From assembly GCF_024464185.1 (NCBI RefSeq), contig NZ_JANHAU010000002.1, forward strand, positions 930,001 through 994,000: a DNA stretch of 64,000 nucleotides, given 5' to 3'. Source of the stretch: Haloarchaeobius salinus (lineage in GTDB: Archaea > Halobacteriota > Halobacteria > Halobacteriales > Natrialbaceae). The notes beneath the pieces were generated by a model that had not been told where the DNA came from, searched no databases, and saw only the letters and a list, made by a program, of their open reading frames with translations. The translations under genes and the position numbers were made by a program. Of this stretch, positions 1-64,000 are shown in pieces. The number at the start of each line of letters is the position of its first letter. Positions within the stretch are counted from its first letter, which is position 1.

Positions 1-627
1 AACAACGCCGCGACACCGGTACCACTCGTACACCGTCGCTTTTAGAAGAACACTCAGGACGGCGTGTCGCGCAACAGTTCTCTGTACTGCCCCTGTTTCT
101 ATCGACCCGATCCCGTGCAGTTCGCACCACCCCTGGAGTTGTTTGTGGAGCGACTCGGACAGTTTCGTGTCGAATGCTGGACTGATGGTGACTGCTGCCC
201 GTTGAACGTCCTCGATGAGTTCATCCGTGACGACCGGTGCGAAGGTTCGAGAGGCTGAGTCCCACTCGTAGCTGAGTCGGTCGAGTACACGCTCGGTGAC
301 TCGGTTCTTTACTGCGGGTTTCCACACCTCGATTCCAACGTCTGCAGCAGTCTGGTACAGCTCTCGCTTCGAAAACGGTGCTGGAATCTCGTGTCCGTCG
401 CTCGTCAACCGCTGGATGACGGTGTCTACCTGTTCACGCCGCCGTGCGTCCAACCCTACTGGAGCGACCGGTGAGTGGGCTGTCCCGCCGCTCGTTATCG
501 GGGACGGGACAGGGGTTGGCGGATACGGACGAGCGTCGCTACTGGTTCCCCGGCGGTGAAGCCGGTTAGTTTCTTCTGGGTCTCTCACATACCTCGCTGC
601 GGGCACGATCCGCAGTACGCCAGCCAC
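1..627 (-). CDS. Conserved hypothetical protein, C-terminus cut by the window edge
   Basis: Reading the complementary strand, a frame runs open from a GTG at 627 to the first base of the window, 209 codons with no stop; an in-frame TGA lies directly upstream of that GTG. Opening residues are VAGVLRIVPAARYVRD, followed by a Pro/Thr/Ser-rich linker (about residues 38-60) and then a basic-acidic helical part with SKRELYQTAADVG and VWKPAVKNRVTERV. The helical part could be a helix-turn-helix, but I recognise no family. Short plus-strand frames over the same bases have unnatural composition and look like shadows. The real length is unknown because the 3' end is outside. Function is not assigned. 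Confidence 0.6.
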   Translation of the reverse strand, partial: MAGVLRIVPAARYVRDPEETNRLHRRGTSSDARPYPPTPVPSPITSGGTAHSPVAPVGLDARRREQVDTVIQRLTSDGHEIPAPFSKRELYQTAADVGIEVWKPAVKNRVTERVLDRLSYEWDSASRTFAPVVTDELIEDVQRAAVTISPAFDTKLSESLHKQLQGWCELHGIGSIETGAVQRTVARHAVLSVLLKATVYEWYRCRGVV

Positions 628-666
628 TCAGAGAGGAGTGGTTTCCGAGGCAGCCGCTGACCGACG

Positions 667-981
667 CTACGTTTCGATCAGGTGTCCGAATTCCTCGACG
701 ACGATCTCGCCGTCAATGCCGCGTTCTTCGCACCAGTCCAGCGCCGCTTCCTCATCGAGAGAGTCGATTTCCGCACCGCCTGTCGTACCGCCCCCGCTAC
801 ACGACTTGGCGTATTTGGTTGCCGCACCGCCCTCACAGTGGAGGAAGTACTCCCCGCCTGCGGTCCGGTATAGCGTTTCGATGAGGTAGTAGAGGTCACC
901 TCGATCCGCGTTTGGAGCATACTGGGCGATCTGTTCGGCTCGGTCCGTGTCGTACAGTTTCCGGTCGATGACGCGTTGCAT
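667..981 (-). CDS. Small conserved protein with YDT...AGGEYFLHCEGGA pattern
   Basis: Encodes 104 residues beginning MQRVIDRKLYDTDR. I chose the ATG at 981 rather than upstream in-frame codons because an AT-rich box (TTTTTATTTAA on the minus strand, about 1002-1012) sits about 25 bases before it, the spacing of a leaderless haloarchaeal gene. The layout KLYDT, then LYRTAGGEYFLHCEGGAATKYA, then an acidic stretch with EEAALDWCEER, resembles small proteins seen in mobile regions of both Firmicutes and haloarchaea (family memory, no biochemical role known to me). A glycine/serine-rich SCSGGGTTGG loop separates the halves. An 8-bp inverted repeat lies about 60-80 bases upstream. No function is assigned. 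Confidence 0.65.
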   Translation of the reverse strand: MQRVIDRKLYDTDRAEQIAQYAPNADRGDLYYLIETLYRTAGGEYFLHCEGGAATKYAKSCSGGGTTGGAEIDSLDEEAALDWCEERGIDGEIVVEEFGHLIET

Positions 982-1039
982 CGTAGACCTGGAAATTACA
1001 TGGTTAAATAAAAACCCTCGCCCTGAGAACTCGATATTT

Positions 1040-1059
1040 CTAACGCCACAGGGCGTTAG
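1040..1059. promoter_or_regulatory. Perfect 8-bp inverted repeat, possible operator
   Basis: CTAACGCC at 1040-1047 and GGCGTTAG at 1052-1059 are exact reverse complements with a four-base spacer. It lies just upstream of the TATA-like box of the small gene that starts at 981, so an operator is more likely than a terminator, although a hairpin in a transcript from the right cannot be excluded. Confidence 0.4.
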
Positions 1060-1316
1060 AAGCACGAATCCGGATTCACGGCATGGCTGTCCGACTGACA
1101 GCACGACCATATCGCCGATAGTGACAATATGGGAACTACTTTACCCGCGAAAAGACGGTGGAGCGCTCAACACACCGCGCGCATCACCGGGAATCCCTAC
1201 CTTCCTCGATGAAACCTTTGGAATGCCAGTACAGCACCGAGGAGGTGCGGAATCTGGAAGGCGACACGCATCAAAACGACTCAACCAGACGCTCTCTGGA
1301 CCGGAGGCCGGAGTAC
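1060..1316. other. Intergenic stretch with no supportable gene
   Basis: I see no convincing coding frame, RNA gene or repeat here. Short open frames on both strands have the composition of noise. It separates the small protein gene from the ATPase relic and may be more of the same decayed DNA. Confidence 0.4.
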
Positions 1317-1600
1317 TCAATCCGCCGTGAGGGGATCGTCGATGTCCGGTACGCTGAACAGGGACCAGGAGTCGTCGAGGTGGTCTTCGAGTCCGTTGGC
1401 GTATCTATTTTTCGAGAACGGGCGAACCGTTCGTCCCGGTCAGCCGGTCCCCCAGGGGACGTGCTCGGCCTTCGTTCGTAGGCTCTCGACGAGGTCTTCC
1501 CGACTCAACGTCGCCCATACACGAAGATGAAGTCCGAGCCTGGGAACTCCACTGCGTCGGTGAAGGTATCGAGTTCCGCCTCCCGGTCGTAGACGATCAT
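1317..1600 (-). pseudogene. Relic of an archaeal AAA ATPase (DUF234-type)
   Basis: An ATG at 1600 starts MIVYDREAELDTFTDAV and reaches FIFVYGRR, the typical N-terminus of archaeal ATPases just before the Walker A loop. An in-frame TGA follows; the bases after it still read VGKT, so the P-loop is interrupted by a stop. In a second frame the sequence then gives LVESLRTKAEHVPWG, and in a third FSKNRYANGLEDHLDDSW and LFSVPDIDDPLTAD before a stop at 1317. Those pieces match the C-terminal part of the same family (rLxxKAexVxWg, FSkxxF...L). The intact protein is about 450 residues, so most of the middle is missing. Assignment rests on family memory; the broken frames are seen directly. Confidence 0.6.
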
Positions 1601-1606
1601 ACTTTG

Positions 1607-1619
1607 AGTAATGATTACT
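1607..1619. promoter_or_regulatory. 6-bp inverted repeat next to the ATPase relic start
   Basis: AGTAAT (1607-1612) and ATTACT (1614-1619) flank one base, seven bases upstream of the relic ATG. It may be a remnant operator. Between here and 1774 I see nothing else. Confidence 0.25.
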
Positions 1620-1774
1620 GCGATAATGACCTAAACACTCGGTCACCCAGGTCCACCCGACAGTTGCTCGGACTGCGAACAGCGTCCCGAACCAAGCCTG
1701 GCGACATATGCAAGCGAATCAGGGCTGGAGAGACCGGAAGACCGTCCGTCAGTCCAATCGCGCGGTTTTGACTG

Positions 1775-4700
1775 TCACTCTTCGAATCCGGGACCGACCG
1801 TGAACGAATCCGGCGCGCAGGCCAGTTGGTTGTGTTGACACCACTGACAGTGGTCACCAGCAGTGTACCGACCGAAGGCGAACTCGACAATACGGGTTAT
1901 CGACGCCGTCACGTCGTCCCTGACCGCCGCCAGGTCAGCGTCGCTGAATGTTCGGGATTCGACCGTCGGCCCGATCTCACCGACATAGGCGTATCCTGCA
2001 CGTGCGACAGGTTCATCGTACAGGTCACGACATGCCAACAGGTAGATCGGGAGTTGCTTGTCGTCCGCTAGGTCGCGGTGACGTTCGGTGGCCTTGTAGT
2101 CGATGACGAGCAACTCATCGTCTGGCGTCCGGTAGACGGCGTCGATGTATCCGACGAGTTCGTGCCCATCGATGTCGAGTTCGAACTCTCGCTCCGCATC
2201 GATGAGCTCGTAGCTGGCGAGGTCTAACTCGAAGTACCGGTCGATACACTGTTTCGCCGCCGGGAGTGCGTCCTCGGCTCGGCGTTGACTGGCGAGGCGC
2301 TCACAGATTTCGTACCACTCCGCACGCCGGTCCACAGTTTGGTTCGCGGCTTGCTCTGCCGTGTCGTGGAACAGCAACCCGATCTCACGTTGCGAAACAC
2401 CATCCCGGGCTTCATTCGTCGCGTCCTGATAGTCGGGGAATGCGTTGACCACGTAGTCCAGGTAGTGGCTCCGCGGGCATTCCTCGTAGGCTGCCAGCGA
2501 CGTGTAGCTGTGCGAGAGCGACGGCGACGGTGTCGACGGGCCGTTCAGCGACGTCACTTGGAGGGTCTCTCGCTCGGCTCTCGGTGAAAGATCTCCGTTG
2601 AGGGTGGCTGTTGCGAGGTCTAGCACGCGGTCGCGCGCAGCTTCGACTGCGAGCTCGTCGCCGCCGTGAGTGACGGTCCCTCCAATGCGCCCGACAGTCT
2701 CGCTTGCCAGCGTGTCTGTCCAATCTGCCGCATCATCCGGGAGGCACTCCTGAACGTCGGTCCAGAGCGGGAGCTGCCCGCGCGCTGGCTGCCACGGGAT
2801 TCGGGCGGGGAGAATCTCCTCGACGGCCTCCGAAACCGGGTGCACGTCCGCAGCATCGTCGTCATCCTCGGTACCGCCCTGGAGGACAAGGACGTCTTCG
2901 GCGCGCGTGATTCCGACGTGGAACACGCGCCGGGTTTCACGCCCGTCACGCTCGACGAAGTCCTCGGCGAACGCCGCCTCCGCGCCATCCGAGAGCCCCG
3001 TTTCGAGTGCGTCGTAGGTCCGTGAGCTCGGGGCCCACTCGTCGGCCGTGACTTGCGGGATGAGGACGACCGGGAAGTCCAGGCCTTTGCTCTTGTGGAT
3101 GGTCATCACGTTGACCGCGTCGTCGGCGATGTCCGGCTGACTCGTCGGTGTCGAGCCGCTCTCGTCGAACAGGGAGTCGTAGTGTTCGAGCGAGTCGATG
3201 AACTCCGGCGTGAGCGGTGGTTGAACAGCACTGTCCCCGTACTGTTCGATGACGTCCTCCAGCTGGGCGAGATCCCGGCGCTCCTGTTCGCTGAGGTACC
3301 ACTCGATGTTCGTGATGTCCGTGAGTTCGCGGTACAGGTGACTGAGCGACGCCGAGTCACGGATGGCGAGGAGCTCTGTGACGTGTTCGCGGGCTTCTGC
3401 GACGCGGTCGGGTTCCTCGAACTCGTCGAGCGGCGTCTCGCGGAGCGTGTCCACGAGCGAGTCGTCGCCCGCGTTGAGCGTACGGAGATCCGCATCGCAG
3501 AGCCGGTACCGCATCAGGAGGACGCGATTCCAGCTCACCTCGTCTTCGGGCCGCGCGAGCGCCTTCAGGTAGGCAGTCACGGTGCCGACGCCGACTGATT
3601 CCGTAGCCAGATCACCAGCAACCTGGTACGGGATGCCGGCATCCTCGAACTCCTCGATGACCGGCGTCGCGTGGTCGTTCTTCCGGACAAGCAGGGCAAT
3701 GTCGCCGGGGTCGTACGCCTCGTCGAGGGTGTCTGCTGCGCCGCTCAGAAGATTCTGGACGACGGTGCGAAGCTGGATCGCGCCGTCCGCATCGTCATCG
3801 TCCGGGAGCTCGACGGTGGCGACGGTGTCGCCATCGTACTCGGGTTCGTCGACGCGTTGCAGTGTCTTGTGTCGTTCGCGGTGGTCGAGCTTCTGAATTG
3901 CTTCGTTCGCCAGGTTGAGGATCGGCTGTCGGGACCGGAAGTTCTCTTCTAACGGTTCATCTTCGAGCGCGGCGAACGCGCGGTCGAGTTCATCAGTGAT
4001 GTTGGCGACGTTCGCGCCACGCCACTCGTAGATCGCCTGATCGTCGTCACCAACGACGAACAGGTTGTCGTCGGTGACCAGCGACGTGACGAGGTCGAAC
4101 TGCAGCCGGTCGGTGTCCTGGAACTCGTCACAGAACACGTAGTCCCACCGGTCAGCGATTTCCTCGCCAACCGGCGAGTCCATCAGTGCGGCCGTCTCCA
4201 CGACGAGGCCGTCGAAGTCGATGAGGTTCCGCTCGTCGAGTTCACGCTCGTACGCCGAATAGCCCGCCGTCAGGTCACGGGCCGTGAGACAGTCCGAGAG
4301 GAACGAGTCGAGATGGTCCGTGAGTTCGAGGTCGAGATCGTCCGGAATCCCCTTCGGCGCACCGTTCGCGTACCCCCCTAGTAGGTACTTCGGGAGCTTG
4401 TACGCGTTGTCCGGCAACGCTTGATCGCCCGCCTCGTGGGCTTCGAACGCTGCTTCCAGTTCGTCGCAAAGCTCGATGATGCGGTCGAGGAAGTCGCGTG
4501 CGCTGGCTTCGATGCCGTCTGTTCCAAGCGCGTCGCGTTCAGCGACAAGGTCAGCACGCGCGTCTGGAAGTGAGTCCAGCACGCTTGACACGGACCGGCC
4601 GCCGAGGTGGTCGCTGGCAATAGCTTCGACGCGCTCCGAAAGGTCGGCGAGTTCGTAGACGCGGTCAGCAGGGCCGAGGAACGCGTCGATGTCGTCGGGC

Positions 4701-5230
4701 GTGATGCCGCTACGTTTCATCGACCCGATGAAATTGAGCAGCTTCGACGCAGCCCCTGACGCGTACCCGTCGCTCCCGTACACGTTGGGTTTCACAGACC
4801 GGTATTCGATGTCCTCCAGGACGTCCAGCACGATGGCGTACTTCTCGGCGTCCGTGGCGACCTCGAAATCCGGATCGATCCCAGCTTCGTACGCGTAGTC
4901 GGTGAGGATCTCGTTACAGATGGAGTGGTACGTGTACGCGTCGATGTCGTATCCGGCCGCGCCGAGTTTCGCGTTGAGTTTCTCACGCATCGAGTCCGCA
5001 GCGTTGTTTGTGAACGTCAACGCGAGAATCCGGTCGGGGGACACGTCCTCCTCGTCGATGAGGTGCTCGATCTTCCGAACCATCGTGAACGTCTTCCCCG
5101 TCCCCGCCCCGGCGAGCACACGCATCGGGTACGCATCGGAGTTGATGATCTCCCGTTGCTGGGGCTCCGGTGACACGTCCTCTTCCGGAACTGGGAACCA
5201 CGACGGATGCTCGTCACCGTCGTCGCTCAT
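1775..5230 (-). CDS. AddA-like UvrD/REP helicase fused to Fe-S PD-(D/E)XK nuclease
   Basis: 1151 residues from the ATG at 5230, which overlaps the stop of the upstream nuclease gene as ATGA; an upstream in-frame start would add 11 residues. Superfamily 1A helicase motifs are in order: Walker A GAGTGKT (41-47), DEFQD (368-372), GDDDQAIYEWRGA (394-406), ENFRSRQPIL (about 429-438), MTIHKSKGLDFP (709-720) and HVGITRAED (771-779). A C-terminal RecB-family nuclease has GYID (D1030) and IDYK (D1044, K1046), with cysteines 918, 1128, 1131 and 1138 placed as in the 4Fe-4S clusters of AddB, Dna2 and Cas4. The protein should unwind and cut duplex DNA ends, as AddA does. It is the last gene of the Argonaute operon, so it may process DNA for guide loading or finish target destruction; that link is inference. 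Confidence 0.9.
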   Translation of the reverse strand: MSDDGDEHPSWFPVPEEDVSPEPQQREIINSDAYPMRVLAGAGTGKTFTMVRKIEHLIDEEDVSPDRILALTFTNNAADSMREKLNAKLGAAGYDIDAYTYHSICNEILTDYAYEAGIDPDFEVATDAEKYAIVLDVLEDIEYRSVKPNVYGSDGYASGAASKLLNFIGSMKRSGITPDDIDAFLGPADRVYELADLSERVEAIASDHLGGRSVSSVLDSLPDARADLVAERDALGTDGIEASARDFLDRIIELCDELEAAFEAHEAGDQALPDNAYKLPKYLLGGYANGAPKGIPDDLDLELTDHLDSFLSDCLTARDLTAGYSAYERELDERNLIDFDGLVVETAALMDSPVGEEIADRWDYVFCDEFQDTDRLQFDLVTSLVTDDNLFVVGDDDQAIYEWRGANVANITDELDRAFAALEDEPLEENFRSRQPILNLANEAIQKLDHRERHKTLQRVDEPEYDGDTVATVELPDDDDADGAIQLRTVVQNLLSGAADTLDEAYDPGDIALLVRKNDHATPVIEEFEDAGIPYQVAGDLATESVGVGTVTAYLKALARPEDEVSWNRVLLMRYRLCDADLRTLNAGDDSLVDTLRETPLDEFEEPDRVAEAREHVTELLAIRDSASLSHLYRELTDITNIEWYLSEQERRDLAQLEDVIEQYGDSAVQPPLTPEFIDSLEHYDSLFDESGSTPTSQPDIADDAVNVMTIHKSKGLDFPVVLIPQVTADEWAPSSRTYDALETGLSDGAEAAFAEDFVERDGRETRRVFHVGITRAEDVLVLQGGTEDDDDAADVHPVSEAVEEILPARIPWQPARGQLPLWTDVQECLPDDAADWTDTLASETVGRIGGTVTHGGDELAVEAARDRVLDLATATLNGDLSPRAERETLQVTSLNGPSTPSPSLSHSYTSLAAYEECPRSHYLDYVVNAFPDYQDATNEARDGVSQREIGLLFHDTAEQAANQTVDRRAEWYEICERLASQRRAEDALPAAKQCIDRYFELDLASYELIDAEREFELDIDGHELVGYIDAVYRTPDDELLVIDYKATERHRDLADDKQLPIYLLACRDLYDEPVARAGYAYVGEIGPTVESRTFSDADLAAVRDDVTASITRIVEFAFGRYTAGDHCQWCQHNQLACAPDSFTVGPGFEE

Positions 5231-6132
5231 CGGCGCACCTCCGTCGACAAGCGGTCCGCACACATCTCTCGATAGTCACAGTCCGGGCACGCCTCCTCGT
5301 TGATGAGCTCGAACGGCTCCGGCTCGAAGGTCTCGCCCGTGATGCCGTCGTGTGCATCCCGTATGAGCGCCCAGATCGTGTCATAGTGGTCGTCGTAAAT
5401 CTCAGTCGTTTCCCGACCCCACCCGCGGGCAGACACATCGTACCCGGTAGGGGTACTCTCGAACGACGTGCTGTTGAGGAGACCGTAGAAACTGAACCGG
5501 ACCTCCATCCCGTCCTCGTAGAACGGTTCGTTCTTCACGCCCTCGATGTACGCTGCCGTCTGGAACGCATTCCGCACACGCTTCGGCTCGTGGGCCTCCC
5601 CGTCGAGATGCTCGCCGAGATACTCAGCTGTCCCGTCGGAGAGCATCCCGCGTGTTTTCCGCTTGTAGTCGAAGATGTGCAGGCCGTCGTCCGTCCGGAT
5701 GACGTTGTCTGCTTTCCCGTGGAGTCCTCGCCCATCTACTTCGCACTCTACCCAGCACTCGGTGGCGATTGAGCGACGGGCGTGGTCGATGCCGACACCG
5801 CCATCGGGCGCGAAGAACGACTCGATAGCAGCCCGGTTCTCAGCACGCTGGTACTCCTGGTGCGCAGCAGATTCGTAATCATCCGCGGTGCTGTGCTCCT
5901 CCCACTTCGCATCGAAAATCCGCATCGCCCGGTCGTGAATATCTGCCGGGTCGTCGTCGCGGTCGGTCGCCTCACACACGTCCTCGATTGTCTCGTGGTA
6001 AATCGTCCCCTGGTTGAGGTAGAGTTCGGTTCGGTCCGGTGCGTTCACGTCTTGAACTTCTCTGTAGTCGTACAGTCGTGGACACGTCGCGTACGTGGCT
6101 AACGCCGACGGTGAGAGCGACTCCTGGCTCAT
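5227..6132 (-). CDS. RecB/Cas4-family Fe-S exonuclease
   Basis: 301 residues. YATCPRLYDYREV near the N-terminus (C17) and CPDCDYREMC near the C-terminus supply four cysteines with the spacing of a 4Fe-4S nuclease. IFDYKRKTRG supplies the D-x-K core of the PD-(D/E)XK site, preceded by HGKADNVIRT. These are known features of the nuclease domains of AddB, Cas4 and Dna2. Its start overlaps the stop of the AddB-like gene (6129-6132, ATGA) and its stop overlaps the start of the AddA-like gene, so the three are translationally coupled. In bacterial AddB the nuclease is the C-terminal domain of the same chain; here it appears as a separate subunit, which is why I read these genes as a split AddAB complex. 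Confidence 0.85.
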   Translation of the reverse strand: MSQESLSPSALATYATCPRLYDYREVQDVNAPDRTELYLNQGTIYHETIEDVCEATDRDDDPADIHDRAMRIFDAKWEEHSTADDYESAAHQEYQRAENRAAIESFFAPDGGVGIDHARRSIATECWVECEVDGRGLHGKADNVIRTDDGLHIFDYKRKTRGMLSDGTAEYLGEHLDGEAHEPKRVRNAFQTAAYIEGVKNEPFYEDGMEVRFSFYGLLNSTSFESTPTGYDVSARGWGRETTEIYDDHYDTIWALIRDAHDGITGETFEPEPFELINEEACPDCDYREMCADRLSTEVRR

Positions 6133-8189
6133 CGCCGCACCTCCCCGTTAGCGAACTCGACGCGCGCACGCAACGCTTTCCGGAGGTCCTCGCCACGCGC
6201 TCCGCTCTTTTCGAGCAGGTCCTGGATCTCGCCGAGCTCCGCTTCTACCTCGTCGAGCGACACCGTCACGTCCTGACTGTTTGCGCGCCGCACCTGGGCG
6301 AGCGCGTCGTCAACCCGCGACAACAGGAAGTCCTCCGCCGCTTGCTCGCTCGTGATGTGTGGGTCGTCAGCGTCGGTGACCCACGGCAGGCGGTCATACG
6401 CCTCTGTGAGGAACCGCGACGCCTGCGCACGCTCTTCCAACGCAGTGTCTTCGAACTCGTACAGACAACAGTACAGGTGCTCGTCCGCAGCGCCAGCCCC
6501 AATCGCTAAGCGTCGCCGCGCGTGTTCCGTGTGGTACCGCGCGAACGGCCGGCTTGACGCCGTCGATGTCGTCGGGAACGTCGCATCCACGTCCGGTTCG
6601 TCGATCTCCGTGACACTAGGGTAGTCCGGCATCGCCGCGACCCGCTCGGTCGGGAACAACCGCGTCAGGAACGGGTCACCCGGGTACTCACTGTCGACGA
6701 GATTCACGAGAAACACCGCGCGGAACGACTCGTTCTTGATCGCCTGCAAGTGATCGACGCGGACGCCGCCGTCGAGGTCAGTCGCGCTTGTCTGGTTTTG
6801 TTGCGGTGCGTACTCGTGGGCGCGTTCGAGCATCTCCTCGACGGACTCCCACGTCGCATCCACGAACGCCGTGTCTTCGAGGAACTCGGCCATCCGAAAC
6901 GCCCGCTTGATGTTCCCGAACTGCGCCCGCGCGTTCAGCGGGGTCGCGCGTTCCGCAATCCGCTCTTTCAATCCCGAGTCAGTCGCCCACCAGCGAAGCC
7001 CATCTTCGAGGCTGTCCATCTCGCGGACGCGATCCAAGCGCTCCGTATCGATCTCCGGGCCGTGGTCGGGCACTTCACCTTCGTCGTCGGCAGCAAGATA
7101 CCGGACGGCAGCGAGAAGTTCCCGAATCGCAGGGTCGTCCCCGAATCCAGTGACAGTCGTCGATTCCGCCGGGATCCCGGTTTGTTCGAACGCTTCGATA
7201 GTGTCCGTAACCGCACTCCCGCTTTGCTTCGTGGCGACCGCGATATCGTCGTAGTTCCAACCCGACTGCCCGACGAGGGCTTCGATCTCGTTGGCAACCT
7301 CGGCGAGTTGCTCGTCACTGGAGTCCGTAGCGAGGACGGACACCGACCCTGTTTCCGGGTCTGCCGGGTCAGTTTCGTCGGCGAAGTACGATGCTGTGGC
7401 AGCCGGTCGCGTCGACGGCGTCTCTGACGCTCCGTGTCGGGACTCGCTGAAGGAGACGTAGTCCGTAACGGGACCTGTCTCGACCCATGTGCGGCGTACA
7501 CTCGCGTTCTCTTCGGCGATACAGACGAGGTCACAGTCTCCTGCGAGCGCGTCGAGATACGCGCGGTCGAGCGGGAAGAACTCCTCAAACTCGACTGCGA
7601 GTACCGCCTCGAAATCGACGACATCCTCGCGGGCATCCCCGGTGAGGACATCGAGCGCTTCCGAAATGAGTTGCCCGCGTTCCATGTGGCCGTGCTCGGC
7701 TAACCACTCGTGGAATGCGTCGAGCGCAGCCGTGATGTCACGGAGTTCTGGGGTTTCGTCAGGCGTGACTGTTTGCCAGGAGATCGTGCTCATCACGGCA
7801 TCCACGTCCTCGATGAATGACGGCTGTTCAGACGCCTGCTGGAGGTACTCCGTGTCCCACTCGTACTCTTCGAGGAATCGGTGGAGGAGTTCTCGCCGCA
7901 GCGCGTCGGAGAGAATGACGCGGTCATCGGTCTGGTTGAGGACATCGGTCGCGTGCACGACGAGTGAGGTCACGTACGGCGTCGCCGCACCCGGTAGTTC
8001 CTCACCTAAGGTCTCCCGGAACGTGTCTGTACTCGTCGGCGCACCCGTGACGACGAGCACATCCTCAGAATCGTGCTCGTCGAGGAGCGCTCGGTATTCG
8101 TCCCGCGCTGTCCGTTCGACGTTTTCGCCCCCGAACGGTGCCGTGACTAATGTCCCGTCGAATCGCCGATGAGGTGAGTGGTCAGACAT
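6129..8189 (-). CDS. AddB/RecC-like inactivated helicase subunit
   Basis: 686 residues. Recognised by overall layout: an N-terminal region of the AddB type (LVTAPFGG, VTSLVVHATDVLNQ, LLHRFLEEYEWD), a middle segment DDIAVATKQSGSAV and IPAESTTVTGFG equivalent to helicase motif IV, and AVFLVNLVDSEYPGDPFLTR equivalent to motif V. The P-loop position reads APFGGENVE and lacks the GK(T/S) needed to bind nucleotide, so the helicase is probably inactive, as in RecC and many AddB proteins. No cysteine cluster or nuclease motif is present; that activity is carried by the next gene. It starts five bases after the PLD-ATPase stop. Expected role is a scaffold for end recognition. The family call rests on motif order and context. 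Confidence 0.7.
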   Translation of the reverse strand: MSDHSPHRRFDGTLVTAPFGGENVERTARDEYRALLDEHDSEDVLVVTGAPTSTDTFRETLGEELPGAATPYVTSLVVHATDVLNQTDDRVILSDALRRELLHRFLEEYEWDTEYLQQASEQPSFIEDVDAVMSTISWQTVTPDETPELRDITAALDAFHEWLAEHGHMERGQLISEALDVLTGDAREDVVDFEAVLAVEFEEFFPLDRAYLDALAGDCDLVCIAEENASVRRTWVETGPVTDYVSFSESRHGASETPSTRPAATASYFADETDPADPETGSVSVLATDSSDEQLAEVANEIEALVGQSGWNYDDIAVATKQSGSAVTDTIEAFEQTGIPAESTTVTGFGDDPAIRELLAAVRYLAADDEGEVPDHGPEIDTERLDRVREMDSLEDGLRWWATDSGLKERIAERATPLNARAQFGNIKRAFRMAEFLEDTAFVDATWESVEEMLERAHEYAPQQNQTSATDLDGGVRVDHLQAIKNESFRAVFLVNLVDSEYPGDPFLTRLFPTERVAAMPDYPSVTEIDEPDVDATFPTTSTASSRPFARYHTEHARRRLAIGAGAADEHLYCCLYEFEDTALEERAQASRFLTEAYDRLPWVTDADDPHITSEQAAEDFLLSRVDDALAQVRRANSQDVTVSLDEVEAELGEIQDLLEKSGARGEDLRKALRARVEFANGEVRR

Positions 8190-8194
8190 GACTG

Positions 8195-10315
8195 TTATCC
8201 TCGGACGAGCCGTGTGACCCGAGACAGAACACCGGTGTCGTCAGCGGCTGTCTCCGTGTCGCGTCGTGCATCTTCGATGATACTGGGCTCATCTATCCAG
8301 CTCTTGAACCTGTTTGCGCTTTCAAACTGAACCGCCGGCCCGTAAATCCCTGCCCGGATATGGGCTGGCGTGGCTTTCTGGAACTCCCAGCACTGCTGCT
8401 GATCCAGATTCGCTGAGAAATCAGCGATGACACGCCCGTCGTCCTTGAAATCGAGTTCACACAGCTCGTCGGACAGCGCGCTGGTCCACTTCCGTCGTCC
8501 CGGGTCGTGTTCCTGCTCGGCGGGTGTCTCCAGCGGCACGTACTCTGGTGGTTCCTTTTCGGCATACGCGTACAGTTCCGCGAACACGTCCCGAGCATCC
8601 GCGAGCCGGTCTGACTGGTCTGGCAGCGAGATATCCCGCTGCAAGAACAGGTGAGCGAACCACGGGAACAGGTTACAGCTGTCCGCCTGCCCCGCGATCT
8701 GCGCGGCGGCTTCCCGTTCATCCTTCTCCAGCTCGGAGAAGTTGACGTTGAAATCCAGCGTCTTCATCCGGGTCCGAAGTTCGGATTTGGGTTTCGTCGA
8801 GTCGTTCGAGGAGAAGATGAACGTCGGCATCTGGATGGAGCCGTCCCACTTCCCCTCCCAGTACGACTTGATGATGTCCCGGTCGATCTTCGACTTCGCC
8901 ACGTCGTCAACGATGTACGGGAAAACGGTGTCCGATGCACGAGCACGCTCGATGTTGTTTTTGACAAAGTCGTCGCCGGTCGTGACCTCCTGTACGTACC
9001 CGTTCGAGATGAGTCGCGCCCCGAACCGCAGGAACATGCCTTTCCCGCTGTCGTTGTCGCCGTGAAGGAACAGGAACGGCAGGTCCTTGTCCAGTTCCGC
9101 GGATTCGTATTCGGCGTAGTGGTGGGCGCAGTAGTTTGCGAACGGAGCCCAGCAGAAGTAGATCACCCCTTCGTAGAAGTGCGCGCGCGTTTCCTTCGTC
9201 GTTCGCGTTTCGCCGAACTCGCCGACCGTTTCGACGTACTGTTCGATCAGGTCGAGCGCGTCAGCGACTTCCTGCGGGTCATCCGGGAGCGGTGCCGTTA
9301 ATTCGAGAACCGAGTCATCAACCCGGAGCCCGACCGTGTTTGCCTCCTTGTCGACGTTGAGGTCCGGGTATCCCGTGAAGGTCTCTTTGTACCGTGCGAT
9401 ACCGGCGGGTGTCGCTACGATTTTCCCGTCGTTGATACGGATGTTGTTGGCGGATAGCGTGTCGTCCAGGTTCGAGATGGCGTCTTCGAGACCTTGCGGG
9501 GAGAGCCGCACACGCTTGTCCGGACTGATCTCTGTTGGGTCGGTATCCGTATCTTCAGCGGCGAACACCGCCTTCTCTGCGTCTTCGGCGTCAGTGACGA
9601 CGTTGTACGTATTGACTTGGTCGTCGTCAACTGCTTCATCGAGCCGGGCGTTCAGCTCGGCGACCGGGTCGTCACTGAACTCGTCGCCGCCTAGCCAGAT
9701 GTCGTAGATCTTCGCCTCTTCTTCTGCCGTGTCGGCGTCCTCGATCTCCTCTGTGAGGTCTTCCATGAACGGCGTCGCGTAGTCCTTGTGGAACGCGTAG
9801 AGCCGTTCGAACCACTCGTCGACGGGCGTATCTCCGTCGGTACGCCAGGCCATGTTGACGTTGGTCTGTTTGCTCCCCTGCCAGGCCTGCTTGGAGAGGT
9901 TTGCCGACCCACAGATGAGTGTGCGAGACCCGTCCTGGTTCTCGACGATGTAGAGCTTCGTGTGGAGGAGGACGCGTGCAGAATCGACGGTGTGGATGAG
10001 GAGGTCACCGTCTTGGCGCAGTGATTCCAGTTGCGCGGCGATTTTCTTCGCGTTGTTGGTGTTCTTCAGCGACCGCCGGTAGTCGTCGTGCTGGTTGTCC
10101 CCGACGATGACCTCCAGTGAATCCACTGCGAGGTCCTGGTTCTGAAACATCTTGTAGATGAACGCGGGGGACTGACTGTACGTGACGCAGTAGACGTGCT
10201 GAGCGTCACCGAAGTAGTTCAGGAAACTGTCCCATGATTTGTCGGCAGCCATCTCCAGATCGGCGGTGCTGCCGTCATCGAACTCGACCGTTGCTTCAAA
10301 TTCAGTCTTGGGCAT
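8195..10315 (-). CDS. PLD-family nuclease fused to SF3/AAA-like ATPase
   Basis: 706 residues. The N-terminal part holds one PLD active-site motif: H118-T-K120 followed by GSANLS at 136-141; one motif per chain implies a dimer, as in single-HKD nucleases. After an acidic linker (about 190-265) the C-terminal part carries Walker A GDNDSGKG (419-426), a Walker B-like FPYIVDDV (465-472) and an arginine-rich RTRMKTLDF, an arrangement like virus/plasmid SF3 helicases or primase-associated ATPases. I know of no named family with this fusion. It sits between Argonaute (63 bases upstream) and the AddB-like gene (5 bases downstream) and should be co-transcribed with both. It may be a nucleic-acid translocase with its own cutter, or the effector triggered by Argonaute. 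Motifs are seen; role is inference. Confidence 0.75.
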   Translation of the reverse strand: MPKTEFEATVEFDDGSTADLEMAADKSWDSFLNYFGDAQHVYCVTYSQSPAFIYKMFQNQDLAVDSLEVIVGDNQHDDYRRSLKNTNNAKKIAAQLESLRQDGDLLIHTVDSARVLLHTKLYIVENQDGSRTLICGSANLSKQAWQGSKQTNVNMAWRTDGDTPVDEWFERLYAFHKDYATPFMEDLTEEIEDADTAEEEAKIYDIWLGGDEFSDDPVAELNARLDEAVDDDQVNTYNVVTDAEDAEKAVFAAEDTDTDPTEISPDKRVRLSPQGLEDAISNLDDTLSANNIRINDGKIVATPAGIARYKETFTGYPDLNVDKEANTVGLRVDDSVLELTAPLPDDPQEVADALDLIEQYVETVGEFGETRTTKETRAHFYEGVIYFCWAPFANYCAHHYAEYESAELDKDLPFLFLHGDNDSGKGMFLRFGARLISNGYVQEVTTGDDFVKNNIERARASDTVFPYIVDDVAKSKIDRDIIKSYWEGKWDGSIQMPTFIFSSNDSTKPKSELRTRMKTLDFNVNFSELEKDEREAAAQIAGQADSCNLFPWFAHLFLQRDISLPDQSDRLADARDVFAELYAYAEKEPPEYVPLETPAEQEHDPGRRKWTSALSDELCELDFKDDGRVIADFSANLDQQQCWEFQKATPAHIRAGIYGPAVQFESANRFKSWIDEPSIIEDARRDTETAADDTGVLSRVTRLVRG

Positions 10316-10378
10316 GCGAGGATTACCGGTGTATCGACGGATGCGTGAGTGGTTGGGTGGTTCTGTACTGCCGCATGG

Positions 10379-13057
10379 TCAGATGTACGGGACGCCGCGA
10401 ATGACGCTCCCCTTGGTGAGGTAGCCCTTCATGGCGAAGTCGGCGCACTTGTCGGCGTAGTACGTGGTGATAGGGAGCCGGGTGGAGCGGCTCAGCGACC
10501 CGACGTGCGCTTCAGACAGCCAGTAGGTTTGCTCCGCGAGCGTGTCGAGGTCTGTCGACCCGTGGCGTTTCACGATCTGCAGCGGCCGCGGCGTGCCAGG
10601 GCTGCCCTCCTTCCCACCGGTCGTGGTCAGGTAGGAGTGGTCGCCGTTGTGGACGTGGAAGGCGACGCCCTTGTCCGCGATGTCGAACCGTGAGTTCGAT
10701 CCGTCGTATTCGGCGATACGGGGGTTCCCTGATTTCCGAATCTCGACGAGGTCGAACCGCTGGATGAGATCGCGGGCTTTGTCGAGGCGGTTGATGAGGC
10801 TCTCGACGTCGAGGTAGAACTTCCCGTCACGGTGGATGACCACGTGCCGCGGTGGTCGGCCTTCCTCTTCGGCGAAGATTTCCAGGACGTGCTTGATGAC
10901 GTTCGCTACGTCGTCCTCGTCGAACGTCTCGCCAGCCTGCTTCGTGACGGCCTCGGACGCGAGGATGGTTCCGTCGGCCATGATGACGTTCGCGGCTGCG
11001 CCGAGGTGTTGCTTGGTCGCGTGGTCGTAGGTCACGTCGAGGCCGACGAACGCGTCAACGCCCCCAGGAACGTCGTCGATCCGCCATGGTACCCCGCCTG
11101 CTTTCCCGATGAGGGATGAGCAGATGTTTCCGCCGTAGTTGTCGTTGCCGAGATTGTCGACGGAGATCATCTGACTCGGCACGCCGAGTTGGCCGAGCCG
11201 TCGCTTGAACTCGGGATACGGGTCGTCGTAGTCCGCTTCTGCCGCCTCGTCTTCGTCCGGAACGACGATCAGTGCCGCATCGTAGTCACTCGCTTTCTGT
11301 GCGGGCTGGGAGTAGTGGAACTCCGATCCGAGTTCGTAGGTGTCGCGGTCGAACGCTGTCGGACTCGCATCGTACTCTGCGAGCTTGTTGAGCAGCGAGA
11401 GCACGTACGGCCGCGCGTCATCTTCCTCGTCTTCGGGATACAGCGCGATGATGTCGAATGACTCTGGAGCCTTGTACACGCCGTAGCCCTTCCGTTCCAG
11501 CCCGCCAGCCCCGTAGTACCCCGTTTGTCCGCCACCGAACCGCAGGTTCGGGATGTTCCGCGTCTTGTGTTCTCGATACCCGGCGTTCGTGGGTTGGGGG
11601 CTTGGGTCGAAGTTGAAGTACGGTGTCGGGCCGAGCAAGTCGACGAACGACGTGACGACGTTGAACCGTTCCTCGGGTTTCATCCGGCTCTCGTTGTGGA
11701 TGACGTCCAGGAACGCGTCATCGACGCGACCCAATTGGTCGAACGTCGGGATGACCTTACAGTACTCCAGGAGCTGCGGGAAGATCGAGTCCTCGCCGCT
11801 CCCGTACTGCAGATCAGCGATGATCGGGTCGCCGGCTCGCATCGAGTCGATGACGTCCTGATCGACGTGTTTCTCGTGGTACTCCGACATCGGGACGCCC
11901 GGCCCGTCCAGCACATCATCGTAGTCCATGTCGACGATCTCCTGGACTGTCGCCGTGCGCGCACTGTCGTACAGGTCCGTGTCGTGCTCAACGGTCACAT
12001 CGGCGATGTCCTGTCCGCGTTGCACCCACTCGGCGGCGGAGAACGTCGATTCCAGATGGTACGCGACGTTCACGCCACAAATCACGGTCCCGTCAGCATC
12101 GACACGAATCCGGCACTTGTACTTCCGATAGGCTTCGAACAACCCGCTGTTGGCGGTCCGCTGCGGCGTGGGCTCGATGATCGAATCGATCCCCGACACC
12201 TCGAACCGACCGGTAACGGCTCGTTTCACGTCCTGCTTGACGAACTCCTGGAGCGGCCCATCGTCCGTGTACGAGCGCGCTTCCAGTGTCGTCTCGCCCT
12301 GATGGACCGGCTTCACCGTATACCCGTGAATCGAGATCGTACCGTTGAGTTTCTCGGTCGCGTAGATACGCCGCCGCGACGCATCGGCCGTCGTCACGGG
12401 ACTCCCGATCCGCGACTGGTAGTAGTTCGCCGCCTTCGCCGAGAACCCCTCAATCCCGTTCGTGAAATCGTCAGGGTCGATCCCGCCACTCCCGGTCGCT
12501 CGGAGTTCGTACTCGTGGACCGGTAGCTCCGGCAGCTTTCCGAGTTCGAACTGCAGCAGGTAGTTCCCGTCAGAGAGCGGCTGTTGATGCAGGAGCTCGC
12601 CGCCTCCATCAGCCGTCGGCCGCGAATTATCATCGACCTCGCTTCCGCGAACGAACGCTTCAGTATTGGACGCATCCGATGTTGCCGCGGCAGTCCCACT
12701 CCCTTTGGACTGCTCAGCAGAGTCTTCCGCGGGATTACCTTCGGCTAACTCGTCGTTCTCGGCAGCGGCTGGAGGGTCGTCTAACAGCGCGACAGTGAGG
12801 TCGTACCCTGGATTGAGTTGCATCTCCCCCTGGAACTCGTTCCCGACGACGTTCTCCAGGAGATACCACTCCCCGATCTCCCACTCGAAGTCCGCGACAT
12901 CGTTGTTGTGGAACACCGTCAGATCTACCGCCGCGCCGTCGACGTCCTCCAGGTGGATTTTCCGAGCGATGGCATCGTGCTCCCACTCGTCAATCCCTGT
13001 GACGCGCAGCGCGATGTCGATCTCTTTCCCATTCTCGATATCAGCCTTGACTGCCAT
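10379..13057 (-). CDS. ago: Long prokaryotic Argonaute, NgAgo-type
   Basis: 892 residues, close to the 887 of Natronobacterium gregoryi Argonaute. The N-terminus (about 1-95) looks like the OB-fold domain that distinguishes the NgAgo group; an acidic low-complexity linker follows (95-160), then N, PAZ and MID regions. In PIWI the catalytic tetrad can be read: VGLDVTYD (D674), KQAGETF (glutamate finger E710), IHRDGKF (D744) and TYYADK (D869), so cleavage competence is expected. The sequence RLPITTYYAD and the C-terminal KGYL match my memory of NgAgo closely. Argonautes cut nucleic acid paired to a short guide; which nucleic acid is used here cannot be read from sequence. First gene of a five-gene operon, with a leaderless-type promoter 25-30 bases upstream. 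GC content is like its neighbours. Confidence 0.93.
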   Translation of the reverse strand: MAVKADIENGKEIDIALRVTGIDEWEHDAIARKIHLEDVDGAAVDLTVFHNNDVADFEWEIGEWYLLENVVGNEFQGEMQLNPGYDLTVALLDDPPAAAENDELAEGNPAEDSAEQSKGSGTAAATSDASNTEAFVRGSEVDDNSRPTADGGGELLHQQPLSDGNYLLQFELGKLPELPVHEYELRATGSGGIDPDDFTNGIEGFSAKAANYYQSRIGSPVTTADASRRRIYATEKLNGTISIHGYTVKPVHQGETTLEARSYTDDGPLQEFVKQDVKRAVTGRFEVSGIDSIIEPTPQRTANSGLFEAYRKYKCRIRVDADGTVICGVNVAYHLESTFSAAEWVQRGQDIADVTVEHDTDLYDSARTATVQEIVDMDYDDVLDGPGVPMSEYHEKHVDQDVIDSMRAGDPIIADLQYGSGEDSIFPQLLEYCKVIPTFDQLGRVDDAFLDVIHNESRMKPEERFNVVTSFVDLLGPTPYFNFDPSPQPTNAGYREHKTRNIPNLRFGGGQTGYYGAGGLERKGYGVYKAPESFDIIALYPEDEEDDARPYVLSLLNKLAEYDASPTAFDRDTYELGSEFHYSQPAQKASDYDAALIVVPDEDEAAEADYDDPYPEFKRRLGQLGVPSQMISVDNLGNDNYGGNICSSLIGKAGGVPWRIDDVPGGVDAFVGLDVTYDHATKQHLGAAANVIMADGTILASEAVTKQAGETFDEDDVANVIKHVLEIFAEEEGRPPRHVVIHRDGKFYLDVESLINRLDKARDLIQRFDLVEIRKSGNPRIAEYDGSNSRFDIADKGVAFHVHNGDHSYLTTTGGKEGSPGTPRPLQIVKRHGSTDLDTLAEQTYWLSEAHVGSLSRSTRLPITTYYADKCADFAMKGYLTKGSVIRGVPYI

Positions 13058-13080
13058 CTACGCCCACCAACGGACGCCCA

Positions 13081-13090
13081 GAATAAATAG
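13081..13090 (-). promoter_or_regulatory. TATA-like box of the Argonaute operon
   Basis: On the minus strand the bases read CTATTTATTC, centred about 28 bases before the ATG at 13057, the distance expected if transcription starts at or next to the start codon. The next four genes are tightly packed, so this is probably the main promoter of the operon. Confidence 0.55.
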
Positions 13091-13114
13091 GTTTCCACTA
13101 GATGAATCTCAAAC

Positions 13115-13149
13115 GCGGTAACTCAAAGTTAGCGGTAACGCACTCAAAG
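13115..13149. repeat. Tandem direct repeat in the ago / AAA+ divergent region
   Basis: GCGGTAAC occurs at 13115-13122 and again at 13132-13139, and each copy is followed by TCAAAG (13123-13128 and 13144-13149, the second after four extra bases). It lies between the divergent Argonaute and ATPase promoters, where an operator would be expected. Copies spaced 17 bases apart do not fall exactly on one helical face. Confidence 0.35.
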
Positions 13150-13315
13150 AAAGCGCCTTGGGCGCGCCGATGAGGCCCTTCTGAGGAAGTATTGAACGAC
13201 GCCGAGGACCGAAAGTCTGCCACACTGAGCCGGATAGCCAGCAGAGCTACAGTAGAATCTGAATAGCCACATCGAGATGCGTGAATATTTGTACTAGCCT
13301 ATAATAATCGACTGT

Positions 13316-14992
13316 ATGCTCGGGACAGGGAGCGCAGAAGAGTTCATCGACGACGCCGAACACCACAACCAGTGGTGGAGTGACGGCACCTCTCCAGAAC
13401 TATCGGAAGCCATAGACCTCACCCCACGATCTGATTTCCACCGCGTTCTCAAGACGACGAATGCCCACTACACTGACGGCGTCGAGAGCCTCGTCTACGC
13501 GATTCACGGCCAGACCGGCATCGGCAAAACCACCCTTCTCCACCAACTCGTCGCAGCGCTCCTCAACACGACCGACTTCCCACACCAAAACACAGACCTC
13601 GAACTCACCTCTGCAATCGAACCGCGACAAATCCTCTACATCCCCCTAGAAGACTCCCTATACCAGCTCGAACGCGCAGGCGACGACATCAAACGCCTCA
13701 ACCAGGTCATCGACTACTTCCAGACCCACGTCGCACCCCGGCAAGGACAAAAATTCATCCTCCTCGACGATGTCCAAGCCCTTGACCTCGACGAGGATCA
13801 GAAAGCGGAGCTACTCGATCTCGTTGACGAGAACACGTACGTATTCCTGACCGGCATCGTCGAATCCCAAGTCGATCTCCCCACTACCGAATCCGCCGAC
13901 ACCGTCGAGGAATTCGAACTGTGGCCGATCCTCCCTATGAAATTCATCGACACGGTTCAAATCGGCGCAGGCCTCGGCGTCGATTTCGATGACGAATTCC
14001 GAACCCGACTCGAACAATACCAATCATCAGACTTAGACGGGCCATCGCCAATCAAGACGATCCGAAACGGGCTGTCCAGAAGAGATTCTGAAACCAGTCT
14101 CGACACGGCCGTAGAGACACTCTCAGAACTCTGCTTCGACATTTTCGATGCGGACGACCGCGACAACCTTCACGACGCCGCGCGCGCATACCTGCGCACA
14201 GGCGGCACTCTCCATCAGACAGACAACCCATCGATCCGGAACGAACTCTCCAAATCCCACTTCCTCCTCTTCCTCTACAAAGAACTCGCCAAGTACCGGT
14301 CCATCCAACAACCCGAAAACCTCCACCGCCTCAGCTCCATCGCCGCCACCAACGCCGGTGAAGAACTCCAGTACACTGACCTCAGCGATCAAATCGGCGT
14401 CGACAGACGAACCGTCGACAACTACCTCGACGTACTCGACGAAGGCATCGCCGTCACCGAATCACAAGACTACTCCCTGCGACGCTACCGCCGCACCCGC
14501 CTGTATCTCCGCAACCCACGTCACCTCGTCCTCCTCTCCCAACGACAGGAACACCACGGCTTCGAAGACTACGAACAGCAAGACACACTCAACCACGAAT
14601 TCGAGTACAAACTCGCCCGCACCGTCGCCTTCGACCACGCCAAACGCCTCGCATACACCGTCGGAGCATACGATGTCGAATACACAGAAACCGAATCCGG
14701 CCTCATCGACTACATCCTCCACCGCAACGGGGACGTCCTCCCCTTCATCCTCTCCTACCACCCACACACCGGTAACGCCGAAACAATCGCCGAAGAATTC
14801 GACCCCGACTCCGGCCAACACACCGAATCCGATAGTGAAGACCTCCGAGAATTAGACTACCAGGCACCGTACCGGTTCATCATCACTGACAGCCTGCCAA
14901 AGAATGTCCGGGAAACTGGCTCATTAGTCATTGAGAAAGACGAGGCCAGCATCTGCTATCTCCCATACTGGCTATTCCTCCTCATCTGCTAA
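13316..14992 (+). CDS. AAA+ ATPase, DUF4143-type
   Basis: 558 residues. Walker A GQTGIGKT (65-72) and Walker B KFILLDDVQAL (about 145) are clear. The rest follows the plan of the widespread archaeal/bacterial ATPases with a C-terminal DUF4143 region: a winged-helix section (DLSDQIGVDRRTVDNYLDVL, then RYRRTRLYLRNPRHLVLL) and a degenerate nuclease-like end (EFEYKLARTVAFDHAK, DVEYTETESGLIDYIL). Roles of these proteins are mostly unknown; several sit in mobile or defence regions. An AATATTTGTA box at about 13283-13292 is placed for a leaderless start at 13316. Divergent from Argonaute across 258 bases. Codons end in C unusually often compared with the Argonaute operon, so it may have a separate history. 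Confidence 0.75.
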   Translation: MLGTGSAEEFIDDAEHHNQWWSDGTSPELSEAIDLTPRSDFHRVLKTTNAHYTDGVESLVYAIHGQTGIGKTTLLHQLVAALLNTTDFPHQNTDLELTSAIEPRQILYIPLEDSLYQLERAGDDIKRLNQVIDYFQTHVAPRQGQKFILLDDVQALDLDEDQKAELLDLVDENTYVFLTGIVESQVDLPTTESADTVEEFELWPILPMKFIDTVQIGAGLGVDFDDEFRTRLEQYQSSDLDGPSPIKTIRNGLSRRDSETSLDTAVETLSELCFDIFDADDRDNLHDAARAYLRTGGTLHQTDNPSIRNELSKSHFLLFLYKELAKYRSIQQPENLHRLSSIAATNAGEELQYTDLSDQIGVDRRTVDNYLDVLDEGIAVTESQDYSLRRYRRTRLYLRNPRHLVLLSQRQEHHGFEDYEQQDTLNHEFEYKLARTVAFDHAKRLAYTVGAYDVEYTETESGLIDYILHRNGDVLPFILSYHPHTGNAETIAEEFDPDSGQHTESDSEDLRELDYQAPYRFIITDSLPKNVRETGSLVIEKDEASICYLPYWLFLLIC

Positions 14993-15129
14993 GAGCTCCC
15001 CTCCGTCTCTGTTGACAATCTGGTTTATGTCGTAGCTTTACAGCGCTTATACGAGAGGTATTCATTTCCGCGTGCAGTTCCTCGGCAAAGCGTCTATACC
15101 TCGGCAGTGAGTTGTTCGGAACTGATTGG

Positions 15130-16527
15130 ATGACTACGATAGACGATGCTCGGCGGGAGTTAAAGACGGTTACACGCCGGTGGGAACAACTCACCGCTGT
15201 CCCCGAAACTCCCCGATCACTGATGGACGTGATCGAGTACTCGCTGGGATCGCAACGGAAGGCCGAAGTCTACATCAACCGGCTGTTCGCGTACTTCCTC
15301 GACCCGGAGCAACCACACGGGATGGATGAGGAATTCCTTCGCGCATTCCTCGACGGGCTGCCCGACACCTGTGGATTCGGGGAGGATACCTATGATCTCT
15401 CTGACGTCGTCGTTGATGACCAAGTGCGACTCACAGAGCGGGCTGGCGGAGACATCGAGTCGTCGGGGTTCGTCGATCTGAGCGTTCAGGTTCCGAACGA
15501 GTGGTTCCTCCTTGTCGAACTCAAGTTCTCTGCTGAGGACACGCAGACCGAGTTCTATCGACGAGACGTCACCCACATCGACGGGACTCCCAAGACCGAC
15601 TACGAATCCGCTGCGTACTACCTGTACCTCCATCAAGCGGACCGACCCGAGGCGAACGATCCAGAGTTCAGCAACTGGACGTGGACCAGCTTTCTCGATG
15701 CTGTCCTGACTGACTTCATCGTCGAGAACGCCCCCCGGTATCCACAACGAACAGTGGTACAGCTCTACGAATTCATCGACGACATTCGCTCCATCACCGG
15801 TATGTCAGACCCGACCGACAACGTTGACGAGAAGGTCGCACTGTATCTCAACCATTACGAGGCTATCGCCGACGTGACTGCCACGTTCGAGGATCAATGG
15901 GAGACATTCTCGCACAACTGGCAAGCCCGGCTTGCGAACCGTCTCGCGTCCGCTGAGCTCGGATCGATTCAATCAGAGGACGAGTATCACGTCCGGTTCG
16001 AGTGTTCGAACGACGCTGTCGGCGACTGGTGGTTCCGGGCGACGAGCGCTGATTGGGGGATGCTCTTCAAAAACGGGTGGTGGCGACACACTGACGACCT
16101 CACCGACGTGCTCCACGACCGACCAGACGACCACAACGACGCCAGGATCGGCTTCCACCATCGCCTCGAAAACGACCGCGAGAACGCCATCAGAGACCGG
16201 ACACTCACGCTGTACTTCCGAAACATGGGGGCGAACGATCAGTCGTTCATCGACGCCGTCTGCGAGCGATTCGATGAACGCGCCGAGGCTATCGACGCTG
16301 CGCTCCCAGGGACGGCCAGTCGCACCGGCAACAAACGAAATCTGCTCTCAGCGGAGTACGACATCGTCCCTGACGAACACGACGATTTCTTCGCCGCGTA
16401 CGTCGCCGCACTCGAACGAGGCGTCTGCGATCTGATCGTCGAGAATCCGGAACTGATAGGCATTCTCGACGACATTTACACCGACGCCGTCACAGATGTC
16501 TATAGTTCCGACGTTCATATACCGTGA
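15130..16527 (+). CDS. PD-(D/E)XK nuclease-like protein
   Basis: 465 residues from the ATG at 15130; an in-frame TTG 18 bases upstream is possible but less likely. EWFLLVELKFSAEDTQTEFY (about residues 138-157) is the E-x-K half of a PD-(D/E)XK site with a downstream glutamine/tyrosine, preceded by SGFVDLSVQVPNEW, where the aspartate would supply the other metal ligand. The C-terminal half (YHVRFECSNDAVGDWWFRAT and following) is of unknown fold. It resembles the large uncharacterised PD-(D/E)XK proteins common in archaeal and bacterial defence regions. It stands alone between the AAA+ gene and the convergent McrC gene (35 bases apart). Substrate unknown; a restriction-like role is inference from the fold and place. 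Confidence 0.7.
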   Translation: MTTIDDARRELKTVTRRWEQLTAVPETPRSLMDVIEYSLGSQRKAEVYINRLFAYFLDPEQPHGMDEEFLRAFLDGLPDTCGFGEDTYDLSDVVVDDQVRLTERAGGDIESSGFVDLSVQVPNEWFLLVELKFSAEDTQTEFYRRDVTHIDGTPKTDYESAAYYLYLHQADRPEANDPEFSNWTWTSFLDAVLTDFIVENAPRYPQRTVVQLYEFIDDIRSITGMSDPTDNVDEKVALYLNHYEAIADVTATFEDQWETFSHNWQARLANRLASAELGSIQSEDEYHVRFECSNDAVGDWWFRATSADWGMLFKNGWWRHTDDLTDVLHDRPDDHNDARIGFHHRLENDRENAIRDRTLTLYFRNMGANDQSFIDAVCERFDERAEAIDAALPGTASRTGNKRNLLSAEYDIVPDEHDDFFAAYVAALERGVCDLIVENPELIGILDDIYTDAVTDVYSSDVHIP

Positions 16528-16562
16528 TTCCCCCTTAGAACCGGGTTCCCTGCGACTTCTGT

Positions 16563-17957
16563 TCACAACACCGACCCGGGCGATTGCGGGTATTGGATGA
16601 TCGTTATCTCCTCGTCAGAGTTAGCAGGCACGTCGTGGGATAATTCGTCGACGAAGAGTAACCCCTTCACAGCGACTGAGCCCAGTACGTCGTCCGGGGA
16701 TTCGACGTAGTCATCAGTCGAAGTCCGTTTCACGAATGCCATGTACTCCAAGAGCTCCCGTAACCCAGTTGCGACGTAATCGATATTCTGCGTGTACTTC
16801 ACTTCGCCGAGGAACACCTGTTCAAGCTCGCTCCCGCCAGTCGTTGTTTCCCGGTATCGTTCAAGGACGATATCGGGACGACCACCCCATAACGAATCAC
16901 TGCCGCCTCGGCCAAGAAGCGTCTCGGAGAGCGTCTGCCAGCGCGACAGTACCTCGTTCATTCTGTAGAGGTACCCATCGGACTCGACATCTTCTGCATC
17001 GATTGACTCGTTGAACGTGAGGCTCTCACCGGTCGAATCGTGCGACAGAACGAACCGTGACCCGTCGTACTCCCACGTCGCAATCGTCGACGGGTTGTCC
17101 CGACCCTCAGTCAACACTCGGTACTCCACACCGTCGTAGGCATCCAGAACCTGGAACACCCAGTACAACTCAAACAGTGTCTCCGCGTTCTCCGGCGCGA
17201 TGAGCGTGTGATTCAAAATTTCACGCGCCTCGGTACTGTCCAACTCGTAGTTCATCAACTGACGGTACCGATCCAAAAGCACTGCCGCGTCCTGGTAGAA
17301 CTGTGAGCGCGAGCGCTTGACCGATTCGACCGTTCGGTCCGTGAGATCAGCATCACGGACGTCGACGCGCTGTAAGTAGATGTTCTGCTCGTAGATCCGG
17401 TCAAGCATCTCCGCAGCCGATTCCGCGTCTCGGCCTTCTACGCTGGTCTCCGATGTTACCCACGCGTCCAGCCAGTCGTACCCTTCGGGGTTGGCCAGCG
17501 CGTAGGCGAGGTCATCGGTGACGATGTCGTGGATGACGGTCAGTAGCCGCTTGAGGACGAGATTCTCGTCGATGTTGTAGTGCTCTTCTGGCTGTCTGCA
17601 GACGAACACCGGCTCGTCTAACTGTCCCGCGCGTGCCCGCGTCTTCACCGTCTCCTGCCAGTCGATCTGCCCGCGAATCTCACCGCGATGTTCGAACGAT
17701 TCAGCGGACGTCGTCGTCTTCATCCGTCGAATCCGGTCCTCCAACTGCCGCATGAAATCCAGCACACCAACTTCGGCGGCGTCCTCCTCGGCATCAGTCA
17801 AGACGAAATGAATCCGCAGTAACGTCTCGATGTCGTCGATATCCAGTTCAGCGTGTGCTGACCCGATCACTCGGTCGAAGCGCACTCCCTTACGCAGGTA
17901 CGTGTGGAAGTCGTCGGCGATCTTGTCCAGTAACGCCTCCTCAGTCGTCTTCACCAT
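16563..17957 (-). CDS. mcrC: McrC-like nuclease subunit of a type IV restriction system
   Basis: 464 residues. GGRPDIVLERY followed by FLGEVKYTQ gives a D...ExK catalytic set near residues 380-405, the layout of McrC. The N-terminal two thirds are helical and lack other recognisable motifs. The gene starts six bases after the stop of the McrB-like gene on the same strand, the normal McrB-McrC order, so the two should form one complex in which the GTPase drives translocation and this subunit cuts. The sequence is diverged from Escherichia coli McrC, so the name rests on position and nuclease motif. Confidence 0.75.
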   Translation of the reverse strand: MVKTTEEALLDKIADDFHTYLRKGVRFDRVIGSAHAELDIDDIETLLRIHFVLTDAEEDAAEVGVLDFMRQLEDRIRRMKTTTSAESFEHRGEIRGQIDWQETVKTRARAGQLDEPVFVCRQPEEHYNIDENLVLKRLLTVIHDIVTDDLAYALANPEGYDWLDAWVTSETSVEGRDAESAAEMLDRIYEQNIYLQRVDVRDADLTDRTVESVKRSRSQFYQDAAVLLDRYRQLMNYELDSTEAREILNHTLIAPENAETLFELYWVFQVLDAYDGVEYRVLTEGRDNPSTIATWEYDGSRFVLSHDSTGESLTFNESIDAEDVESDGYLYRMNEVLSRWQTLSETLLGRGGSDSLWGGRPDIVLERYRETTTGGSELEQVFLGEVKYTQNIDYVATGLRELLEYMAFVKRTSTDDYVESPDDVLGSVAVKGLLFVDELSHDVPANSDEEITIIQYPQSPGSVL

Positions 17958-17963
17958 CGTGAC

Positions 17964-20597
17964 TTACTCGCCCCCGCTCCGCTGCAGGTCAACCTGGAAG
18001 AAGTCACGTGCGACGGTCCACAACTCACCCGCCTCGTCGTCGACAATCGCGTCAAGCCTCCCGAGTAGGCGCTCTAACTCGTTCCGCCGCAATCCCTCTA
18101 GTTGCGGGAACACGTACATGATGATCGGCGACACGTAATCCGCAGCGTCCATCGACGGAGCAACCGCGACGTATTCGTAAATATCCTCCACGATAGCCGG
18201 TCCAATTGCTCGCTCTTCGTTCACCGCGCGCCAGATTCGCCCCACCGGTTCGTAGTGATGCTCTGCTTCCGGCACATCTCCATTCGCTGCCCACACTGCG
18301 ACATAGTCCGCGACGAGTGCCTCCAGTTCAGAGTCATCACCATCGTCGCGGGCAGGGAGTTCGGGTATCCCGACCGGGACGAACGCCCAGCGCCGCATGA
18401 ACGCGTAACTCATCTCGTACAGTGACGTCTTATCGAGCGTATTCATCGTCGCCAGCATCCGCCAGTCCTCCGGAATGTAGAACCGGTTCGCCCCGATTTC
18501 TTCGTGACGCCGCGACGCGTCGAAAATCTGGATCGGCGCACCGTCGGAGTCATCGAACGGAAGGGTGACGCTCTCCCCGGTCAACGCCGAGAATAACGAG
18601 CCGAACGCCTTGTCGATATCCGCCCGATTGAGCTCGTCGATAATCAACCACTCATTCGCTGGTGTTCCGCTCTCGTCACGGTGGAACCGATCCAGCACGA
18701 CACCGGGCTCAAATTCCAACGTGTTCTGCGTCGTCGTCTGATACCCGCCCACCGTATCGAACGTCGACCAATCAGCCGACGCCGTCACGAGCTCGTACTC
18801 ATCACTCCCGACAGTCCCCTCACATACTTGCCGCGCCAGTTTCGTCTTCCCCGTCCCCGGTGGCCCGAACAACAAGACGTGGTTCCCGTTCGTCAATGCC
18901 TGCTCGACCCGTGTCTGTATCCGCTCCCACTCCGTGTCCGGGAAATGCAGTCGTCCCTGGGTAACCGTGACCTCCGAGTCCCGGACTTCAAGCTCCTCCG
19001 CGAACTCCTCGTACCGCGTCACCTCGCATAACTCCAGCACCCGCTCGTACTCACGCTCGGTGAGCTCCGTGATCACGAAGCTATTATCAGAATCGACGAG
19101 CCGGCTCCCCTCCAACTCGGCGTCCGACTTCACATCACGCCAACTCGCACCGTCTAGCGACTCGTCCCACTGGACCGTGATCCCCTGGCCGGTATCCGCG
19201 TCACCCGCTTCCGTAGGCTCTTCGTGCAACCCACGCACCACGTGCGCTCGCCCAACGACTTGCTTCACCGGCGAAATCTGATACACGACTGCTAAATCAC
19301 CCGGCTTCGCAGCTCGGTACGCGTCTTGATTCCGCCGCGTTTCCCCTGCTGGACTCGTCACCTGGTAAAACGACTCACCACCTTCGTGATGCCAATCAGT
19401 CGCCTCAGCATTCACCCAGAAGTACTGCGTATTCCCCTCACGCTCCGGTAGCTCTACCCCAGCGACGTCGAGTAAATATGCACCCGCTTCCGGAGTCAAG
19501 TGACACAGATACGCCTGGATCACGTCTCCATTCTCACTCAACGGGTACCGGGTCTTCTCCTGACGAATCTCCGGATCCAATAACCCATCCCGCACCTCGT
19601 CCAGCGAGACCGGCTCTGGGAGTCGCTCTGTCGACACATCAACGAAGAAATGCTGCTCGTCGTCGAAGTCGTCTCGATACGCTTCCGTCTCGACGACCGA
19701 GCACGCACGGATCTCCCCGTTGGCGTAGTGGAACACGACATCGCCCGGCTCCAACACCGTGAGGTCACGCTGCCACTTCGTATCCGTCGAGCGGAGATAC
19801 TCTCCTTCCAACTCCTCGTCGTGCGTCTGATTCACCCAGTAGAATGCGACGTCGTCCGACACCTCCGCTAACGCCTCTAGATCGATTTCGTTCGAGGAGA
19901 GCAGGTCCCCCCAACTCCAGATCATCGTCTGGACGTGGAGCATCGACGGATCCTCCACTCGGCCCTGCAGCTGCACTAAGAGTTCCCGACACGCCTCATT
20001 CAGTTCCCGATACTGCTGCGCGTCAAACCCTTGATTCACCTTATAGTCCGCGAACTCTCGGAAGAAATTCCGCATCTCCTTCCACTTATAGTGAATATAC
20101 TGGTCTGGGTGGACGAACATCAGCAAGCACGTACCGAGGGCAAGAAGCGACCCCGGGGCAGTCTCATCCTCAACCTCGGCGTAATATTCACGGAACTGAT
20201 CTAACCGTTCGACAATATCCTCATCCGGGTTGAGGAAAAATGAGAGTAACTCAGCAGTCGCCTCCGGATCGTCCGCGGAAATATCCTTGAACTCCTGCCA
20301 CGCGACCCCTCCATTCTGACCGCCACCGAGCATATACACCGGGATCTTCGCATCGATTGCAACCGACTCATCGAGCACCTCAATCAGTACCGGGATGTCC
20401 CCCGCCGACAACGCAGTGACGTCGTGATCAGTTACGAACTCGTCGTGCAGGTGCTGCTGGTACGTCCACTTCCACGTCTCCCACCCAACCGACGAGTCGG
20501 CTTCTTCCTCGTACCCGCCAGCGTCCCACACCTCGACAAAGCGATCAAGAAGACCATCTACGTTCCCGAAGGCGATTTCGGCACCAGTATCACTCAT
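17964..20597 (-). CDS. mcrB: McrB-like AAA+ motor with two EVE-like recognition domains
   Basis: 877 residues. After an N-terminal helical region (1-245) two EVE/PUA-type domains follow: one begins VAFYWVNQTHDEELEGEYL (about 250-390), the second QYFWVNAEATDWHHEGGESF (about 391-520). EVE domains are known readers of modified bases. The C-terminal motor has Walker A LLFGPPGTGKT (575-585), Walker B LIIDELNRADIDKAFGS (from 651) and MNTLDK (718-723), equivalent to the McrB guanine-specificity signature MNTxDR, then FMRRWAF with the arginine finger. It should recognise modified foreign DNA and power cutting by the adjacent McrC. Two EVE domains in one chain may broaden or pair recognition. A perfect palindrome lies 38 bases upstream of the start. 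Confidence 0.9.
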   Translation of the reverse strand: MSDTGAEIAFGNVDGLLDRFVEVWDAGGYEEEADSSVGWETWKWTYQQHLHDEFVTDHDVTALSAGDIPVLIEVLDESVAIDAKIPVYMLGGGQNGGVAWQEFKDISADDPEATAELLSFFLNPDEDIVERLDQFREYYAEVEDETAPGSLLALGTCLLMFVHPDQYIHYKWKEMRNFFREFADYKVNQGFDAQQYRELNEACRELLVQLQGRVEDPSMLHVQTMIWSWGDLLSSNEIDLEALAEVSDDVAFYWVNQTHDEELEGEYLRSTDTKWQRDLTVLEPGDVVFHYANGEIRACSVVETEAYRDDFDDEQHFFVDVSTERLPEPVSLDEVRDGLLDPEIRQEKTRYPLSENGDVIQAYLCHLTPEAGAYLLDVAGVELPEREGNTQYFWVNAEATDWHHEGGESFYQVTSPAGETRRNQDAYRAAKPGDLAVVYQISPVKQVVGRAHVVRGLHEEPTEAGDADTGQGITVQWDESLDGASWRDVKSDAELEGSRLVDSDNSFVITELTEREYERVLELCEVTRYEEFAEELEVRDSEVTVTQGRLHFPDTEWERIQTRVEQALTNGNHVLLFGPPGTGKTKLARQVCEGTVGSDEYELVTASADWSTFDTVGGYQTTTQNTLEFEPGVVLDRFHRDESGTPANEWLIIDELNRADIDKAFGSLFSALTGESVTLPFDDSDGAPIQIFDASRRHEEIGANRFYIPEDWRMLATMNTLDKTSLYEMSYAFMRRWAFVPVGIPELPARDDGDDSELEALVADYVAVWAANGDVPEAEHHYEPVGRIWRAVNEERAIGPAIVEDIYEYVAVAPSMDAADYVSPIIMYVFPQLEGLRRNELERLLGRLDAIVDDEAGELWTVARDFFQVDLQRSGGE

Positions 20598-20634
20598 GTA
20601 TCGATGCTATCCCAAGCAACCCGCATAAGCGTAC

Positions 20635-20660
20635 TTCCGACATGGAATTCCGTGTCGGAA
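20635..20660. promoter_or_regulatory. 26-bp palindrome upstream of mcrBC, probable operator
   Basis: TTCCGACA (20635-20642) and TGTCGGAA (20653-20660) are exact reverse complements; the ten-base centre contains GGAATTCC, itself a palindrome. It sits directly upstream of a weak TATA-like CTTATG element (minus strand, about 20623-20628) of the gene starting at 20597. Position and symmetry suit a dimeric repressor or activator. A terminator for the neighbouring minus-strand gene is excluded by orientation, because that gene ends on the other side at 20720. Confidence 0.55.
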
Positions 20661-20719
20661 TTCAACTCTCTCCTCCCCCTGGTGGCGACACCCTGCTAAT
20701 TGGAACAGACGCGGCTTGC

Positions 20720-21325
20720 TTACTCGGACGAGTCAGAATACCAGTTGTCAGACAGCATGTCCTTCGGATCGAATCCCCTGGGAGTTTCGACCGCGTCGTA
20801 GGGTTGGAACAAGGACGAATCGTCGATCATATCGTGTTCAACTGCCGCTCGTATCTCCGGTAAATTGAGAAGCGCTCCAGTTTCGAGTTTGCGTTTAATC
20901 CGGTCTCGCTCGTCCGCTGGAAGGCCATACCGCAAATCAAGGTTGAAGTCGGTCAATTCCTGTCTCTCATTCAGACTCTTCTCAATACCATTTCTGAGCA
21001 GCTGACGGAACCGATCATCAGTCGTATACCCATCCGTATCTGGAGCATGCTCGCAAAGTCGGAATAGGAAGGCAATCGCGTCTTCAGCGGCCTCGAAAAC
21101 CTCCTCGTGTGCCTCACCGTCCTCGATTGCGACCTGTGAGACATCGGTTTCACTGAGCCCGTTTACCAGGTACGGGAAATCGTAAATTGCGTTCCGGGTA
21201 CGGTCGCGGATTCGTTTCCGCGCGTTGCGCTCGCTTCCCTCCTGCAAATTCTTCCGGCCGTTCAGGTAATCTCGATCATCCGTCGTCAGTATTCCTCGCT
21301 TCCGATCTGGCGTAACCATACTCAT
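20720..21325 (-). CDS. Conserved haloarchaeal protein (DRKRGILT...DRxYL family)
   Basis: 201 residues. The opening TPDRKRGILTTDDRDYLNG and the block ERNARKRIRDRTRNAIYDF match a family I remember from many haloarchaeal chromosomes, plasmids and proviruses; its function is not known to me. The rest is helical and charged. A clear TATA box (AATATAAATAG, minus strand, 21345-21355) lies about 25 bases before the ATG, so the transcript should be leaderless. It is separated from mcrB by 122 bases and is divergent from the next gene. Nucleic-acid binding is likely from the many Arg/Lys in the first 45 residues, but unproven. Confidence 0.7.
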   Translation of the reverse strand: MSMVTPDRKRGILTTDDRDYLNGRKNLQEGSERNARKRIRDRTRNAIYDFPYLVNGLSETDVSQVAIEDGEAHEEVFEAAEDAIAFLFRLCEHAPDTDGYTTDDRFRQLLRNGIEKSLNERQELTDFNLDLRYGLPADERDRIKRKLETGALLNLPEIRAAVEHDMIDDSSLFQPYDAVETPRGFDPKDMLSDNWYSDSSE

Positions 21326-21344
21326 TTCTAATTACGCTTATTCT

Positions 21345-21355
21345 CTATTTATATT
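21345..21355 (-). promoter_or_regulatory. TATA box for the gene starting at 21325
   Basis: The minus strand reads AATATAAATAG, one of the best archaeal TATA matches in the window, centred about 25 bases upstream of the start codon. Confidence 0.6.
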
Positions 21356-21470
21356 CTAACCCAAATATTCGTCATCGGTTTCCGGTGACAACATTCTGGA
21401 ATCGAATATGGCGGCCCCCCGGGAACTCCCAATCGCGGTACCGGCACACAACCACAACCGCCACCCAACC

Positions 21471-21932
21471 ATGTCAGACAAGAAAGACATCCCCGACCGA
21501 TTCAAAACGACTTCCCAGCGGTTCGGGAATGACCGAGACCCAGAAGACCCGTTCGACAACCCACTCTACCCGCGCCCACACGAGCTAGCTGCTGCTCTCG
21601 CTGACACAGCGCACCTCAACGAGAAGGAAGCGAAAGCCTTCGTTCACGGACACTTGGATCGTGATCTGCTATCGGACGAGCAGCTTGCAGAACACCACGA
21701 CTTCGAAAACGCAGCGAAATTCAGCTCCTACGAACTCCAAGGAAAGCACTACGTCGCGGAAGCCATCTGGATCTACGAACTGATAGACGCCTACCGTCAC
21801 CCCCCGATACCGGACGAATGCGCCGAATGCGGTCGAACGCTCGGCGCGACCTTCGTCGGCGACCTCGACAAAGACCCGCAATCCTTCCGCTGCCTGGACT
21901 GCGCAGGCGTTGATCCAGACGACATCCCGTAA
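21471..21932 (+). CDS. Small protein with C-terminal zinc ribbon
   Basis: 153 residues from ATG 21471 (MSDKKDIPDRFKTT); an upstream in-frame ATG at 21408 would add 21 residues of low-complexity sequence and is less likely. The first half is helical and acidic (ELAAALADTAHLNEKEAKAF), and the end carries CAECGRTLG and FRCLDC, two Cys-x2-Cys knuckles of a zinc ribbon. Such fusions usually bind DNA, RNA or protein. It lies 118 bases before the C2H2/HTH gene on the same strand and may belong with it. No family name is recognised. Confidence 0.65.
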   Translation: MSDKKDIPDRFKTTSQRFGNDRDPEDPFDNPLYPRPHELAAALADTAHLNEKEAKAFVHGHLDRDLLSDEQLAEHHDFENAAKFSSYELQGKHYVAEAIWIYELIDAYRHPPIPDECAECGRTLGATFVGDLDKDPQSFRCLDCAGVDPDDIP

Positions 21933-22050
21933 CAGACACGAGATCATGAGCACGACGCATACCGGATAAACAGCCACAAAGAGCGCCTCCGCGCGTCAAC
22001 AGCAACAGCTCCCGGATACCCACCTGTTATCCCGACAACCCTGGCCACAC

Positions 22051-23502
22051 ATGCCTGACAAAACACCTGCAGTAGACTTCGCCTGCCCATACGAGTCGTG
22101 TCCGTATCGCGCACCGACAGAACGTCAAGTACGCTCGCACATCACGCACGCCACGCACGGCCCGCACGATGACGTGAACGGCTACACCATCGGCGTTGAC
22201 GTCCCTGCAAGCAACGGGCAAACGCACTCTTACGAGAATACAAACAAAGTACAACTTGGAGAGACACGATTAGAACACATCACTGACGAGGTCCCCATCG
22301 CTAAACAACTCATCCTACAGACGGCGTACAACAACCCTGAGGCATCCTACACCGAGATCCATGACCTAATCCGTTCCGAGCGAGTTGAGTATTCCCTTTC
22401 CGTCGTTCGAAGCACAATTAAACACTACGTCGAACAAGCCCCCGCTCAGTCTAACGCCTCCGATTCCCCACAGGCTCCCAGTGAGACGACCGGCGAGTCC
22501 GCTGAGTCAGATCGGGTTGACTATCCCATCGTAGGTATCAACCCCATGAGTGCCACGCCATTCGACGATCAATCCCCCAACCTGGACGAAAACGGGTGTC
22601 CCTCTACTGGCGGGACCACGTCCGAGTCAGCAAACTCCGACCAGCCGTCACGCAGTACGGATGGACCAGATCAAGCAGCACCTGCTGAGACTTCCGCAAC
22701 AGACACACCAGAGATAGACACCGCGTTTCCGTACGATGTCGAGGCAATTCCGGACTACTGGAGCTCAAAGCCAACAAAAATCATCGCCGCACACGAAGCG
22801 CTCGATGCGGAAAGCCGGGCCGAGATCCACGAACTTCTCACGCAAGAACACGGCATGGATATCTCGAAATCACTCGTGGAGAAAGTCCTCCACGGGTGGG
22901 GACAAGAGACCCTGAGCGACTTAACAGACCACGAACAGCGCGCCATCAACGCAATCGTCGACAAAGACGACACTGAAACGCTGGCAGACATCGCTACCCG
23001 GCTGGACACCAGCAAAGGCTGGTTGACATTCCTGAAGTACATCTACCCCCACATTGTGGTCGCAGAAGGCGGGACCGTGTCCGAGCGGCAAACCGAGTAC
23101 GACCTGTCGAACGCCCCCTTCGACATCGACGGGACTCTCGACGCAGACGCATGGACGGAGATGCAACGCGTCATCATTAGTGCCCACCAAGCCCTCGACC
23201 ATTCCACGGACCGAGAACTCCAAACCAAACTCGCCGACATCGGAATTCAGGTCTCAAAGGGTCAGATTCAGGGGACCCTCTCGGAGTACAGCGGGATCGA
23301 CCGTCGCCAGAACCAACTCAAAGCAAAAGAGAAGACGTACGACGATCTCAACGACCGACAGCAAACCGCCGTCGATATCCTCGCCAACGCACCACCTGGG
23401 GCCACCATCACGGGCCTCGCTGACACGGTCGCCGAAACGAGACGCTACCTCTACGATATCAACGACCGATTCCACCACGTCGTCGAAACCCGTCGAGAAT
23501 AA
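22051..23502 (+). CDS. C2H2-like zinc finger protein with repeated helix-turn-helix units
   Basis: 483 residues. FACPYESCPYRAPTERQVRS followed by HITHATH forms a C2H2-like finger near the N-terminus. A Ser/Thr/Asp-rich linker covers about residues 130-225. Several helical units then resemble small HTH domains: ASYTEIHDLI (about 100, before the linker), SRAEIHELLTQEHGMDIS, ETLADIATRLDTSKGWLTF, DRELQTKLADIGIQVSKGQI and TITGLADTVAETRRYLYDI. This looks like a DNA-binding protein with four or five HTH copies, possibly a regulator of the island; no named family comes to mind. Codons and GC are normal for the window. Function is inference from the fold only. Confidence 0.65.
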   Translation: MPDKTPAVDFACPYESCPYRAPTERQVRSHITHATHGPHDDVNGYTIGVDVPASNGQTHSYENTNKVQLGETRLEHITDEVPIAKQLILQTAYNNPEASYTEIHDLIRSERVEYSLSVVRSTIKHYVEQAPAQSNASDSPQAPSETTGESAESDRVDYPIVGINPMSATPFDDQSPNLDENGCPSTGGTTSESANSDQPSRSTDGPDQAAPAETSATDTPEIDTAFPYDVEAIPDYWSSKPTKIIAAHEALDAESRAEIHELLTQEHGMDISKSLVEKVLHGWGQETLSDLTDHEQRAINAIVDKDDTETLADIATRLDTSKGWLTFLKYIYPHIVVAEGGTVSERQTEYDLSNAPFDIDGTLDADAWTEMQRVIISAHQALDHSTDRELQTKLADIGIQVSKGQIQGTLSEYSGIDRRQNQLKAKEKTYDDLNDRQQTAVDILANAPPGATITGLADTVAETRRYLYDINDRFHHVVETRRE

Positions 23503-23675
23503 CGCCTCACTCCCCAAACGCCACCCCACGACAACCAGCATCACACAGGTTGATAACCGCCGTTTGAACAGCTGGCCGTCGCGGCTCGTTACGACGCTCT
23601 GTGACTGTGACCACCGCTCTGCCAGCAATCCCCATCGAACCCTGACAGACTCAGAACGTGCCGAGACGACACACC

Positions 23676-23963
23676 ATGGACCGGATCAGCCGCGATTTTA
23701 CCCGTGCCATCTACGAGAACTTCGAAGCCCTCGCCGAACGCGCCCGCGACCAACTCCGCGACTGCCACTACGGCCAACCCAACGGCTGCCCCGCCTGCAC
23801 CTTCGACGAACACTGCGGCAACGACAACAAACCCCTCCTCCGCGCCTCCGCCATCGACGTCCTCAACCAATTCCTCGGTGCAGAAGATCGAGAAGACCTC
23901 GCCGAACACCTCCCCGACGACGAACACGGCAGCGACCGCCGCCCCTACATCTTCTACTTCTGA
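23676..23963 (+). CDS. Stand-alone cysteine cluster like the C-terminus of DUF1998 helicases
   Basis: 95 residues from ATG 23676; an in-frame upstream GTG would add six. The core has C-HYGQPNG-C-PA-C, then H-C-GNDNKPLLR and SAIDVLNQFL. This matches the end of the DUF1998 domain found in DrmB and in MrfA-type helicases (DxC...GCPxCI...CGNxNxxLDKxxA), where four cysteines bind a metal. Here the motif is not attached to a helicase, so the gene is either a minimal family member or the tail of a lost helicase. The flanking bases keep no helicase motifs. It is convergent with the EVE-like/NucS gene, with only 13 bases between them. Confidence 0.6.
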   Translation: MDRISRDFTRAIYENFEALAERARDQLRDCHYGQPNGCPACTFDEHCGNDNKPLLRASAIDVLNQFLGAEDREDLAEHLPDDEHGSDRRPYIFYF

Positions 23964-23976
23964 AACAGGATCTGGA

Positions 23977-24855
23977 TTACGTCACTTCCAGACTAGGATT
24001 GAGTTTCAATCGGTACAAATCAACATTATCGTCCGCTACTGCCCGCTTCACCCGTGTAGAGAAATCCTCCGCAATCAGGATACCACGCACCTCTTCCTGA
24101 GTCTCCCGCTTCAAATCATTCATATATCCCTTGATCTGACCAACTGCATTATCGCCTGCCTCGCCCTTTTTCAGCTCGACAACTACCCAACCATCCGAAT
24201 CTTCCGCGAGGATATCGATATCACCAACAGGAATCGGAGATTCATGCTCTGTAACCGTGAGATCACTATCTATTTTCTGAAGATTTCTCATCGCCCAAAC
24301 ATGCATATCGTCCTCCGATGATCCTAGCGAGATCGTCGATTCAATTTCCTCAGTCGGAATCTCTGGTGCTCGATTCACCGCCGCTTTGAGATCCTCTCGG
24401 GAACCACCAAAGCTAGCCAACGTAGCTGGCGTATAGACCTGAGGGCAGTTAGAGGGTAGTTCATCCTTGGATACTGGAGTGCCCCAGTCATACCATCTGA
24501 CATTTCGATGGTATCGATGGTCATCGAACGGCAGGTTGGGATGTTTTACGTATTCCGGCTCACTGACCTCACCAACGCCCACTACCAGCCCCTTCGGATT
24601 CGGTGCATAGACGATCACCGTGTCGCCTTCGCGCATTCCATCTCCCCGTTTTGTTTTCCCCAGAAAACGTGCCACTTGACGGCCAGCACCTGCGTCCTTG
24701 CTTTTCTCCACAATCTCCTCTGCGCTTTGATCTTGGAAATCACCAATCGAGCGTGCCCACCCGACCGTGACAATGTCCTGTTCAAGCCAATCAATAGCTA
24801 ACGACCCACCATGGCCGGCAGTCATCCGCCACCAATTGTTCTCTTGATTTGCCAT
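23977..24855 (-). CDS. EVE/PUA-like domain fused to NucS-type endonuclease
   Basis: 292 residues. The N-terminal half (WWRMTAGHGG, IVTVGWARSIGDF, VGVGEVSEPEY) has the pattern of EVE/PUA-type domains that read modified bases. The C-terminal half matches the DUF91/NucS (EndoMS) nuclease: VGDIDILAEDSDGWVVVELK followed by GDNAVGQIKGYMNDL, supplying D, E, K and Q catalytic positions. NucS alone cuts mismatched DNA; joined to a base-reading domain it is more likely a modification-dependent restriction enzyme, as argued for other EVE fusions. A single gene, start ATG 24855, with AT-rich DNA before it. Slightly lower GC than neighbours. Confidence 0.75.
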   Translation of the reverse strand: MANQENNWWRMTAGHGGSLAIDWLEQDIVTVGWARSIGDFQDQSAEEIVEKSKDAGAGRQVARFLGKTKRGDGMREGDTVIVYAPNPKGLVVGVGEVSEPEYVKHPNLPFDDHRYHRNVRWYDWGTPVSKDELPSNCPQVYTPATLASFGGSREDLKAAVNRAPEIPTEEIESTISLGSSEDDMHVWAMRNLQKIDSDLTVTEHESPIPVGDIDILAEDSDGWVVVELKKGEAGDNAVGQIKGYMNDLKRETQEEVRGILIAEDFSTRVKRAVADDNVDLYRLKLNPSLEVT

Positions 24856-24972
24856 AGCGCGAAGAACTTGTAGAACTCATTTAAATGTGAATGTACAGAC
24901 ATCCGAAATAGTACTATTCCAGTACGATTGCGAGCAAATTAGCAATAAATCAATCCGGGTAAACGTTATACA

Positions 24973-24989
24973 GTAGCTGGTAGCTACTT
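24973..24989. promoter_or_regulatory. 7-bp inverted repeat in the 24.9 kb divergent region
   Basis: AGTAGCT (24973-24979) and AGCTACT (24983-24989) flank GGT. The repeat lies 23-39 bases before the GTG at 25012, next to two candidate TATA elements (about 24964-24972 and 24992-24998), so it is a likely operator for that gene. Confidence 0.45.
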
Positions 24990-25011
24990 TGGTTATAGTT
25001 GGGATATTATC

Positions 25012-25626
25012 GTGAGTGAGAAAGTCACCGCTGGAAATCAAACTGAGTCAGAGGAAGCAGACGGGTCTCAAGTCGATGAAACCCCGGACCTCCGGCCTTC
25101 CCGTCAGCAAGAGCGTGACCATTCCCCGGATGCGTACTCCTCGGGGTACGATTCGTTTGGTGAGACCCGCGTCGGCATAGGGAGTGCTGGCGGAAAGGTA
25201 GAGAAACTCATCCGGCATAATGAAGGCCGGCATCGTTCCGACGGCGATCACAGCACCCGTGAAGCAGTCCGCGATAAGGTTCGTGTGACGGAGGCGTTCT
25301 GCTCTGCTCTCGATCTCCCCACTCACCAGCAACAAGCGGCAGTTACCGCAATGACGACGATGAATCTTGATCGGTTCGGTCGGCAGAAACGCCTGTCAAA
25401 AGTTGCTCTCGCCACGATCAAAGTCGCCGTCGAGTGGGACCGATTTAATCGGATTCCTGATGAGGCCTTGCCGGACCTTGATGCCGACCGACTCCCACCG
25501 CGGATGCTGGAACAAGACGAGTTCCAAACGCTGCTGGAGGAACAAGAGGTTTCAAAATCCGATCTGTACAGCGTCTCACAACTGGTCAAACGCGAACTCA
25601 AAAAACACGACCACTTCCCACTGTGA
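25012..25626 (+). CDS. Conserved haloarchaeal protein of the type annotated RNA polymerase subunit epsilon
   Basis: 204 residues from GTG 25012. The first 85 residues are acidic and low complexity; the conserved part is KVRVTEAFCSALDLP, then NLDRFGRQKRLSKVALATIK. This arrangement (conserved Cys, then FGxQ, then KVALxxIxxxV) recalls haloarchaeal proteins annotated as DNA-directed RNA polymerase subunit epsilon, whose role is not established. That link is memory of a pattern, not a search. An inverted repeat in the promoter region suggests regulated expression. It might equally be a cyclin-fold or HTH protein. Confidence 0.5.
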   Translation: MSEKVTAGNQTESEEADGSQVDETPDLRPSRQQERDHSPDAYSSGYDSFGETRVGIGSAGGKVEKLIRHNEGRHRSDGDHSTREAVRDKVRVTEAFCSALDLPTHQQQAAVTAMTTMNLDRFGRQKRLSKVALATIKVAVEWDRFNRIPDEALPDLDADRLPPRMLEQDEFQTLLEEQEVSKSDLYSVSQLVKRELKKHDHFPL

Positions 25627-25769
25627 CTGCCGCTTCCCGCCCGCTGCAGTCGCCAACGAAGTCTCACTGGGCAAAGATCACCCCCTTTTCCTGCCAATAA
25701 ATGCACAAGAGGAATCATATATGAATTTGAAATGATCGAAGGGCATTTTCTTTTAAGTATTCCCTGCGA

Positions 25770-25950
25770 CAATATGCGGGATGAGGGTCGTCGGTCGTCG
25801 GTTCCGCCATAAGGCGGAGCGACGGCCCGGCTGCCAATTAACGCGCGAAGTTCGCCCCCTTCGTCAAGCAGGGTACCCAACTTGGCACCTTCGTAACCCC
25901 TCTTCAGAAGTGGCCAGTTCACGAAGACTCTGTTTCAGCTACGAAGGGGT
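25770..25950 (+). ncRNA. Candidate structured non-coding RNA
   Basis: A TATA-like TTTTAAGTA at about 25750-25758 precedes a DNA stretch without a natural protein frame. A hairpin with a 12-bp stem and one bulged G is formed by 25796-25808 and 25813-25824 around the loop ATAA; its core is CCGCC/GGCGG. A second possible stem pairs CCTTCGTA (25888-25895) with TACGAAGG (25940-25947), and GCGAA-G-TTCGC lies at 25845-25855. Frames covering it have non-haloarchaeal, Arg/Gly/Leu-rich composition. It does not look like SRP RNA, RNase P RNA or tRNA. Strand and ends are guesses from the promoter-like box. It could also be a decayed miniature element. Confidence 0.25.
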
Positions 25951-26242
25951 ACTCCATTACGCACGCGAGCTTCGAGGCTTCGACCCAGCCAACCGCTTCG
26001 GTGTACACTCCACCGTACGCGCGAGGTTCACGCATCGCTTCTCGTCGTTAGCCAGCGACGCCCCTTAGAGACCCTTCGACACTTCCCCAGAGAGTTCCAT
26101 CCCTCTCGAAGCCTCACCTCGCAGGGTCTCCTCACCAATACGTATCAACGCGCCCAGTGGCAACACTGGCCAGCGCAGATACATCCCATAGGTAGCCACT
26201 GGCACTCAGACGACGACGCACCACACGCGACTCCTTCGACCA
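25951..26242. other. Gene-less stretch downstream of the structured element
   Basis: No frame here has natural haloarchaeal composition. The bases remain GC-rich with repeated cgcttcgg- and acgcgcgag-like words, suggesting a continuation of the same non-coding element. Promoter elements for the gene at 26243 are not obvious. Confidence 0.35.
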
Positions 26243-26629
26243 ATGTCCAGCTACACCAACCTCGACCAGACGTATCTTCCGCCGATCAAACAGCACGCCC
26301 GCGACCGCTGGCACGAACGCTTCCGCACGGACCGCCCGCTCGAAGCCGCCTGGCGCGCCGCCAAACCTGTCGAAGCCCCAGCAGCCCGCTGCAGCCACGC
26401 CCGGCTCTACGAACCCGTCGACGCACTCATGCTCGTCCGCGACGGCTGGCTCCGAACCGTCCTCATCAACGACGGTCGCCTCGACACAACCGGCCTCGTG
26501 ATGTGCGACGCCTGCGACGACCTCGTAGACCCGATCACAGACACGCGCTGCCCAACATGCGGAGAACCACAACCCGCCGTCCAAACCTGCGGACAAGTCA
26601 CCGTCATCCGCGGAGGTAATCACCGATGA
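26243..26629 (+). CDS. Small protein with zinc ribbon
   Basis: 128 residues. The N-terminal half is helical (QHARDRWHERFRTDRPLEAA); the C-terminal half has CDACDDLVDP then CPTCGE, a two-knuckle zinc ribbon, with an additional Cys in AARCSHARLY. Its stop overlaps the start of the next gene as ATGA, so the two form a translationally coupled pair. I do not recognise the family. A nucleic-acid or protein-binding adaptor is the most that can be inferred. Codon use is strongly C-ending. Confidence 0.65.
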   Translation: MSSYTNLDQTYLPPIKQHARDRWHERFRTDRPLEAAWRAAKPVEAPAARCSHARLYEPVDALMLVRDGWLRTVLINDGRLDTTGLVMCDACDDLVDPITDTRCPTCGEPQPAVQTCGQVTVIRGGNHR

Positions 26630-26937
26630 GCAGCCCCCCGTTCCTCCACATCGACGAGTTCGACGGCACCAACGGATTCGTCAAAACGAAAGCGTTCGTC
26701 AACTACACCATCGACCTCAACAGCCACACCCCTTACCAGAAAGTCATGCTCGGCAACAGCGACCGTGGCGACGTCCAACGCCCCTGCGTCGTCTTCAACG
26801 ACGACATCACTCTCAACGAAGGGTGTGGCTACGTCTTCGGCGGCTTCGACAACCTCTGGCCAGAAGGAGAGGAGATACAGTTGAAGCTCGCCCAAGGCGC
26901 GTGGATCCGGAAGATCTACGACCCGAACGACGAGTAG
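26626..26937 (+). CDS. Small beta-rich, possibly OB-fold protein
   Basis: 103 residues, coupled by ATGA overlap to the zinc-ribbon gene. Alternating hydrophobic segments (FVKTKAFVNYTIDL, YQKVMLGNS, CVVFNDDITL, CGYVFGGFD, EIQLKLAQGAWIRKIYD) suggest a small beta barrel such as an OB fold, resembling the N-terminal region of the Argonaute in this window only in general style. OB proteins bind single-stranded nucleic acid or nucleic-acid machines. No family match from memory. A pair of a zinc ribbon and an OB-like protein could be a small DNA-binding complex. Confidence 0.55.
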   Translation: MSSPPFLHIDEFDGTNGFVKTKAFVNYTIDLNSHTPYQKVMLGNSDRGDVQRPCVVFNDDITLNEGCGYVFGGFDNLWPEGEEIQLKLAQGAWIRKIYDPNDE

Positions 26938-27040
26938 CGCCCCTCCCACCGTTCTGCACTCGGATCAGTATCTGTGCTCGGGTCGAGTATCGTCCCGCAC
27001 GCCCCAGTTTAATGACGACAGGTTGAGAAAGGTTGTAGTA

Positions 27041-28273
27041 ATGGCAGCTACGCTCACCGAACCCGCCGTTCTCGCTGCCGCCAAAGACACCCTCTACCCT
27101 GATCTCGACGATAATCAAGAACACTACGCTGTCACGGAAACGCAGTTCACGAAACTATCGTGGGGCGGGTGGGAGATCCCTGACGATCTGCGCCGACGCC
27201 TCGCGCCGTACAACACGATTCGCCTCACAGACGGGGAACCTGACCTCCTCGGCGTCGGAATGCCCGCTCTCGAAGTCCTGAACGCCGACGCCGCAACAAC
27301 CCCAGTCACGGTAATCGAAGCGAAAGGCCACAACAACGACCCGAGTGCCGCCGACGTCCGAACCGGAATCAACCAGGCACACGGCCACCTATCCGAAGTC
27401 AACATCGGGTACGTCGCTGCCCCCATCCAGAGCATCACCGACCAGGCACGCGCACTGGCCCGCGACCTCAACATCGGCGTCATCGGCGTCGAAAACCCGC
27501 ACGACGCAACGCTCATCGAACCCGCTCGCGTCACCGGCGTCGGCGACTTCTCCACCACCATTGACGCGATCCGCTTCCAAGCCACAACGCACCAACTCAC
27601 CGAAGGCAGTTTCCCAGTCAACCACCCGAAGAACTACCTCGGCTATGCACTCGCCCTCGCCGCAGATGGTGACACAGCTGACATCTACTCCGAGCACGTG
27701 ATCAACAGCGTCTCAGGCGGCCGCCGCGGTGCAATCCTCCTCGGTCTCGTCGACAATCAGCCCGGTGGAGAGACACTCACGCACCTCGGTGCTGAGGTCG
27801 TCCGCTTCGCCCGCACTCAACACGGAACCGTCGATACTGCACTCGACGAATTCGCCTCTTGGAAAGGCCGATCCACACCGTTCACCGACCTCGCACCCCG
27901 GTGGGCGCAACTCGCCCGCTCAGTCGCCATCCAGTACGAGCCCACGCAACTCATCATCGAAGCCCTCGAACGCCTCCACCAACGCGGCATCAAACCCGCT
28001 ACTATCGACGCCGTCGTCCGAGAAGCCTGCCGTATCAACCAACCACTCGCCGTAGAAGTATTCATCACCCAATCCAGGCGCGAAGACGTGCTCACCGCCG
28101 ATGGTGACATCGATGAATCAGTGCTTACCGATTCGGCGGTGTACAAATCGGGAATCCACTTTCAGTTCAAATACCACCTCCGGCATATTGGACTGCTCAC
28201 AGAAGGTGGGACCGACGACAAGGACGAGGTTCTATCGAACGAGTGGGCGCTACATCAAGCAGTCGGGATCTGA
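27041..28273 (+). CDS. PD-(D/E)XK nuclease-like protein
   Basis: 410 residues from ATG 27041, chosen because a TTTAATG element at about 27008-27014 is about 28 bases upstream; an earlier in-frame start would precede the expected transcript start. GEPDLLGVG (D) and TPVTVIEAKGHN (E-x-K) form a PD-(D/E)XK core near residues 70-105, followed by GINQAHGHLSEVNIGYVAAP, typical of the helix and strand after the site. The C-terminal half (AIQYEPTQLIIEALERLHQR, FKYHLRHIGLLTEGG) looks like a winged-helix region. Probably a DNA endonuclease of unknown specificity. Convergent with the next gene, with five bases between stops. Confidence 0.65.
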   Translation: MAATLTEPAVLAAAKDTLYPDLDDNQEHYAVTETQFTKLSWGGWEIPDDLRRRLAPYNTIRLTDGEPDLLGVGMPALEVLNADAATTPVTVIEAKGHNNDPSAADVRTGINQAHGHLSEVNIGYVAAPIQSITDQARALARDLNIGVIGVENPHDATLIEPARVTGVGDFSTTIDAIRFQATTHQLTEGSFPVNHPKNYLGYALALAADGDTADIYSEHVINSVSGGRRGAILLGLVDNQPGGETLTHLGAEVVRFARTQHGTVDTALDEFASWKGRSTPFTDLAPRWAQLARSVAIQYEPTQLIIEALERLHQRGIKPATIDAVVREACRINQPLAVEVFITQSRREDVLTADGDIDESVLTDSAVYKSGIHFQFKYHLRHIGLLTEGGTDDKDEVLSNEWALHQAVGI

Positions 28274-28278
28274 CTGAC

Positions 28279-29625
28279 TCACTCTTCGCCTGACTTACTC
28301 ACCTCGGTGATGAGATTCCCGAACCGTCGGAGCAGGACTTCTGCATTCTCCTTGGTTGTTGTCGGCTGGTACTGTCCCTCTTTGTACTCCGCTAGTTGGA
28401 TACTCGGGTGAGCTAATAGGTTGAGTGACTGTTCAATGACGTGCTGCTCCGGAACTCGTTCCTCACTGTACATGCCCTTCAAAATCAAGCGGAGTCGGTT
28501 GGCGGTTCCTTCTTCTGGATCTGCTCGTTGAAGCGCTTCCATCACGGCCAACAAGTCCTCAGTACCGCCAAGGCGAGTCCGGAGTTCATCATCGATCTGA
28601 TCAAGCCGGTCATCTTGGAACGCCCCCGGTTCGGTGAGATATGCCGAGAGTGCTTCCGGTGGAATCCCATAGGTATCACGCCGTTCTAAGAGCGCCTGGA
28701 GGTGATCGGTCGCAAGGAGGACAATCCCTTGTCGGTCCGCATCTTCAATTGCCGCCGGAGTGAAGCCAGGCGCAACAACAATCGCCTGGTCGGCCGAGTG
28801 CCGCTCTTTATGCCCCTGTATCCGTGTTGCATCCGGCGAGGCCAACGTCCCACTACTTCGTGCCTTTACCTCGATGACTGCGTGAATTGGAGCCGTGATT
28901 TCAACGTCCGTATCATCTCCGCCTTCAATCCATCGCGCTTCAAACCCTAACCGAGAGAACGCCTTGGCGACCAGTTCTTCCAACTCCTCATATTGGTCAC
29001 CATCCCGACTCGCCGCAACAATACGCTCTCCCAGATCTAGTTCTTGTACCTCTTCAGATTCCTCCTGCGACGGCTCCTCATCGAACTCATGAACCCGGAC
29101 ACCGCTCCCTGTCAACTCATTAACCGCGGTTTCAACGGACTCATACGCATCCTCTATGTCGCGGATACGCGAATCCGACACACGACTGAACCCCTGCGGA
29201 ATATAATTGTCTTGGTACCCCGCGAGTTCGTTGAACGACTCAACGTCCACATCAATCTCCTCCACCCCAGTCAAGAACACCAAATACCGCCACGGACTTT
29301 CAGGATCCCACGGGTTCCCCTCAGTACGCCAGAGGTGCTCAGCCAGGTCAAGATCTTCACGTGTCCGCACAACCGTCGCCTGCGCGATGTACCTCCCATC
29401 TCGGTAGATTAACGCAATGTCCCCACCCTCCACGAACTGCCACTTCGAGTCAACTGACGTTCCCCACAGATGCACTTTCTCCGTCTCTGAATCAGTAACG
29501 GCCTCAACTTCGGTGTCAGAAAGGTACTCTTCAAACTCTGCCGGGTCATGCCCTTCCTTCACGGACTGCAGATAATCCTGATAGGCGTCCTCCCGTCCAG
29601 CTGTTATAATGGCAATCCCCGTCAT
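28279..29625 (-). CDS. PUA/ASCH-like sensor fused to Mrr-type restriction endonuclease
   Basis: 448 residues. The N-terminal 150 residues (VHLWGTSVDSKWQFVEGGDI, RDGRYIAQATVVRT, PWRYLVFLTGVEEID) have the order seen in PUA/EVE/ASCH domains: an entrance barrel, a ligand pocket, then a WRYLVFL strand. Residues about 215-300 match Mrr-type catalytic domains: YEELEELVAKAFSRLGFEA, GGDDTDVEI (D), AVIEVKARSS (E-x-K) and ADQAIVVAPGFTPAA. The last 130 residues are helical. A sensor-plus-Mrr arrangement is usual for enzymes that cut modified DNA. Second of two same-strand genes, 66 bases after the coiled-coil nuclease gene. AGTGA-A-TCACT at 29634-29644 precedes the start. Confidence 0.75.
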   Translation of the reverse strand: MTGIAIITAGREDAYQDYLQSVKEGHDPAEFEEYLSDTEVEAVTDSETEKVHLWGTSVDSKWQFVEGGDIALIYRDGRYIAQATVVRTREDLDLAEHLWRTEGNPWDPESPWRYLVFLTGVEEIDVDVESFNELAGYQDNYIPQGFSRVSDSRIRDIEDAYESVETAVNELTGSGVRVHEFDEEPSQEESEEVQELDLGERIVAASRDGDQYEELEELVAKAFSRLGFEARWIEGGDDTDVEITAPIHAVIEVKARSSGTLASPDATRIQGHKERHSADQAIVVAPGFTPAAIEDADRQGIVLLATDHLQALLERRDTYGIPPEALSAYLTEPGAFQDDRLDQIDDELRTRLGGTEDLLAVMEALQRADPEEGTANRLRLILKGMYSEERVPEQHVIEQSLNLLAHPSIQLAEYKEGQYQPTTTKENAEVLLRRFGNLITEVSKSGEE

Positions 29626-29691
29626 TCCTGTGTGAGTGAATCACTACGTTGCCAGGAGAAAAATCACAGGGGTAGACAGGGAGTCTGCCGG

Positions 29692-30903
29692 TTACTCTGC
29701 AGTCTGAATTTCGGTGCGAATATCCGTCAGTTCCGATTTTACCTCCCCCTCGATCTCCTCTAGTTCCTCGTCGATCTCGTTGGCCGTCTTCCTGATTGAG
29801 GTGGTCTTCTTCCGAATCGTACTGAACCGGTCAATCGAATCGCTCACCTCACTCACGGCATTCTGAATGGCTTCCGGATCGAACGCGGTGCCCGAATCGA
29901 CGTACCCTTGAACCGCTCGTGTCCGCGCCCAGTTGTACGCGATTCGAAGGAAGCCCGGTTCGACGTCGTCGTCCTCGGTTTCTTTGAGGGCAACGGAGAG
30001 CCGCTCGGAATCGAACTCGTGGAAGTACCCGACCTTGTTCGGGATGTAGGACTCGCACTCGAAGACGATGATCCCGTAATCGGCGTCACGGTTCTCCACG
30101 GCGTCAGCGAGTTCCTCCTTGATACCGCGCTGTGAGTACCCGCTGTCGCTTTTCGCTTCGACGACGATTCGCTGACCAGTATCGTTGAGCGTGATGACGA
30201 AGTCCCCGACTTTCCGGCCACTGATCTCACCAATCGTGTCGCCGGTGTACTCGACTTCGTTACTCGTGTTGTACACAAGGTTCGAGAGTATGTTCTCGAC
30301 GGTGTCTTCGAAGTCGTCGCCCTTCAGCGTGGTCCGCTGCCGGATCTCTTCCTCCGTCTCCTCAGCGGTCGCTTGCTCCTCGATTTTATCACGAAGGTCT
30401 TGAATCTGATCCTGCAACGTCCGCTTGAGCCGGTACGTCGGTGTTCCCTCCGTATCGGGATCCAGCGCCTTCTGAATGCGTTCGCCGTCCTCACCGAGCT
30501 CTTCATCGAGGCGCTCGGTAAACGGCCCGTCTTCGCTGAACGCGTCCTCAATGTGCTGCTTGAGATGCCCATCCTGACCGAGATGATCCTCGAAAATCTG
30601 GGGGACGTGACCATCGTCGCCAAACTTCTCTTCAACCTCGTCCTCGATCCGGTCAATTTCCTCTTGGAGATCTCGCTGCATCTCAGTGAACTTCCGCTCG
30701 ACGTACTCCTCCTGCTGAGACGTTTCCGCGAGATCCAGCGTCGTTACACCGACACGCAGCGCTCTGACGAAGGCATCCTCCCGCTCCCGATCATCGTCAA
30801 ACTGCTGGAGATAATCAACGACCGTCGAATCCGTAATCTCAACATCAGTTACGTAAGCGCGGCCGTCATCCATCTCTATCCGAGGAACCCCTTCAGTAGC
30901 CAT
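29692..30903 (-). CDS. Coiled-coil protein with PD-(D/E)XK-like nuclease domain
   Basis: 403 residues. Residues about 60-200 form a long, very acidic coiled coil (REREDAFVRALRVG, QQEEYVERKFTEMQRDLQEE, LKRTLQDQIQDLRDKIEEQ). Then DDFEDTVENILSNL, KVGDFVITL (D), RIVVEAKSDSGYS (E-x-K) and ADYGIIVFE give the core of a PD-(D/E)XK domain like DUF2130/RmuC-related nucleases. A second coiled coil ends the chain. A TATA-like TTTTATTTAG (minus strand, about 30930-30940) lies 28 bases upstream of ATG 30903. It may cut DNA as a dimer or larger assembly; target unknown. Confidence 0.65.
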   Translation of the reverse strand: MATEGVPRIEMDDGRAYVTDVEITDSTVVDYLQQFDDDREREDAFVRALRVGVTTLDLAETSQQEEYVERKFTEMQRDLQEEIDRIEDEVEEKFGDDGHVPQIFEDHLGQDGHLKQHIEDAFSEDGPFTERLDEELGEDGERIQKALDPDTEGTPTYRLKRTLQDQIQDLRDKIEEQATAEETEEEIRQRTTLKGDDFEDTVENILSNLVYNTSNEVEYTGDTIGEISGRKVGDFVITLNDTGQRIVVEAKSDSGYSQRGIKEELADAVENRDADYGIIVFECESYIPNKVGYFHEFDSERLSVALKETEDDDVEPGFLRIAYNWARTRAVQGYVDSGTAFDPEAIQNAVSEVSDSIDRFSTIRKKTTSIRKTANEIDEELEEIEGEVKSELTDIRTEIQTAE

Positions 30904-31037
30904 GTATCACGCCGGAAAATATCTCTCCAACTAAATAAAATGGAGGCACCAATTTCGGTACAACGAGACAATTAATATACGAAGGGCACCAAGAACTATC
31001 TCGTCATCTCTGACCGGAATAGTGCTTTCGGAAAGCG

Positions 31038-31044
31038 TTTAATA
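31038..31044 (+). promoter_or_regulatory. TATA-like box before the giant repeat protein
   Basis: TTTAATA lies 40-46 bases before ATG 31084. That predicts a short leader of about 20 bases, and a GAGG Shine-Dalgarno-like tetramer at 31070-31073 sits ten bases before the start. Use of a leader and Shine-Dalgarno sequence differs from the leaderless promoters in the GC-rich parts of the window. Confidence 0.45.
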
Positions 31045-31083
31045 CAGTTTCATGATTACTATGCTACTTGAGGAACAGACCTG

Positions 31084-34000
31084 ATGGGATCTATTGACAA
31101 CTCAGGTATGGATATCGAACGCGTTATTTCGCAAGCAGAAGGGCAGATAGACCGTCAACTGCTTTCTGGCCAAGGGGAGGGAGGGCTATTTACCACGGGA
31201 TATCTCTCTGACAGTCCGTTTTATGAACTTTTGTCCGCGAACGAGGTACCTCACTACCTATTCGCCTCAGCGAAGAAAGCCCCGACCATCGATGGGCACC
31301 CCCAACGAGACTCTCTTGATGACTACCGCGCGATTACAGCTGTGACGAGTGATAGGATTCTCTATGCGGTCGGCGCGAGCGATGGCGATATCACGGGCGA
31401 AATTGGGTACGATGAGATTGATGCGGTTGATATAACAGATGTTGGGTCACCACTTCGGTCGAAACCCGTACTCCTCGTCGAGACTGTAGATCAGGAGTAT
31501 CGGTTCTACGGTGCAAATGTCGCCAACAGGGATTCGTTACTTGATTTTATCCGCGAACAAATCACCAATGTCTACGAGTCGAAGACGCGAAAGCACATCG
31601 CCGACGCAAAGGAGGCACTAAGCGATGGCAACCTGACGCAAGCCGCTGATCAGATAGATACAGCACGGGAATTCTTCGGCGTAGCCAGTGAATGGCGAGA
31701 GCTAATTACGCGCGACGCTGATCTAGCAGATCTTGACGCAGAGATTGACTCGCTGACTGACCGTCTCTCTGCTAACCGCACTATTCAGTCGGTGCTCAAA
31801 GACGTCCAAGGGGCCATCGAAGACGGGGACGCCGCATTTAAAAAAGGCGATATCAACGAAGCGGGTGCCAAGTACAAGGAGGCCTATGACTGTCTAGATG
31901 ATCTTGACGAAATGGTTGAACTGAATGCTATCCTAGGAGAAAGTGATATCAATTCTGTACGCTCAGAGTTGCGAGTTCGGGACTTTGCGACAACTCCTAC
32001 CGAAGTTCATCGGAGGTTGCGGGATCGTCTTGAAAGAGCACGTAGTGCCGAAGCGGCATCCGAAAGGACGAGTGACCCGAAGCAGGCAAAAACTAATCTC
32101 GAAGCTGCTGCCGAGACTGTAAAGGAGTATTTCGATGAACTCCAGAGCGCCAATATCGGATTTGCCGAATGCACCCCAGAAGGGCAATGCGATGGCTGTG
32201 GTCGGCCCATCGGTGTTGACCTTAATATCGAAATCGGAGGGGTCCCCGTCTCGGTTTGTGCACCCTGTTCCGAATTTGGTGATAACCGGCTACTCACCGA
32301 GGACGAGGCGGAAGAATACATTGAACAATTAGAAACAAAGCGTAAGCTGACTGGACCACTTCCGGCCGCAGTTCGACGTATCAATAATAGCCACAGCCGG
32401 ACACCCACTCCTGACGAAGTACTTTCTGAGGCCGGCGTGTCTGCCACCGCTTTACAGGAGCGGTACGGATCGTACGAAGATTTGCTCGATTCTCTTGATT
32501 TAGATCCGACATCGGACCTCCTAAATGATCTCCGGAACGTCGCAGACAAGGTCGAAAGACAGCCGACTAAGGAGGATGTTCGAACGCATGGCCGGTACAA
32601 GATAGCGCGGTTCCTCACTCACTTCGGCGACTGGGAGAGTGCACTCCAAGCAGCTGAGCTTAACACAACCGAAGGGGTCAATGGGTTAGCCGGAAACGAC
32701 TCCAAAGAAGGTGATGACGGTGACGAAGGTGATGAACTGGATACCCCCACTACAGAAGAACTCCTCGCCCCCGTACGAGAGGCTGCTAATACACTTGGAC
32801 GCCCGCCAACGTATCAGGAAGGAATGGATCGAACCCAATTCTCAGGCAGCCAGTACGGTAGTCAGTTGGGCACCTGGAACGATGTCTTAGCGGCCGCTAA
32901 TCTCGATGTTCGAGAAGCCTTGTGCGAGGATTTACGATCAGTAGCTGACGAGATGGGCATGACTCCGATGCGGCAAAATCTTGAGGAATATGCGACGTAT
33001 CCACCACGCCTTTACGAGGACTGCTTCGGGTCAATTGAAGCCGTGATTAAGGCCGCCGGGTTCGAATTGGTCAACACTGATCGGTACAACTGGATCAAAA
33101 GCCTCCGAAAGCTATACCTGGAGAAAGGGGAGGTTCCGTTACCATTCGACGTACGAGATCGCGCGCCAAATCTGCTTGACGAAATCTACGACGATGTTCA
33201 GACCTGGGATGAGGCTTTAAGTAAAGCCGGAATCCGCAAAGGTGACCAGGACGATTTCGCCGAACGGCTGTTGATGGAACTCCAGCAAGTCGGCGAGGAA
33301 CTTGGCCATCAACCATCACGACAAGAGTTCAACCGTTACGGATCATTGCCCGTTTCGGAGCTCGAATCACACTTCGACTCATTCAAACAGGCACTTTCCG
33401 TGTCTGACCTGGACCTGCCGTCAGGACGACCTGTTCAGGGTCCGCTCGATGAACCGCCAGATGCAAGTGGTGAAATACCATCTCACACTGACCTACTCCG
33501 CGAACTCCACTGGCTTGTCGAACGAAAAGGTAGATCAGATGCCCGAGAGCGATTCGAAGAAATCGGCTCATTTGACGCTGAGCACTACGATTTGCAGTTT
33601 GGATCACTTGATGATGCGTTTGACCAATTATTTGAGATCCAACAATCCGATACTCGCGGGAGCGAATACGCTCCGCGACGCATCCTCGTTGACGAACTTA
33701 GCCAGTTCGGTGAATTTCTGGAGCGAGCACCAACGCTGATCGAACTGCTCTACTATAGTAGTGTTTCTCTGGAGAAATTCTCCGAGAAATTTGAGTCATT
33801 AGCTGACATCTATAATGCGGCAGGGTTTGAGTACGATGACGATTTGCCGTCGAACGAAGAGCTTCTCAACGACATTCAGCTAGTTGGTGAAGAGCTTGGT
33901 CGCCCACCGACACTCGATGAGTATGCTGACCACGGTCAATTTGACTATGCAAATGCTATTCGTCGATTTGACGGGTGGATTCCGACGCTAAACGCGGTCG

Positions 34001-36630
34001 GCTACGACTTATTATCAACTGTCCCGAGTCTTCAGTACTACCGAACTATAGAGGTTGACCGAGTTCGATTCGAGTCTATACTACGATTCCAAACCGGCTT
34101 TGGGGAAATGGCAATATTGTTGGACGACCTCTACCGTCTTCAACACCAGTTCGGAGACGAACTTTCAGCTCAGTTGGTCGCCGAATACGGTCGCTATCCG
34201 ATAACTGCCTATCAGTCCGCCTTCGGTACAGTTGATTCAGCAATCTCGACAATCGGGCTAACTCCTACCAATGCAAGCGTTGGTGTTCAGATACTTGACC
34301 AGTCTCTCCGGACATCGTTCAGCAATATCAAGATGAGGCTGGGACGGCAGCCGACACAAGAGGAAGTAGATGCACTTGGCGAGTATGTGTCGATAACCTA
34401 CGTTACCCGATTTAGCTCGTGGGATACAACGCTTGACGAGTGCCTTGAGTCATCTGACCTTGATGACCACAAGGCCCCAACCCCCTACGCACTGCTCTGG
34501 GAGCTTGACCGTGTCGCTGAAAAAATCGGGGATACCCCGAATCCGGGGGTACTCCTGGCAAAGGGACAATACGATGCCGATGTGTACCTCGACACCTTTG
34601 ACTCCTGGCAGGCCCTCTACGAAGCCGCGGGGTATGAGTGGGAACATAGCGAAGGGGTAGGAACGGCAGCTGCTCCTGGGGAACTTGATACTACTAGAAA
34701 TGATTCGGATGACGCGAGCGACGAGGGGCTGTCCCGAACCGATGACGTGAGTATTCACGAAGAGACGGATGGCACGGAAGCCAAGTCAGGTGACAATGCA
34801 GACGCTTCGGAGGAGCTGGCTACTAATTCCCAGGAGAACGAAGAGCGGCAGGAGATGATCGATACCCTCCAAGACCTCTACGACGATCTTGGTCGGATTC
34901 CGCTTGCACAGGATATCCGGGATCAGACAGAATACTCTCAACACGACTATACGTCTGAATTCGGAAGCTTGGACGATGCACTTGCAGAAGCAGGATATGA
35001 CAAGCGTAAGGCCCTGCTAAAGGAGTTGGAACGAGTCGCAGATGAACTGGGCCGTCCCCCCACTACTGTTGATTTCGCTGACAATGCTGAGTTCTCTTCA
35101 GCGCTATACACGCAGTACTTCGGGTCTTGGGAAGATACACTTGAAGCGGCCGGAGTCAGCAAAGAAGATAACGACGACAGCGACGGTGCTGACAAAAAAG
35201 AGTCTGACACGAGTACAAGCGGCTCCGCCTCTAGCGAATCACAAGCCAATAGCAGCGAGAAGGGAAATGCCCCAGATCAGCCGTCCGACGAGGAATTGCT
35301 TGACGAACTTCGAACCCTCGACAAAAGGTTGGAGACGGTTCCCCGATGGGGTGATATGAACGAACGAGGCGCATATAAGAGTCAGACATATATCGACAGA
35401 TTCGGATCGTGGGACGACGCTCTCGAAGAAGCTGGTGTTGATAAAGGTGGCCAATTGCTCGCAGAACTCAAACGAGTCGCGGACGAACTCGGTCGAACTC
35501 CATCGACGGTAGCTATGAACGAGCGGGGACGATACAGCGCCTCGATGTATGCGAAGTTCTTTGGCTCCTGGAGTAACGCTGTTGACAAGCTCGACAGGAA
35601 GGAGACAAGAACTAACCAAGAGACTGATCCCACGAAGGAGTCTGAAACTCCCGAGAAGGACGCACTTATTAGTGAACTCAATCGGCTGTCTAACGAGACT
35701 GATGGCTTAGTGAAGGCTACAGATATGCAGGAGGATGGGGCGTACGCAGTCAATCAATATACTGAGCAATTCGGGTCGTGGGACGAAGCTCTCGATGAGG
35801 CAGGAATTGAGCGGAAGGCTCAACTCCTGAACGAGATCGAGCAAGTTTGGGAGCAACTCGGTAGACGCCCCTCAACGGTCGAGATGAACAAACATGGACG
35901 AGTATCGGCTACGACAGTAACCAAGTACTTTGATAGTTGGGAGGATGCTTGTGATCTGGCGGACCCGAACATCGATTCAACTGGTGGATATAATTTCGAT
36001 AAAAACTCAAATCAGAACAAATCGGAAGAGTCTGGTCCTAACCATGAACTGGATGGGGAAGAGATTAATCGGCTACGCGATATTGTTCGGTTACAACCGA
36101 CGAAAAACGCCGAATTGAAGGACCAGTGGGGGTTGGAAAGTGGAAGCGAAGTGCATCGGTACCTGGAGTTTCATTTCTCGAAATACTATTACCGCGACAA
36201 AGATTCATATATTCGGGCAACTGAGGTGGGAGAGTCAATAATTGAGGATCCTGAAGGCGGGGCCCCTGCCAACGGCAAATCAGTCGGTAAGACGGATTTA
36301 CGACGACGCGACCTGATCCTATCTCTAGTTGAGCTCTCAGAGAAGGTGGACCATCTTCCCGGTCCAAACGAAATCAAAGAACAAAGCGAGTATGCCCTCC
36401 AACGATATCAAGAAGAGTTTGGTAGTCTTATTAACGCCTACAAGGCGGCGGGTCTTCTCCCAGGGGATGCTACGAAGGAAGATTTCCATAGAGAGATAAG
36501 ATTAGGATCGAACTCCGACAGTAGATACAGTGAATTCGATGAATCAGAGGAGGATGCAGCTCCCCAAGATGATTCGGGAGAAATTGATGATGCGTTAAAG
36601 AAGAAAATGTTATTCGACGAGGGGATTTAA
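31084..36630 (+). CDS. Giant protein: PH-like domain, zinc knuckles and about 19 HNH-repeat units
   Basis: 1848 residues. Residues about 45-165 look like a bacterial PH-type domain (RAITAVTSDRILYAVGAS, DEIDAVDITD). Helical, tetratricopeptide-like segments follow (170-345), then CDGCGRPIG and VCAPCSEFG, a four-cysteine zinc site near 375-405. From about 420 to 1800 I count about 19 copies of a roughly 50-residue unit, for example LKRVADELGRTPSTVAMNER followed by YSASMYAKFFGSW and ending AGVDK. This is the homing-endonuclease-associated repeat, known to bind DNA as small helical modules. No HNH or LAGLIDADG active site is present. One winged-helix segment interrupts before the last copy. First gene of the AT-richer operon; an alternative start at 31108 is possible. 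In Pbe-type systems such a protein could read modification state; that is inference. Confidence 0.75.
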   Translation: MGSIDNSGMDIERVISQAEGQIDRQLLSGQGEGGLFTTGYLSDSPFYELLSANEVPHYLFASAKKAPTIDGHPQRDSLDDYRAITAVTSDRILYAVGASDGDITGEIGYDEIDAVDITDVGSPLRSKPVLLVETVDQEYRFYGANVANRDSLLDFIREQITNVYESKTRKHIADAKEALSDGNLTQAADQIDTAREFFGVASEWRELITRDADLADLDAEIDSLTDRLSANRTIQSVLKDVQGAIEDGDAAFKKGDINEAGAKYKEAYDCLDDLDEMVELNAILGESDINSVRSELRVRDFATTPTEVHRRLRDRLERARSAEAASERTSDPKQAKTNLEAAAETVKEYFDELQSANIGFAECTPEGQCDGCGRPIGVDLNIEIGGVPVSVCAPCSEFGDNRLLTEDEAEEYIEQLETKRKLTGPLPAAVRRINNSHSRTPTPDEVLSEAGVSATALQERYGSYEDLLDSLDLDPTSDLLNDLRNVADKVERQPTKEDVRTHGRYKIARFLTHFGDWESALQAAELNTTEGVNGLAGNDSKEGDDGDEGDELDTPTTEELLAPVREAANTLGRPPTYQEGMDRTQFSGSQYGSQLGTWNDVLAAANLDVREALCEDLRSVADEMGMTPMRQNLEEYATYPPRLYEDCFGSIEAVIKAAGFELVNTDRYNWIKSLRKLYLEKGEVPLPFDVRDRAPNLLDEIYDDVQTWDEALSKAGIRKGDQDDFAERLLMELQQVGEELGHQPSRQEFNRYGSLPVSELESHFDSFKQALSVSDLDLPSGRPVQGPLDEPPDASGEIPSHTDLLRELHWLVERKGRSDARERFEEIGSFDAEHYDLQFGSLDDAFDQLFEIQQSDTRGSEYAPRRILVDELSQFGEFLERAPTLIELLYYSSVSLEKFSEKFESLADIYNAAGFEYDDDLPSNEELLNDIQLVGEELGRPPTLDEYADHGQFDYANAIRRFDGWIPTLNAVGYDLLSTVPSLQYYRTIEVDRVRFESILRFQTGFGEMAILLDDLYRLQHQFGDELSAQLVAEYGRYPITAYQSAFGTVDSAISTIGLTPTNASVGVQILDQSLRTSFSNIKMRLGRQPTQEEVDALGEYVSITYVTRFSSWDTTLDECLESSDLDDHKAPTPYALLWELDRVAEKIGDTPNPGVLLAKGQYDADVYLDTFDSWQALYEAAGYEWEHSEGVGTAAAPGELDTTRNDSDDASDEGLSRTDDVSIHEETDGTEAKSGDNADASEELATNSQENEERQEMIDTLQDLYDDLGRIPLAQDIRDQTEYSQHDYTSEFGSLDDALAEAGYDKRKALLKELERVADELGRPPTTVDFADNAEFSSALYTQYFGSWEDTLEAAGVSKEDNDDSDGADKKESDTSTSGSASSESQANSSEKGNAPDQPSDEELLDELRTLDKRLETVPRWGDMNERGAYKSQTYIDRFGSWDDALEEAGVDKGGQLLAELKRVADELGRTPSTVAMNERGRYSASMYAKFFGSWSNAVDKLDRKETRTNQETDPTKESETPEKDALISELNRLSNETDGLVKATDMQEDGAYAVNQYTEQFGSWDEALDEAGIERKAQLLNEIEQVWEQLGRRPSTVEMNKHGRVSATTVTKYFDSWEDACDLADPNIDSTGGYNFDKNSNQNKSEESGPNHELDGEEINRLRDIVRLQPTKNAELKDQWGLESGSEVHRYLEFHFSKYYYRDKDSYIRATEVGESIIEDPEGGAPANGKSVGKTDLRRRDLILSLVELSEKVDHLPGPNEIKEQSEYALQRYQEEFGSLINAYKAAGLLPGDATKEDFHREIRLGSNSDSRYSEFDESEEDAAPQDDSGEIDDALKKKMLFDEGI

Positions 36631-36675
36631 CCCTACGGCGATGAATTAAGTACCCACCTAGACGGACATCTCAAT

Positions 36676-38643
36676 ATGGACAGAACCACTACTCGGCTAA
36701 AGGATATTGAACTTCCACTATTGCAGGAAACTGCTACAGATGACCTGATAGAGGACTTTTATACCCCATGTCTGCAGGTGGCGACTGAGTATAAGCGCGC
36801 GGTTGGCTACTTTACCAGCAGTTGGTTTGAAGTAGCTGCTACTGGGATGGCGGGTCTTGCCGATAATGGAGGGACAGCGAAATGGATCATTAGCCCAAAA
36901 CTGGCCACTGATGATTGGGAAGCAATCAAGCGGGGTGAAGCTGCTCAACGTGATGGAGAACTCTATTCCGAGATGGAAGGGTTAGTTAACGACCTTCAAA
37001 CAAATCTGGAGGAAAACACGCAAAATACTCTCGCCTGGTTAATCGCCGATGGATTACTCCAGATCAAGATCGCGGTTGCTCAGGGCCAACTCACCGGCGA
37101 TTTCCATGATAAATGGGGAGTAGTCACCGACAAATATGATGACAAGATAGCCTTCCATGGCTCCCAAAACGATAGCCGAAAGAGCCTCACAAACTATGAG
37201 GCAAATTCAATTTTCACGTCGTGGCGATCAGAATTGGACGCAACTAGAGTACAACAGCATGAACAACGCTTTGATGATCTCTGGGAGAATCAGAAATCTG
37301 GAGTCCAATGCTTCAATCTCCCGGATAGCGTGAATTTAGATATTGTGGAACTCCGTTCTGACGAACGGCCATACCAGGACCCCGGAGAGAAGACTAAACT
37401 TACTAGTCCATATCGTTGGCGACACCAAGAGGAGGCAGTGGATGCATTTATTGAATCAAAATCTGGCATCCTCGAAATGGCGACGGGAACGGGGAAAACG
37501 AGAACCTCGCTCAAGATCCTTGACCGCCTTCTTCGAGATGATGAAATTGAGGATCTTGTCGTCGCAACACACGGCAACGATCTACTTAACCAATGGCGAG
37601 AAACTCTATTAGAACACTTTTCACCAGGTGAGATGTTTCTATATCGTCAATATGGTGGGGCGAAGGAATTAGGAAACTATTTGGCGGCAGATAATGACCA
37701 CGTTGATGTCCTACTGACCTCTTATTCGAATCTTAGTGATGCTATTGACGGGGATACGACGAACAAGCTTAGTGGTGCGCTTCTGATATGTGATGAAGTA
37801 CATAACATGGGCGCGGAAACTAAGCAGGAGCAATTAGGTGGTGAATTGAATGTCTTCCCGTACCGACTGGGGTTAAGCGCGACACCTTTTGATCCATACG
37901 ATCAAGACAGGAATGAATTTTTGAAGAATGAGGTCGGATCGGTAGTTTATGAATTTGGGTTGGAATCGGCAATTCGCCGTGGGATTCTCTGTGAATTTGA
38001 TTATACCCCGCTCACCTATGAACTGTCGGAAGACGATAAGAAGGCGCAGAAGGAAGCATTTCGAAAGTTTGCGGGTATCAAAAGACAGAATCCATCAATT
38101 CCACAGAGCCAATTGTATATTATGCTTTCTAGGGTCCGGAAAGAGTCACATCAAAAACTCCCTGTCCTGCGAGAGTACCTGAATAAGAATCCAGATATCC
38201 TAGAGAGTTGTATCATTTTTGTGGAAACAAAAGATTTTGGCCATGAAGTACAGCAGATAATATTCGATTACGTCGATAATTTCCACACATACTATGGTGA
38301 GGATGACGAATCTAATTTAGAATCGTTTTCGCAAGGGGGCCTATCGACTCTTGTCACAAGTAGAGCTATTTCTGAGGGGATTGATATCCAATCGGTTAAA
38401 AATATTGTATTATGCACAGCCCCCCGTTCCCGAGGAACGACGATTCAGCGTATCGGCAGAGCGTTACGTAAGGACCCATCCAACCCTAGCAAAAAGGCTA
38501 ACATCGTAGACTTTGTCGTTGGAAGTGACATCCACAGCGACGAAGTTGAGGATACAACAGATGGAGATCAGAGTATGACACCCCCCGATAAAGATAGATA
38601 CGAATGGCTAAAAGATCTGAGCACGGTAACCCAGGTAGAATAA
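36676..38643 (+). CDS. PLD nuclease fused to SF2 DEAD/DEAH helicase
   Basis: 655 residues. The N-terminal domain has F-H144-D-K146 and later AFHGSQNDS (about 159-167), the HxK...GSxN core of a PLD nuclease. The helicase domain has Walker A ATGTGKT (269-275), DEVH (373-376), LGLSATPF, and motif VI TTIQRIGRALRK. Such PLD-helicases are known effector or loading parts of restriction and defence systems. It starts 45 bases after the giant gene and ends three bases before the 62-residue gene. I think this is one of the phosphorothioation-linked restriction (Pbe-type) genes described in haloarchaea next to dndCDEA, but I cannot assign the letter from memory. Confidence 0.85.
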   Translation: MDRTTTRLKDIELPLLQETATDDLIEDFYTPCLQVATEYKRAVGYFTSSWFEVAATGMAGLADNGGTAKWIISPKLATDDWEAIKRGEAAQRDGELYSEMEGLVNDLQTNLEENTQNTLAWLIADGLLQIKIAVAQGQLTGDFHDKWGVVTDKYDDKIAFHGSQNDSRKSLTNYEANSIFTSWRSELDATRVQQHEQRFDDLWENQKSGVQCFNLPDSVNLDIVELRSDERPYQDPGEKTKLTSPYRWRHQEEAVDAFIESKSGILEMATGTGKTRTSLKILDRLLRDDEIEDLVVATHGNDLLNQWRETLLEHFSPGEMFLYRQYGGAKELGNYLAADNDHVDVLLTSYSNLSDAIDGDTTNKLSGALLICDEVHNMGAETKQEQLGGELNVFPYRLGLSATPFDPYDQDRNEFLKNEVGSVVYEFGLESAIRRGILCEFDYTPLTYELSEDDKKAQKEAFRKFAGIKRQNPSIPQSQLYIMLSRVRKESHQKLPVLREYLNKNPDILESCIIFVETKDFGHEVQQIIFDYVDNFHTYYGEDDESNLESFSQGGLSTLVTSRAISEGIDIQSVKNIVLCTAPRSRGTTIQRIGRALRKDPSNPSKKANIVDFVVGSDIHSDEVEDTTDGDQSMTPPDKDRYEWLKDLSTVTQVE

Positions 38644-38646
38644 TCT

Positions 38647-38835
38647 ATGGCTGATAAGTTCTCCTACGAGGAGACCGCCGGCGACATCTTGGAAAAGTTT
38701 AACCAAGACGATAGCTTTGAGCAGCGGTTTATCGGATTCTGTCAAAATGCTATGGAAGGTAAGGCGGAGGACAAAGACTTGGAGCGGCTGATTTCCAACG
38801 TTAAGCTTTCTGAGGGTGAAATCAATGAAGCTTAG
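38647..38835 (+). CDS. 62-residue acidic protein between helicase and SMC-like genes
   Basis: Starts three bases after the helicase stop with MADKFSYEETAGDILEK and overlaps the next gene by 11 bases. The tight packing supports a real gene. It is helical and acidic (DDSFEQRFIGF, DKDLERLISNVKLSEGE). It could be a small subunit bridging the helicase and the SMC-like ATPase. No family is recognised. Confidence 0.6.
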   Translation: MADKFSYEETAGDILEKFNQDDSFEQRFIGFCQNAMEGKAEDKDLERLISNVKLSEGEINEA

Positions 38836-40795
38836 AGTCGAGGAGATCCGATACGAAAATATTCGAGAGTTCGGTGATATGCGTCTCGATTTCACCCGGG
38901 AAGGATCTAACGAAACCCATCACATCTCGTTGGTTCAGATGCCAAACGGTACGGGGAAAACCACAACTATGGAACTGATTCGGCATCTGCTCCTCGGCAC
39001 TAAGCTAGAAGAAGAGCAAGTGCGGGAGTTTGCTCCGGATCCAGAGTACGCCCCAGAGTATGCCCCTTCTCAAGGGGAATTTGTTATGACCTTTGCGACT
39101 GACTCTATCCGATTTCGAATCCATATGGAACTCGACTATGAGATGGGGTCAGTTCAGTATCGCCACTCGTATCCACAACGCGAAGGTGGCGGTACTGACA
39201 GCGGTCATTTTCTACCACTTGAACTTGAAGACGCTCTTACCGAGGATTTTGTCGACCTATTCGTGTTTAACGGCGAACTCACAGACGATTTCATCGAAAC
39301 TGGTCACGATAAGGCAGAAAACGCCCTCAAAATAGTTAGCCGGCTCGACCGAATTGAACGGCAGCGGGAACGTATCGACCGGATAGTTGAGAAGCGCCAA
39401 GAGGATTCCGGTGCTAAAACATCTCAAGGGCTTAAGCAGGTGCGTACACGGCTTAATTCGCGGCGTGAGAAGCTTCAGACACTAGAAGAACGCCGGGATC
39501 AACTTAACAAGGATATCAAGCAGCACAATTCCACAATAGAGGACCTAAAAGAAGAACGCGAAGAGATCATCGCTGAGGACAAAGAGGCATTAGAGCGATA
39601 TAAAGAACTAGAAGAGGAGATTCAGCGCCTTCAGACAAAGCTACAAAGCGATGCAGGGGACCTCTTGGATGATATGCGGAGGCCCAGCGCGCTCGCGGCT
39701 GACTTTAATGAAGACTTCTCAGAACTACTGGAGCATATGACAATTCTGAAACTACCGAAGTCTACGTCAGAAGAATTCTTTAATGAGTTGGCTGAGGGGG
39801 AGACCTGTATTTGCGGGCGAGAGCTGAATGAGGAACATAGAGAGAAGATACGCAAGAACGCTGAAGAATACCTATCCGACGAAGACATTGGTGTACTCAA
39901 TACCCTCAAAGAGCAGCTAAGAAACACAGCAGATGTCGAAGACTTTGAATCCAGGTTCACATCGCTCTCAGACACTCGCCAGGAACTCAAGAAAAATGAA
40001 ATGGAGCAAGACCAATTGGATTTGGATGATCCTGAACTGGAACAAAAAAAGCAAGAATTGACCGAGAAGATAGAATCCGAGCGGAACTCGCGCAATGAGA
40101 AGCAGGAAAAAGTGGATTTACTGACCACGGATGATAAAGGTCAACGTGAACGATTTGACCTGGATTGGAAGACTAATATCCCTGAAGCAAAGCGGGAAGT
40201 CAACAAGTACGAGAAGAAGGTTCAGCAGGCAAGTGATACGGTCGAGTTCAGTAAACAGGCAGATAAGCTCGAAGAAATATTCGACGAATTTATTGACCGC
40301 AGTTTGTCGGAACTCAAGGAGCGTCAGATTCAGGAGACGAACGAACGTCTGAAACAGATTCTCGGATTGTCTGAGGTCCAAATCGAGTCAATTGATGATT
40401 CGATCAAACTACGGGGTAAGAGTGGGTCGTCAGAGGGCCAATCCCTATCAGTCGCATACGCATACCTCTCTACGCTGTTTGAGGGCTCGCAAGTAGACAT
40501 GCCATTTGTGATCGATAGCCCGGCCGTCAGTCTCGATCACAAAGTTCGGCGTGAGGTGGCAACGATTATTTCTGGCCTGTTTGACCAACTCGTCGCGTTT
40601 GTCATCTCGACAGAGAAAGAAGGATTTGTACAAAACTTAGAACCGATGCAGCACGATGGATTTGAGGATATACAATATTATACCGTTCACAAAACCGACA
40701 CACCTGGTGTAGTCCAAAAGCATACTGACCATGACTTCTTCATGGAGTTCACTTCTGAGGAGGAAGAAGCAACTACTACTGTGGGGGCAGAGTAA
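38825..40795 (+). CDS. DndD-like SMC/RecN-type ATPase
   Basis: 656 residues from ATG 38825; a GTG nine bases upstream is the other option. Walker A PNGTGKTT (40-47), two long coiled coils (about 190-275 and 370-500) separated by a CxCGREL zinc-hook-like motif near 335, an ABC signature region SSEGQSLSVAYAYL, and Walker B MPFVIDSPAVSLDH. This is the plan of SMC/Rad50-like ATPases and of DndD. Because a second, more typical DndD is encoded at 43027-45054, I read this copy as the ATPase of the restriction operon and not of the modification complex. It ends two bases before the next gene. Confidence 0.85.
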   Translation: MKLRVEEIRYENIREFGDMRLDFTREGSNETHHISLVQMPNGTGKTTTMELIRHLLLGTKLEEEQVREFAPDPEYAPEYAPSQGEFVMTFATDSIRFRIHMELDYEMGSVQYRHSYPQREGGGTDSGHFLPLELEDALTEDFVDLFVFNGELTDDFIETGHDKAENALKIVSRLDRIERQRERIDRIVEKRQEDSGAKTSQGLKQVRTRLNSRREKLQTLEERRDQLNKDIKQHNSTIEDLKEEREEIIAEDKEALERYKELEEEIQRLQTKLQSDAGDLLDDMRRPSALAADFNEDFSELLEHMTILKLPKSTSEEFFNELAEGETCICGRELNEEHREKIRKNAEEYLSDEDIGVLNTLKEQLRNTADVEDFESRFTSLSDTRQELKKNEMEQDQLDLDDPELEQKKQELTEKIESERNSRNEKQEKVDLLTTDDKGQRERFDLDWKTNIPEAKREVNKYEKKVQQASDTVEFSKQADKLEEIFDEFIDRSLSELKERQIQETNERLKQILGLSEVQIESIDDSIKLRGKSGSSEGQSLSVAYAYLSTLFEGSQVDMPFVIDSPAVSLDHKVRREVATIISGLFDQLVAFVISTEKEGFVQNLEPMQHDGFEDIQYYTVHKTDTPGVVQKHTDHDFFMEFTSEEEEATTTVGAE

Positions 40796-40797
40796 TT

Positions 40798-41259
40798 ATG
40801 TCATTCAGACTTAGCTCCTCGGCTCGGGATTATTTCGATAAGATTGAACAGAATAGCTCTACGGGCGATTTCGATAGTATGTGGGATAAATACTATCTGG
40901 CAGCTATGGTCGGAATCAAAGCTCGGGACCGAATTCGAACCGATGAAGAACCAACAGATGATCCCTTTGTCGAATCTGTCATCTCAGATTATGATGATCA
41001 GAAATACGAGATTTATGCGGCACTAATAATGGCAGAAATCGAGCGACAAAACATCCCTAAACGGGAAGAAACCGAGATTCGCCATCTTATGTTGGAGATC
41101 TTAGACTCGACGGATCCAACCCGATTAACGTCCTACGGGAAGACCTTATTAAATTGCTATGCGGAACGAGGATATCGGATTCTCGAAAATGAGGTTCCTG
41201 CTCCTGGAGAGTTCGACCAGTTTCTCCGGCAGTATCATAACACCTTAGAGTCAGTGTAG
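40798..41259 (+). CDS. Small helical protein closing the Pbe-like operon
   Basis: 153 residues, start two bases after the SMC-like stop. Helical and charged throughout: SSARDYFDKIEQN, KYEIYAALIMAEIERQNI, RHLMLEILDSTDPTRLTSYG, YAERGYRILENEVPAPGEFD. The size and place after an SMC-like ATPase are reminiscent of kleisin-associated small subunits, but I recognise no sequence motif. It is the final gene; a 187-base convergent gap follows before dndA. That gap holds no gene that I can see. Confidence 0.65.
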   Translation: MSFRLSSSARDYFDKIEQNSSTGDFDSMWDKYYLAAMVGIKARDRIRTDEEPTDDPFVESVISDYDDQKYEIYAALIMAEIERQNIPKREETEIRHLMLEILDSTDPTRLTSYGKTLLNCYAERGYRILENEVPAPGEFDQFLRQYHNTLESV

Positions 41260-41446
41260 TTGCCTCACCGTCGAAAACGGCTCCTATTAAGGCCTACATG
41301 TACGGTACAGAGGTAGAGAAGTAGTCGTTCTCATTAATGGATGTGAGAACCCACCGTTCCATAAACTAATTTACTCTTCCAAATAGAGTCACTCACCCCG
41401 GTTTGATCCCAATCTGCCACTCCTGTTATCACAAATAAATCAAATC

Positions 41447-42625
41447 TCAGAAGTTAAGATTACGAAGCCGATTGACGATTTTGATCACCTCCTCGGTAGC
41501 GTATTCAACCTCCTTCTGGGTATTGTCTTTCCCGAACCCGAAGCGAATCGCATTATGCCAGACATCTTCGTTATCAGTAATCGATTGAAGCACGTGGGAG
41601 GCTTCGACTGTGCCGGTGGTACAGGCTGATCCTGCGGAGACGGCGATGTCCGGTTGCAGGTTTTTGACCAGGGCTTTGTTCTCTACTCCGGTGAAGCTGA
41701 TGTTGAGGTTGTTAGGGATCCGGTCTTCCGGGTGGCCGTTGAGAACGACGTCGTCCAGTTCGTCGTTCAACCGGTCCCACATGTAGGAGGTTAGTTCGTC
41801 GACGTGCTGACTCCGTTCCTCCAGATTTTGATCCGCCATTTGCACGGCTTTTCCGAATCCGACGATTGCGGGGACGTTGAGTGTCCCGGAGCGCCAGCCT
41901 CGTTCGTGGCCTCCTCCGTGGAGTAGCGGGTTGAGTTTGACTTTCGGGTTCCGTCTTCTGACGTAGAGTGCGCCGACGCCTTTCGGCCCGTAGATCTTGT
42001 GTGCGGAGATGGACATCAGGTCGATACCCATCTCTTCGACGTCGATGGGGAGGTATCCGAGTGCTTGGACTGCGTCGGTGTGGAAGAAGACCTCGTTCTC
42101 TTTGGCGATTTCCCCGATCTCCTTTATCGGTGCGATGGTGCCAATTTCGTTGTTGGCGGCCATGATGGAGATCAGGATGGTTTCGTCCCGGATTGCGTCC
42201 TGAATGTCTGCAGGATCTACCTTCCCGTTTTCGTCGACGGGTAGGTAGGTGACGTCGAAGCCGTCTGTTTCCAAGTCTTCGCAGACTTCGAGTACTGCTT
42301 CGTGTTCGGTGACGGCAGTTATGATATGGCTGCCTTTGTCGTTGTCAGCTGCGTAGTCTGCTGCTCCTCGGATTGCCAGGTTGTCCGATTCGGTGGCTCC
42401 GCTGGTGAAGATGATCTCTTCTTCACGGCAGTTTATTGCTTCCGAGACTCGTTCTCGGGCCTGGTTTACTGCTTGCTTCGCTTTTGCCCCGAAAATGTGG
42501 TCTTCGCTGGCTGGGTTGCCGTAGCTTTCTGTGAAGTAGGGAGTCATCTCCTCGACGACCTTTTCGTCGACGGGTGTGGTGGCGTGGTGGTCGAGGTAGA
42601 TGGGTGTGTCCACGTCAGAAGTCAT
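41447..42625 (-). CDS. dndA: Cysteine desulfurase DndA
   Basis: 392 residues of the NifS/IscS fold. PLP-binding lysine K210 in SISAHKIYGPKG, H108 in AVTEHEA and the catalytic cysteine C335 in SAGSACTTGT are all present. DndA takes sulfur from cysteine as a persulfide and passes it to DndC for DNA phosphorothioation. Last gene of the dndC-D-E-A set, starting three bases after dndE. A host IscS-like enzyme would have the same motifs, but gene order makes the Dnd role clear. Confidence 0.93.
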   Translation of the reverse strand: MTSDVDTPIYLDHHATTPVDEKVVEEMTPYFTESYGNPASEDHIFGAKAKQAVNQARERVSEAINCREEEIIFTSGATESDNLAIRGAADYAADNDKGSHIITAVTEHEAVLEVCEDLETDGFDVTYLPVDENGKVDPADIQDAIRDETILISIMAANNEIGTIAPIKEIGEIAKENEVFFHTDAVQALGYLPIDVEEMGIDLMSISAHKIYGPKGVGALYVRRRNPKVKLNPLLHGGGHERGWRSGTLNVPAIVGFGKAVQMADQNLEERSQHVDELTSYMWDRLNDELDDVVLNGHPEDRIPNNLNISFTGVENKALVKNLQPDIAVSAGSACTTGTVEASHVLQSITDNEDVWHNAIRFGFGKDNTQKEVEYATEEVIKIVNRLRNLNF

Positions 42626-42628
42626 TCG

Positions 42629-43030
42629 TTATCCTTCCTGTTGGGCTTCCAGTCCTTTTATCTCTCCGGGAACGAGGTCGTAGAAGTCGCTTAGGTCGCT
42701 TACGTTACCTGCTACTCGTTCGACGCCTCGGTTGAGGTGTGCGACGAACTCTTCGTAAAGGTCCTCTTCGGGGTCTTTCCCTTCCTGGATGAGTCGTTCT
42801 TTCAGGAGGGCCATGTAGAGGGTGTCGTGTTCTCCGAGCAGGGTGTACCGGTTGAAGGTTTGCCCGTCAGTGTCGTACTGCTGCGGGTTTGGCGGACGTG
42901 GCTCGTTGAGGGAGTAGCAGAAGCCAATTCTGCCGAGGTAGTTGGGTGTCATCCCGGTGTTGGCTTTCAGCATTTTCAACTGGTTGGTGGCGTCGCTGTC
43001 GATGGTGATCCGGTTGAATTTCTGGCTCAT
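42629..43030 (-). CDS. dndE: DNA-binding phosphorothioation protein DndE
   Basis: 133 residues, in the usual size range of DndE. It is small, helical and rich in basic residues in its first half (KFNRITIDSDATNQLKMLK, TPNYLGRIGFCYSL), with an acidic C-terminal half. DndE proteins bind nicked or duplex DNA in the modification complex. Its start overlaps the stop of dndD as ATGA (43027-43030), supporting co-translation. The assignment comes from position between dndD and dndA plus the TPxYLxRxxxxxSL pattern typical of the family. Confidence 0.85.
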   Translation of the reverse strand: MSQKFNRITIDSDATNQLKMLKANTGMTPNYLGRIGFCYSLNEPRPPNPQQYDTDGQTFNRYTLLGEHDTLYMALLKERLIQEGKDPEEDLYEEFVAHLNRGVERVAGNVSDLSDFYDLVPGEIKGLEAQQEG

Positions 43031-45054
43031 GATGTGATCTCCCCGAGTGATCGCTGATCTTCGTCGTCTTCGGTCCAGAAGTAGCCTTCCGAGGGAACGG
43101 TTTTCCCTTCCTCTTCGTCGTACTCCAGCCGGTATGCCTGAGAGATGTATCCTTCCAGTTTCTGGTACTGGTGGTCGTCGATCTCCGTGTCGGTGGAGAA
43201 GATGATCACTTGGTGTGCTGCTTCAGGGAAGAAGTGGGTGATCAGGTTGTCCCGGTGATCGTTGTCGAGGCGGCCGAGCGGTGTGTCGACGATGAAGGGT
43301 AGTGGCCGGTCGGAGATCTCTGCCAGTGCCCAGAGAAGGGATGTGGCGAAGATCTGTCGTTCCCCGGCTGAGAGCTCTGTGTGCGGCTTGCTGTTGCCGT
43401 GGATGGTCTTGATCGTGATGTCGAGGTTTTCTTCGTTGATCTCGATTTTGTCGTAGAAGTCGCCCTTGTTGGAGAGGGTGATGTAGCGTTCGCTGAGTTT
43501 CGACTCCAGTTTCCGCAGCTTCTTCTTGGCGAGTTCTTCGCGGAAGTCCTTCACGGCATTTCGGACGTCAGAGGCGAGGTCTGCTCGTTCGGAGACATCT
43601 TCGACACGGGATTTCTGCTCAAGCTTGTTTTCGACCTCGTTCTCTTTCCGCTCTAAGCGGGTCTGGGCTGTACTGATTTCTTCCTCCAGTTCTTCGAGCC
43701 GCGATTTGATGGCTCCCTTCTCCTCAGTAAGCTCGTTCAGGTCATCGATCAGCGGTGAGATGACCTCTTGGTCAGGAGCTTTGTTGAGACCGGATTCGAC
43801 CTCTTGGAGTTCCCGCGTTTTGTCTTCCAGGCTCTCTGTGAGGTCGGCAAGCTGGTCCGGGACGTCGTTCAGGGCTCGGTCGGTAAGCGAGTAGATCTCC
43901 TGTCGCTGTGCCTCCGAGAATTGGTGGGCGAGTTCCGGGTCCTCGTCTTCGATTTCCAGCCGGCTTTTGAGTTTATCCTGGATGCGGTCAGAGAGCTGTC
44001 CGACCTGATCTTCCGGCATATTCATCTCTTCCCAGACGTCCTCGTCACCGAGTACGTCGTCGAGTTCGTCGGTCAGCTCGTTCCTGGCGGTCGCCCGGTT
44101 CTGGCGTTCGGTCTCAGTCTTCAACCGGTCAACTACGGATTCACAGAGATCCGGTGCCAGGGTGAACGGGTACGCGCCTTCAGCGAGGTCTCGGATCTGG
44201 TCTTCGAGTTGTTCGATACTGGCGTTCAGTTCAGCTCGGCGTTCCTTGAGTTCCTCTCGCTTGTCGGCGTAGGAGCCGCCCTCTTGGGCGATCTTCGATT
44301 CCTTGTTATCAATCTCGTCTTCCAGCTCTGCTAGTCTCTGCTCCTTCTCTTCTCTTTCCTGTTTCAGGTCCTCGAACTCCTGTTCGATTTCGTCTCGCTG
44401 GTTCTGAAGCTCCTGGATTTCGTCTTTGATCCCTTCTACACCGCTTTCTTCGAGCTTCTGGGAGATGTAGATGGATAGGTCGGTGTCCAGGCGTTCAATC
44501 AGGTCGAGGCCGAGGAGTGAGTACATCGAGTCCTCGAAGTCGGCGTCAGATTCGACTGCTGACGCAAGCTCCTGGATTTTCTCCCCGTCGAAGAAGAACA
44601 GTTGGGAGACTCCTGGCGGAACCAGTTCTTTCAGGAAGTCCTGCCACTGGTCCTCGTTGAGTTCGGAGGGGATCTCTCCGTTCCTCCGGACTTTCAGGTC
44701 CTCGACGATGCTTTTGCCACGGTCGCGCCAGGAACGCTCCACAGAGTAGTGGTCCACTTCGCCCATGTGGGAGTACTCAAACTCAAGTCGGACAGCTGCT
44801 GTATCTGCTTTGCCGTCGGGGTATTCATGGAGCTTGCTGCGGATTGCTTGTTCGTAGTCTTTCCGGGCAGTGCGACGGCCGAGCGAGGATTTACCGTGGA
44901 GACAGAATCCGATTGCTTCGAATAGCGTGGTTTTCCCCGCTCCGTTTTTCCCGCCGAACAGTACGATGGGAGAGTCTTCTGTTGAGCTGAGCTCGATTTC
45001 GTTACGACCTCGGTAAGGGCCGAAGTCTGTGATGATTAGCTTGTTGATTCTCAT
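43027..45054 (-). CDS. dndD: DndD, SMC-like ATPase of the phosphorothioation complex
   Basis: 675 residues. Walker A FGGKNGAGKTT (33-43), long coiled coils from about 190 to 290 and 400 to 520, signature region HTELSAGERQIFATSLLWAL and Walker B PFIVDTPLGRLDNDH followed by the switch motif QVIIFSTD. DndD is the ATPase that works with DndC and DndE to place sulfur in the DNA backbone. It starts 12 bases after the dndC stop. Compared with the SMC-like gene at 38825 it has no zinc-hook cysteines, so the two copies are distinct subfamilies. Confidence 0.92.
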   Translation of the reverse strand: MRINKLIITDFGPYRGRNEIELSSTEDSPIVLFGGKNGAGKTTLFEAIGFCLHGKSSLGRRTARKDYEQAIRSKLHEYPDGKADTAAVRLEFEYSHMGEVDHYSVERSWRDRGKSIVEDLKVRRNGEIPSELNEDQWQDFLKELVPPGVSQLFFFDGEKIQELASAVESDADFEDSMYSLLGLDLIERLDTDLSIYISQKLEESGVEGIKDEIQELQNQRDEIEQEFEDLKQEREEKEQRLAELEDEIDNKESKIAQEGGSYADKREELKERRAELNASIEQLEDQIRDLAEGAYPFTLAPDLCESVVDRLKTETERQNRATARNELTDELDDVLGDEDVWEEMNMPEDQVGQLSDRIQDKLKSRLEIEDEDPELAHQFSEAQRQEIYSLTDRALNDVPDQLADLTESLEDKTRELQEVESGLNKAPDQEVISPLIDDLNELTEEKGAIKSRLEELEEEISTAQTRLERKENEVENKLEQKSRVEDVSERADLASDVRNAVKDFREELAKKKLRKLESKLSERYITLSNKGDFYDKIEINEENLDITIKTIHGNSKPHTELSAGERQIFATSLLWALAEISDRPLPFIVDTPLGRLDNDHRDNLITHFFPEAAHQVIIFSTDTEIDDHQYQKLEGYISQAYRLEYDEEEGKTVPSEGYFWTEDDEDQRSLGEITS

Positions 45055-45066
45055 GAGGCCTATCAG

Positions 45067-46548
45067 TTAGACGTCTACTCCGTCGTATTCCCACGCTTCT
45101 ATACGGTCTTCACCTTCGAGTTCAGCGACGATCTCCGACATGTCCCGCCAGTCCTCTCGCATGACTTTGTCAAGCTCGCTGTAGATGGATGCGCGCCGTT
45201 TCATGCCGTAGTGCTGGAATTCGGTGTCGAGCAGACGTTTGACGAGTTCTGCGGGGACATCATGTTCTTCACAGACCTCGCTGAGGACTTCTGCCTCCAT
45301 CTCACCGAAGGAGCCGAGATCGTCGTGGACCCAGTCCAGGTCGTCGTCCATAACCTCGTTATAGATCTGGGGTACGGAATCTTCCCAGTCAGCACGTTCT
45401 TCGCGCCAGAGACGACGGATCTCTTTGAGCTCTTCTTCCCTGATCAGATCCATCTCCTCGTCTTCAGGGATTTTCTCGTTGACCTCTTTCTGAGTCTCCA
45501 AGAGCTTCCGGAGCAGGTCTTTGCAGAACTCGAACTTGTGGGCACGTGGGATGATGCCGTCACTGCCGTTGGTCTTCTCTTTGACATAGCCGTGTTGCCG
45601 GCCCTTGACCATCCGGTAGTTCGGCTTCTTCTCGGGATCCTGCGTTTCTTTGAGGAAGTCACGGAACTCCAAGAGGGGTTCCATCCATTCGTCGCCCTCG
45701 TCGATCATATTCTCCATCGCCTTGTCTTCGGAGACGACTGTGCAGGTCCAGCAACCGAACCGGCTGTTGCCGCAGGAAGGTGTCTTCGTGTCGATCACCA
45801 TCGGGCACTCGTCGTCTGCTTCCTGGTAGAGTGCGGCGAGGTCCCGGTTGTTCTTGCCCCAGGGGTTGTCGACGGCTTGAATGAGGTAGGTCCAGACGTC
45901 GTCGACGATCCAGTCCTCGATAGGTGTGTAGACGAAGGCGTTGGCGAACTTGTTGTGGCGTGAGAGGACGCTGCCGTCGATACTGTGCATCTCCATTACC
46001 TGTTCTCGCGTGGCCGATTCTGCTTTCCGTGCTCCGAGGATTACAACTACTTCTCCGTGTTCAGAGACCTGGTTCTCGATGAATCGGTCTGCAGGGTCGA
46101 TTTTGAGGCGTTCCGTACACCAGCGGAAGTTCTGGTTCGGTGCCGGGTAGCCCCGGCCGATAAGGTTGACCCAGAAGGAGTCGTCAACCTTGGGAGTGAC
46201 CTTGTGGGCGGTGAAAGGCAGATTTTTCTTTTCTGCGTATTCGTTGATATTTTCCAGAGTGGAGATGATGTGGTTGACGATTTTCGGCGTTTCTACTAAA
46301 GTATCACTTGAGATGACATGGATTGGCTTCTGCCTCTTCTCTTCTGGAAGGTCTTCGATGGCGTACCAAATTAGCTGGAGGGCAGTGGTGGAGTCCTTGC
46401 CGCCACTGTAGCCGATGACCCAGGGGCGGTCATCCGCCAAATAGGTTTCCTGTATCTCTCCGTAGATGTCTTCAAGAGAGCGGTTGTCGAAAACGGACTC
46501 GCCTTTTTCCTGGCCAGTCTTGGCAACCTCTAAATTATCTGTACTCAT
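45067..46548 (-). CDS. dndC: DndC, PAPS-reductase-like sulfur transferase
   Basis: 493 residues. The nucleotide-binding loop SGGKDSTT begins at 48, and cysteines C144 and those in PSCGNSRFGCWTCTVV (C259, C266, C269) supply the Fe-S cluster expected of DndC. The protein activates the DNA backbone and receives sulfur from DndA. First of four tightly packed dnd genes. A perfect palindrome (46582-46595) lies 34-47 bases upstream, and an AGAGGA Shine-Dalgarno-like sequence precedes the ATG by about eight bases, so translation is from a leader. No dndB homologue is visible in the window. Confidence 0.95.
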   Translation of the reverse strand: MSTDNLEVAKTGQEKGESVFDNRSLEDIYGEIQETYLADDRPWVIGYSGGKDSTTALQLIWYAIEDLPEEKRQKPIHVISSDTLVETPKIVNHIISTLENINEYAEKKNLPFTAHKVTPKVDDSFWVNLIGRGYPAPNQNFRWCTERLKIDPADRFIENQVSEHGEVVVILGARKAESATREQVMEMHSIDGSVLSRHNKFANAFVYTPIEDWIVDDVWTYLIQAVDNPWGKNNRDLAALYQEADDECPMVIDTKTPSCGNSRFGCWTCTVVSEDKAMENMIDEGDEWMEPLLEFRDFLKETQDPEKKPNYRMVKGRQHGYVKEKTNGSDGIIPRAHKFEFCKDLLRKLLETQKEVNEKIPEDEEMDLIREEELKEIRRLWREERADWEDSVPQIYNEVMDDDLDWVHDDLGSFGEMEAEVLSEVCEEHDVPAELVKRLLDTEFQHYGMKRRASIYSELDKVMREDWRDMSEIVAELEGEDRIEAWEYDGVDV

Positions 46549-46581
46549 GTTGATATCCTCTTGGTAAGATTGCTGTTCGGG

Positions 46582-46595
46582 AGATACTTGTATCT
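46582..46595. promoter_or_regulatory. Palindrome upstream of dndC, probable operator
   Basis: AGATAC (46582-46587) and GTATCT (46590-46595) flank TT. It sits where the promoter of dndCDEA should lie. Bacterial dnd operons are often repressed by DndB; no DndB is seen here, so another regulator would bind this site if it is an operator. Confidence 0.5.
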
Positions 46596-46630
46596 ACCCG
46601 TACCTACCGGCGGACTGACGATTGGTCCCG

Positions 46631-47056
46631 CTATGATCCGTTGGTTTTCCATTCTAGATTCCCTGTGTTGACTTCCGATTTTTCTACCCTAATAGCGCCC
46701 TTCTCAACGGCTTGCTCAAGTGATAATTTATCTTTCATTAGGTAGATATCGTGGTTCCGGCGTTGCTTTCTCATTACTGAGTTACTCAGTATCGCGTTTG
46801 AATCTGTTTCTTCGTCTGCGACGACACAGTACTCCTCAGGGGAGTCCTCTATCACCAGTTCATAGAAGTAGCTGTCCAGAGTTTGTTGTACCTCTTCCAG
46901 GTCTTCTTCTGGGACTTTGAAACGGTATTTATCCCTATTGTAGTACTTTTCTAGTTGGTTGAAGAGCTGTTCCTCGTCGAAGTATGCCGTGAACAAGTAT
47001 GTGTTCCCGAAGTCAAATGCTGTTATCTCCTCCATGTCGACGTTGAAGCTGGGCAT
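46631..47056 (-). CDS. Unknown protein upstream of dndC
   Basis: 141 residues. MPSFNVDMEEITAFDFGNTY opens a beta-rich region; a charged helical end (MRKQRRNHDIYLMKDKLSLE) follows. A GAGG Shine-Dalgarno-like sequence lies just before ATG 47056. It is on the dnd strand, 82 bases before dndC, and could belong to the same unit, perhaps as a regulator, but the palindrome between them suggests dndC has its own promoter. No family is recognised. Confidence 0.6.
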   Translation of the reverse strand: MPSFNVDMEEITAFDFGNTYLFTAYFDEEQLFNQLEKYYNRDKYRFKVPEEDLEEVQQTLDSYFYELVIEDSPEEYCVVADEETDSNAILSNSVMRKQRRNHDIYLMKDKLSLEQAVEKGAIRVEKSEVNTGNLEWKTNGS

Positions 47057-47455
47057 AATTTTCCCTCTTTCCAGCGTGGGGCTCTCCTTTCTAGTTTAAA
47101 CTCTACTGTCTAATACCTCCGCCAAGGGGAGTGAAAGTGGAACCGCGGGACGGCTGCCGTCCGATCATTAGGGAAAGGTGGAGAAAATATAGCTGAATTC
47201 TTCAGAGATTCTTAGTTCGAGGGGTCCTCGCAGATAGTGGTAGCTGGGATAGGACACACCTTCGGCACTAATCGGAGGAATCGACGATTCAACTCCTGCG
47301 GACCGTGGGTAAGATAGAGTTATCAACCGTCTATACTAACAACGTTCGAGTGTATAAACTGCTGGCGAGGATGACGTATTCATCCGTGAATACATCGGTA
47401 TGACGCGTTCAGTAAAGCAATAGAGCGGGGGATATCTCACGCGACAAGTAGAAAA
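47057..47455. other. 399-base gap with several inverted repeats, no gene
   Basis: No supportable frame. Symmetric elements are present: AGTTTAAACT (about 47093-47102), GGACGGC-T-GCCGTCC (47148-47162), CGAGG-GGT-CCTCG (47218-47230) and GTATTCA-TCCG-TGAATAC (47376-47393). The near-repeat ATGACGtaTTCA at 47371-47382 recurs as ATGACGcgTTCA at 47402-47413. The stretch is a boundary between the AT-richer Dnd region and the GC-rich HRAMP region and may hold regulatory sites for both or a small RNA. Confidence 0.35.
47376..47393. promoter_or_regulatory. Perfect 7-bp inverted repeat
   Basis: GTATTCA (47376-47382), spacer TCCG, TGAATAC (47387-47393). Lies downstream of the winged-helix gene (stop at 47456, minus strand), so it may be its terminator hairpin or an operator for an unseen transcript. 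Confidence 0.35.
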
Positions 47456-47686
47456 CTAATCATTCAGTTCCCAGAGGAGTGAATTCCCCACTTTTCTGCT
47501 CCTAACCTCCCCTTCCTCTTCGAGAGATTTTAATTTCAGATAGGCGGTTCGACGGTCACAGCCAATATAATTGGAAATGTCCGTCGTTCCACTTGGACCG
47601 AGTTCGTCTAAGGCTTTCAGGAAATCCTGAGGCGGGTACTCCTCAGTGAATTTCCCACTTTCTTCGTCCCGGTCCCGGTCGCCCAT
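47456..47686 (-). CDS. Small winged-helix regulator facing the HRAMP operon
   Basis: 76 residues. ALDELGPSGTTDISNYIGCD then RRTAYLKLKSLEEEGEVRSR and VGNSLLWEL is the standard winged-helix layout of small haloarchaeal transcription regulators. It is transcribed away from the HRAMP operon, and a 9-bp inverted repeat flanks the operon's TATA element between the two genes, so this protein is the obvious candidate to bind it. That last step is inference. Confidence 0.75.
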   Translation of the reverse strand: MGDRDRDEESGKFTEEYPPQDFLKALDELGPSGTTDISNYIGCDRRTAYLKLKSLEEEGEVRSRKVGNSLLWELND

Positions 47687-47732
47687 AGTACTGACGTGAG
47701 TGCCATTTCACATATGACTGCTGGATAACCCT

Positions 47733-47782
47733 CCATTAGTCGAGCGTCCAAAGGTTTATACCAATAGACGAGTGACTAATGG
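47733..47782. promoter_or_regulatory. HRAMP promoter: TATA box bracketed by a 9-bp inverted repeat
   Basis: CCATTAGTC at 47733-47741 and GACTAATGG at 47774-47782 are exact reverse complements, 32 bases apart. The TATA-like TTTATA (47755-47760) lies between them, so the right arm should fall next to the transcript start near 47783. Such symmetry suits a repressor holding both arms. A GTG frame start at 47772 would lie inside the promoter and is probably not used. Confidence 0.5.
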
Positions 47783-47870
47783 ATACGAACTCAGCCGTTG
47801 GGCACTGATCAACAGAAATGCCCGGGTGTTGCAGCACCCAGGCTGGGTTCCGAATACCGTCCGAGAACCC

Positions 47871-48404
47871 ATGAAGAACTCAACTTCGAAAACCCAAGAA
47901 GGTAGCGACAGGCCACTGATTGAAGACATACATCAAATAAATTATATTTCGCTCGGGGAAGGGGCCGCGACGTGTCAAGTGTGCGGCTCTTCTCTTCGTG
48001 AGGGTGAGTCGGTCGCAGTGTACGTGTTTCGGCCGGCTGGTGAGGTGATGTTTCAGGTCGGTCACGTAGTGTGCGGTGACGAGGGTCATGAGCTTCCCAC
48101 GGAGTACACGCTTGGTGTGCGGGAATTGCTTGTCGAGGGCCGCATCGGGGTGTGCTCGGACGGGGCGACGCAGTCGTCGTGGCCGGTGCTGTTGGATCCC
48201 GAAGTGGTGGGAGTGAGTTCGGCGGCGACGAAGTCGGTGCGGAAGATCCCGGATGGTGGGTCGTCTGCGAACGTCGCGTCTGCTGTTGAGGAATCAAAGC
48301 CGGACGAGGCGTCAGCAGAGGTGTCTCTGGGCGAGGCGCAGCGTCGTGCGAGTCGCCCAGACGGTGATGTAGTTCGCGGGTTGTTCTGGGGTGGTGAGCG
48401 ATGA
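47871..48404 (+). CDS. Zinc-ribbon-like protein, first gene of the HRAMP operon
   Basis: 177 residues if the ATG at 47871 is used; upstream GTG 47772 lies inside the promoter, and an AT-rich box near 47938-47947 could even point to a later start. CQVCGSSLREGESVAVYVFR and VVCGDEGHELP place four cysteines and a histidine as in a treble-clef or ribbon; TLGVRELLVEGRIGVCSDGA follows. This family is known to me from haloarchaeal accessory regions without a function. Its stop overlaps the Cas7-like start as ATGA, so it belongs to the operon. Confidence 0.6.
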   Translation: MKNSTSKTQEGSDRPLIEDIHQINYISLGEGAATCQVCGSSLREGESVAVYVFRPAGEVMFQVGHVVCGDEGHELPTEYTLGVRELLVEGRIGVCSDGATQSSWPVLLDPEVVGVSSAATKSVRKIPDGGSSANVASAVEESKPDEASAEVSLGEAQRRASRPDGDVVRGLFWGGER

Positions 48405-49369
48405 CGTCGGGTGAGTCGGGGCTCGTGGATTCGCATCTCGATGTCGAGCTGGACGTGCCGCGGTCGGTGGAGGAGATGTTGCTGCCGGACGTGTACGTCG
48501 GCTTGGAGATCGACCTGCTGTCTCCTGGTGATGGGATCGTCACGGATCGGCATCATGCGTCGGCGGATCGGTACGAGGCGGATGATCCGATGAATCAGAT
48601 TGAAGGGCAGATTTCGCCGTTCACGTTGAGCGGCTGGTTGCGACACGGCTGTGAGCAGGTACTCCAGATCGCTGGAGCGACTGCTTGCCACCCGGGAGAA
48701 CCGAACGCGGATTACATGCGCGCGAACGTGTACGAGCGCGACCTCGAATCGGGGTACCACGAGAAAGGTGCGTGCCTCGACGAACACGACGATGGATGTG
48801 TCGTCTACGACTTGTTCGGCGGGTTTGGCTCACAACCAGGGAAGTTGCTGCGTCGCCCGGTGTCATTCTCACCGATCCGCCGACAGGTGGATGTCCTGGA
48901 CGGCGAGGCGGAAGCGCATTACAGACAGATCTCGAATCAGGTGCGGTCGCGGAACGAGGAAGACGGTGGGCAGCCGCTCCGGCAAGCGGACCGAGACGTC
49001 CTCGGAAACGTTGAGGGGACGTGGAAGCTGACGCTCCGCGAGCTGAAGCCGGAGTTCGTCGGCCTGCTGTTGGAGGCGGTGTCGTTCCTCGACGCGCACA
49101 GCAACGAGTTCGAGTTCCAGGTTGGTGGCGCTCGGAATTTCGGTGCTGGGATCGCGGACGCGTGGGTGATGAATCCGCTGTACAGTGAGCGGGAGGTACG
49201 GCGGGTGTTCAATCGCGCGCAGAATACGACCGCTGCGATGGCGGAGAAGGATGAGATGTGGGCGTCGAAGTGCCGGCCGGAGTTCGTGAAGGCGCTGCAG
49301 GCGCGGACGGCGTCGCGTGACGGTGATTTACCGTTGCTTGACGGTGAGTCGGGAGGTGAGTCTGCGTGA
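48401..49369 (+). CDS. Cas7-like RAMP protein of HRAMP
   Basis: 322 residues. IEGQISPFTLSGWLRHGCEQ (67-86) mimics the substrate-strand and helix of Cas7/Csm3 proteins; CVVYDLFGGFGSQPGK (133-148) mimics their LFG segment, and VGGARNFGAGIADA (241-254) is a glycine-rich RAMP loop. These fit the diverged Cas7 of the haloarchaeal RAMP system, a predicted class 1 CRISPR derivative described with diverged Cas5 and Cas7, a conserved unknown protein and assorted nucleases but no CRISPR array. Cas7 subunits coat guide RNA. Starts and stops overlap its neighbours by four bases. No catalytic residue can be assigned. Confidence 0.75.
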   Translation: MTSGESGLVDSHLDVELDVPRSVEEMLLPDVYVGLEIDLLSPGDGIVTDRHHASADRYEADDPMNQIEGQISPFTLSGWLRHGCEQVLQIAGATACHPGEPNADYMRANVYERDLESGYHEKGACLDEHDDGCVVYDLFGGFGSQPGKLLRRPVSFSPIRRQVDVLDGEAEAHYRQISNQVRSRNEEDGGQPLRQADRDVLGNVEGTWKLTLRELKPEFVGLLLEAVSFLDAHSNEFEFQVGGARNFGAGIADAWVMNPLYSEREVRRVFNRAQNTTAAMAEKDEMWASKCRPEFVKALQARTASRDGDLPLLDGESGGESA

Positions 49370-50298
49370 CGGGTGCTGATGATCCTGATGAGTTGGATGA
49401 GGCGCAACCGCCGTCGACGGAGATTCGCCCGACGACGGAGCAGGAGGCTGACGCTGATGAGGCCTCGTCGCCGACCGACGTTGCTGAGTCAGCGTCGGCG
49501 GAGACTGATGCGGCTGTGTCGATGCTGTCGGTGTACCGGCACGACGTGCACAAGTCGCGTGGCCGGTCACACGAGGATGCGGCAGCAGAGTTCGCTGGCG
49601 TACCGGTGAATGAGCCGGTGCCGTTGGGCGCTGATAGTGACGCGGCGTTGTTGAGTCGGCCGCGTGGTGAGCCGGCGCAGTCGGTGAAGAATCACATCTC
49701 GCCGTTTCGGCTGTCGCTCGTGACGGGTGAGACGGCGACATCGGCGGGCCGGGTTGAAGGCGGGATTCGGAGTGCATTGGCGGAGCTGGTGCAGACCGAA
49801 GATCCAGTCGAGATGCACGCGGCGTGGTTGGAGTCAGCGGTGGCGTCGATCTTCAACGAGTCTGTGTACTACCCGTACACCTCGCTGAAGTTCCACACGC
49901 TGCTGACGGCTGCCTTGGTGGATAATTACCGTGCGGGGTGCGGGTTCGACGACTTGTACCTCGTGGTGGATCGGTCCGAGGACGCGGAGGCCGATCCGCG
50001 TGTGGTGCCGCATCGAACGGTGTTGGTGCTGCCATCGTTCGCGCTGCGGATTACTGGCGAGCCGGGTGAGAAGCCGGCGGCGCGGCTCGGTGCTGCCCCG
50101 GCCATGTCATGGGCAGACGTGTGGACCCGGCTGCCGGAGCACCCGTTCGATGGTGATGACGGCCGGATGTGGCGCGTGGTGGATGCACAGTTGCGGCGGA
50201 TCCAGTCGTGGTCGACGGCGTTGCAGTTCATCGAGGAGAGTTACGGGTGGTGGCGAGCGATGCGGCGCAGCTCCCGACTCGGAGGTGGTGAACAGTGA
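49366..50298 (+). CDS. Conserved uncharacterised HRAMP component
   Basis: 310 residues, GTG start overlapping the previous stop as GTGA. The first 60 residues are acidic and disordered. The segment HISPFRLSLVTGETATSAG recalls the ISPFTLS segment of the Cas7-like neighbour, so this may be a second diverged RAMP, although no glycine-rich loop is visible. Other notable segments are WLESAVASIFNESVYYPYTS and LYLVVDRSEDAEAD. In the published HRAMP description one uncharacterised conserved protein accompanies Cas5 and Cas7; this gene fits that place. Confidence 0.65.
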   Translation: MTGADDPDELDEAQPPSTEIRPTTEQEADADEASSPTDVAESASAETDAAVSMLSVYRHDVHKSRGRSHEDAAAEFAGVPVNEPVPLGADSDAALLSRPRGEPAQSVKNHISPFRLSLVTGETATSAGRVEGGIRSALAELVQTEDPVEMHAAWLESAVASIFNESVYYPYTSLKFHTLLTAALVDNYRAGCGFDDLYLVVDRSEDAEADPRVVPHRTVLVLPSFALRITGEPGEKPAARLGAAPAMSWADVWTRLPEHPFDGDDGRMWRVVDAQLRRIQSWSTALQFIEESYGWWRAMRRSSRLGGGEQ

Positions 50299-51251
50299 CA
50301 GTGGTTCAGCGGGTGCTGCTTGAGCTGGACGAGGATTACCTGGGGCGTCCGTACTACGTGTCAGGGAACGCGCTGTACCGAGCGATTGCGCGGCGAGTGG
50401 AGGCGTCGACGCGGCGGTCGGTCGCGGTGAGTCACGGCGTGTTCGTCCCTGGTGAGCACGGCGGGTACCCGGACGAGCACTCGCAGTCTGGTGGTGCACC
50501 GTACTTCGGAGCCGGGTTGCGGCCGGTCGAATCGTACGAGGACCTGTTCCTGTTCCGGGATGCGGCGCAGCGGTGGTTGTCGTCGTCGCGGCCGCGAGAC
50601 GCGCACAACACGCACGATCTGCGAGTGCATAGTGGGCGCGTGGCGTTCGCGCCGACTGTCCGGTTCGGGTTGCCGCGCGAGTCGCGGAATTCGAAGCGGA
50701 CGATGACGTGGTACGTGCATTTCTACGTGCACGGCGACACCGGCGGCAGCGACGTCATTCCGCTCGACGAGGACGTGCTGGACGGGCTGCGGCTCGGCGG
50801 CGCGCGGAATTACGGGCTCGGTGGGACGAGTCTGAAGGACACGCAGACGGTCGATCTGGATTCGCTCGATTACTCCATGTTGGAGGATGCTGAGGGGTCG
50901 TTCGAGTTGGAGTTGGTGTCGCCGTACGTGACGGGGAGTGAGTACCCGGGGGCGGATGACCAGTCGGTGCCGTGGTGGTGGACGCCGCGTCCAGGCGGGC
51001 TGCGTCGACGCGAGGAACGACTCGTTGAGGACAGTGATGTCTACGAGTTGGAGACGATTGATCACGGGCAGGTTGTCGGGTACGGTGGGCCGAATCCAGT
51101 CGAGACGGCGAAGAGTGGTGTGTTGCGGGTCGGGACGCACTCCCGATTCGGATTCGGTGAGTTCCGGCTGCGACCAGTTAGTGAGGATCGCGTTCCGGAG
51201 CGTGCGAGCAACGCGGCCGCCCGTGAGTCTGCTAGAGGTGGGCAGCGATGA
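50295..51251 (+). CDS. Second RAMP protein of HRAMP, probably Cas5-like
   Basis: 318 residues, GTG start overlapping as GTGA. VSGNALYRAIARRVEAS near the N-terminus, LRLGGARNYGLGGTSL (165-180) and LRVGTHSRFGFGEFRLRP (277-294) give two glycine-rich RAMP loops; the last one sits at the end of the fold as in Cas5/Cas6 proteins. I call it Cas5-like for that reason and because the Cas7-like protein is already accounted for. HRAMP Cas5 should hold one end of the RNA. A Cas6-like processing role cannot be excluded; no clear catalytic histidine is identified. Confidence 0.7.
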   Translation: MTVVQRVLLELDEDYLGRPYYVSGNALYRAIARRVEASTRRSVAVSHGVFVPGEHGGYPDEHSQSGGAPYFGAGLRPVESYEDLFLFRDAAQRWLSSSRPRDAHNTHDLRVHSGRVAFAPTVRFGLPRESRNSKRTMTWYVHFYVHGDTGGSDVIPLDEDVLDGLRLGGARNYGLGGTSLKDTQTVDLDSLDYSMLEDAEGSFELELVSPYVTGSEYPGADDQSVPWWWTPRPGGLRRREERLVEDSDVYELETIDHGQVVGYGGPNPVETAKSGVLRVGTHSRFGFGEFRLRPVSEDRVPERASNAAARESARGGQR

Positions 51252-51913
51252 CGCTGGAGTTGGTGGCGTTTGACATCGAGACGACGGGGTTCGAGGTTCG
51301 TGATGAGGTGACGGTGGCCGGGTTTGCTGTGCCGATGGGCGTTCGCGTGTTCGTACAGACCGGTGGGCGAGCAGCGCCTGATGTGGAGGCCGCGGTTCGT
51401 GATCGTGTCGAGGCGCACGTCCAGGTGTCGACACACGACTCGGAGCGAGTGTTGTTGGAAGCGGTCGGGGGGTTCGCTGCAGAGCGCCTGGTCGGGAACG
51501 ACGTGCTGTTGGTTGCGTTCAACGGTGAGTTGTGGCGGTCTGGGTTCGACTTGCCGTTCCTGCGGACGCGGCTTTCGCGGAGTGATGTGGAGTGGCCGTT
51601 CCGGGAGATGCCGTATGCTGACCTGCTGCCGGTCGTGACGAACCGGTTCAACACCGTTGGCGAGGATGGCGATGAGCGGTCGGATCTGGCCGGCGTGTAC
51701 GAAACGTTGTGTGAGGGGCAGTATGGTGATCTCGATCCGTTCGCGGGGAGTGAGGAAGCCGTGACGGCGTACGAGGAGGGCCGGTTCGCCGATGTCGTGG
51801 TGCACAACGTCGCGGATGTTCTGCGGACGCGGGAATTAGGGACACTCGCGGAACGGTACTGCTCGAAATCCGATTTCAAGCTGAAATCACTGACCCCGAC
51901 ACGTCATGAGTGA
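51248..51913 (+). CDS. RNase H-fold 3'-5' exonuclease of HRAMP
   Basis: 221 residues, ATGA overlap. AFDIETTGF (7-15) is exonuclease motif I with the D and E of the DEDD set; VAFNGELWRSGFDLPFL is motif II; FADVVVHNVADVLRTREL is motif III with HN...D, as in YprB-type RNase_H_2 and PolB exonucleases. It should remove nucleotides from 3' ends of DNA or RNA. In this operon it may trim guides or destroy targets; HRAMP operons are reported with various nucleases. Confidence 0.8.
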   Translation: MTLELVAFDIETTGFEVRDEVTVAGFAVPMGVRVFVQTGGRAAPDVEAAVRDRVEAHVQVSTHDSERVLLEAVGGFAAERLVGNDVLLVAFNGELWRSGFDLPFLRTRLSRSDVEWPFREMPYADLLPVVTNRFNTVGEDGDERSDLAGVYETLCEGQYGDLDPFAGSEEAVTAYEEGRFADVVVHNVADVLRTRELGTLAERYCSKSDFKLKSLTPTRHE

Positions 51914-52078
51914 TCCACACGTGACCCGCCGAACCGTGAAGTTGCGGGCTCTCGCTCGTGTCGGAGACAGACAGCGTCGGTAGTGCCGCTGGTGCGGATT
52001 GAAGCGATAACCCAGCAGATTGCGGTAGAGCGGCGCTGTACCAGATGCAGATCAACGGAAGCCCGAACTGAGATCGAT

Positions 52079-53146
52079 ATGGCAGAAGCTGAATCACGAC
52101 CCCCTGAAGATGAACCGAGCGGCGCAAACACAGAGAGCGACGAGTCCGGGGTGACCAGTCCTCGGGAGTGTCACGAGACGGTGGATCCGGAGACGCGAGA
52201 CGACGTGCTGGAGAAGTACAAGCACCGCTGTCAGGCGTGCGGGCGGCGCGGCCCGGGGAAGGGCGGCCTAGCGACGCTGCATGTTCACCACATCGAGCGC
52301 GACCCGGACGGGATGGACGAGCACGACCTGGAGAATTTGACGTTGCTGTGCCGGTCGTGCCACAGCTGGTTCCACCAACAGAGCACGCCGGACGACTCGC
52401 CTGTCGAGATTACTGAGGAAGATCAGAGCGTGCTGCTCCCGCAGGACATCGAGATCCTACGGTACTTAGCGGACAACGGGCCGGACCGAACGGGAGACAT
52501 CGCGTCAGGGCTGCCGAGCGATCACTCAGTGTCATCCGTTCGGGAGCGGTTGTGGGTGCTGATGGGCCTCGACAACCTCGTCGACGCCCGCGACCGACAG
52601 ATCGTCGATAAAGACGTCGAAACCGGCGAATGGGGCCTCACAGAGCAGATCGAGAACTCGGCTCGCGGCCACATTCCAGATGACCCGCAACTGCTACTCC
52701 AGCGGATGGAAGACGAGCAAGTCAGGCAGGCGCTCGACCGCGGGTGTGATCGCAGCGACATCATCGACGTGCTCGGCATCTCGCGGCGCACGACGTTCAA
52801 CAAGAAAAAGCGCGCCTGTGCGTACGACTTCCCGTTGGACGCGTTCAACCGCGGTGGACGGCCGACAGATGGTGACCGTTCGGAGCACAGCACCGTCACG
52901 ACCGACACAGCAGCAGGTGAGAGCGATGAACAGCAGCGGCTCGATGCAGTGGCCGAACAGGAGCCTGACTCGCTGGGCCGAACGGAAACGTGGGGAACGC
53001 CTGAAACTGAACCCGGAACACAGCCCTCCGATGAGAATGTGGCAGATACAGGTGAGACTGTGAGTGAGCGCGGTGCAGACGATAAACTGCGCGTGCATCT
53101 GCAGCACGCAATCGACGCGCTACAGGAGGTGGAGCAGGCACTGTAA
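52079..53146 (+). CDS. HNH endonuclease with winged-helix region, HRAMP-associated
   Basis: 355 residues from ATG 52079; an in-frame GTG at 51983 would add 32 residues with an additional CTRCR. The HNH site is complete: RCQACGRRG (CxxC), LHVHHIERD (the catalytic HH), ENLTLLCRSCHSWFH (N, CxxC, H). A winged helix follows (LPQDIEILRYLADNGPDRTG, SVSSVRERLWVLMGLD), then an HTH-like SDIIDVLGISRRTTF and a disordered acidic end. A nicking or cutting effector for HRAMP is plausible. It is 165 bases after the exonuclease gene on the same strand, so co-transcription is likely but not certain. Confidence 0.8.
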   Translation: MAEAESRPPEDEPSGANTESDESGVTSPRECHETVDPETRDDVLEKYKHRCQACGRRGPGKGGLATLHVHHIERDPDGMDEHDLENLTLLCRSCHSWFHQQSTPDDSPVEITEEDQSVLLPQDIEILRYLADNGPDRTGDIASGLPSDHSVSSVRERLWVLMGLDNLVDARDRQIVDKDVETGEWGLTEQIENSARGHIPDDPQLLLQRMEDEQVRQALDRGCDRSDIIDVLGISRRTTFNKKKRACAYDFPLDAFNRGGRPTDGDRSEHSTVTTDTAAGESDEQQRLDAVAEQEPDSLGRTETWGTPETEPGTQPSDENVADTGETVSERGADDKLRVHLQHAIDALQEVEQAL

Positions 53147-53199
53147 CAGACCTACGTGAGAATCGTCAAATTGGTTTACAGCAAGTGGCCGAAGAACAG

Positions 53200-53406
53200 C
53201 TATCCTCGTACCTCTCGGAGGTGTTCCATGGCGGATTCGAAGTTTTCAAACTCTGATCCGCACTCACAGTAGAGAACTGGATGATCTGCCTCTTCAATAT
53301 CGAGGATTTCCTCCGTAACGCGATTCAGTTTATCGTTTGACTCATCGTATTCGAACTCGATTTCCACACGTGCCGGCGCGTCTTCGTAGAGAATGTGGCT
53401 TGCCAT
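53200..53406 (-). CDS. 68-residue protein with C2H2-like finger
   Basis: The end CECGSEFENFESAMEHLREV has two cysteines and one histidine as in a single small zinc finger; the rest is acidic and beta-rich (ARVEIEFEYDESNDKLN). An AATAATG element (minus strand, about 53425-53435) lies upstream of ATG 53406. Small zinc-finger proteins of this size are common in haloarchaea and often act as regulators. No specific function. Confidence 0.6.
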   Translation of the reverse strand: MASHILYEDAPARVEIEFEYDESNDKLNRVTEEILDIEEADHPVLYCECGSEFENFESAMEHLREVRG

Positions 53407-53540
53407 ATGTTCACGGAACTAGCGATGGGCATTATTTTTGCGCATCTCGGAGCTACTCACCGGGATAGTTAAGACCCCGCTCAGTTTCTCCCCGTCAGTT
53501 GTGAGGGAGACATATCACTGTGGCATTGGAAGATGGTGGT

Positions 53541-54065
53541 ATGGATGCGGACGATGTTCGGGAGTGGGCGAGGTTGTATGAGGAGAGTTACGATGAGGAA
53601 CTCCACGAGATTGAACAGACGCTCCATGAAGCGCTGCAAGCGCAGGGGTACATTACGCAAGGACAGCTTCGTGATGTGGTCACGTGGAAATTGGATAATC
53701 AAGCGGGACGTCGAAGCGGGAATATTGAACGAGTGGATCAAGTTCCCGATGCGTTTGTGCGCCGGGTAAGTGAGGCTGCCTTGTTGGTCGGCGATCCAGA
53801 GGTACAACTCAAGACGTTGTCCTCAATTCCTGGAATTGGGTATGCGACAGCGACAGTCGTGCTTACGTTCTATGACCCTGAGCGGTACGCTGTAGGGGAT
53901 CGGTACATGGTAGATTTGTTCTTCGGCGAAGATCGGCAGATGCGGGTGACAGATTATCCAAAGCTGCTCTCGGAGTTGCGTGACCGGAATCCGGGAGGAT
54001 TCGATCTCCGAACGGTGGAGAAAGCATACTATCAGCGATATCGGGAAGTGAACGGTATCGCGTAG
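53541..54065 (+). CDS. HhH DNA glycosylase-like protein
   Basis: 174 residues from ATG 53541 (GTG 53520 is possible). LSSIPGIGYATATVVLTFYD has the helix-hairpin-helix of base-excision glycosylases, followed by YAVGDRYMVDLFF, where family members carry the catalytic Asp of the HhH-GPD motif. The protein is shorter than typical MutY or Nth (about 210-350 residues) and has no Fe-S cysteines. It may remove damaged or modified bases or only bind DNA. It stands alone. Confidence 0.65.
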   Translation: MDADDVREWARLYEESYDEELHEIEQTLHEALQAQGYITQGQLRDVVTWKLDNQAGRRSGNIERVDQVPDAFVRRVSEAALLVGDPEVQLKTLSSIPGIGYATATVVLTFYDPERYAVGDRYMVDLFFGEDRQMRVTDYPKLLSELRDRNPGGFDLRTVEKAYYQRYREVNGIA

Positions 54066-54113
54066 GCCAACGGTTGGGGGCTGCTGGTGTATAGACTATC
54101 GCGTGATCTGTAG

Positions 54114-54977
54114 TTACTCAAGGGATGAACCTGGAGATGTTAGAGTGGCTTCGTCACGTGGTTTCGTCGCCCCTGGGTCGTATCCTGCGTCTTGAAGGTT
54201 CGAAAGGACATCGTGGATGGTGTCGAGAGTGTCATACAGGTTTTCTGTGGTACGGCCGTCGCTGAGGAACTCGTTACTATCTGTGTTTTCGACGAGGAGG
54301 TTGGCGTGGGCGACGTCGTTGCGGAGGTCAGTGACTTCGTGGAGTCGGGAGTCTGCACCGCCTTTCGTAGAGAACCCGCAGGCTTGCCAGCAGGCTTCGA
54401 CACTGGTGACGATGGTTTCGAGCGTGGAGAATTGTGCGTAGTGGAGTTCGTCTAACGCGACGTTGGCGGCTTGTGCGTCTTCGTACCGGTCTTCGATGTC
54501 GTCGAGTTCGTCTGCGGTGACGGGCGTAGTTTTCCAGTCTGGTTGCTTGTCGAGGATGAGCTCGCGGAGGTGTTCTTCGAGGTAGGTGATGCGGTCGAAG
54601 AGATAGATGCGCGCTGGGGCGGTGTTGAGATCGGCGCGGGTGAGGATGCCGGTGACGTTGTTGTGGCCGCCGAGAAAGTAGACTGGTTGCTCGATGAGTG
54701 CGGACAGGACGTCGGTGAACGAGGTGTCACCGCTGATCATGTGGCCGATGGTCAGAGGGGTGAGGTGGTCGTCGAGAGTGTTGCCATCGTCGTCGGTTGT
54801 GACGTCGTCTTTGTGGATGAATCCGATTGGGTCGTCGTTCGCGTAGACCGGGGCGGCGTCGTACCCGTTCTCGGCGAGCCACTCGGCAGCGGTGCTTGGT
54901 GGCGTGTCGTGTTGGAGGTGTTCGACGGAGTGGGTGGCGAGTTCGGCTGCGGTGCAGTCGTAGAGGTCGCGGGGCAT
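54114..54977 (-). CDS. CBS-pair protein with C-terminal HEPN-like domain
   Basis: 287 residues from ATG 54977; longer in-frame extensions run through the divergent gene and are rejected. The N-terminal half has two CBS-like segments: AEWLAENGYDAAPVYANDDP then GFIHKDDV, and DTSFTDVLSALIEQPVYFLG then ILTRADL. The C-terminal half is helical with R219-NDVA-H224, the Rx4H signature of HEPN ribonucleases. CBS pairs bind adenine nucleotides, so this could be a nucleotide-controlled RNase toxin. Divergent from a small gene across an operator-like palindrome. Confidence 0.65.
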   Translation of the reverse strand: MPRDLYDCTAAELATHSVEHLQHDTPPSTAAEWLAENGYDAAPVYANDDPIGFIHKDDVTTDDDGNTLDDHLTPLTIGHMISGDTSFTDVLSALIEQPVYFLGGHNNVTGILTRADLNTAPARIYLFDRITYLEEHLRELILDKQPDWKTTPVTADELDDIEDRYEDAQAANVALDELHYAQFSTLETIVTSVEACWQACGFSTKGGADSRLHEVTDLRNDVAHANLLVENTDSNEFLSDGRTTENLYDTLDTIHDVLSNLQDAGYDPGATKPRDEATLTSPGSSLE

Positions 54978-55046
54978 ATTGCCCGGTGGGACGCCGAGGG
55001 TAGTCAAAATGCGGGTGTGGTAGAGAAAGGGTGAAGTACCAATCCA

Positions 55047-55067
55047 CCACAAGGTTAATACTTGTGG
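55047..55067. promoter_or_regulatory. 7-bp inverted repeat over the TATA box of the 55.1 kb gene
   Basis: CCACAAG (55047-55053), spacer GTTAATA, CTTGTGG (55061-55067). The spacer contains the TATA-like TTAATA about 30 bases before ATG 55089, so a bound protein would block the promoter directly. It is shared with the divergent CBS-HEPN gene. Confidence 0.55.
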
Positions 55068-55088
55068 GACATATATTTCTATTTGATT

Positions 55089-55445
55089 ATGCTCAAAGGG
55101 CATTTTGAGTCGGCGGGGGCGAGTATCGAGTACGGTGCTGCTGGCTGCCTCTTCCCCGTCGATGAGCTGGATGCGACGGTGCTCCAGTACCGAGATGCCC
55201 AGATCGCGCTTGACGACGTCGATGGATCGGACGTCATAGTCGTCGCCCCGACGAGCCTCGCAACCAGTTACTTCCTCACCGGGCACGCGCTGACCGCAAT
55301 CCCCGTCGACAGTCTCTCCACTGCAGTTCAGACCCGGCTCGCCACCGAGCTTGACGACCCCGTAGACACGTTCGAGCTCATCCAGATCGGCAAGTGGAAC
55401 AGTACCAGCGAAAATCATTCACTCGCCGAGTTCACCGACGCCTGA
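55089..55445 (+). CDS. Small unknown protein divergent from the CBS-HEPN gene
   Basis: 118 residues from ATG 55089, chosen from the TATA spacing. MLKGHFESAGASIEYGAAGC opens a beta-rich region; SDVIVVAPTSLATSYFLTGH and DTFELIQIGKWN follow. It shows the layout of a divergent toxin/antitoxin or regulator pair with the CBS-HEPN protein, and the operator over its TATA suggests autoregulation, but the sequence itself is not recognised. Confidence 0.55.
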   Translation: MLKGHFESAGASIEYGAAGCLFPVDELDATVLQYRDAQIALDDVDGSDVIVVAPTSLATSYFLTGHALTAIPVDSLSTAVQTRLATELDDPVDTFELIQIGKWNSTSENHSLAEFTDA

Positions 55446-55499
55446 CCACCAACGCTTGGTTGCACTGACGCAAACAACGCCAGCAGTACACGACGACTG

Positions 55500-55769
55500 A
55501 TGACTGAGACACTTGCCGACGAGTATCCCGAAGCCGCCCCGTACATCCAGCAAGCTGTCGACGAACACGGCGAAGACTGGGTGCTGGAACACTACTACGA
55601 GCAACTGTACCCGCTCGGGCGAGTGATGGCGATGCCTGAGAAGGACGAACTCCCGTTCTACGACGCGGACGAGCACGACACGATGACGGAGAAAGATCGA
55701 GTGGAGATGTACCAGGCATGGGCGGAGTACCGGGAGAATCTCCGCACGGGGACGAAACCCGACGAGTGA
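55500..55769 (+). CDS. 89-residue acidic protein
   Basis: Starts MTETLADEYPEAAPYIQQAV and is very acidic with clustered aromatic residues (LEHYYEQLYPLGRV, YQAWAEYREN). Composition is natural for a haloarchaeal protein and it stands 54 bases after the previous gene. No family or function recognised. Could be an antitoxin-like partner or a structural small protein. Confidence 0.5.
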   Translation: MTETLADEYPEAAPYIQQAVDEHGEDWVLEHYYEQLYPLGRVMAMPEKDELPFYDADEHDTMTEKDRVEMYQAWAEYRENLRTGTKPDE

Positions 55770-55852
55770 CGTCTGTCCTCTGTACGAGGCCCGTATTCAA
55801 GAAAGACGGGACCCGAACCTTGACGCGATGGCCACGTCAGTGACGAACCAAG

Positions 55853-57319
55853 ATGGCTGCTGACATTGCGATTACTGATGCGCTCGTGCTCACGGTCGAT
55901 GAGCGCAACCGGCTGTTCGAGCGGGGCACAGTCCTCATCGAGGACGGTCGCATCACTGCCGTCCGACAGACCGACGAGGACGAGACGGACGGGGAAGCGA
56001 CACACACGATTGACGGCGACGGGAAGGTGGTGATGCCGGGGCTGGTCAACGCCCACACGCATCTCGAACTCACACCCCTGATCGGCGCGTTCAGCGACCT
56101 CGACCTCCTGGAGATGATGGGGAGTATGACCGCCCTCTACGGCCGGATCGGCGAGGGTGAGTTCGACTATCTCGTCGACGCCGGGTACGACCTCGCAGCG
56201 CTAAATTTCCTCCTAGGGGGCGTGACGACGGTCAACTCGATGGATGTCCAGCCCGCGTCGGGGGCTGACACGTTCGGGGAAGCGGGCCTGCGCGGGTTCT
56301 TCGGACCGACAGTGACGGACCTTTTCTGGGATATCCCCATCGACGAGCAGTTCGAGCGTGCCCGCGCGTTCATCGAGGCGTATCACGACACCTACGAGGG
56401 CCGGATTCGGGCGACGATCTGCCCGCACGACGACTGGTCGTGTACCCGCGAGCTCTGGGAGCGAACTGCTGACCTCGCCGCCGAGTATCCCGATCTGCTC
56501 GTCCACACCCACCTGCTCGAACTTGAAGAGGGCAATACGATGGCGCGCGCGAACGACGCCGCCGACTCACTAGGGCTGCTCGAAGACGTCGGCCTCCTGG
56601 ACGACCGCTTGCTCGCCGCGCACTTTCGGGTCGCCGACGCGGATGATATCGAGCGGACGGCGGCTGCGGGGGCGTCAGTCGCGCACTGCCCGTCGGTGTT
56701 CGCGTACTGGAATCCGGACGCCGACATGCAGTGGACGCCAGTCCCCGAGTTACGCGACGCGGGCGTCGATGTCGGGCTCGGGATTGACGACCACTACTGG
56801 CACGACTCCTACAGCATGTTCGGCGAGGCACGCCAAGCCCGTCTTTCTGCCAACGTCAAGCGGACGACCGGCCAGTATTCGTCGATGGAACTCGTGCGAA
56901 TGCTCACTATTGAGGGGGCCCGAGCGCTCGGCATCGGGGACGAGATCGGCAGTATCGAACCCGAAAAGCGCGCGGACTTCATTCTTCTTGACGTGGACAA
57001 GCCGAAGTTCACGCCGCTAACTAACGTTCCCGCACACGTGGTGAACAACGCCGCCCCAGCAGATGTCGAGACGGTGATTGTGGATGGGGAGTTCGTGCTG
57101 CGGGACGGCGTCGTGGAGACGATGGATGCCGAGGCGGTCCAGGAGCGCGTGGAACGCGCCGTGGAACGGTTCGCCGACGAAACCGAGTGGGAGCTGGACG
57201 TCGGTGGCGGATCCCCACCAGGCGGGATCGACACGCTCCGCGACCTGCCCAAGCGCGGGCCCGCACGCCTCCTATCCCGTCTCGCAGTCCAAACGATCCG
57301 TGACCAGTCTCCGTTGTAA
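55853..57319 (+). CDS. Amidohydrolase of the TRZ/ATZ (chlorohydrolase, MTA/SAH deaminase) family
   Basis: 488 residues. Metal ligands are in order: NAHTHLELTP, LLVHTHLLE, LLAAHF and GLGIDDHYWH. This set defines the cytosine-deaminase-like amidohydrolases that deaminate nucleosides, S-adenosylhomocysteine or related ring compounds. Sequence cannot fix the substrate. It is out of place among nucleases; it might be a metabolic passenger or act on nucleotide signals. No partner gene. Confidence 0.85.
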   Translation: MAADIAITDALVLTVDERNRLFERGTVLIEDGRITAVRQTDEDETDGEATHTIDGDGKVVMPGLVNAHTHLELTPLIGAFSDLDLLEMMGSMTALYGRIGEGEFDYLVDAGYDLAALNFLLGGVTTVNSMDVQPASGADTFGEAGLRGFFGPTVTDLFWDIPIDEQFERARAFIEAYHDTYEGRIRATICPHDDWSCTRELWERTADLAAEYPDLLVHTHLLELEEGNTMARANDAADSLGLLEDVGLLDDRLLAAHFRVADADDIERTAAAGASVAHCPSVFAYWNPDADMQWTPVPELRDAGVDVGLGIDDHYWHDSYSMFGEARQARLSANVKRTTGQYSSMELVRMLTIEGARALGIGDEIGSIEPEKRADFILLDVDKPKFTPLTNVPAHVVNNAAPADVETVIVDGEFVLRDGVVETMDAEAVQERVERAVERFADETEWELDVGGGSPPGGIDTLRDLPKRGPARLLSRLAVQTIRDQSPL

Positions 57320-57485
57320 CCCAACTTCCGCTATTCTGGTTATAATAATCAGGACTCAGCAGAGCTGCTATTCCCCATTGAATCCGTTATGATCGGTACC
57401 CCTTGAACGTCGGCCCTCTGAGGGAACGAAGTCCGACGAGTGACTGCCACCCTACATTTTTCTCACCGGTTGTCGTTGATGACGT

Positions 57486-58394
57486 ATGGATTCGGATTAC
57501 GCTCGTGGCGTACTTCTCGGTCTCGCGTGTGGGGATGCGCTTGGCCGGCCAGTTGAGTTCTCTTCGGCGGCAGCAATCGAGACTGAGCACGGACGGCTTG
57601 ACGAGATGGTTGGGGACGGGACGTGGAACCAGCCCGCCGGGACGATCACAGACGACACCGAACAAGCGCTGTGCATCGCCCGAAGTCTGGTCGAACACCA
57701 AGCGTTCGAGCCGGCGGATGTCGCTGAGCGGTTCGTCGCGTGGTACGACAGCGGGCCGTTCGATATCGGGCGGATGACGATGCGGTCGCTCAGCCGCCTC
57801 AAACACGGCGACGAATGGGACGAAGCAGGCCAGCACGTCTGGGAGCAGAGCCGCGAAGGCCAGAACGCGGGGAACGGGAGCGTGATGCGGTGTCCACCAC
57901 TCGCCATTCCGTACGCGACTGACTGGGACCGACTCGTTGAGGTAAGTCGCCAGTCTTCGCAGATCACGCACGCTGACCCGCGCTGTACGGCGGGCTGCGC
58001 GATCCTGAACCTCACCGTGGCTGGCCTCCTCGACGATGCGGACACGCCGTTGCAGGACGCGCTTGACTACGTCGGTACAGACGTGCCTGATGAACTCCTG
58101 ACGGCACTTCGACCGCTCGCGCGTGGCGAGTCACCCGACACGCTGGAAACGTCTGGATACGTTGTGCATTCGCTGCAGACGGCACTCCACGATGGCCTCG
58201 TCGCGGACAGTGCCGAGGACGCGATTGTCACGGCCGTGAATCGTGGGGGTGATACGGACACAATTGGCGCGATTGCGGGTGCGGTCGCTGGGGCGCGGTT
58301 CGGCGCGTCACAGCTCCCGGATCGATGGCTGGGTGCTATCGACGAAGTCGACGAACTCGAAGGACTGGCAACCCAGCTTACCAACGTAGGGTAA
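57486..58394 (+). CDS. ADP-ribosylglycohydrolase family protein (DraG-like)
   Basis: 302 residues. Dinuclear metal-site motifs are complete: GLACGDALGRPVEF near the N-terminus, TITDDTEQAL, QNAGNGSVMRCPPLA, and NRGGDTDTIGAIAG near the end. The family removes ADP-ribose from proteins, RNA or DNA. Its neighbour is a Fic/Doc-like protein, which modifies proteins with nucleotides, so a modification/removal pair is conceivable though the chemistry differs. The start ATG 57486 has no clear TATA at 26 bases; a leader is likely. Confidence 0.85.
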   Translation: MDSDYARGVLLGLACGDALGRPVEFSSAAAIETEHGRLDEMVGDGTWNQPAGTITDDTEQALCIARSLVEHQAFEPADVAERFVAWYDSGPFDIGRMTMRSLSRLKHGDEWDEAGQHVWEQSREGQNAGNGSVMRCPPLAIPYATDWDRLVEVSRQSSQITHADPRCTAGCAILNLTVAGLLDDADTPLQDALDYVGTDVPDELLTALRPLARGESPDTLETSGYVVHSLQTALHDGLVADSAEDAIVTAVNRGGDTDTIGAIAGAVAGARFGASQLPDRWLGAIDEVDELEGLATQLTNVG

Positions 58395-58466
58395 ATCAGG
58401 GGAAATGTGTTGGCCAGGCTCTGGATGTAGTGTGTTTTAATTCGGTCTGTCGCCTACGCTAATGGG

Positions 58467-59315
58467 ATGACTGCCCGTGTCTATTACCATCATCCCGAGG
58501 ATCCTCAGTATTCTCTCGCGTACGTTACTCAGGACAGGGATGAGATAACGACGTCCGGGCAAGATGCAATTATTGAGCAGTACAATCTTGATGAGGAATT
58601 CTTCGTACTGTATACAAATCGCGGGGCGAGCGGTACGGTCGAGGACCTTGATGACGAGTTTGAAGACGTACTCGATGAGATGTCGCCACAGAACCGAACG
58701 ATTACGGTGCGGTTGCTTCAGATCTTCGAGGAGATCATCGAGGAAAAGGAACTGGAGGAGGAAGCGAAGCTCGAAATTTACAAGCAGATCGAATTAGAGC
58801 GGATCCCCGACGCTCTCGCACGCGTGGATTGGACCGGGACCGCCATCGATGTTGCAGGGCAGCTTATGTCTACACTCATTCTGAAACACGCGCTGCCCAA
58901 CGCGAATCACCGGACGTCGATCAGTATGGCTCAATGGTACCTGGAGAGTATTGAAACCGGATTCTCCTTTCCTGACTTTGCGACCGAAGAGTACGACTGG
59001 AAGACGTGGGTCAACGAGTACATTACCGAGTCGAAGCGGCTTCTCACGGTTCGGCGGAATACGACGGCGTTCTCGTTACTCTCTGAGTGGGGGTGTGACA
59101 CTGTTATGCGGAAGAATGGCATCGAGATCGTTCTGGCAGAGTATGACCTCGATTTCACTCGTTCAGAGGCCTACGCGTACTATGGAGACGTGCATACAGA
59201 GCTCTGTACGGACTTCCTTATTGAATCTGTCACCCGTGCTGGACACGACGAGCTCATCACTACCGAGGGTATTGGCAAATCGGAATTCGTCTCGTTCCTC
59301 GATGAGGCAGAATAA
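58467..59315 (+). CDS. Fic/Doc-like protein with degenerate active site
   Basis: 282 residues. H141-ALPNAN-H-R149 followed by TSISM matches the Fic loop HxFx(D/E)xNxR in its H, N and R positions; the acidic metal-binding residue is replaced by N145. Doc-type members have H-x-F-x-D-A-N-K-R-T, close to this. Fic enzymes add AMP or phosphate to target proteins and often act as toxins. The missing acid may lower activity. A TTTTAATT box at 58435-58442 predicts a leaderless transcript from ATG 58467. A tiny minus-strand gene follows. Confidence 0.6.
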   Translation: MTARVYYHHPEDPQYSLAYVTQDRDEITTSGQDAIIEQYNLDEEFFVLYTNRGASGTVEDLDDEFEDVLDEMSPQNRTITVRLLQIFEEIIEEKELEEEAKLEIYKQIELERIPDALARVDWTGTAIDVAGQLMSTLILKHALPNANHRTSISMAQWYLESIETGFSFPDFATEEYDWKTWVNEYITESKRLLTVRRNTTAFSLLSEWGCDTVMRKNGIEIVLAEYDLDFTRSEAYAYYGDVHTELCTDFLIESVTRAGHDELITTEGIGKSEFVSFLDEAE

Positions 59316-59320
59316 CCGCG

Positions 59321-59425
59321 TTAGTCCTGGAGGTCCGCGACAGTGCGTCCGAGCTCCCGGGCGTGTTCGCTCTGGCTTACGTCGTACCGCTCTTCTATTG
59401 AGCGGAGTCGTTCTTGGAACGTCAT
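59321..59425 (-). CDS. 34-residue micro-protein
   Basis: ATG 59425 starts MTFQERLRSIEERYDVSQSE and the frame ends at TAA 59321. Arg/Glu-rich amphipathic helices and natural codon use suggest a real peptide rather than chance. It lies five bases past the Fic-like stop on the opposite strand. It could be a small antitoxin or DNA-binding peptide. Only the sequence character supports it. Confidence 0.4.
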   Translation of the reverse strand: MTFQERLRSIEERYDVSQSEHARELGRTVADLQD

Positions 59426-59682
59426 TGTTGGGCCTCCAGTTGCGTCTACTGTAAGTAAAGCAGTTCCCGCATAAGAACCTTTTCCCAGTCGTTCAAGCGA
59501 GAACGAGTCGTCGCTCGGTTGTGTTGAGAAAGAGCGTCCAGAGTCCGCTTCCCCACTCGACGAAGTGATGGAGTTTGTAATCAGGTTTAGATTCTGTGTA
59601 CGTCTACCGGCCTATGACTCGCTTTTCTAGTAGTTCCGAACACAGTATCTTTGCATAACACCATCCCCAGCCTGGGAGTGGT

Positions 59683-61146
59683 TCAGTAGTCGGGGTTAGG
59701 GTACCTGTTCAGAGTGGCTTCGTCGTCCCCGATCCAATCAGAGTCGGTGATATTGGAGTATCGTTTCCGAACCATCTCTGGTAGGACTACGATGAGATTC
59801 TCACACTCTTTGTACCGATTAATGTAGGCTTCTTTGTCAGAGGTGTTGGGGTCTACCCTGGTTGTCCATCGGACCTCGTCTTCGACGGAATGCTGGAACT
59901 TTCCCGAGTGGAAGAACGGTCGGAACACTTCATGCATCCCGTCCGTTGCGAGGTTGAGTTCGTTTGTCTGCAGCGGACTTTGCGCGATTTGAACCATCTG
60001 TGAGAGCGCGCTGGCGTAGAGAATTACCATAGTACCGTCCACTCCCGCATTCCTGTACTCCTCTTGGATGAGGTGGTACCAGTCTATCTCGTTCGCATCC
60101 AACCCATCCATATCGAACACGACAAACACGTGGGCGACGTGCGAGTTCTCGAACCGGTCTGCGGTTGTCTGCCAGATATAGTCTCGGTGCTTGTCGGCGA
60201 TTTTCTCCTCGCTGAGATTCTTCTCACCGTTGGACTTCGTGTCTACGATGCCCAGGATCTCCTCGCCGTGCCTCTTGTTGTTCGACGGAAATTTAAACGC
60301 CAGATCTGCAACGTTCTTTCCAGACTCTCCGAGAGGTTTTGTGGAGATGTTCAGACTCATCAAGGCGGCGTGGCACACGCGCTCGAAGTAATCTCCGAGA
60401 GTGGTGGGGGAGAGTGAGGCCTCTCGACGCACGCGTGAGTAGGCCAACTCCGTCCGAATCGCCCCAGGATTATTCTCGATAGTTGCGGCCAACTCCTCGT
60501 CTTGGAGGTCACTTTGGGTGATGGTTTCGTCGCTCTGGTCGCGCTGACCCACCGCGTTCTCGATAACCTCCACAACTGCACTCGGTTCGTCCAACATACG
60601 AATCGAGAACGCAGGTACGAAGCTGGCTACTGGGTACTCAGCCGCCAGCTCATAAATGTTCTCCAGAGTGGACTTCGGCGCAACGATGGCGTTGACGTGG
60701 GAGTTCCGCACAGCATCAGCGAACAACTTCTCAACCGACTCCTCTAGTCTGTCTGTGTTGCACACCAGATTCAGTCGTAGTGAGTCCCCGAGGTGCGCCC
60801 GCGCGTACAGAGGCATCGGACGCGTGTCTACGTCGTCTTCCGTCACCTCGTGACCGAGACGGTTGCTGAACAGTTCGAATACGGAATTGAGGTCTAGTTT
60901 GTGGTGTGCCGCCTCCTGGTGCGGGATTTTCCCACACTCTCCCTGGCACGACGCGACCTTCTCTCCATCAATCTCTACTGGGCCTAAGATATCCGCTCCG
61001 CAGTTGGGGCACTTGTCAACAGTTTCGACCGTTTTGAAAAGGGAGTCGTCTAACGATTCAAGTTCCTCTGGTATCGTAGATGCGAATATCCCGTTACAGT
61101 CATCGATGAACTTTGATAGGGCCTTCAGTTGATCTTCACTCGGCAT
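59683..61146 (-). CDS. Restriction endonuclease-like protein with zinc knuckles
   Basis: 487 residues from ATG 61146, which overlaps the upstream gene by 11 bases. KCPNCGADI and CQGECGKIPHQEAAHH provide a zinc site near residues 45-80. VADLAFKF followed by ILGIVDTKSNGEKN provides D...DxK of a PD-(D/E)XK nuclease near 275-310. The layout (zinc region, helical region, nuclease, C-terminal YINRYKECENLIVVLPEMVR) is like restriction endonucleases of type II or IV. No methyltransferase is nearby, so an enzyme acting without a dedicated modification partner, or dependent on the next gene, is more likely. Confidence 0.65.
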   Translation of the reverse strand: MPSEDQLKALSKFIDDCNGIFASTIPEELESLDDSLFKTVETVDKCPNCGADILGPVEIDGEKVASCQGECGKIPHQEAAHHKLDLNSVFELFSNRLGHEVTEDDVDTRPMPLYARAHLGDSLRLNLVCNTDRLEESVEKLFADAVRNSHVNAIVAPKSTLENIYELAAEYPVASFVPAFSIRMLDEPSAVVEVIENAVGQRDQSDETITQSDLQDEELAATIENNPGAIRTELAYSRVRREASLSPTTLGDYFERVCHAALMSLNISTKPLGESGKNVADLAFKFPSNNKRHGEEILGIVDTKSNGEKNLSEEKIADKHRDYIWQTTADRFENSHVAHVFVVFDMDGLDANEIDWYHLIQEEYRNAGVDGTMVILYASALSQMVQIAQSPLQTNELNLATDGMHEVFRPFFHSGKFQHSVEDEVRWTTRVDPNTSDKEAYINRYKECENLIVVLPEMVRKRYSNITDSDWIGDDEATLNRYPNPDY

Positions 61147-62473
61147 CCTCACCACCTTTGAAGACCGCACTTAGGAGGTTCCGTGCCTGTTCACCCACCT
61201 GCTTCTCTTCGGTCCAGAATTTGCTCCGAACGATGAACGTCTCGTTGTTTCCGTCGCCGAAATCGCTTCGAAACCGTAGCCCAATGTTCCCTTTCTCTGC
61301 CTCGCTGAGAATGTGGAACAGATTCTCACCGGCACCGGGCGTGTTCTTCACGAAATTGACGAGGTTCGTGGCCGCCGTGAAGTCGTCGGAGGCAATCATC
61401 GTGTCCTCGTCATTATCCACGACCCATCCAACCCATTGGACGTTCCCCTCGGAAATGGCGGGAGCGTCGTCGGGGAGAGAGTCCCCCGCTAGATCCTCCA
61501 TCGTCTCCGTGACCGCATCTTCAACCTCTTCGACCTCCTCGGCTGAGATGTCTTTCTCGTTGCCCTGGGCGGTGGAGACGGCCGCGTCGAGGACCTCGGA
61601 CGCGCCATCGTCCACCTCCTGGTTGGTTTCGTCGAAGGGGTCCTCAATGCCTGCGACGGCCTCGAAGAATCGCTCCATTTCCCCATTCCAGCTGCTCTGT
61701 GGATCGGTCTTAAATACAAATTTGACCTCATCGTCGGCTGAGGTGTCTACCCGGCAGAGGAGAGTCTTGATGGTGTACCCCGATTCGTGCGTGACTGTCG
61801 GGTTATCACTCGGTGCCACTTCGTCCTTCTTCCTCTGCTTGAAGATATTTTGCATCACCCGTGCCGTCTCCTTGTAGAAGTCAAGGAAGATGGTGTCGTC
61901 GGTCTCATGGTACCGAATCGTGAAGGGACGGTAGAGTTCGTCGTTCCGGCGTCGCACGTGCCTCCTCACCGCCGCCTCAAAGTTCTCCAGGTCGAAGCGG
62001 TCTCGGTCGTATTTGTACGTTCGCTCCGTGGTTTCCTTGAAGAGGCGTGAGTCGAGTATCAAGAACTCCAGCTTCGCGGAGAAGTCGTCCTCGTCATATA
62101 ACTCGTGATACGCAAACACCAACAGTTGACGCGTCGTCGGCTCTAGTTCGTCGACCAAGTCTCCCGGAACACCCTCTGAGACGAGATTCTCCTCGAACTT
62201 GTTCTTCTTCACGGTGAGGTTATCCAAGTCGTAGAGCAGGTCTTCAACCTCATCTGGGTACTCTCGAACCAGTGCCTCCGCCAGTTCGCGCCGATTCCCC
62301 GCCGTTGTCTCGTTATCACCGTAATACCACGCTATCTTCTTAGTCTGGCTCTTGAAGATGTGCTTCAGGTGGAGGAGTTCCCCTTTGGTGAAATTCTGGT
62401 CCAATACAGACTGGAGAACCTCCTTTTCTTCTGGGGACAGAGTTCTCTGGGGGGTGACCCCGTAGTCAGTCAT
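61136..62473 (-). CDS. Unknown partner of the restriction-like gene
   Basis: 445 residues from ATG 62473 (an adjacent GTG at 62476 would add one). Mostly helical; the middle is very acidic (NEKDISAEEVEEVEDAV). The N-terminal half has DLVDELEPTTRQLLVFAYHE and RHVRRRNDELYRPF, the end GLRFRSDFG and FWTEEKQVGEQARN. No catalytic motif or domain is recognised. Its stop overlaps the nuclease start, so the two form a coupled pair and probably a two-protein defence unit. The 87-codon plus-strand frame upstream is not a gene. Confidence 0.6.
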   Translation of the reverse strand: MTDYGVTPQRTLSPEEKEVLQSVLDQNFTKGELLHLKHIFKSQTKKIAWYYGDNETTAGNRRELAEALVREYPDEVEDLLYDLDNLTVKKNKFEENLVSEGVPGDLVDELEPTTRQLLVFAYHELYDEDDFSAKLEFLILDSRLFKETTERTYKYDRDRFDLENFEAAVRRHVRRRNDELYRPFTIRYHETDDTIFLDFYKETARVMQNIFKQRKKDEVAPSDNPTVTHESGYTIKTLLCRVDTSADDEVKFVFKTDPQSSWNGEMERFFEAVAGIEDPFDETNQEVDDGASEVLDAAVSTAQGNEKDISAEEVEEVEDAVTETMEDLAGDSLPDDAPAISEGNVQWVGWVVDNDEDTMIASDDFTAATNLVNFVKNTPGAGENLFHILSEAEKGNIGLRFRSDFGDGNNETFIVRSKFWTEEKQVGEQARNLLSAVFKGGEDAE

Positions 62474-62793
62474 CACCCATAGTCCTCAACAATATAGGAT
62501 AAGCGTTTTGCCAAGTGACATATTCGTTGGCCTAACGGGGCATTCCGACATCTACGAGTCCAAATGGTACGACCTGCCTCAGTTCGTACCGTCTGAGAGA
62601 ATGAGGTTTTTCGGAGGCTTTGGCCGACTGGAGCGCCACGGAGAGAAACCTGGTCAGAAGAGGTTCGGAGTCCTTCCCCCACGAATTCGGCCGCAAATCA
62701 ACCCTATGCTCGGAACTACTGTTTTTCTCAAACTATATCTCAAGACTACATTTATCACAGACACGGTTTAGAGTCTATGTACGCTGAGCGGCT
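62474..62793. other. 320-base divergent promoter region with an inverted repeat
   Basis: Contains GGTACGA (62566-62572) and TCGTACC (62584-62590), exact reverse complements 11 bases apart. A CTTATCCTATATTG stretch (minus strand, about 62487-62500) may be the TATA region for the left operon and ACATTTATC (about 62750-62758) that for the AbiEi-like gene. Open frames inside have poor composition. Confidence 0.4.
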
Positions 62794-63627
62794 ATGGGAT
62801 TAACAAACGGCGAGGAGACTCAACGAAAGGGCCTGTCGACACGGGAGTCGCAAGCACTGTCACGGCTTGCAAGTGAGAACCGGCAGGTCATCACCATTAG
62901 TGACATCGCGGACGTCCTCGACATCCGGCGGAAGTCGGCCAAGGACATGGCGTATGCGCTCAAGGAGAAGGGCTGGTTGGAGCGGATCGCGCATGGGAAG
63001 TATCTCATCCTGCCACTTGCTGCAGGCGAGAACGCCGTGTATACAGCGCACGAGTTCGTGATCGCGTCTGCTCTGGTGGAGCCGATGTACGTTGGGTACT
63101 GGAGTGCGCTGAACCATCACGGACTGACGGAGCAGGTGCCCCGAACGGTGTACATCGTGACGACAGAACGCGCTCAAGAACGCGAGATCCACGGGGTTAC
63201 CTATCGACCGGTGACAGTTACTGAGCAGAAGTTCTTCGGCTATCAACCGACAGCAGTCGGGTCGAGTCAGGCGAACATTTCGAGTATCGAGAAGACGCTG
63301 GTCGATTGCGCCGACCACCCCGAGTTCTGCGGCGGTATCAGCGAGCTTGCGAAGGCACTGCAGAGCGCTGTCGACACGCAATGTTCGTGGGACCGAGTCG
63401 TCGGGTGTCTGCGCCGAGTCGGGAATGGAGCCGCAACGAAACGGATCGTCTACCTCGCCGACCAGTTGAACATTACCCTGCCAGAGTACGAGGACCTTGT
63501 CGAGAACTTCACGACTGGATACCCACTGCTTGACCCGACGCGAGAATCGAGGGGTACCCGGGACAGTAAGTACCAACTTCGTCTGAACATCGACCCTGAA
63601 TCGTTCCTCCCGCATGATTTCTCATAA
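62794..63627 (+). CDS. AbiEi-type transcriptional regulator / antitoxin
   Basis: 277 residues. The winged helix (VITISDIADVLDIRRKSAKD then LKEKGWLERIAHGKYLILP) followed by VEPMYVGYWSALNHHGLTEQ and TVYIVTTERAQ is the pattern of AbiEi antitoxins of type IV toxin-antitoxin pairs. SSIEKTLVDCADHPEFCGG is the family signature near residue 170. The nucleotidyltransferase toxin AbiEii normally lies directly downstream; here the next gene is an HNH gene on the other strand, so the antitoxin is orphaned or acts as a regulator. Confidence 0.8.
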   Translation: MGLTNGEETQRKGLSTRESQALSRLASENRQVITISDIADVLDIRRKSAKDMAYALKEKGWLERIAHGKYLILPLAAGENAVYTAHEFVIASALVEPMYVGYWSALNHHGLTEQVPRTVYIVTTERAQEREIHGVTYRPVTVTEQKFFGYQPTAVGSSQANISSIEKTLVDCADHPEFCGGISELAKALQSAVDTQCSWDRVVGCLRRVGNGAATKRIVYLADQLNITLPEYEDLVENFTTGYPLLDPTRESRGTRDSKYQLRLNIDPESFLPHDFS

Positions 63628-63660
63628 TTAGCTGTAGTTTTCTCATCGAGAGACTCAGTA

Positions 63661-64000
63661 CTATAACCACGAGAGACCAGTATTGAGTTCCTCTAGAAAC
63701 GACGGTTGGACTTGTGCGCCGGGTGGGAATGCGAGTTGTTCGCCGTCCCGGCTGAGAATGGTTTCGCGGAGGAACGGGTGCGCTGGATCGAATGACGGGC
63801 TGGTACGGATCCGGTAGTCGCTATCGATGGTGAACAGCGCAGCGTCGAACGCGCGGTGGTGCAGTGAGTTCAACACGAAGACGTTCTCTGGGTGTTCTGC
63901 GAGATCGGGATGTTGACTCCGTGGGAGGATGTGCGCGAGATCCAGCAACTCGTCTTCTCGAATGCCAGTCAGGGTGCACGCGTGGTCGTAGCGGTCGAGT
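63661..64000 (-). CDS. HNH endonuclease, N-terminus outside the window
   Basis: The minus-strand frame is open to the right edge. Visible residues include CTLTGIREDELLDLAHILPR, HPENVFVLNSLHHRAF and ALFTIDSDY. DxAHI...N...LHHRAFD is the HNH core in the layout of restriction-type HNH proteins (HNH_2-like: LxxAHIxP, NGLxLxxxxHxxFD). It ends with EELNTGLSWL. The missing N-terminal part prevents naming a specific family. The opposite strand carries no natural frame. Confidence 0.75.
   Translation of the reverse strand, partial: LDRYDHACTLTGIREDELLDLAHILPRSQHPDLAEHPENVFVLNSLHHRAFDAALFTIDSDYRIRTSPSFDPAHPFLRETILSRDGEQLAFPPGAQVQPSFLEELNTGLSWL

Follow-up and report, generated by a model that had tools for sequence, protein, structure and literature searches.

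What might a giant repeat protein without a nuclease contribute to an antiviral operon? The question is raised by a stretch of 64,000 nucleotides from the haloarchaeon Haloarchaeobius salinus (contig NZ_JANHAU010000002.1, positions 930,001 to 994,000; hereafter the window), in which a frame open throughout positions 31084-36630 encodes 1848 residues, according to the window's open reading frames and their translation. The protein carries repeats of the family PF18780 (HNH_repeat, here HNR), the 'homing endonuclease associated repeat'. Its gene and domains are laid out as follows.

31084..36630, plus strand: gene of the giant HNR protein, 1848 aa, heading the pbe operon
31144..31551, plus strand: N-terminal PH-fold (bPH_3-like) domain, residues 21-156, predicted from profile reach and a model
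32188..32268, plus strand: zinc-ribbon-like CxxC...CxxC (C369xxC372...C392xxC395), residues 369-395, from the sequence
32371..35967, plus strand: HNR repeats 1-18, residues 430-1628, from Pfam and the protein's own profile
35290..35595, plus strand: signature tight HNR pair, residues 1403-1504, from leave-one-lineage-out scores, alignment and structure
36052..36285, plus strand: DUF5797 domain, residues 1657-1734, Pfam E 2.1e-27
36325..36456, plus strand: HNR repeat 19, residues 1748-1791, from the protein's own profile

PF18780 matches the giant with 634 bits (E 1.5e-195, Pfam), and 16 stretches pass the Pfam cut-off on their own. When a profile is built iteratively from the repeats themselves, it recognises 19, spread over residues 430-1791 and all scoring more than 36 bits; 200 shuffled versions of the protein reached at most 3.7 bits. 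It is the longest HNR example that we have seen, the next being a protein with 13 repeats in Halobacteriaceae archaeon SHR40. A profile of the N-terminus reaches relatives whose Pfam match is bPH_3; that match occurs in homologues only, and the giant's own PH domain is assigned by an AlphaFold2 model, with seven strands followed by a helix (mean pLDDT 75.8), and by Foldseek, in which PH and PH-like structures lead the list (best E 1.9e-4). Residues 368-411, around the cysteines, match aMBF1 weakly in NCBIfam (E 0.004). Neither Pfam, PADLOC nor NCBIfam finds a nuclease domain in the giant, and in Pfam there is no HNH match at E 1. The first-pass annotation of this DNA had described an 1848-residue protein with about 19 repeats, a PH-like domain, a zinc site and no nuclease, all of which holds; DUF5797 was missing from its list. 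A scan of genome contigs with the whole protein found no relative, and P0001 searched against phages gave no match.

The genes that follow, and those that face them, are these.

36676..38643, plus strand: pbeA, PLD-type nuclease region and SF2 helicase, 655 aa, PADLOC PbeA E 3.1e-176
38647..38835, plus strand: pbeB candidate, 62 aa, an open reading frame between pbeA and pbeC, named by position and size only
38816..40795, plus strand: pbeC, CxC ABC-ATPase, 659 aa, PADLOC PbeC E 1.9e-26
40798..41259, plus strand: pbeD candidate, 153 aa, after pbeC
41447..42625, minus strand: dndA, PADLOC DndA E 4.4e-172
42629..43030, minus strand: dndE, TIGR03184 E 7.2e-23, above cut-off
43027..45054, minus strand: dndD, PADLOC DndD E 2.5e-208
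45067..46548, minus strand: dndC, PADLOC DndC E 6.8e-205

On one strand, the giant's gene is followed after 45 bp by pbeA, after a further 3 bp by pbeB, then by pbeC and, 2 bp on, by pbeD, the published system's order pbeA-pbeB-pbeC-pbeD, with pbeB recognised by position and size (the published pbeB has 66 aa; PMC6459918). In Pfam, PbeA shows ResIII, Helicase_C and PLDc_2, the last below the cut-off (21.8 vs 27 bits); PbeC carries its CIC motif at residues 331-333 of the Met-started protein, and the pbeD candidate shares 51-70% identity with the gene that follows pbeC in related loci. The PLD-helicase and 'SMC' genes earlier noted behind the giant are PbeA and PbeC (a CxC ABC-ATPase), and the dnd genes said to face the operon proved, by profiles, to be dndC, dndD, dndE and dndA, adjacent to one another.

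Judged from its sequence, the window operon is the published haloarchaeal DndCDEA-PbeABCD antiviral system together with one extra gene, the giant. The system of H. jeotgali A29 (Xiong et al. 2019, PMC6459918) likewise has dndC, D, E and A with pbeA, B, C and D; its cassettes, however, lie in tandem, where those of the window face each other, and it has no HNR gene, where the window has an 1848-aa one heading the pbe operon. The pbe half corresponds to a CxC-ATPase system in the accessible part of a later survey (PMC10853773). The CxC ABC-ATPase/DndE-anchored systems treated in that part (Kaur et al. 2024) share the HKD nuclease-SF2 helicase, the CxC ATPase, a small protein and the DndE cognate, but their extra parts are methylases, MTaX1 and nucleases, with HNR/PH proteins unlisted there. 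An extra gene of the giant's type goes unmentioned in the accessible text of PMC6459918 and PMC10853773. Our literature search, a 2020 ABC-ATPase survey lying outside it, found no paper linking PF18780/HNR to Pbe or Dnd, and the sole text mention of PF18780 that it returned was in a modelling table.

The giant/pbe/dnd region is lower in G+C than its flanks, and a plasmid of Halorubrum trapanicum matches its dnd half at 94% DNA identity; at L036, the locus of the genome that matches the dnd half, the pbe half has just 53-62% protein identity to that of the window, and no HNR gene lies within the stretch covered. (L-numbers such as L036 and L227 denote loci of relatives compared with the window.) The lower G+C and the near-identical dnd half beside a divergent pbe half point to modular, horizontal exchange, and comparison of window positions 36676-46548 with L036 suggests an exchange of effector halves. 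Neither Rfam nor a tRNA scan gave a match in the region. Diverging from the giant's operon are two restriction endonuclease genes of the Mrr_cat type (28279-30903, minus strand); they were not found at the other Pbe loci, and a test for kinship between the giant's N-terminus and these divergent Mrr-like genes found none. A 416-aa protein without a Pfam or NCBIfam match is encoded at 27023-28273 (plus strand); its identity is 73-77% with genes close to PbeA in L040 and L045, and 37% with genes close to PH-HNR proteins in L060 and L061.

Is the giant, then, a peculiarity of one genome? PbeA was compared at 57 loci (the window and 56 others, the majority from Natrialbaceae and two further families of haloarchaea), a locus being called HNR-linked when a gene with at least three HNR repeats lies no more than 10 kb from PbeA. 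HNR genes occur at 10 of the 57 (the window and nine others), compared with 2 of 40 random regions and none of 20 that surround a different PLD-helicase (Fisher p=0.0115 against the 60 controls, and 0.013-0.031 with PbeA clustered at 60-90% identity), the random regions being partly chromosomal so that the plasmid-rich HNR background may be underestimated. The linked proteins other than the giant, with its 19 repeats, have 3-9: three in L037 and L105, three together with DUF5797 in L040, L085 and L118, seven in L122, L123 and L124, and nine in L106. At 9 of the 10 linked loci the HNR gene borders the pbe cassette directly, no more than about 60 bp away; it lies upstream of pbeA in the window and, elsewhere, beside the small gene that follows pbeC. 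A 968-979-aa gene stands on the HNR gene's other side at L122:2019-4925, L123:16151-19057 and L124:15859-18798, and a similar, partial gene lies near the HNR gene at L106:2-2059.

The first-pass annotation held that such repeats normally come in a few copies beside HNH nucleases, and it would count occurrence mainly away from dnd clusters against its reading; the survey corrects the first point and, on the second, goes against that reading. HNR-HNH endonucleases (PF18780 with PF01844) do share the repeat family with the giant and differ from it in their HNH domain, the giant having many more repeats, PH and DUF5797 domains and a place in a Pbe operon instead. An HNH domain is present in the single random-region HNR protein that was scanned (control L161), and in the plasmid records viewed most HNR proteins bear the annotation hypothetical or HNH. 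HNR proteins that lack a nuclease and have 4-9 repeats are nevertheless common, besides the one with 13, and no nuclease domain was found in the Pbe-linked HNR proteins scanned. Further, HNR genes in haloarchaea occur mostly away from dnd clusters; among the 10 linked loci, dnd genes are nearby in six and not near in four (L106, L122-L124).

The repeats are also found beside, and within, helicases. An HNR gene follows a ResIII helicase of 817-920 aa by 15-115 bp in L081, L084, L093 and L212, and a CxC-type ATPase is close by in L081, L093, L212 and L227. In L227 (Haloquadratum walsbyi J07HQW2) a helicase, a PH protein with four HNRs, a PbeA-like protein, a CxC-ATPase and a dnd_assoc_4 gene share one strand in the order seen in the window; in this locus and in L081, the match of the gene after the CxC-type ATPase to dnd_assoc_4 is below the cut-off. 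No dnd genes were found within the stretches covered around the helicase/CxC modules L077, L081, L093, L212 and L227. As a recurrent module (L081:8337-19997, L093:4209-14439, L212:69-12484, L227:2-9404), four of these loci combine the ResIII helicase, an HNR protein with 4-13 repeats and the CxC-type ABC-ATPase, with a PbeA-like helicase that has no detected PLD in three and a dnd_assoc_4-like gene in two. Moreover, a family of 1600-aa proteins (L053-L055, L075, L076, L078, L079) holds a helicase akin to that of these loci, a PH domain and four HNRs in one polypeptide, and such SF2 helicase-PH-HNRx4 fusions of 1570-1600 aa (L053:5506-10308, L204:6407-11131, L205:5924-10726) are found on haloarchaeal plasmids and other contigs. 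A split helicase/HNR pair at L058 was left uncounted as independent evidence of fusion because it is 97-100% identical to the fused genes and is probably an interrupted copy of one. The PH head is joined in still other proteins to Mrr_cat nuclease, PadR-like or helix-hairpin-helix domains (L064:7936-9939, L060:8939-11440, L059:5704-8862), as though it served haloarchaeal DNA-acting proteins as a common adaptor. A DUF5797-HNRx3 protein lies near a DpdJ-like 1362-aa helicase in L082-L084, with a 973-aa nSTAND-like protein near its gene in L083 and L084, possibly another defence module.

These arrangements bear on the thought that HNR genes are merely frequent, mobile passengers of plasmids and defence islands that landed beside pbe by chance. 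Strong HNR copies do occur in 91 of 236 haloarchaeal genomes, the window island is of lower G+C with a dnd half that looks horizontally acquired, and the linked lineages are few (4-7), which makes the statistics modest. Against this stand the immediate adjacency, which recurs in several PbeA clusters, the shared gene order in H. walsbyi and the fusion of HNR to helicase genes, and we regard a chance link as decidedly unlikely. We conclude that HNR proteins recurrently accompany Pbe and kindred helicase/CxC effectors as accessory partners, and most likely they would engage DNA on behalf of these effectors. Given the shorter relatives beside related operons in other archaea, the repeat proteins give the impression of a DNA-handling partner of this defence family that has been overlooked.

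Best-hit kinship among linked repeats over the whole set is not significant (permutation p=0.12), which counts against a DNA-engaging subunit, and a tight-pair profile was used in its place. Scored without their own lineage, 11 of 13 linked proteins reach 110 bits or more for a tight HNR pair joined by a short linker, as do 6 of 32 other proteins, five of the six being helicase fusions; the giant's pair (residues 1403-1504) is of the type common to other Pbe-linked HNR proteins. A genome scan with this signature pair partly refinds the query loci, so that only L212 and L227 were counted as new module-linked cases.

As for the fold, a model of an HNR pair built from the window's repeats alone is of high confidence (mean pLDDT 91.5), with four short helices per repeat. 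Foldseek found no match to it below E 0.001, and no solved structure related to it by sequence was found; its matches in VIA-align are mostly TetR-type helix-turn-helix domains (Z 5-6, short of what would prove a common fold). The top VIA-align match of the HNR (Z 7.2, 54 residues, 2.0 A, likewise short of such proof) is the first coupler subdomain of SauUSI, an ATP-dependent restriction enzyme (PDB 7CLG, PMC7913695) that comprises nuclease, SF2 ATPase, coupler and target-recognition domains. SauUSI resembles PbeA in its N-terminal nuclease and SF2 ATPase, but it is a single chain with an SRA target domain, unlike the separate genes of the window, and the likeness of its four-helix coupler subdomain (618-669) to one HNR is modest, with no homology shown. 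Structure prediction, which had been proposed for the repeats, is suggestive of a helix-turn-helix-like fold, and the matches, being below the level of proof, weigh somewhat against a DNA-engaging subunit.

The charge of the repeats raises another possibility, namely that the array has lost its DNA-binding residues and binds proteins instead, as a scaffold that gathers the Pbe subunits or as a sensor of viral proteins. The giant's repeats are acidic (mean net charge -4.4 vs -0.8 to -2.7 in unlinked repeats), and at repeat position 35, which lies in the third helix (the putative recognition helix), linked repeats have a basic residue less often (37% in the giant, 25% in other Pbe-linked proteins, 0% in helicase fusions) than others do (58%), features that speak for a scaffold or sensor and against a DNA-engaging subunit. 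A PH fold usually binds a protein or ligand, and the relatives differ widely in the number and sequence of their repeats. Most proteins of this halophile are acidic, however, and the average charge of the giant's repeats is about that of other proteins in the window, so that acidity is only a moderate argument against DNA binding. Moreover, the recurrent companions are DNA-acting (HHH_5, DpnI_C-type HTH, PadR-like wHTH, Mrr_cat and SF2 helicases), and on balance a scaffold or sensor seems unlikely to us.

A protein with helix-turn-helix-like repeats and DUF5797 could also bind its operon's own DNA, as a transcriptional regulator or a local chromatin-like silencer that restrains a toxic effector. 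The giant being the first gene of its operon would suit such a role, and the smaller HNR proteins are often encoded by single genes convergent to the pbe cassette. Yet nineteen repeats, a PH domain and helicase fusions go beyond a regulator's needs, 1848 aa is very large for one, and the partner in relatives is a helicase rather than a promoter; we would not expect this account to be right.

The first-pass annotation had proposed that the giant wraps or scans DNA for phosphorothioate marks. Its DNA-engaging part remains plausible, given the helix-turn-helix-like fold, the DUF5797 domain and the link to SF2 helicases, and scanning for marks finds no support. The giant does lie beside dndCDEA, and six linked loci have dnd genes, but the HNR link follows Pbe/helicase modules with or without them; the experimentally tested PbeABCD, that of H. 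jeotgali A29, tells PT-modified virus apart with just four pbe genes, none of them HNR (PMC6459918); and Pfam, PADLOC and NCBIfam find no sulphur-binding domain (SBD) in the giant, though one diverged beyond the reach of their profiles may be present. That it reads the marks is thus very improbable.

Overall, the reading to which we give slightly better than even chances is that the giant serves the DndCDEA-PbeABCD antiviral module as an accessory subunit that engages DNA. Its domain content, its operon position, the recurrent HNR-pbe adjacency and the operonic linkage or fusion to SF2 helicases in relatives are established at the level of sequence; we infer DNA binding by the giant, a complex with PbeA and PbeC, and a role in targeting or loading rather than in mark reading. 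The HNR units would be small helix-turn-helix-like domains strung on acidic linkers, with DUF5797 near the end, whose many weak contacts may let the giant hold or sample long stretches of DNA, and the PH-fold and coiled-coil head may tether it to its partners, putatively the SF2 helicase/nuclease PbeA with the CxC-ATPase PbeC. It should be weighed that 47 of the 57 Pbe loci lack an HNR gene within 10 kb and that PbeABCD defends without one (PMC6459918), both of which argue against the DNA-engaging subunit.

A broader proposal, tentative and on the whole doubtful, is that haloarchaea have a family of defence modules, unmentioned in the accessible text of the two papers on the system, in which an HNR helix-turn-helix array, often PH-headed, directs an SF2 helicase/CxC-ATPase effector to DNA as its targeting subunit. 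If true, this would be a modular array for recognising DNA, whether or not phosphorothioate marks are present, its number of repeats (3 to 19) setting the length of DNA held or which sequence is recognised. PbeABCD halts viral DNA replication by a disputed mechanism, no cleavage having been seen in spite of a nuclease-like subunit. A partner that recurs, seems to engage DNA and in other loci is linked or fused to an SF2 helicase may help to explain how effectors of this kind locate DNA and keep hold of it, and the HNR proteins, frequent as they are in haloarchaea, would gain a candidate function.

Follow-up and report, generated by a model that had tools for sequence, protein, structure and literature searches.

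An uncatalogued two-gene module of haloarchaea that joins a predicted FokI-type nuclease to a putative TBP-lobe protein

On the minus strand of the window (the whole 64,000-nt stretch of Haloarchaeobius salinus DNA that was analysed) lie two overlapping genes that we designated A (61136..62473) and B (59683..61146). Gene A encodes 445 residues from an ATG at 62473, or 446 residues from a GTG at 62476, and gene B encodes 487 residues from an ATG at 61146. There are GTG starts further upstream for B (61152, 61155 and 61170, converted from L005 positions), and we preferred the ATG because it agreed with the homologues. The two genes share 11 bases (61136..61146, minus strand), which hold the end of A including its stop codon and the start of B. 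A preliminary description of this DNA had given the coordinates, the sizes and the 11-base overlap of a 445-residue gene with a nuclease gene correctly, with the minus strand left out. It had also called A acidic, which is accurate (99 D/E residues against 49 K/R), and such a composition is ordinary for a haloarchaeal protein.

By its predicted fold, B combines a zinc ribbon with a PD-(D/E)XK domain of the FokI/BspD6I type: the ribbon (residues 46-75; 60922..61011, minus strand) and an alpha/beta middle domain are followed by the nuclease domain (residues 222-470; 59737..60483, minus strand). The four residues of the PD-(D/E)XK core, E255 (60382-60384), D281 (60304-60306), D302 (60241-60243) and K304 (60235-60237, all minus strand), were present in 18 of 18 members, again in 21 of 21, and in the matching columns of two divergent B proteins described below. 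The ribbon cysteines C46, C49 and C67 were invariant to the same extent (18/18 and 21/21), as were S305, E314, K319, Y323 and H339, while the fourth Cys/His position of the ribbon shifts between members. The earlier identification of B, from the letters, as a "zinc/PD-(D/E)XK" protein was thus upheld by the three cysteines and four active-site residues found in every one of the 18 members. The active site is conserved, and B presumably cuts DNA.

The predicted structure of B (mean pLDDT 75.7, pTM 0.77) matched FokI with a Z of 11.9 at 3.4 Å over 177 residues, placing B 187-459 on FokI 387-579, and it matched both subunits of BspD6I (large subunit Nt.BspD6I, Z 10.5; small subunit R.BspD6I2, Z 8.5), the next row being at 7.1; Foldseek alone returned BspD6I at an E-value of 6e-3. 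When B was aligned with FokI by hhalign the match was not significant (P 0.065), with PD aligned to PD and VDTK to VDTK. A profile of the B nuclease domain found no FokI match among PDB sequences at E-values up to 10, and when the profiles of A, of B and of the nuclease domain were run against PDB sequences, all matches were chance ones. Since these sequence searches were uninformative, we base the link to FokI on structure and motif register. The Pfam model for the FokI-type cleavage domain, PF09254, did not match the window genome at E-values up to 0.1, but the control genomes were silent too, and hmmscan of the 18 members gave no match to it. The likeness to FokI covers the predicted fold, including helices before the core, and the same register of PD and VDTK; in contrast to FokI, B has no detected FokI-type recognition domain and carries the zinc ribbon and alpha/beta domain instead, it has a separate partner in A and no cognate methyltransferase, and there is no significant sequence similarity. 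BspD6I consists of two subunits and cuts with a domain of the FokI type, as we propose for A and B, but the nuclease fold is present in both of its subunits, whereas A has another predicted fold, and the zinc ribbon of B is unmatched in BspD6I. For the N-terminal part of B (zinc ribbon plus alpha/beta domain) the structure searches gave no confident match; the Zn_ribbon_TFIIB model scored below its cut-off (E 0.58) and merely hints at a zinc ribbon. A receiver-like fold was considered for the middle domain (about residues 85-212) and dropped, the Z values of 4-5.6 being too weak to name it.

The preliminary description had seen no recognised domain in A, and here the structure search changed the picture, for the predicted fold of A resembles TBP-lobe proteins. 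The best model of A (mean pLDDT 75.5, pTM 0.62; the other four of the five models were at 63-68) runs from a helical N-terminal region through a central domain (residues 142-288 in the numbering from the GTG; 61613..62053, minus strand) to a second alpha/beta domain (residues 345-439; 61160..61444, minus strand), the last delimited from the secondary structure of the model and without a settled fold. The top structural matches of A were CENP-N (Z 8.2, 3.6 Å, 109 residues), Chl4 and Iml3, at Z values of 6.9-8.2, and the next were KA1 domains (Z 6.8), RnlA and RdgC. With moderate confidence, A is predicted to carry a TBP-lobe domain of the CENP-N/RnlA/KA1 kind, although the Z values of 5-8 to CENP-N, KA1 and RnlA fall in a range that the tool flags for common arrangements. 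According to a passage in PMC7221094, TBP lobes, RnlA included, bind double-stranded nucleic acid, and CENP-N is described in part of PMC5777823 as holding DNA through its pyrin and CLN-HD domains. Because the Z values are modest, we take "TBP-lobe nucleic-acid binder" as the best reading of A, short of a demonstration, and binding by the central domain is to be understood as probable.

The likeness of A to the TBP-lobe group as a whole (TBP, RNase HIII, KA1, RnlA) lies in the central domain. RnlA (Z 6.4, 3.5 Å, 83 residues) and the KA1 domains matched A residues 152-277, but a HEPN RNase domain was not found in A, whose partner is instead the PD-(D/E)XK protein B. The kinetochore proteins CENP-N/Chl4 and CENP-L/Iml3 have a helical domain and then a TBP-like (CLN-HD) domain, the same order as in A; unlike them, A is partnered by a nuclease gene, no sequence similarity to them was detected, and superposing both domains gave an rmsd near 8 Å. 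RdgC gave a long and weak match (A 143-444, Z 6.3, 221 residues) with an rmsd of 7.8 Å and no sequence similarity, and to our knowledge its gene has no nuclease gene as a partner. Among viral predicted structures a phage RdgC came second in a search with A (E 7e-3), which fits the weak PDB match to RdgC and is not decisive.

That A and B belong together is apparent from their distribution. A class-wide scan found B in 18 of 391 haloarchaeal genomes; a single-sequence search with A found it in 10 genomes of the same sample, every one of them with B, and the A profile had strong matches (368 to 541 bits) in exactly the 18 B-bearing genomes. A lies immediately upstream of B on the same strand in 17 of these 18 genomes (the A copy at L033 being truncated by the start of its contig). 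In the eighteenth, G356, the two genes are on different contigs, A stopping 5 bases short of the end of one and B starting 64 bases from the end of a second, short one. At 16 of the 17 loci the two genes overlap, the shared stretch being 4, 8, 11 or 20 bases long, and at the remaining one they are separated by 2 bases; these lengths depend on the start codons that we chose. Since the arrangement is kept across homologous loci, a chance explanation of the overlap can be excluded. Five extra pairs, again with A immediately ahead of B, came from annotated entries (Halorubrum laminariae, Haladaptatus sp. DYSN1, Haloterrigena salifodinae pHTS96, Haloferax gibbonsii pHG3 and Halomarina sp. BND7), of which the pHTS96 B is 90% identical to the B of a locus already counted. 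Pairwise distances among A proteins followed those among B proteins closely (Mantel r 0.95 for 21 pairs, the cut locus L033 being left out), and none of 10,000 permutations reached as high, the maximum being 0.50. A and B are therefore an evolutionary unit, a true two-gene module.

Two weak matches to the A profile beyond the 18 genomes, in G369 and G022 (E-values of 7.8e-5 and 7.4e-4), led to a divergent branch. Each has a 455-residue B relative downstream of A with a 4-base overlap; these score at about 1e-25 against the B profile and are ~18% identical to the window B, and their aligned rows all retain the E, the D, the DxK and two zinc-ribbon cysteines. A third divergent pair is on a plasmid of Halorussus salilacus. 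That the pairs are retained in this branch indicates that pairing outlasts deep divergence. In G022 (L089, G022:C7) a 1,505-bp insertion element interrupts A after codon 121. The element has inverted ends that match, an 8-base target repeat and a 273-residue frame, and the B frame beside the split A is intact; by eye, the 273-residue frame resembles an IS5-type transposase. On plasmid pHTS138 (L062 8962-9915) A is absent and the B is a truncated remnant, with the C-terminal, nuclease part left (profile positions 201-482). Finding either gene frequently alone had been named at the outset as an observation that would count against a coupled pair; the co-occurrence did not show this, the truncated pHTS138 B without A and the one IS-split A being the only departures. 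The genes adjoining the pHTS138 remnant are annotated as a Pycsar effector and a nucleotide cyclase.

The pair has so far been found in haloarchaea only. B was present in 6 of 392 genomes of a phylum sample, all from the order of the window, and a scan of GTDB contigs, for which 11 of the 18 B rows served as query, gave 7 loci, all haloarchaeal. There were no relatives of B in 50,697 phage records, and none in IMG/VR by pattern scans with strict patterns. Eight plasmid records carry B, with A adjacent in seven of them, the eighth being pHTS138; the pair also sits on contigs some 3 Mb long (G278, G071, G150, G115, G100 and G015). Within the genus of the window one of six genomes, the window genome itself, has the pair, and the genes flanking it had no long DNA match elsewhere in the genus, which left no way to define an empty site. 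The restriction to one genome and the unmatched flanks together point to a patchy, mobile gene set.

No model in Pfam, PADLOC, NCBIfam or PHROGs covers A or B, and PADLOC-DB 2.0.0 returned no family for either protein at E-values up to 1, so the possibility raised earlier that the genes might match a known defence pair found no support among its models. The open-licence PMC papers that we searched contained no description of the pair. We conclude that A and B form a new two-protein family, absent from the catalogues, whose nuclease is of the FokI type. The earlier suggestion of an undescribed two-gene system therefore stands as far as a real unit absent from four family libraries is concerned, whereas the defensive role that went with it is still inferred.

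Divergent from A and upstream of it, the window holds an AbiEi-type antitoxin/regulator gene (62794-63627, plus strand; PADLOC E-value 2.7e-94) with no nucleotidyltransferase partner recognised just after it; a regulator and nucleotidyltransferase pair does lie near A and B on pHG3. On the other side of the pair a gene at 58467-59315 (plus strand) encodes a 282-residue protein with a weak Doc/Fic-like core that includes the stretch HALPNANHRTS, its score against NCBIfam TIGR01550 being below the cut-off (E 1.6e-4). At other loci nearby helicases match DISARM, BREX and Hachiman models. The 111 neighbours, all of which were tested, matched 286 PADLOC families against 155 for same-contig control proteins, of which 107 of 131 were used and 24 left out, and the controls also contain BREX and DISARM genes; the case for defence genes being concentrated near the pair is only suggestive.

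The preliminary description had also noted that no methyltransferase was present. By the motif [DNS]PP[YFW], which we take to be a DNA methyltransferase motif, this was borne out for the four neighbours called to the left and the four to the right of A and B in the window, and no conserved methyltransferase partner emerged across loci: the motif was found among neighbours at 3 of 17 loci and at 1 of 17 control loci, cytosine-C5 methyltransferases falling outside this test. The Type II/IIS arrangement, with a cognate methyltransferase beside or fused to the nuclease, was not found by this motif among the neighbours. Across 63 genomes we found no dependence of the pair on either of two methyltransferase families, PF02086 (11/18 pair genomes, 16/45 others) or PF01555 (17/18 and 44/45). 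PF02086 is absent from the window genome and PF01555 from the pair genome G134, so the pair is not reliant on either family throughout.

We tentatively favour, while holding it short of probable, the reading that the pair belongs to the mobile gene pool of haloarchaea and makes a DNA-cutting module of two proteins, with A for recognition or licensing and B as the cutter, most likely directed against viruses or competing plasmids; defence is plausibly the most likely role. A and B would be made together through their overlapping frames, and A would bind nucleic acid and form a complex with B. A would then select foreign DNA and position B, or license it, to cut there. A FokI cleavage domain is a poor cutter when it is a single monomer, and B would accordingly be expected to stay inactive until it is assembled on DNA; as FokI-type domains must meet on DNA to cut well, licensing by A would alone keep B idle. 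Self-protection would come from the DNA state chosen by A (invading, replicating, modified or otherwise distinct) and not from a cognate methyltransferase. A more speculative and rather unlikely version is that A is a CENP-N-like DNA clamp, made of the helical domain and the TBP lobe, which would read the state of DNA, e.g., host chromatin versus a naked invader, and license the FokI-type nuclease in an uncatalogued form of haloarchaeal immunity. Were it true, restriction would here follow a self/non-self rule that is not base methylation, and the fold employed would be one that the eukaryotic kinetochore uses as well.

Other ways of sparing the host would involve base modification after all. 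Haloviruses with modified DNA exist, and the pair could be a type IV-like system in which a modified base of viral DNA is recognised either by A or by the ribbon in B, with B cutting beside it and unmodified host DNA left safe. This would accord with the want of a conserved cognate methyltransferase and with the account, in one passage of PMC6471742, of Type IV systems as restriction enzymes alone, without a methyltransferase, that cut methylated sites. However, we recognised no known modified-base-reading domain in A or B, and the coexistence of PF01555 methyltransferases with the pair in 17 of 18 genomes means that the mark read must differ from PF01555 marks; we consider such a system unlikely, if the least so of the rival readings. 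Alternatively, protection might be borrowed from a resident orphan methyltransferase of the CTAG or GATC type, which would mark the chromosome and leave unmarked DNA to be cut by A and B. Conserved orphan methyltransferases occur widely among Halobacteria, as stated in a portion of PMC6471742, and PF01555 occurs in 61 of the 63 genomes searched, but neither family is shared by every pair genome (PF02086 is in 11 and PF01555 in 17 of 18). We rate this the most improbable of the explanations that we weighed.

Two further explanations do without restriction of foreign DNA by a targeting subunit. B might be toxic to host DNA and A might restrain it until a virus disturbs A, as in a toxin-antitoxin or abortive infection module; the overlapping genes with the smaller-risk gene first, their presence on plasmids and the genes of similar type adjoining the window pair would all agree with this. 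Against it, the IS-split A beside an intact B frame in G022 weakens an antitoxin reading of A, unless the insertion silences B, and such polar silencing is possible; the nuclease-only remnant on pHTS138 survives without A, and both proteins are oversized, toxin-antitoxin modules usually having smaller proteins than A and B. We regard this explanation as improbable, and about equally so plasmid housekeeping, such as the resolving or nicking of replication or transfer intermediates, in place of defence. The pair is often on plasmids, once beside primase and VirB4-type genes, and BspD6I, which has the FokI fold, is a nicking enzyme according to part of PMC8533099. Yet the pair is rare and patchy (18/391 genomes) and also occurs on the ~3 Mb contigs, and no replication gene consistently accompanies it. 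The DNA-cutting module with A as its recognition or licensing subunit is the reading that we tentatively keep.

If the pair restricts DNA, the means by which it spares its host without a methyltransferase could be studied directly, with only two genes to place in a tractable haloarchaeon. Cutting domains of the FokI type serve widely as engineering modules, and a natural FokI-type cutter whose probable targeting subunit is a protein apart would be both useful and new. A survey of 7,747 archaeal genomes (PMC12988326) remarks in one passage that archaeal defences are under-described since detection tools use bacterial profiles, and the pair fits the gap named there, with no family models, strict co-occurrence of strong matches in the sampled class and an intact active site.

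Several genes farther out in the flanks of the window pair were also seen. Next after the AbiEi-type gene, from 63661 to the window end at 64000 and on past it (L005:8662-9705, minus strand), a gene encodes a 347-residue protein with a long N-terminal domain and, by eye, an HNH-like C-terminal end, possibly a modification-dependent nuclease. Also past the window end (L005:11445-11915, minus strand), a 156-residue protein has a marginal match to the CRISPR-associated Cas_NE0113 (E 4e-5). On the opposite side, an ADP-ribosylglycohydrolase gene (57486-58394) adjoins the Doc/Fic-like gene, and an amidohydrolase-like gene (55853-57319, plus strand) has a second copy on another contig of the genome (G000:C5:117185-118627) with 74% DNA identity.
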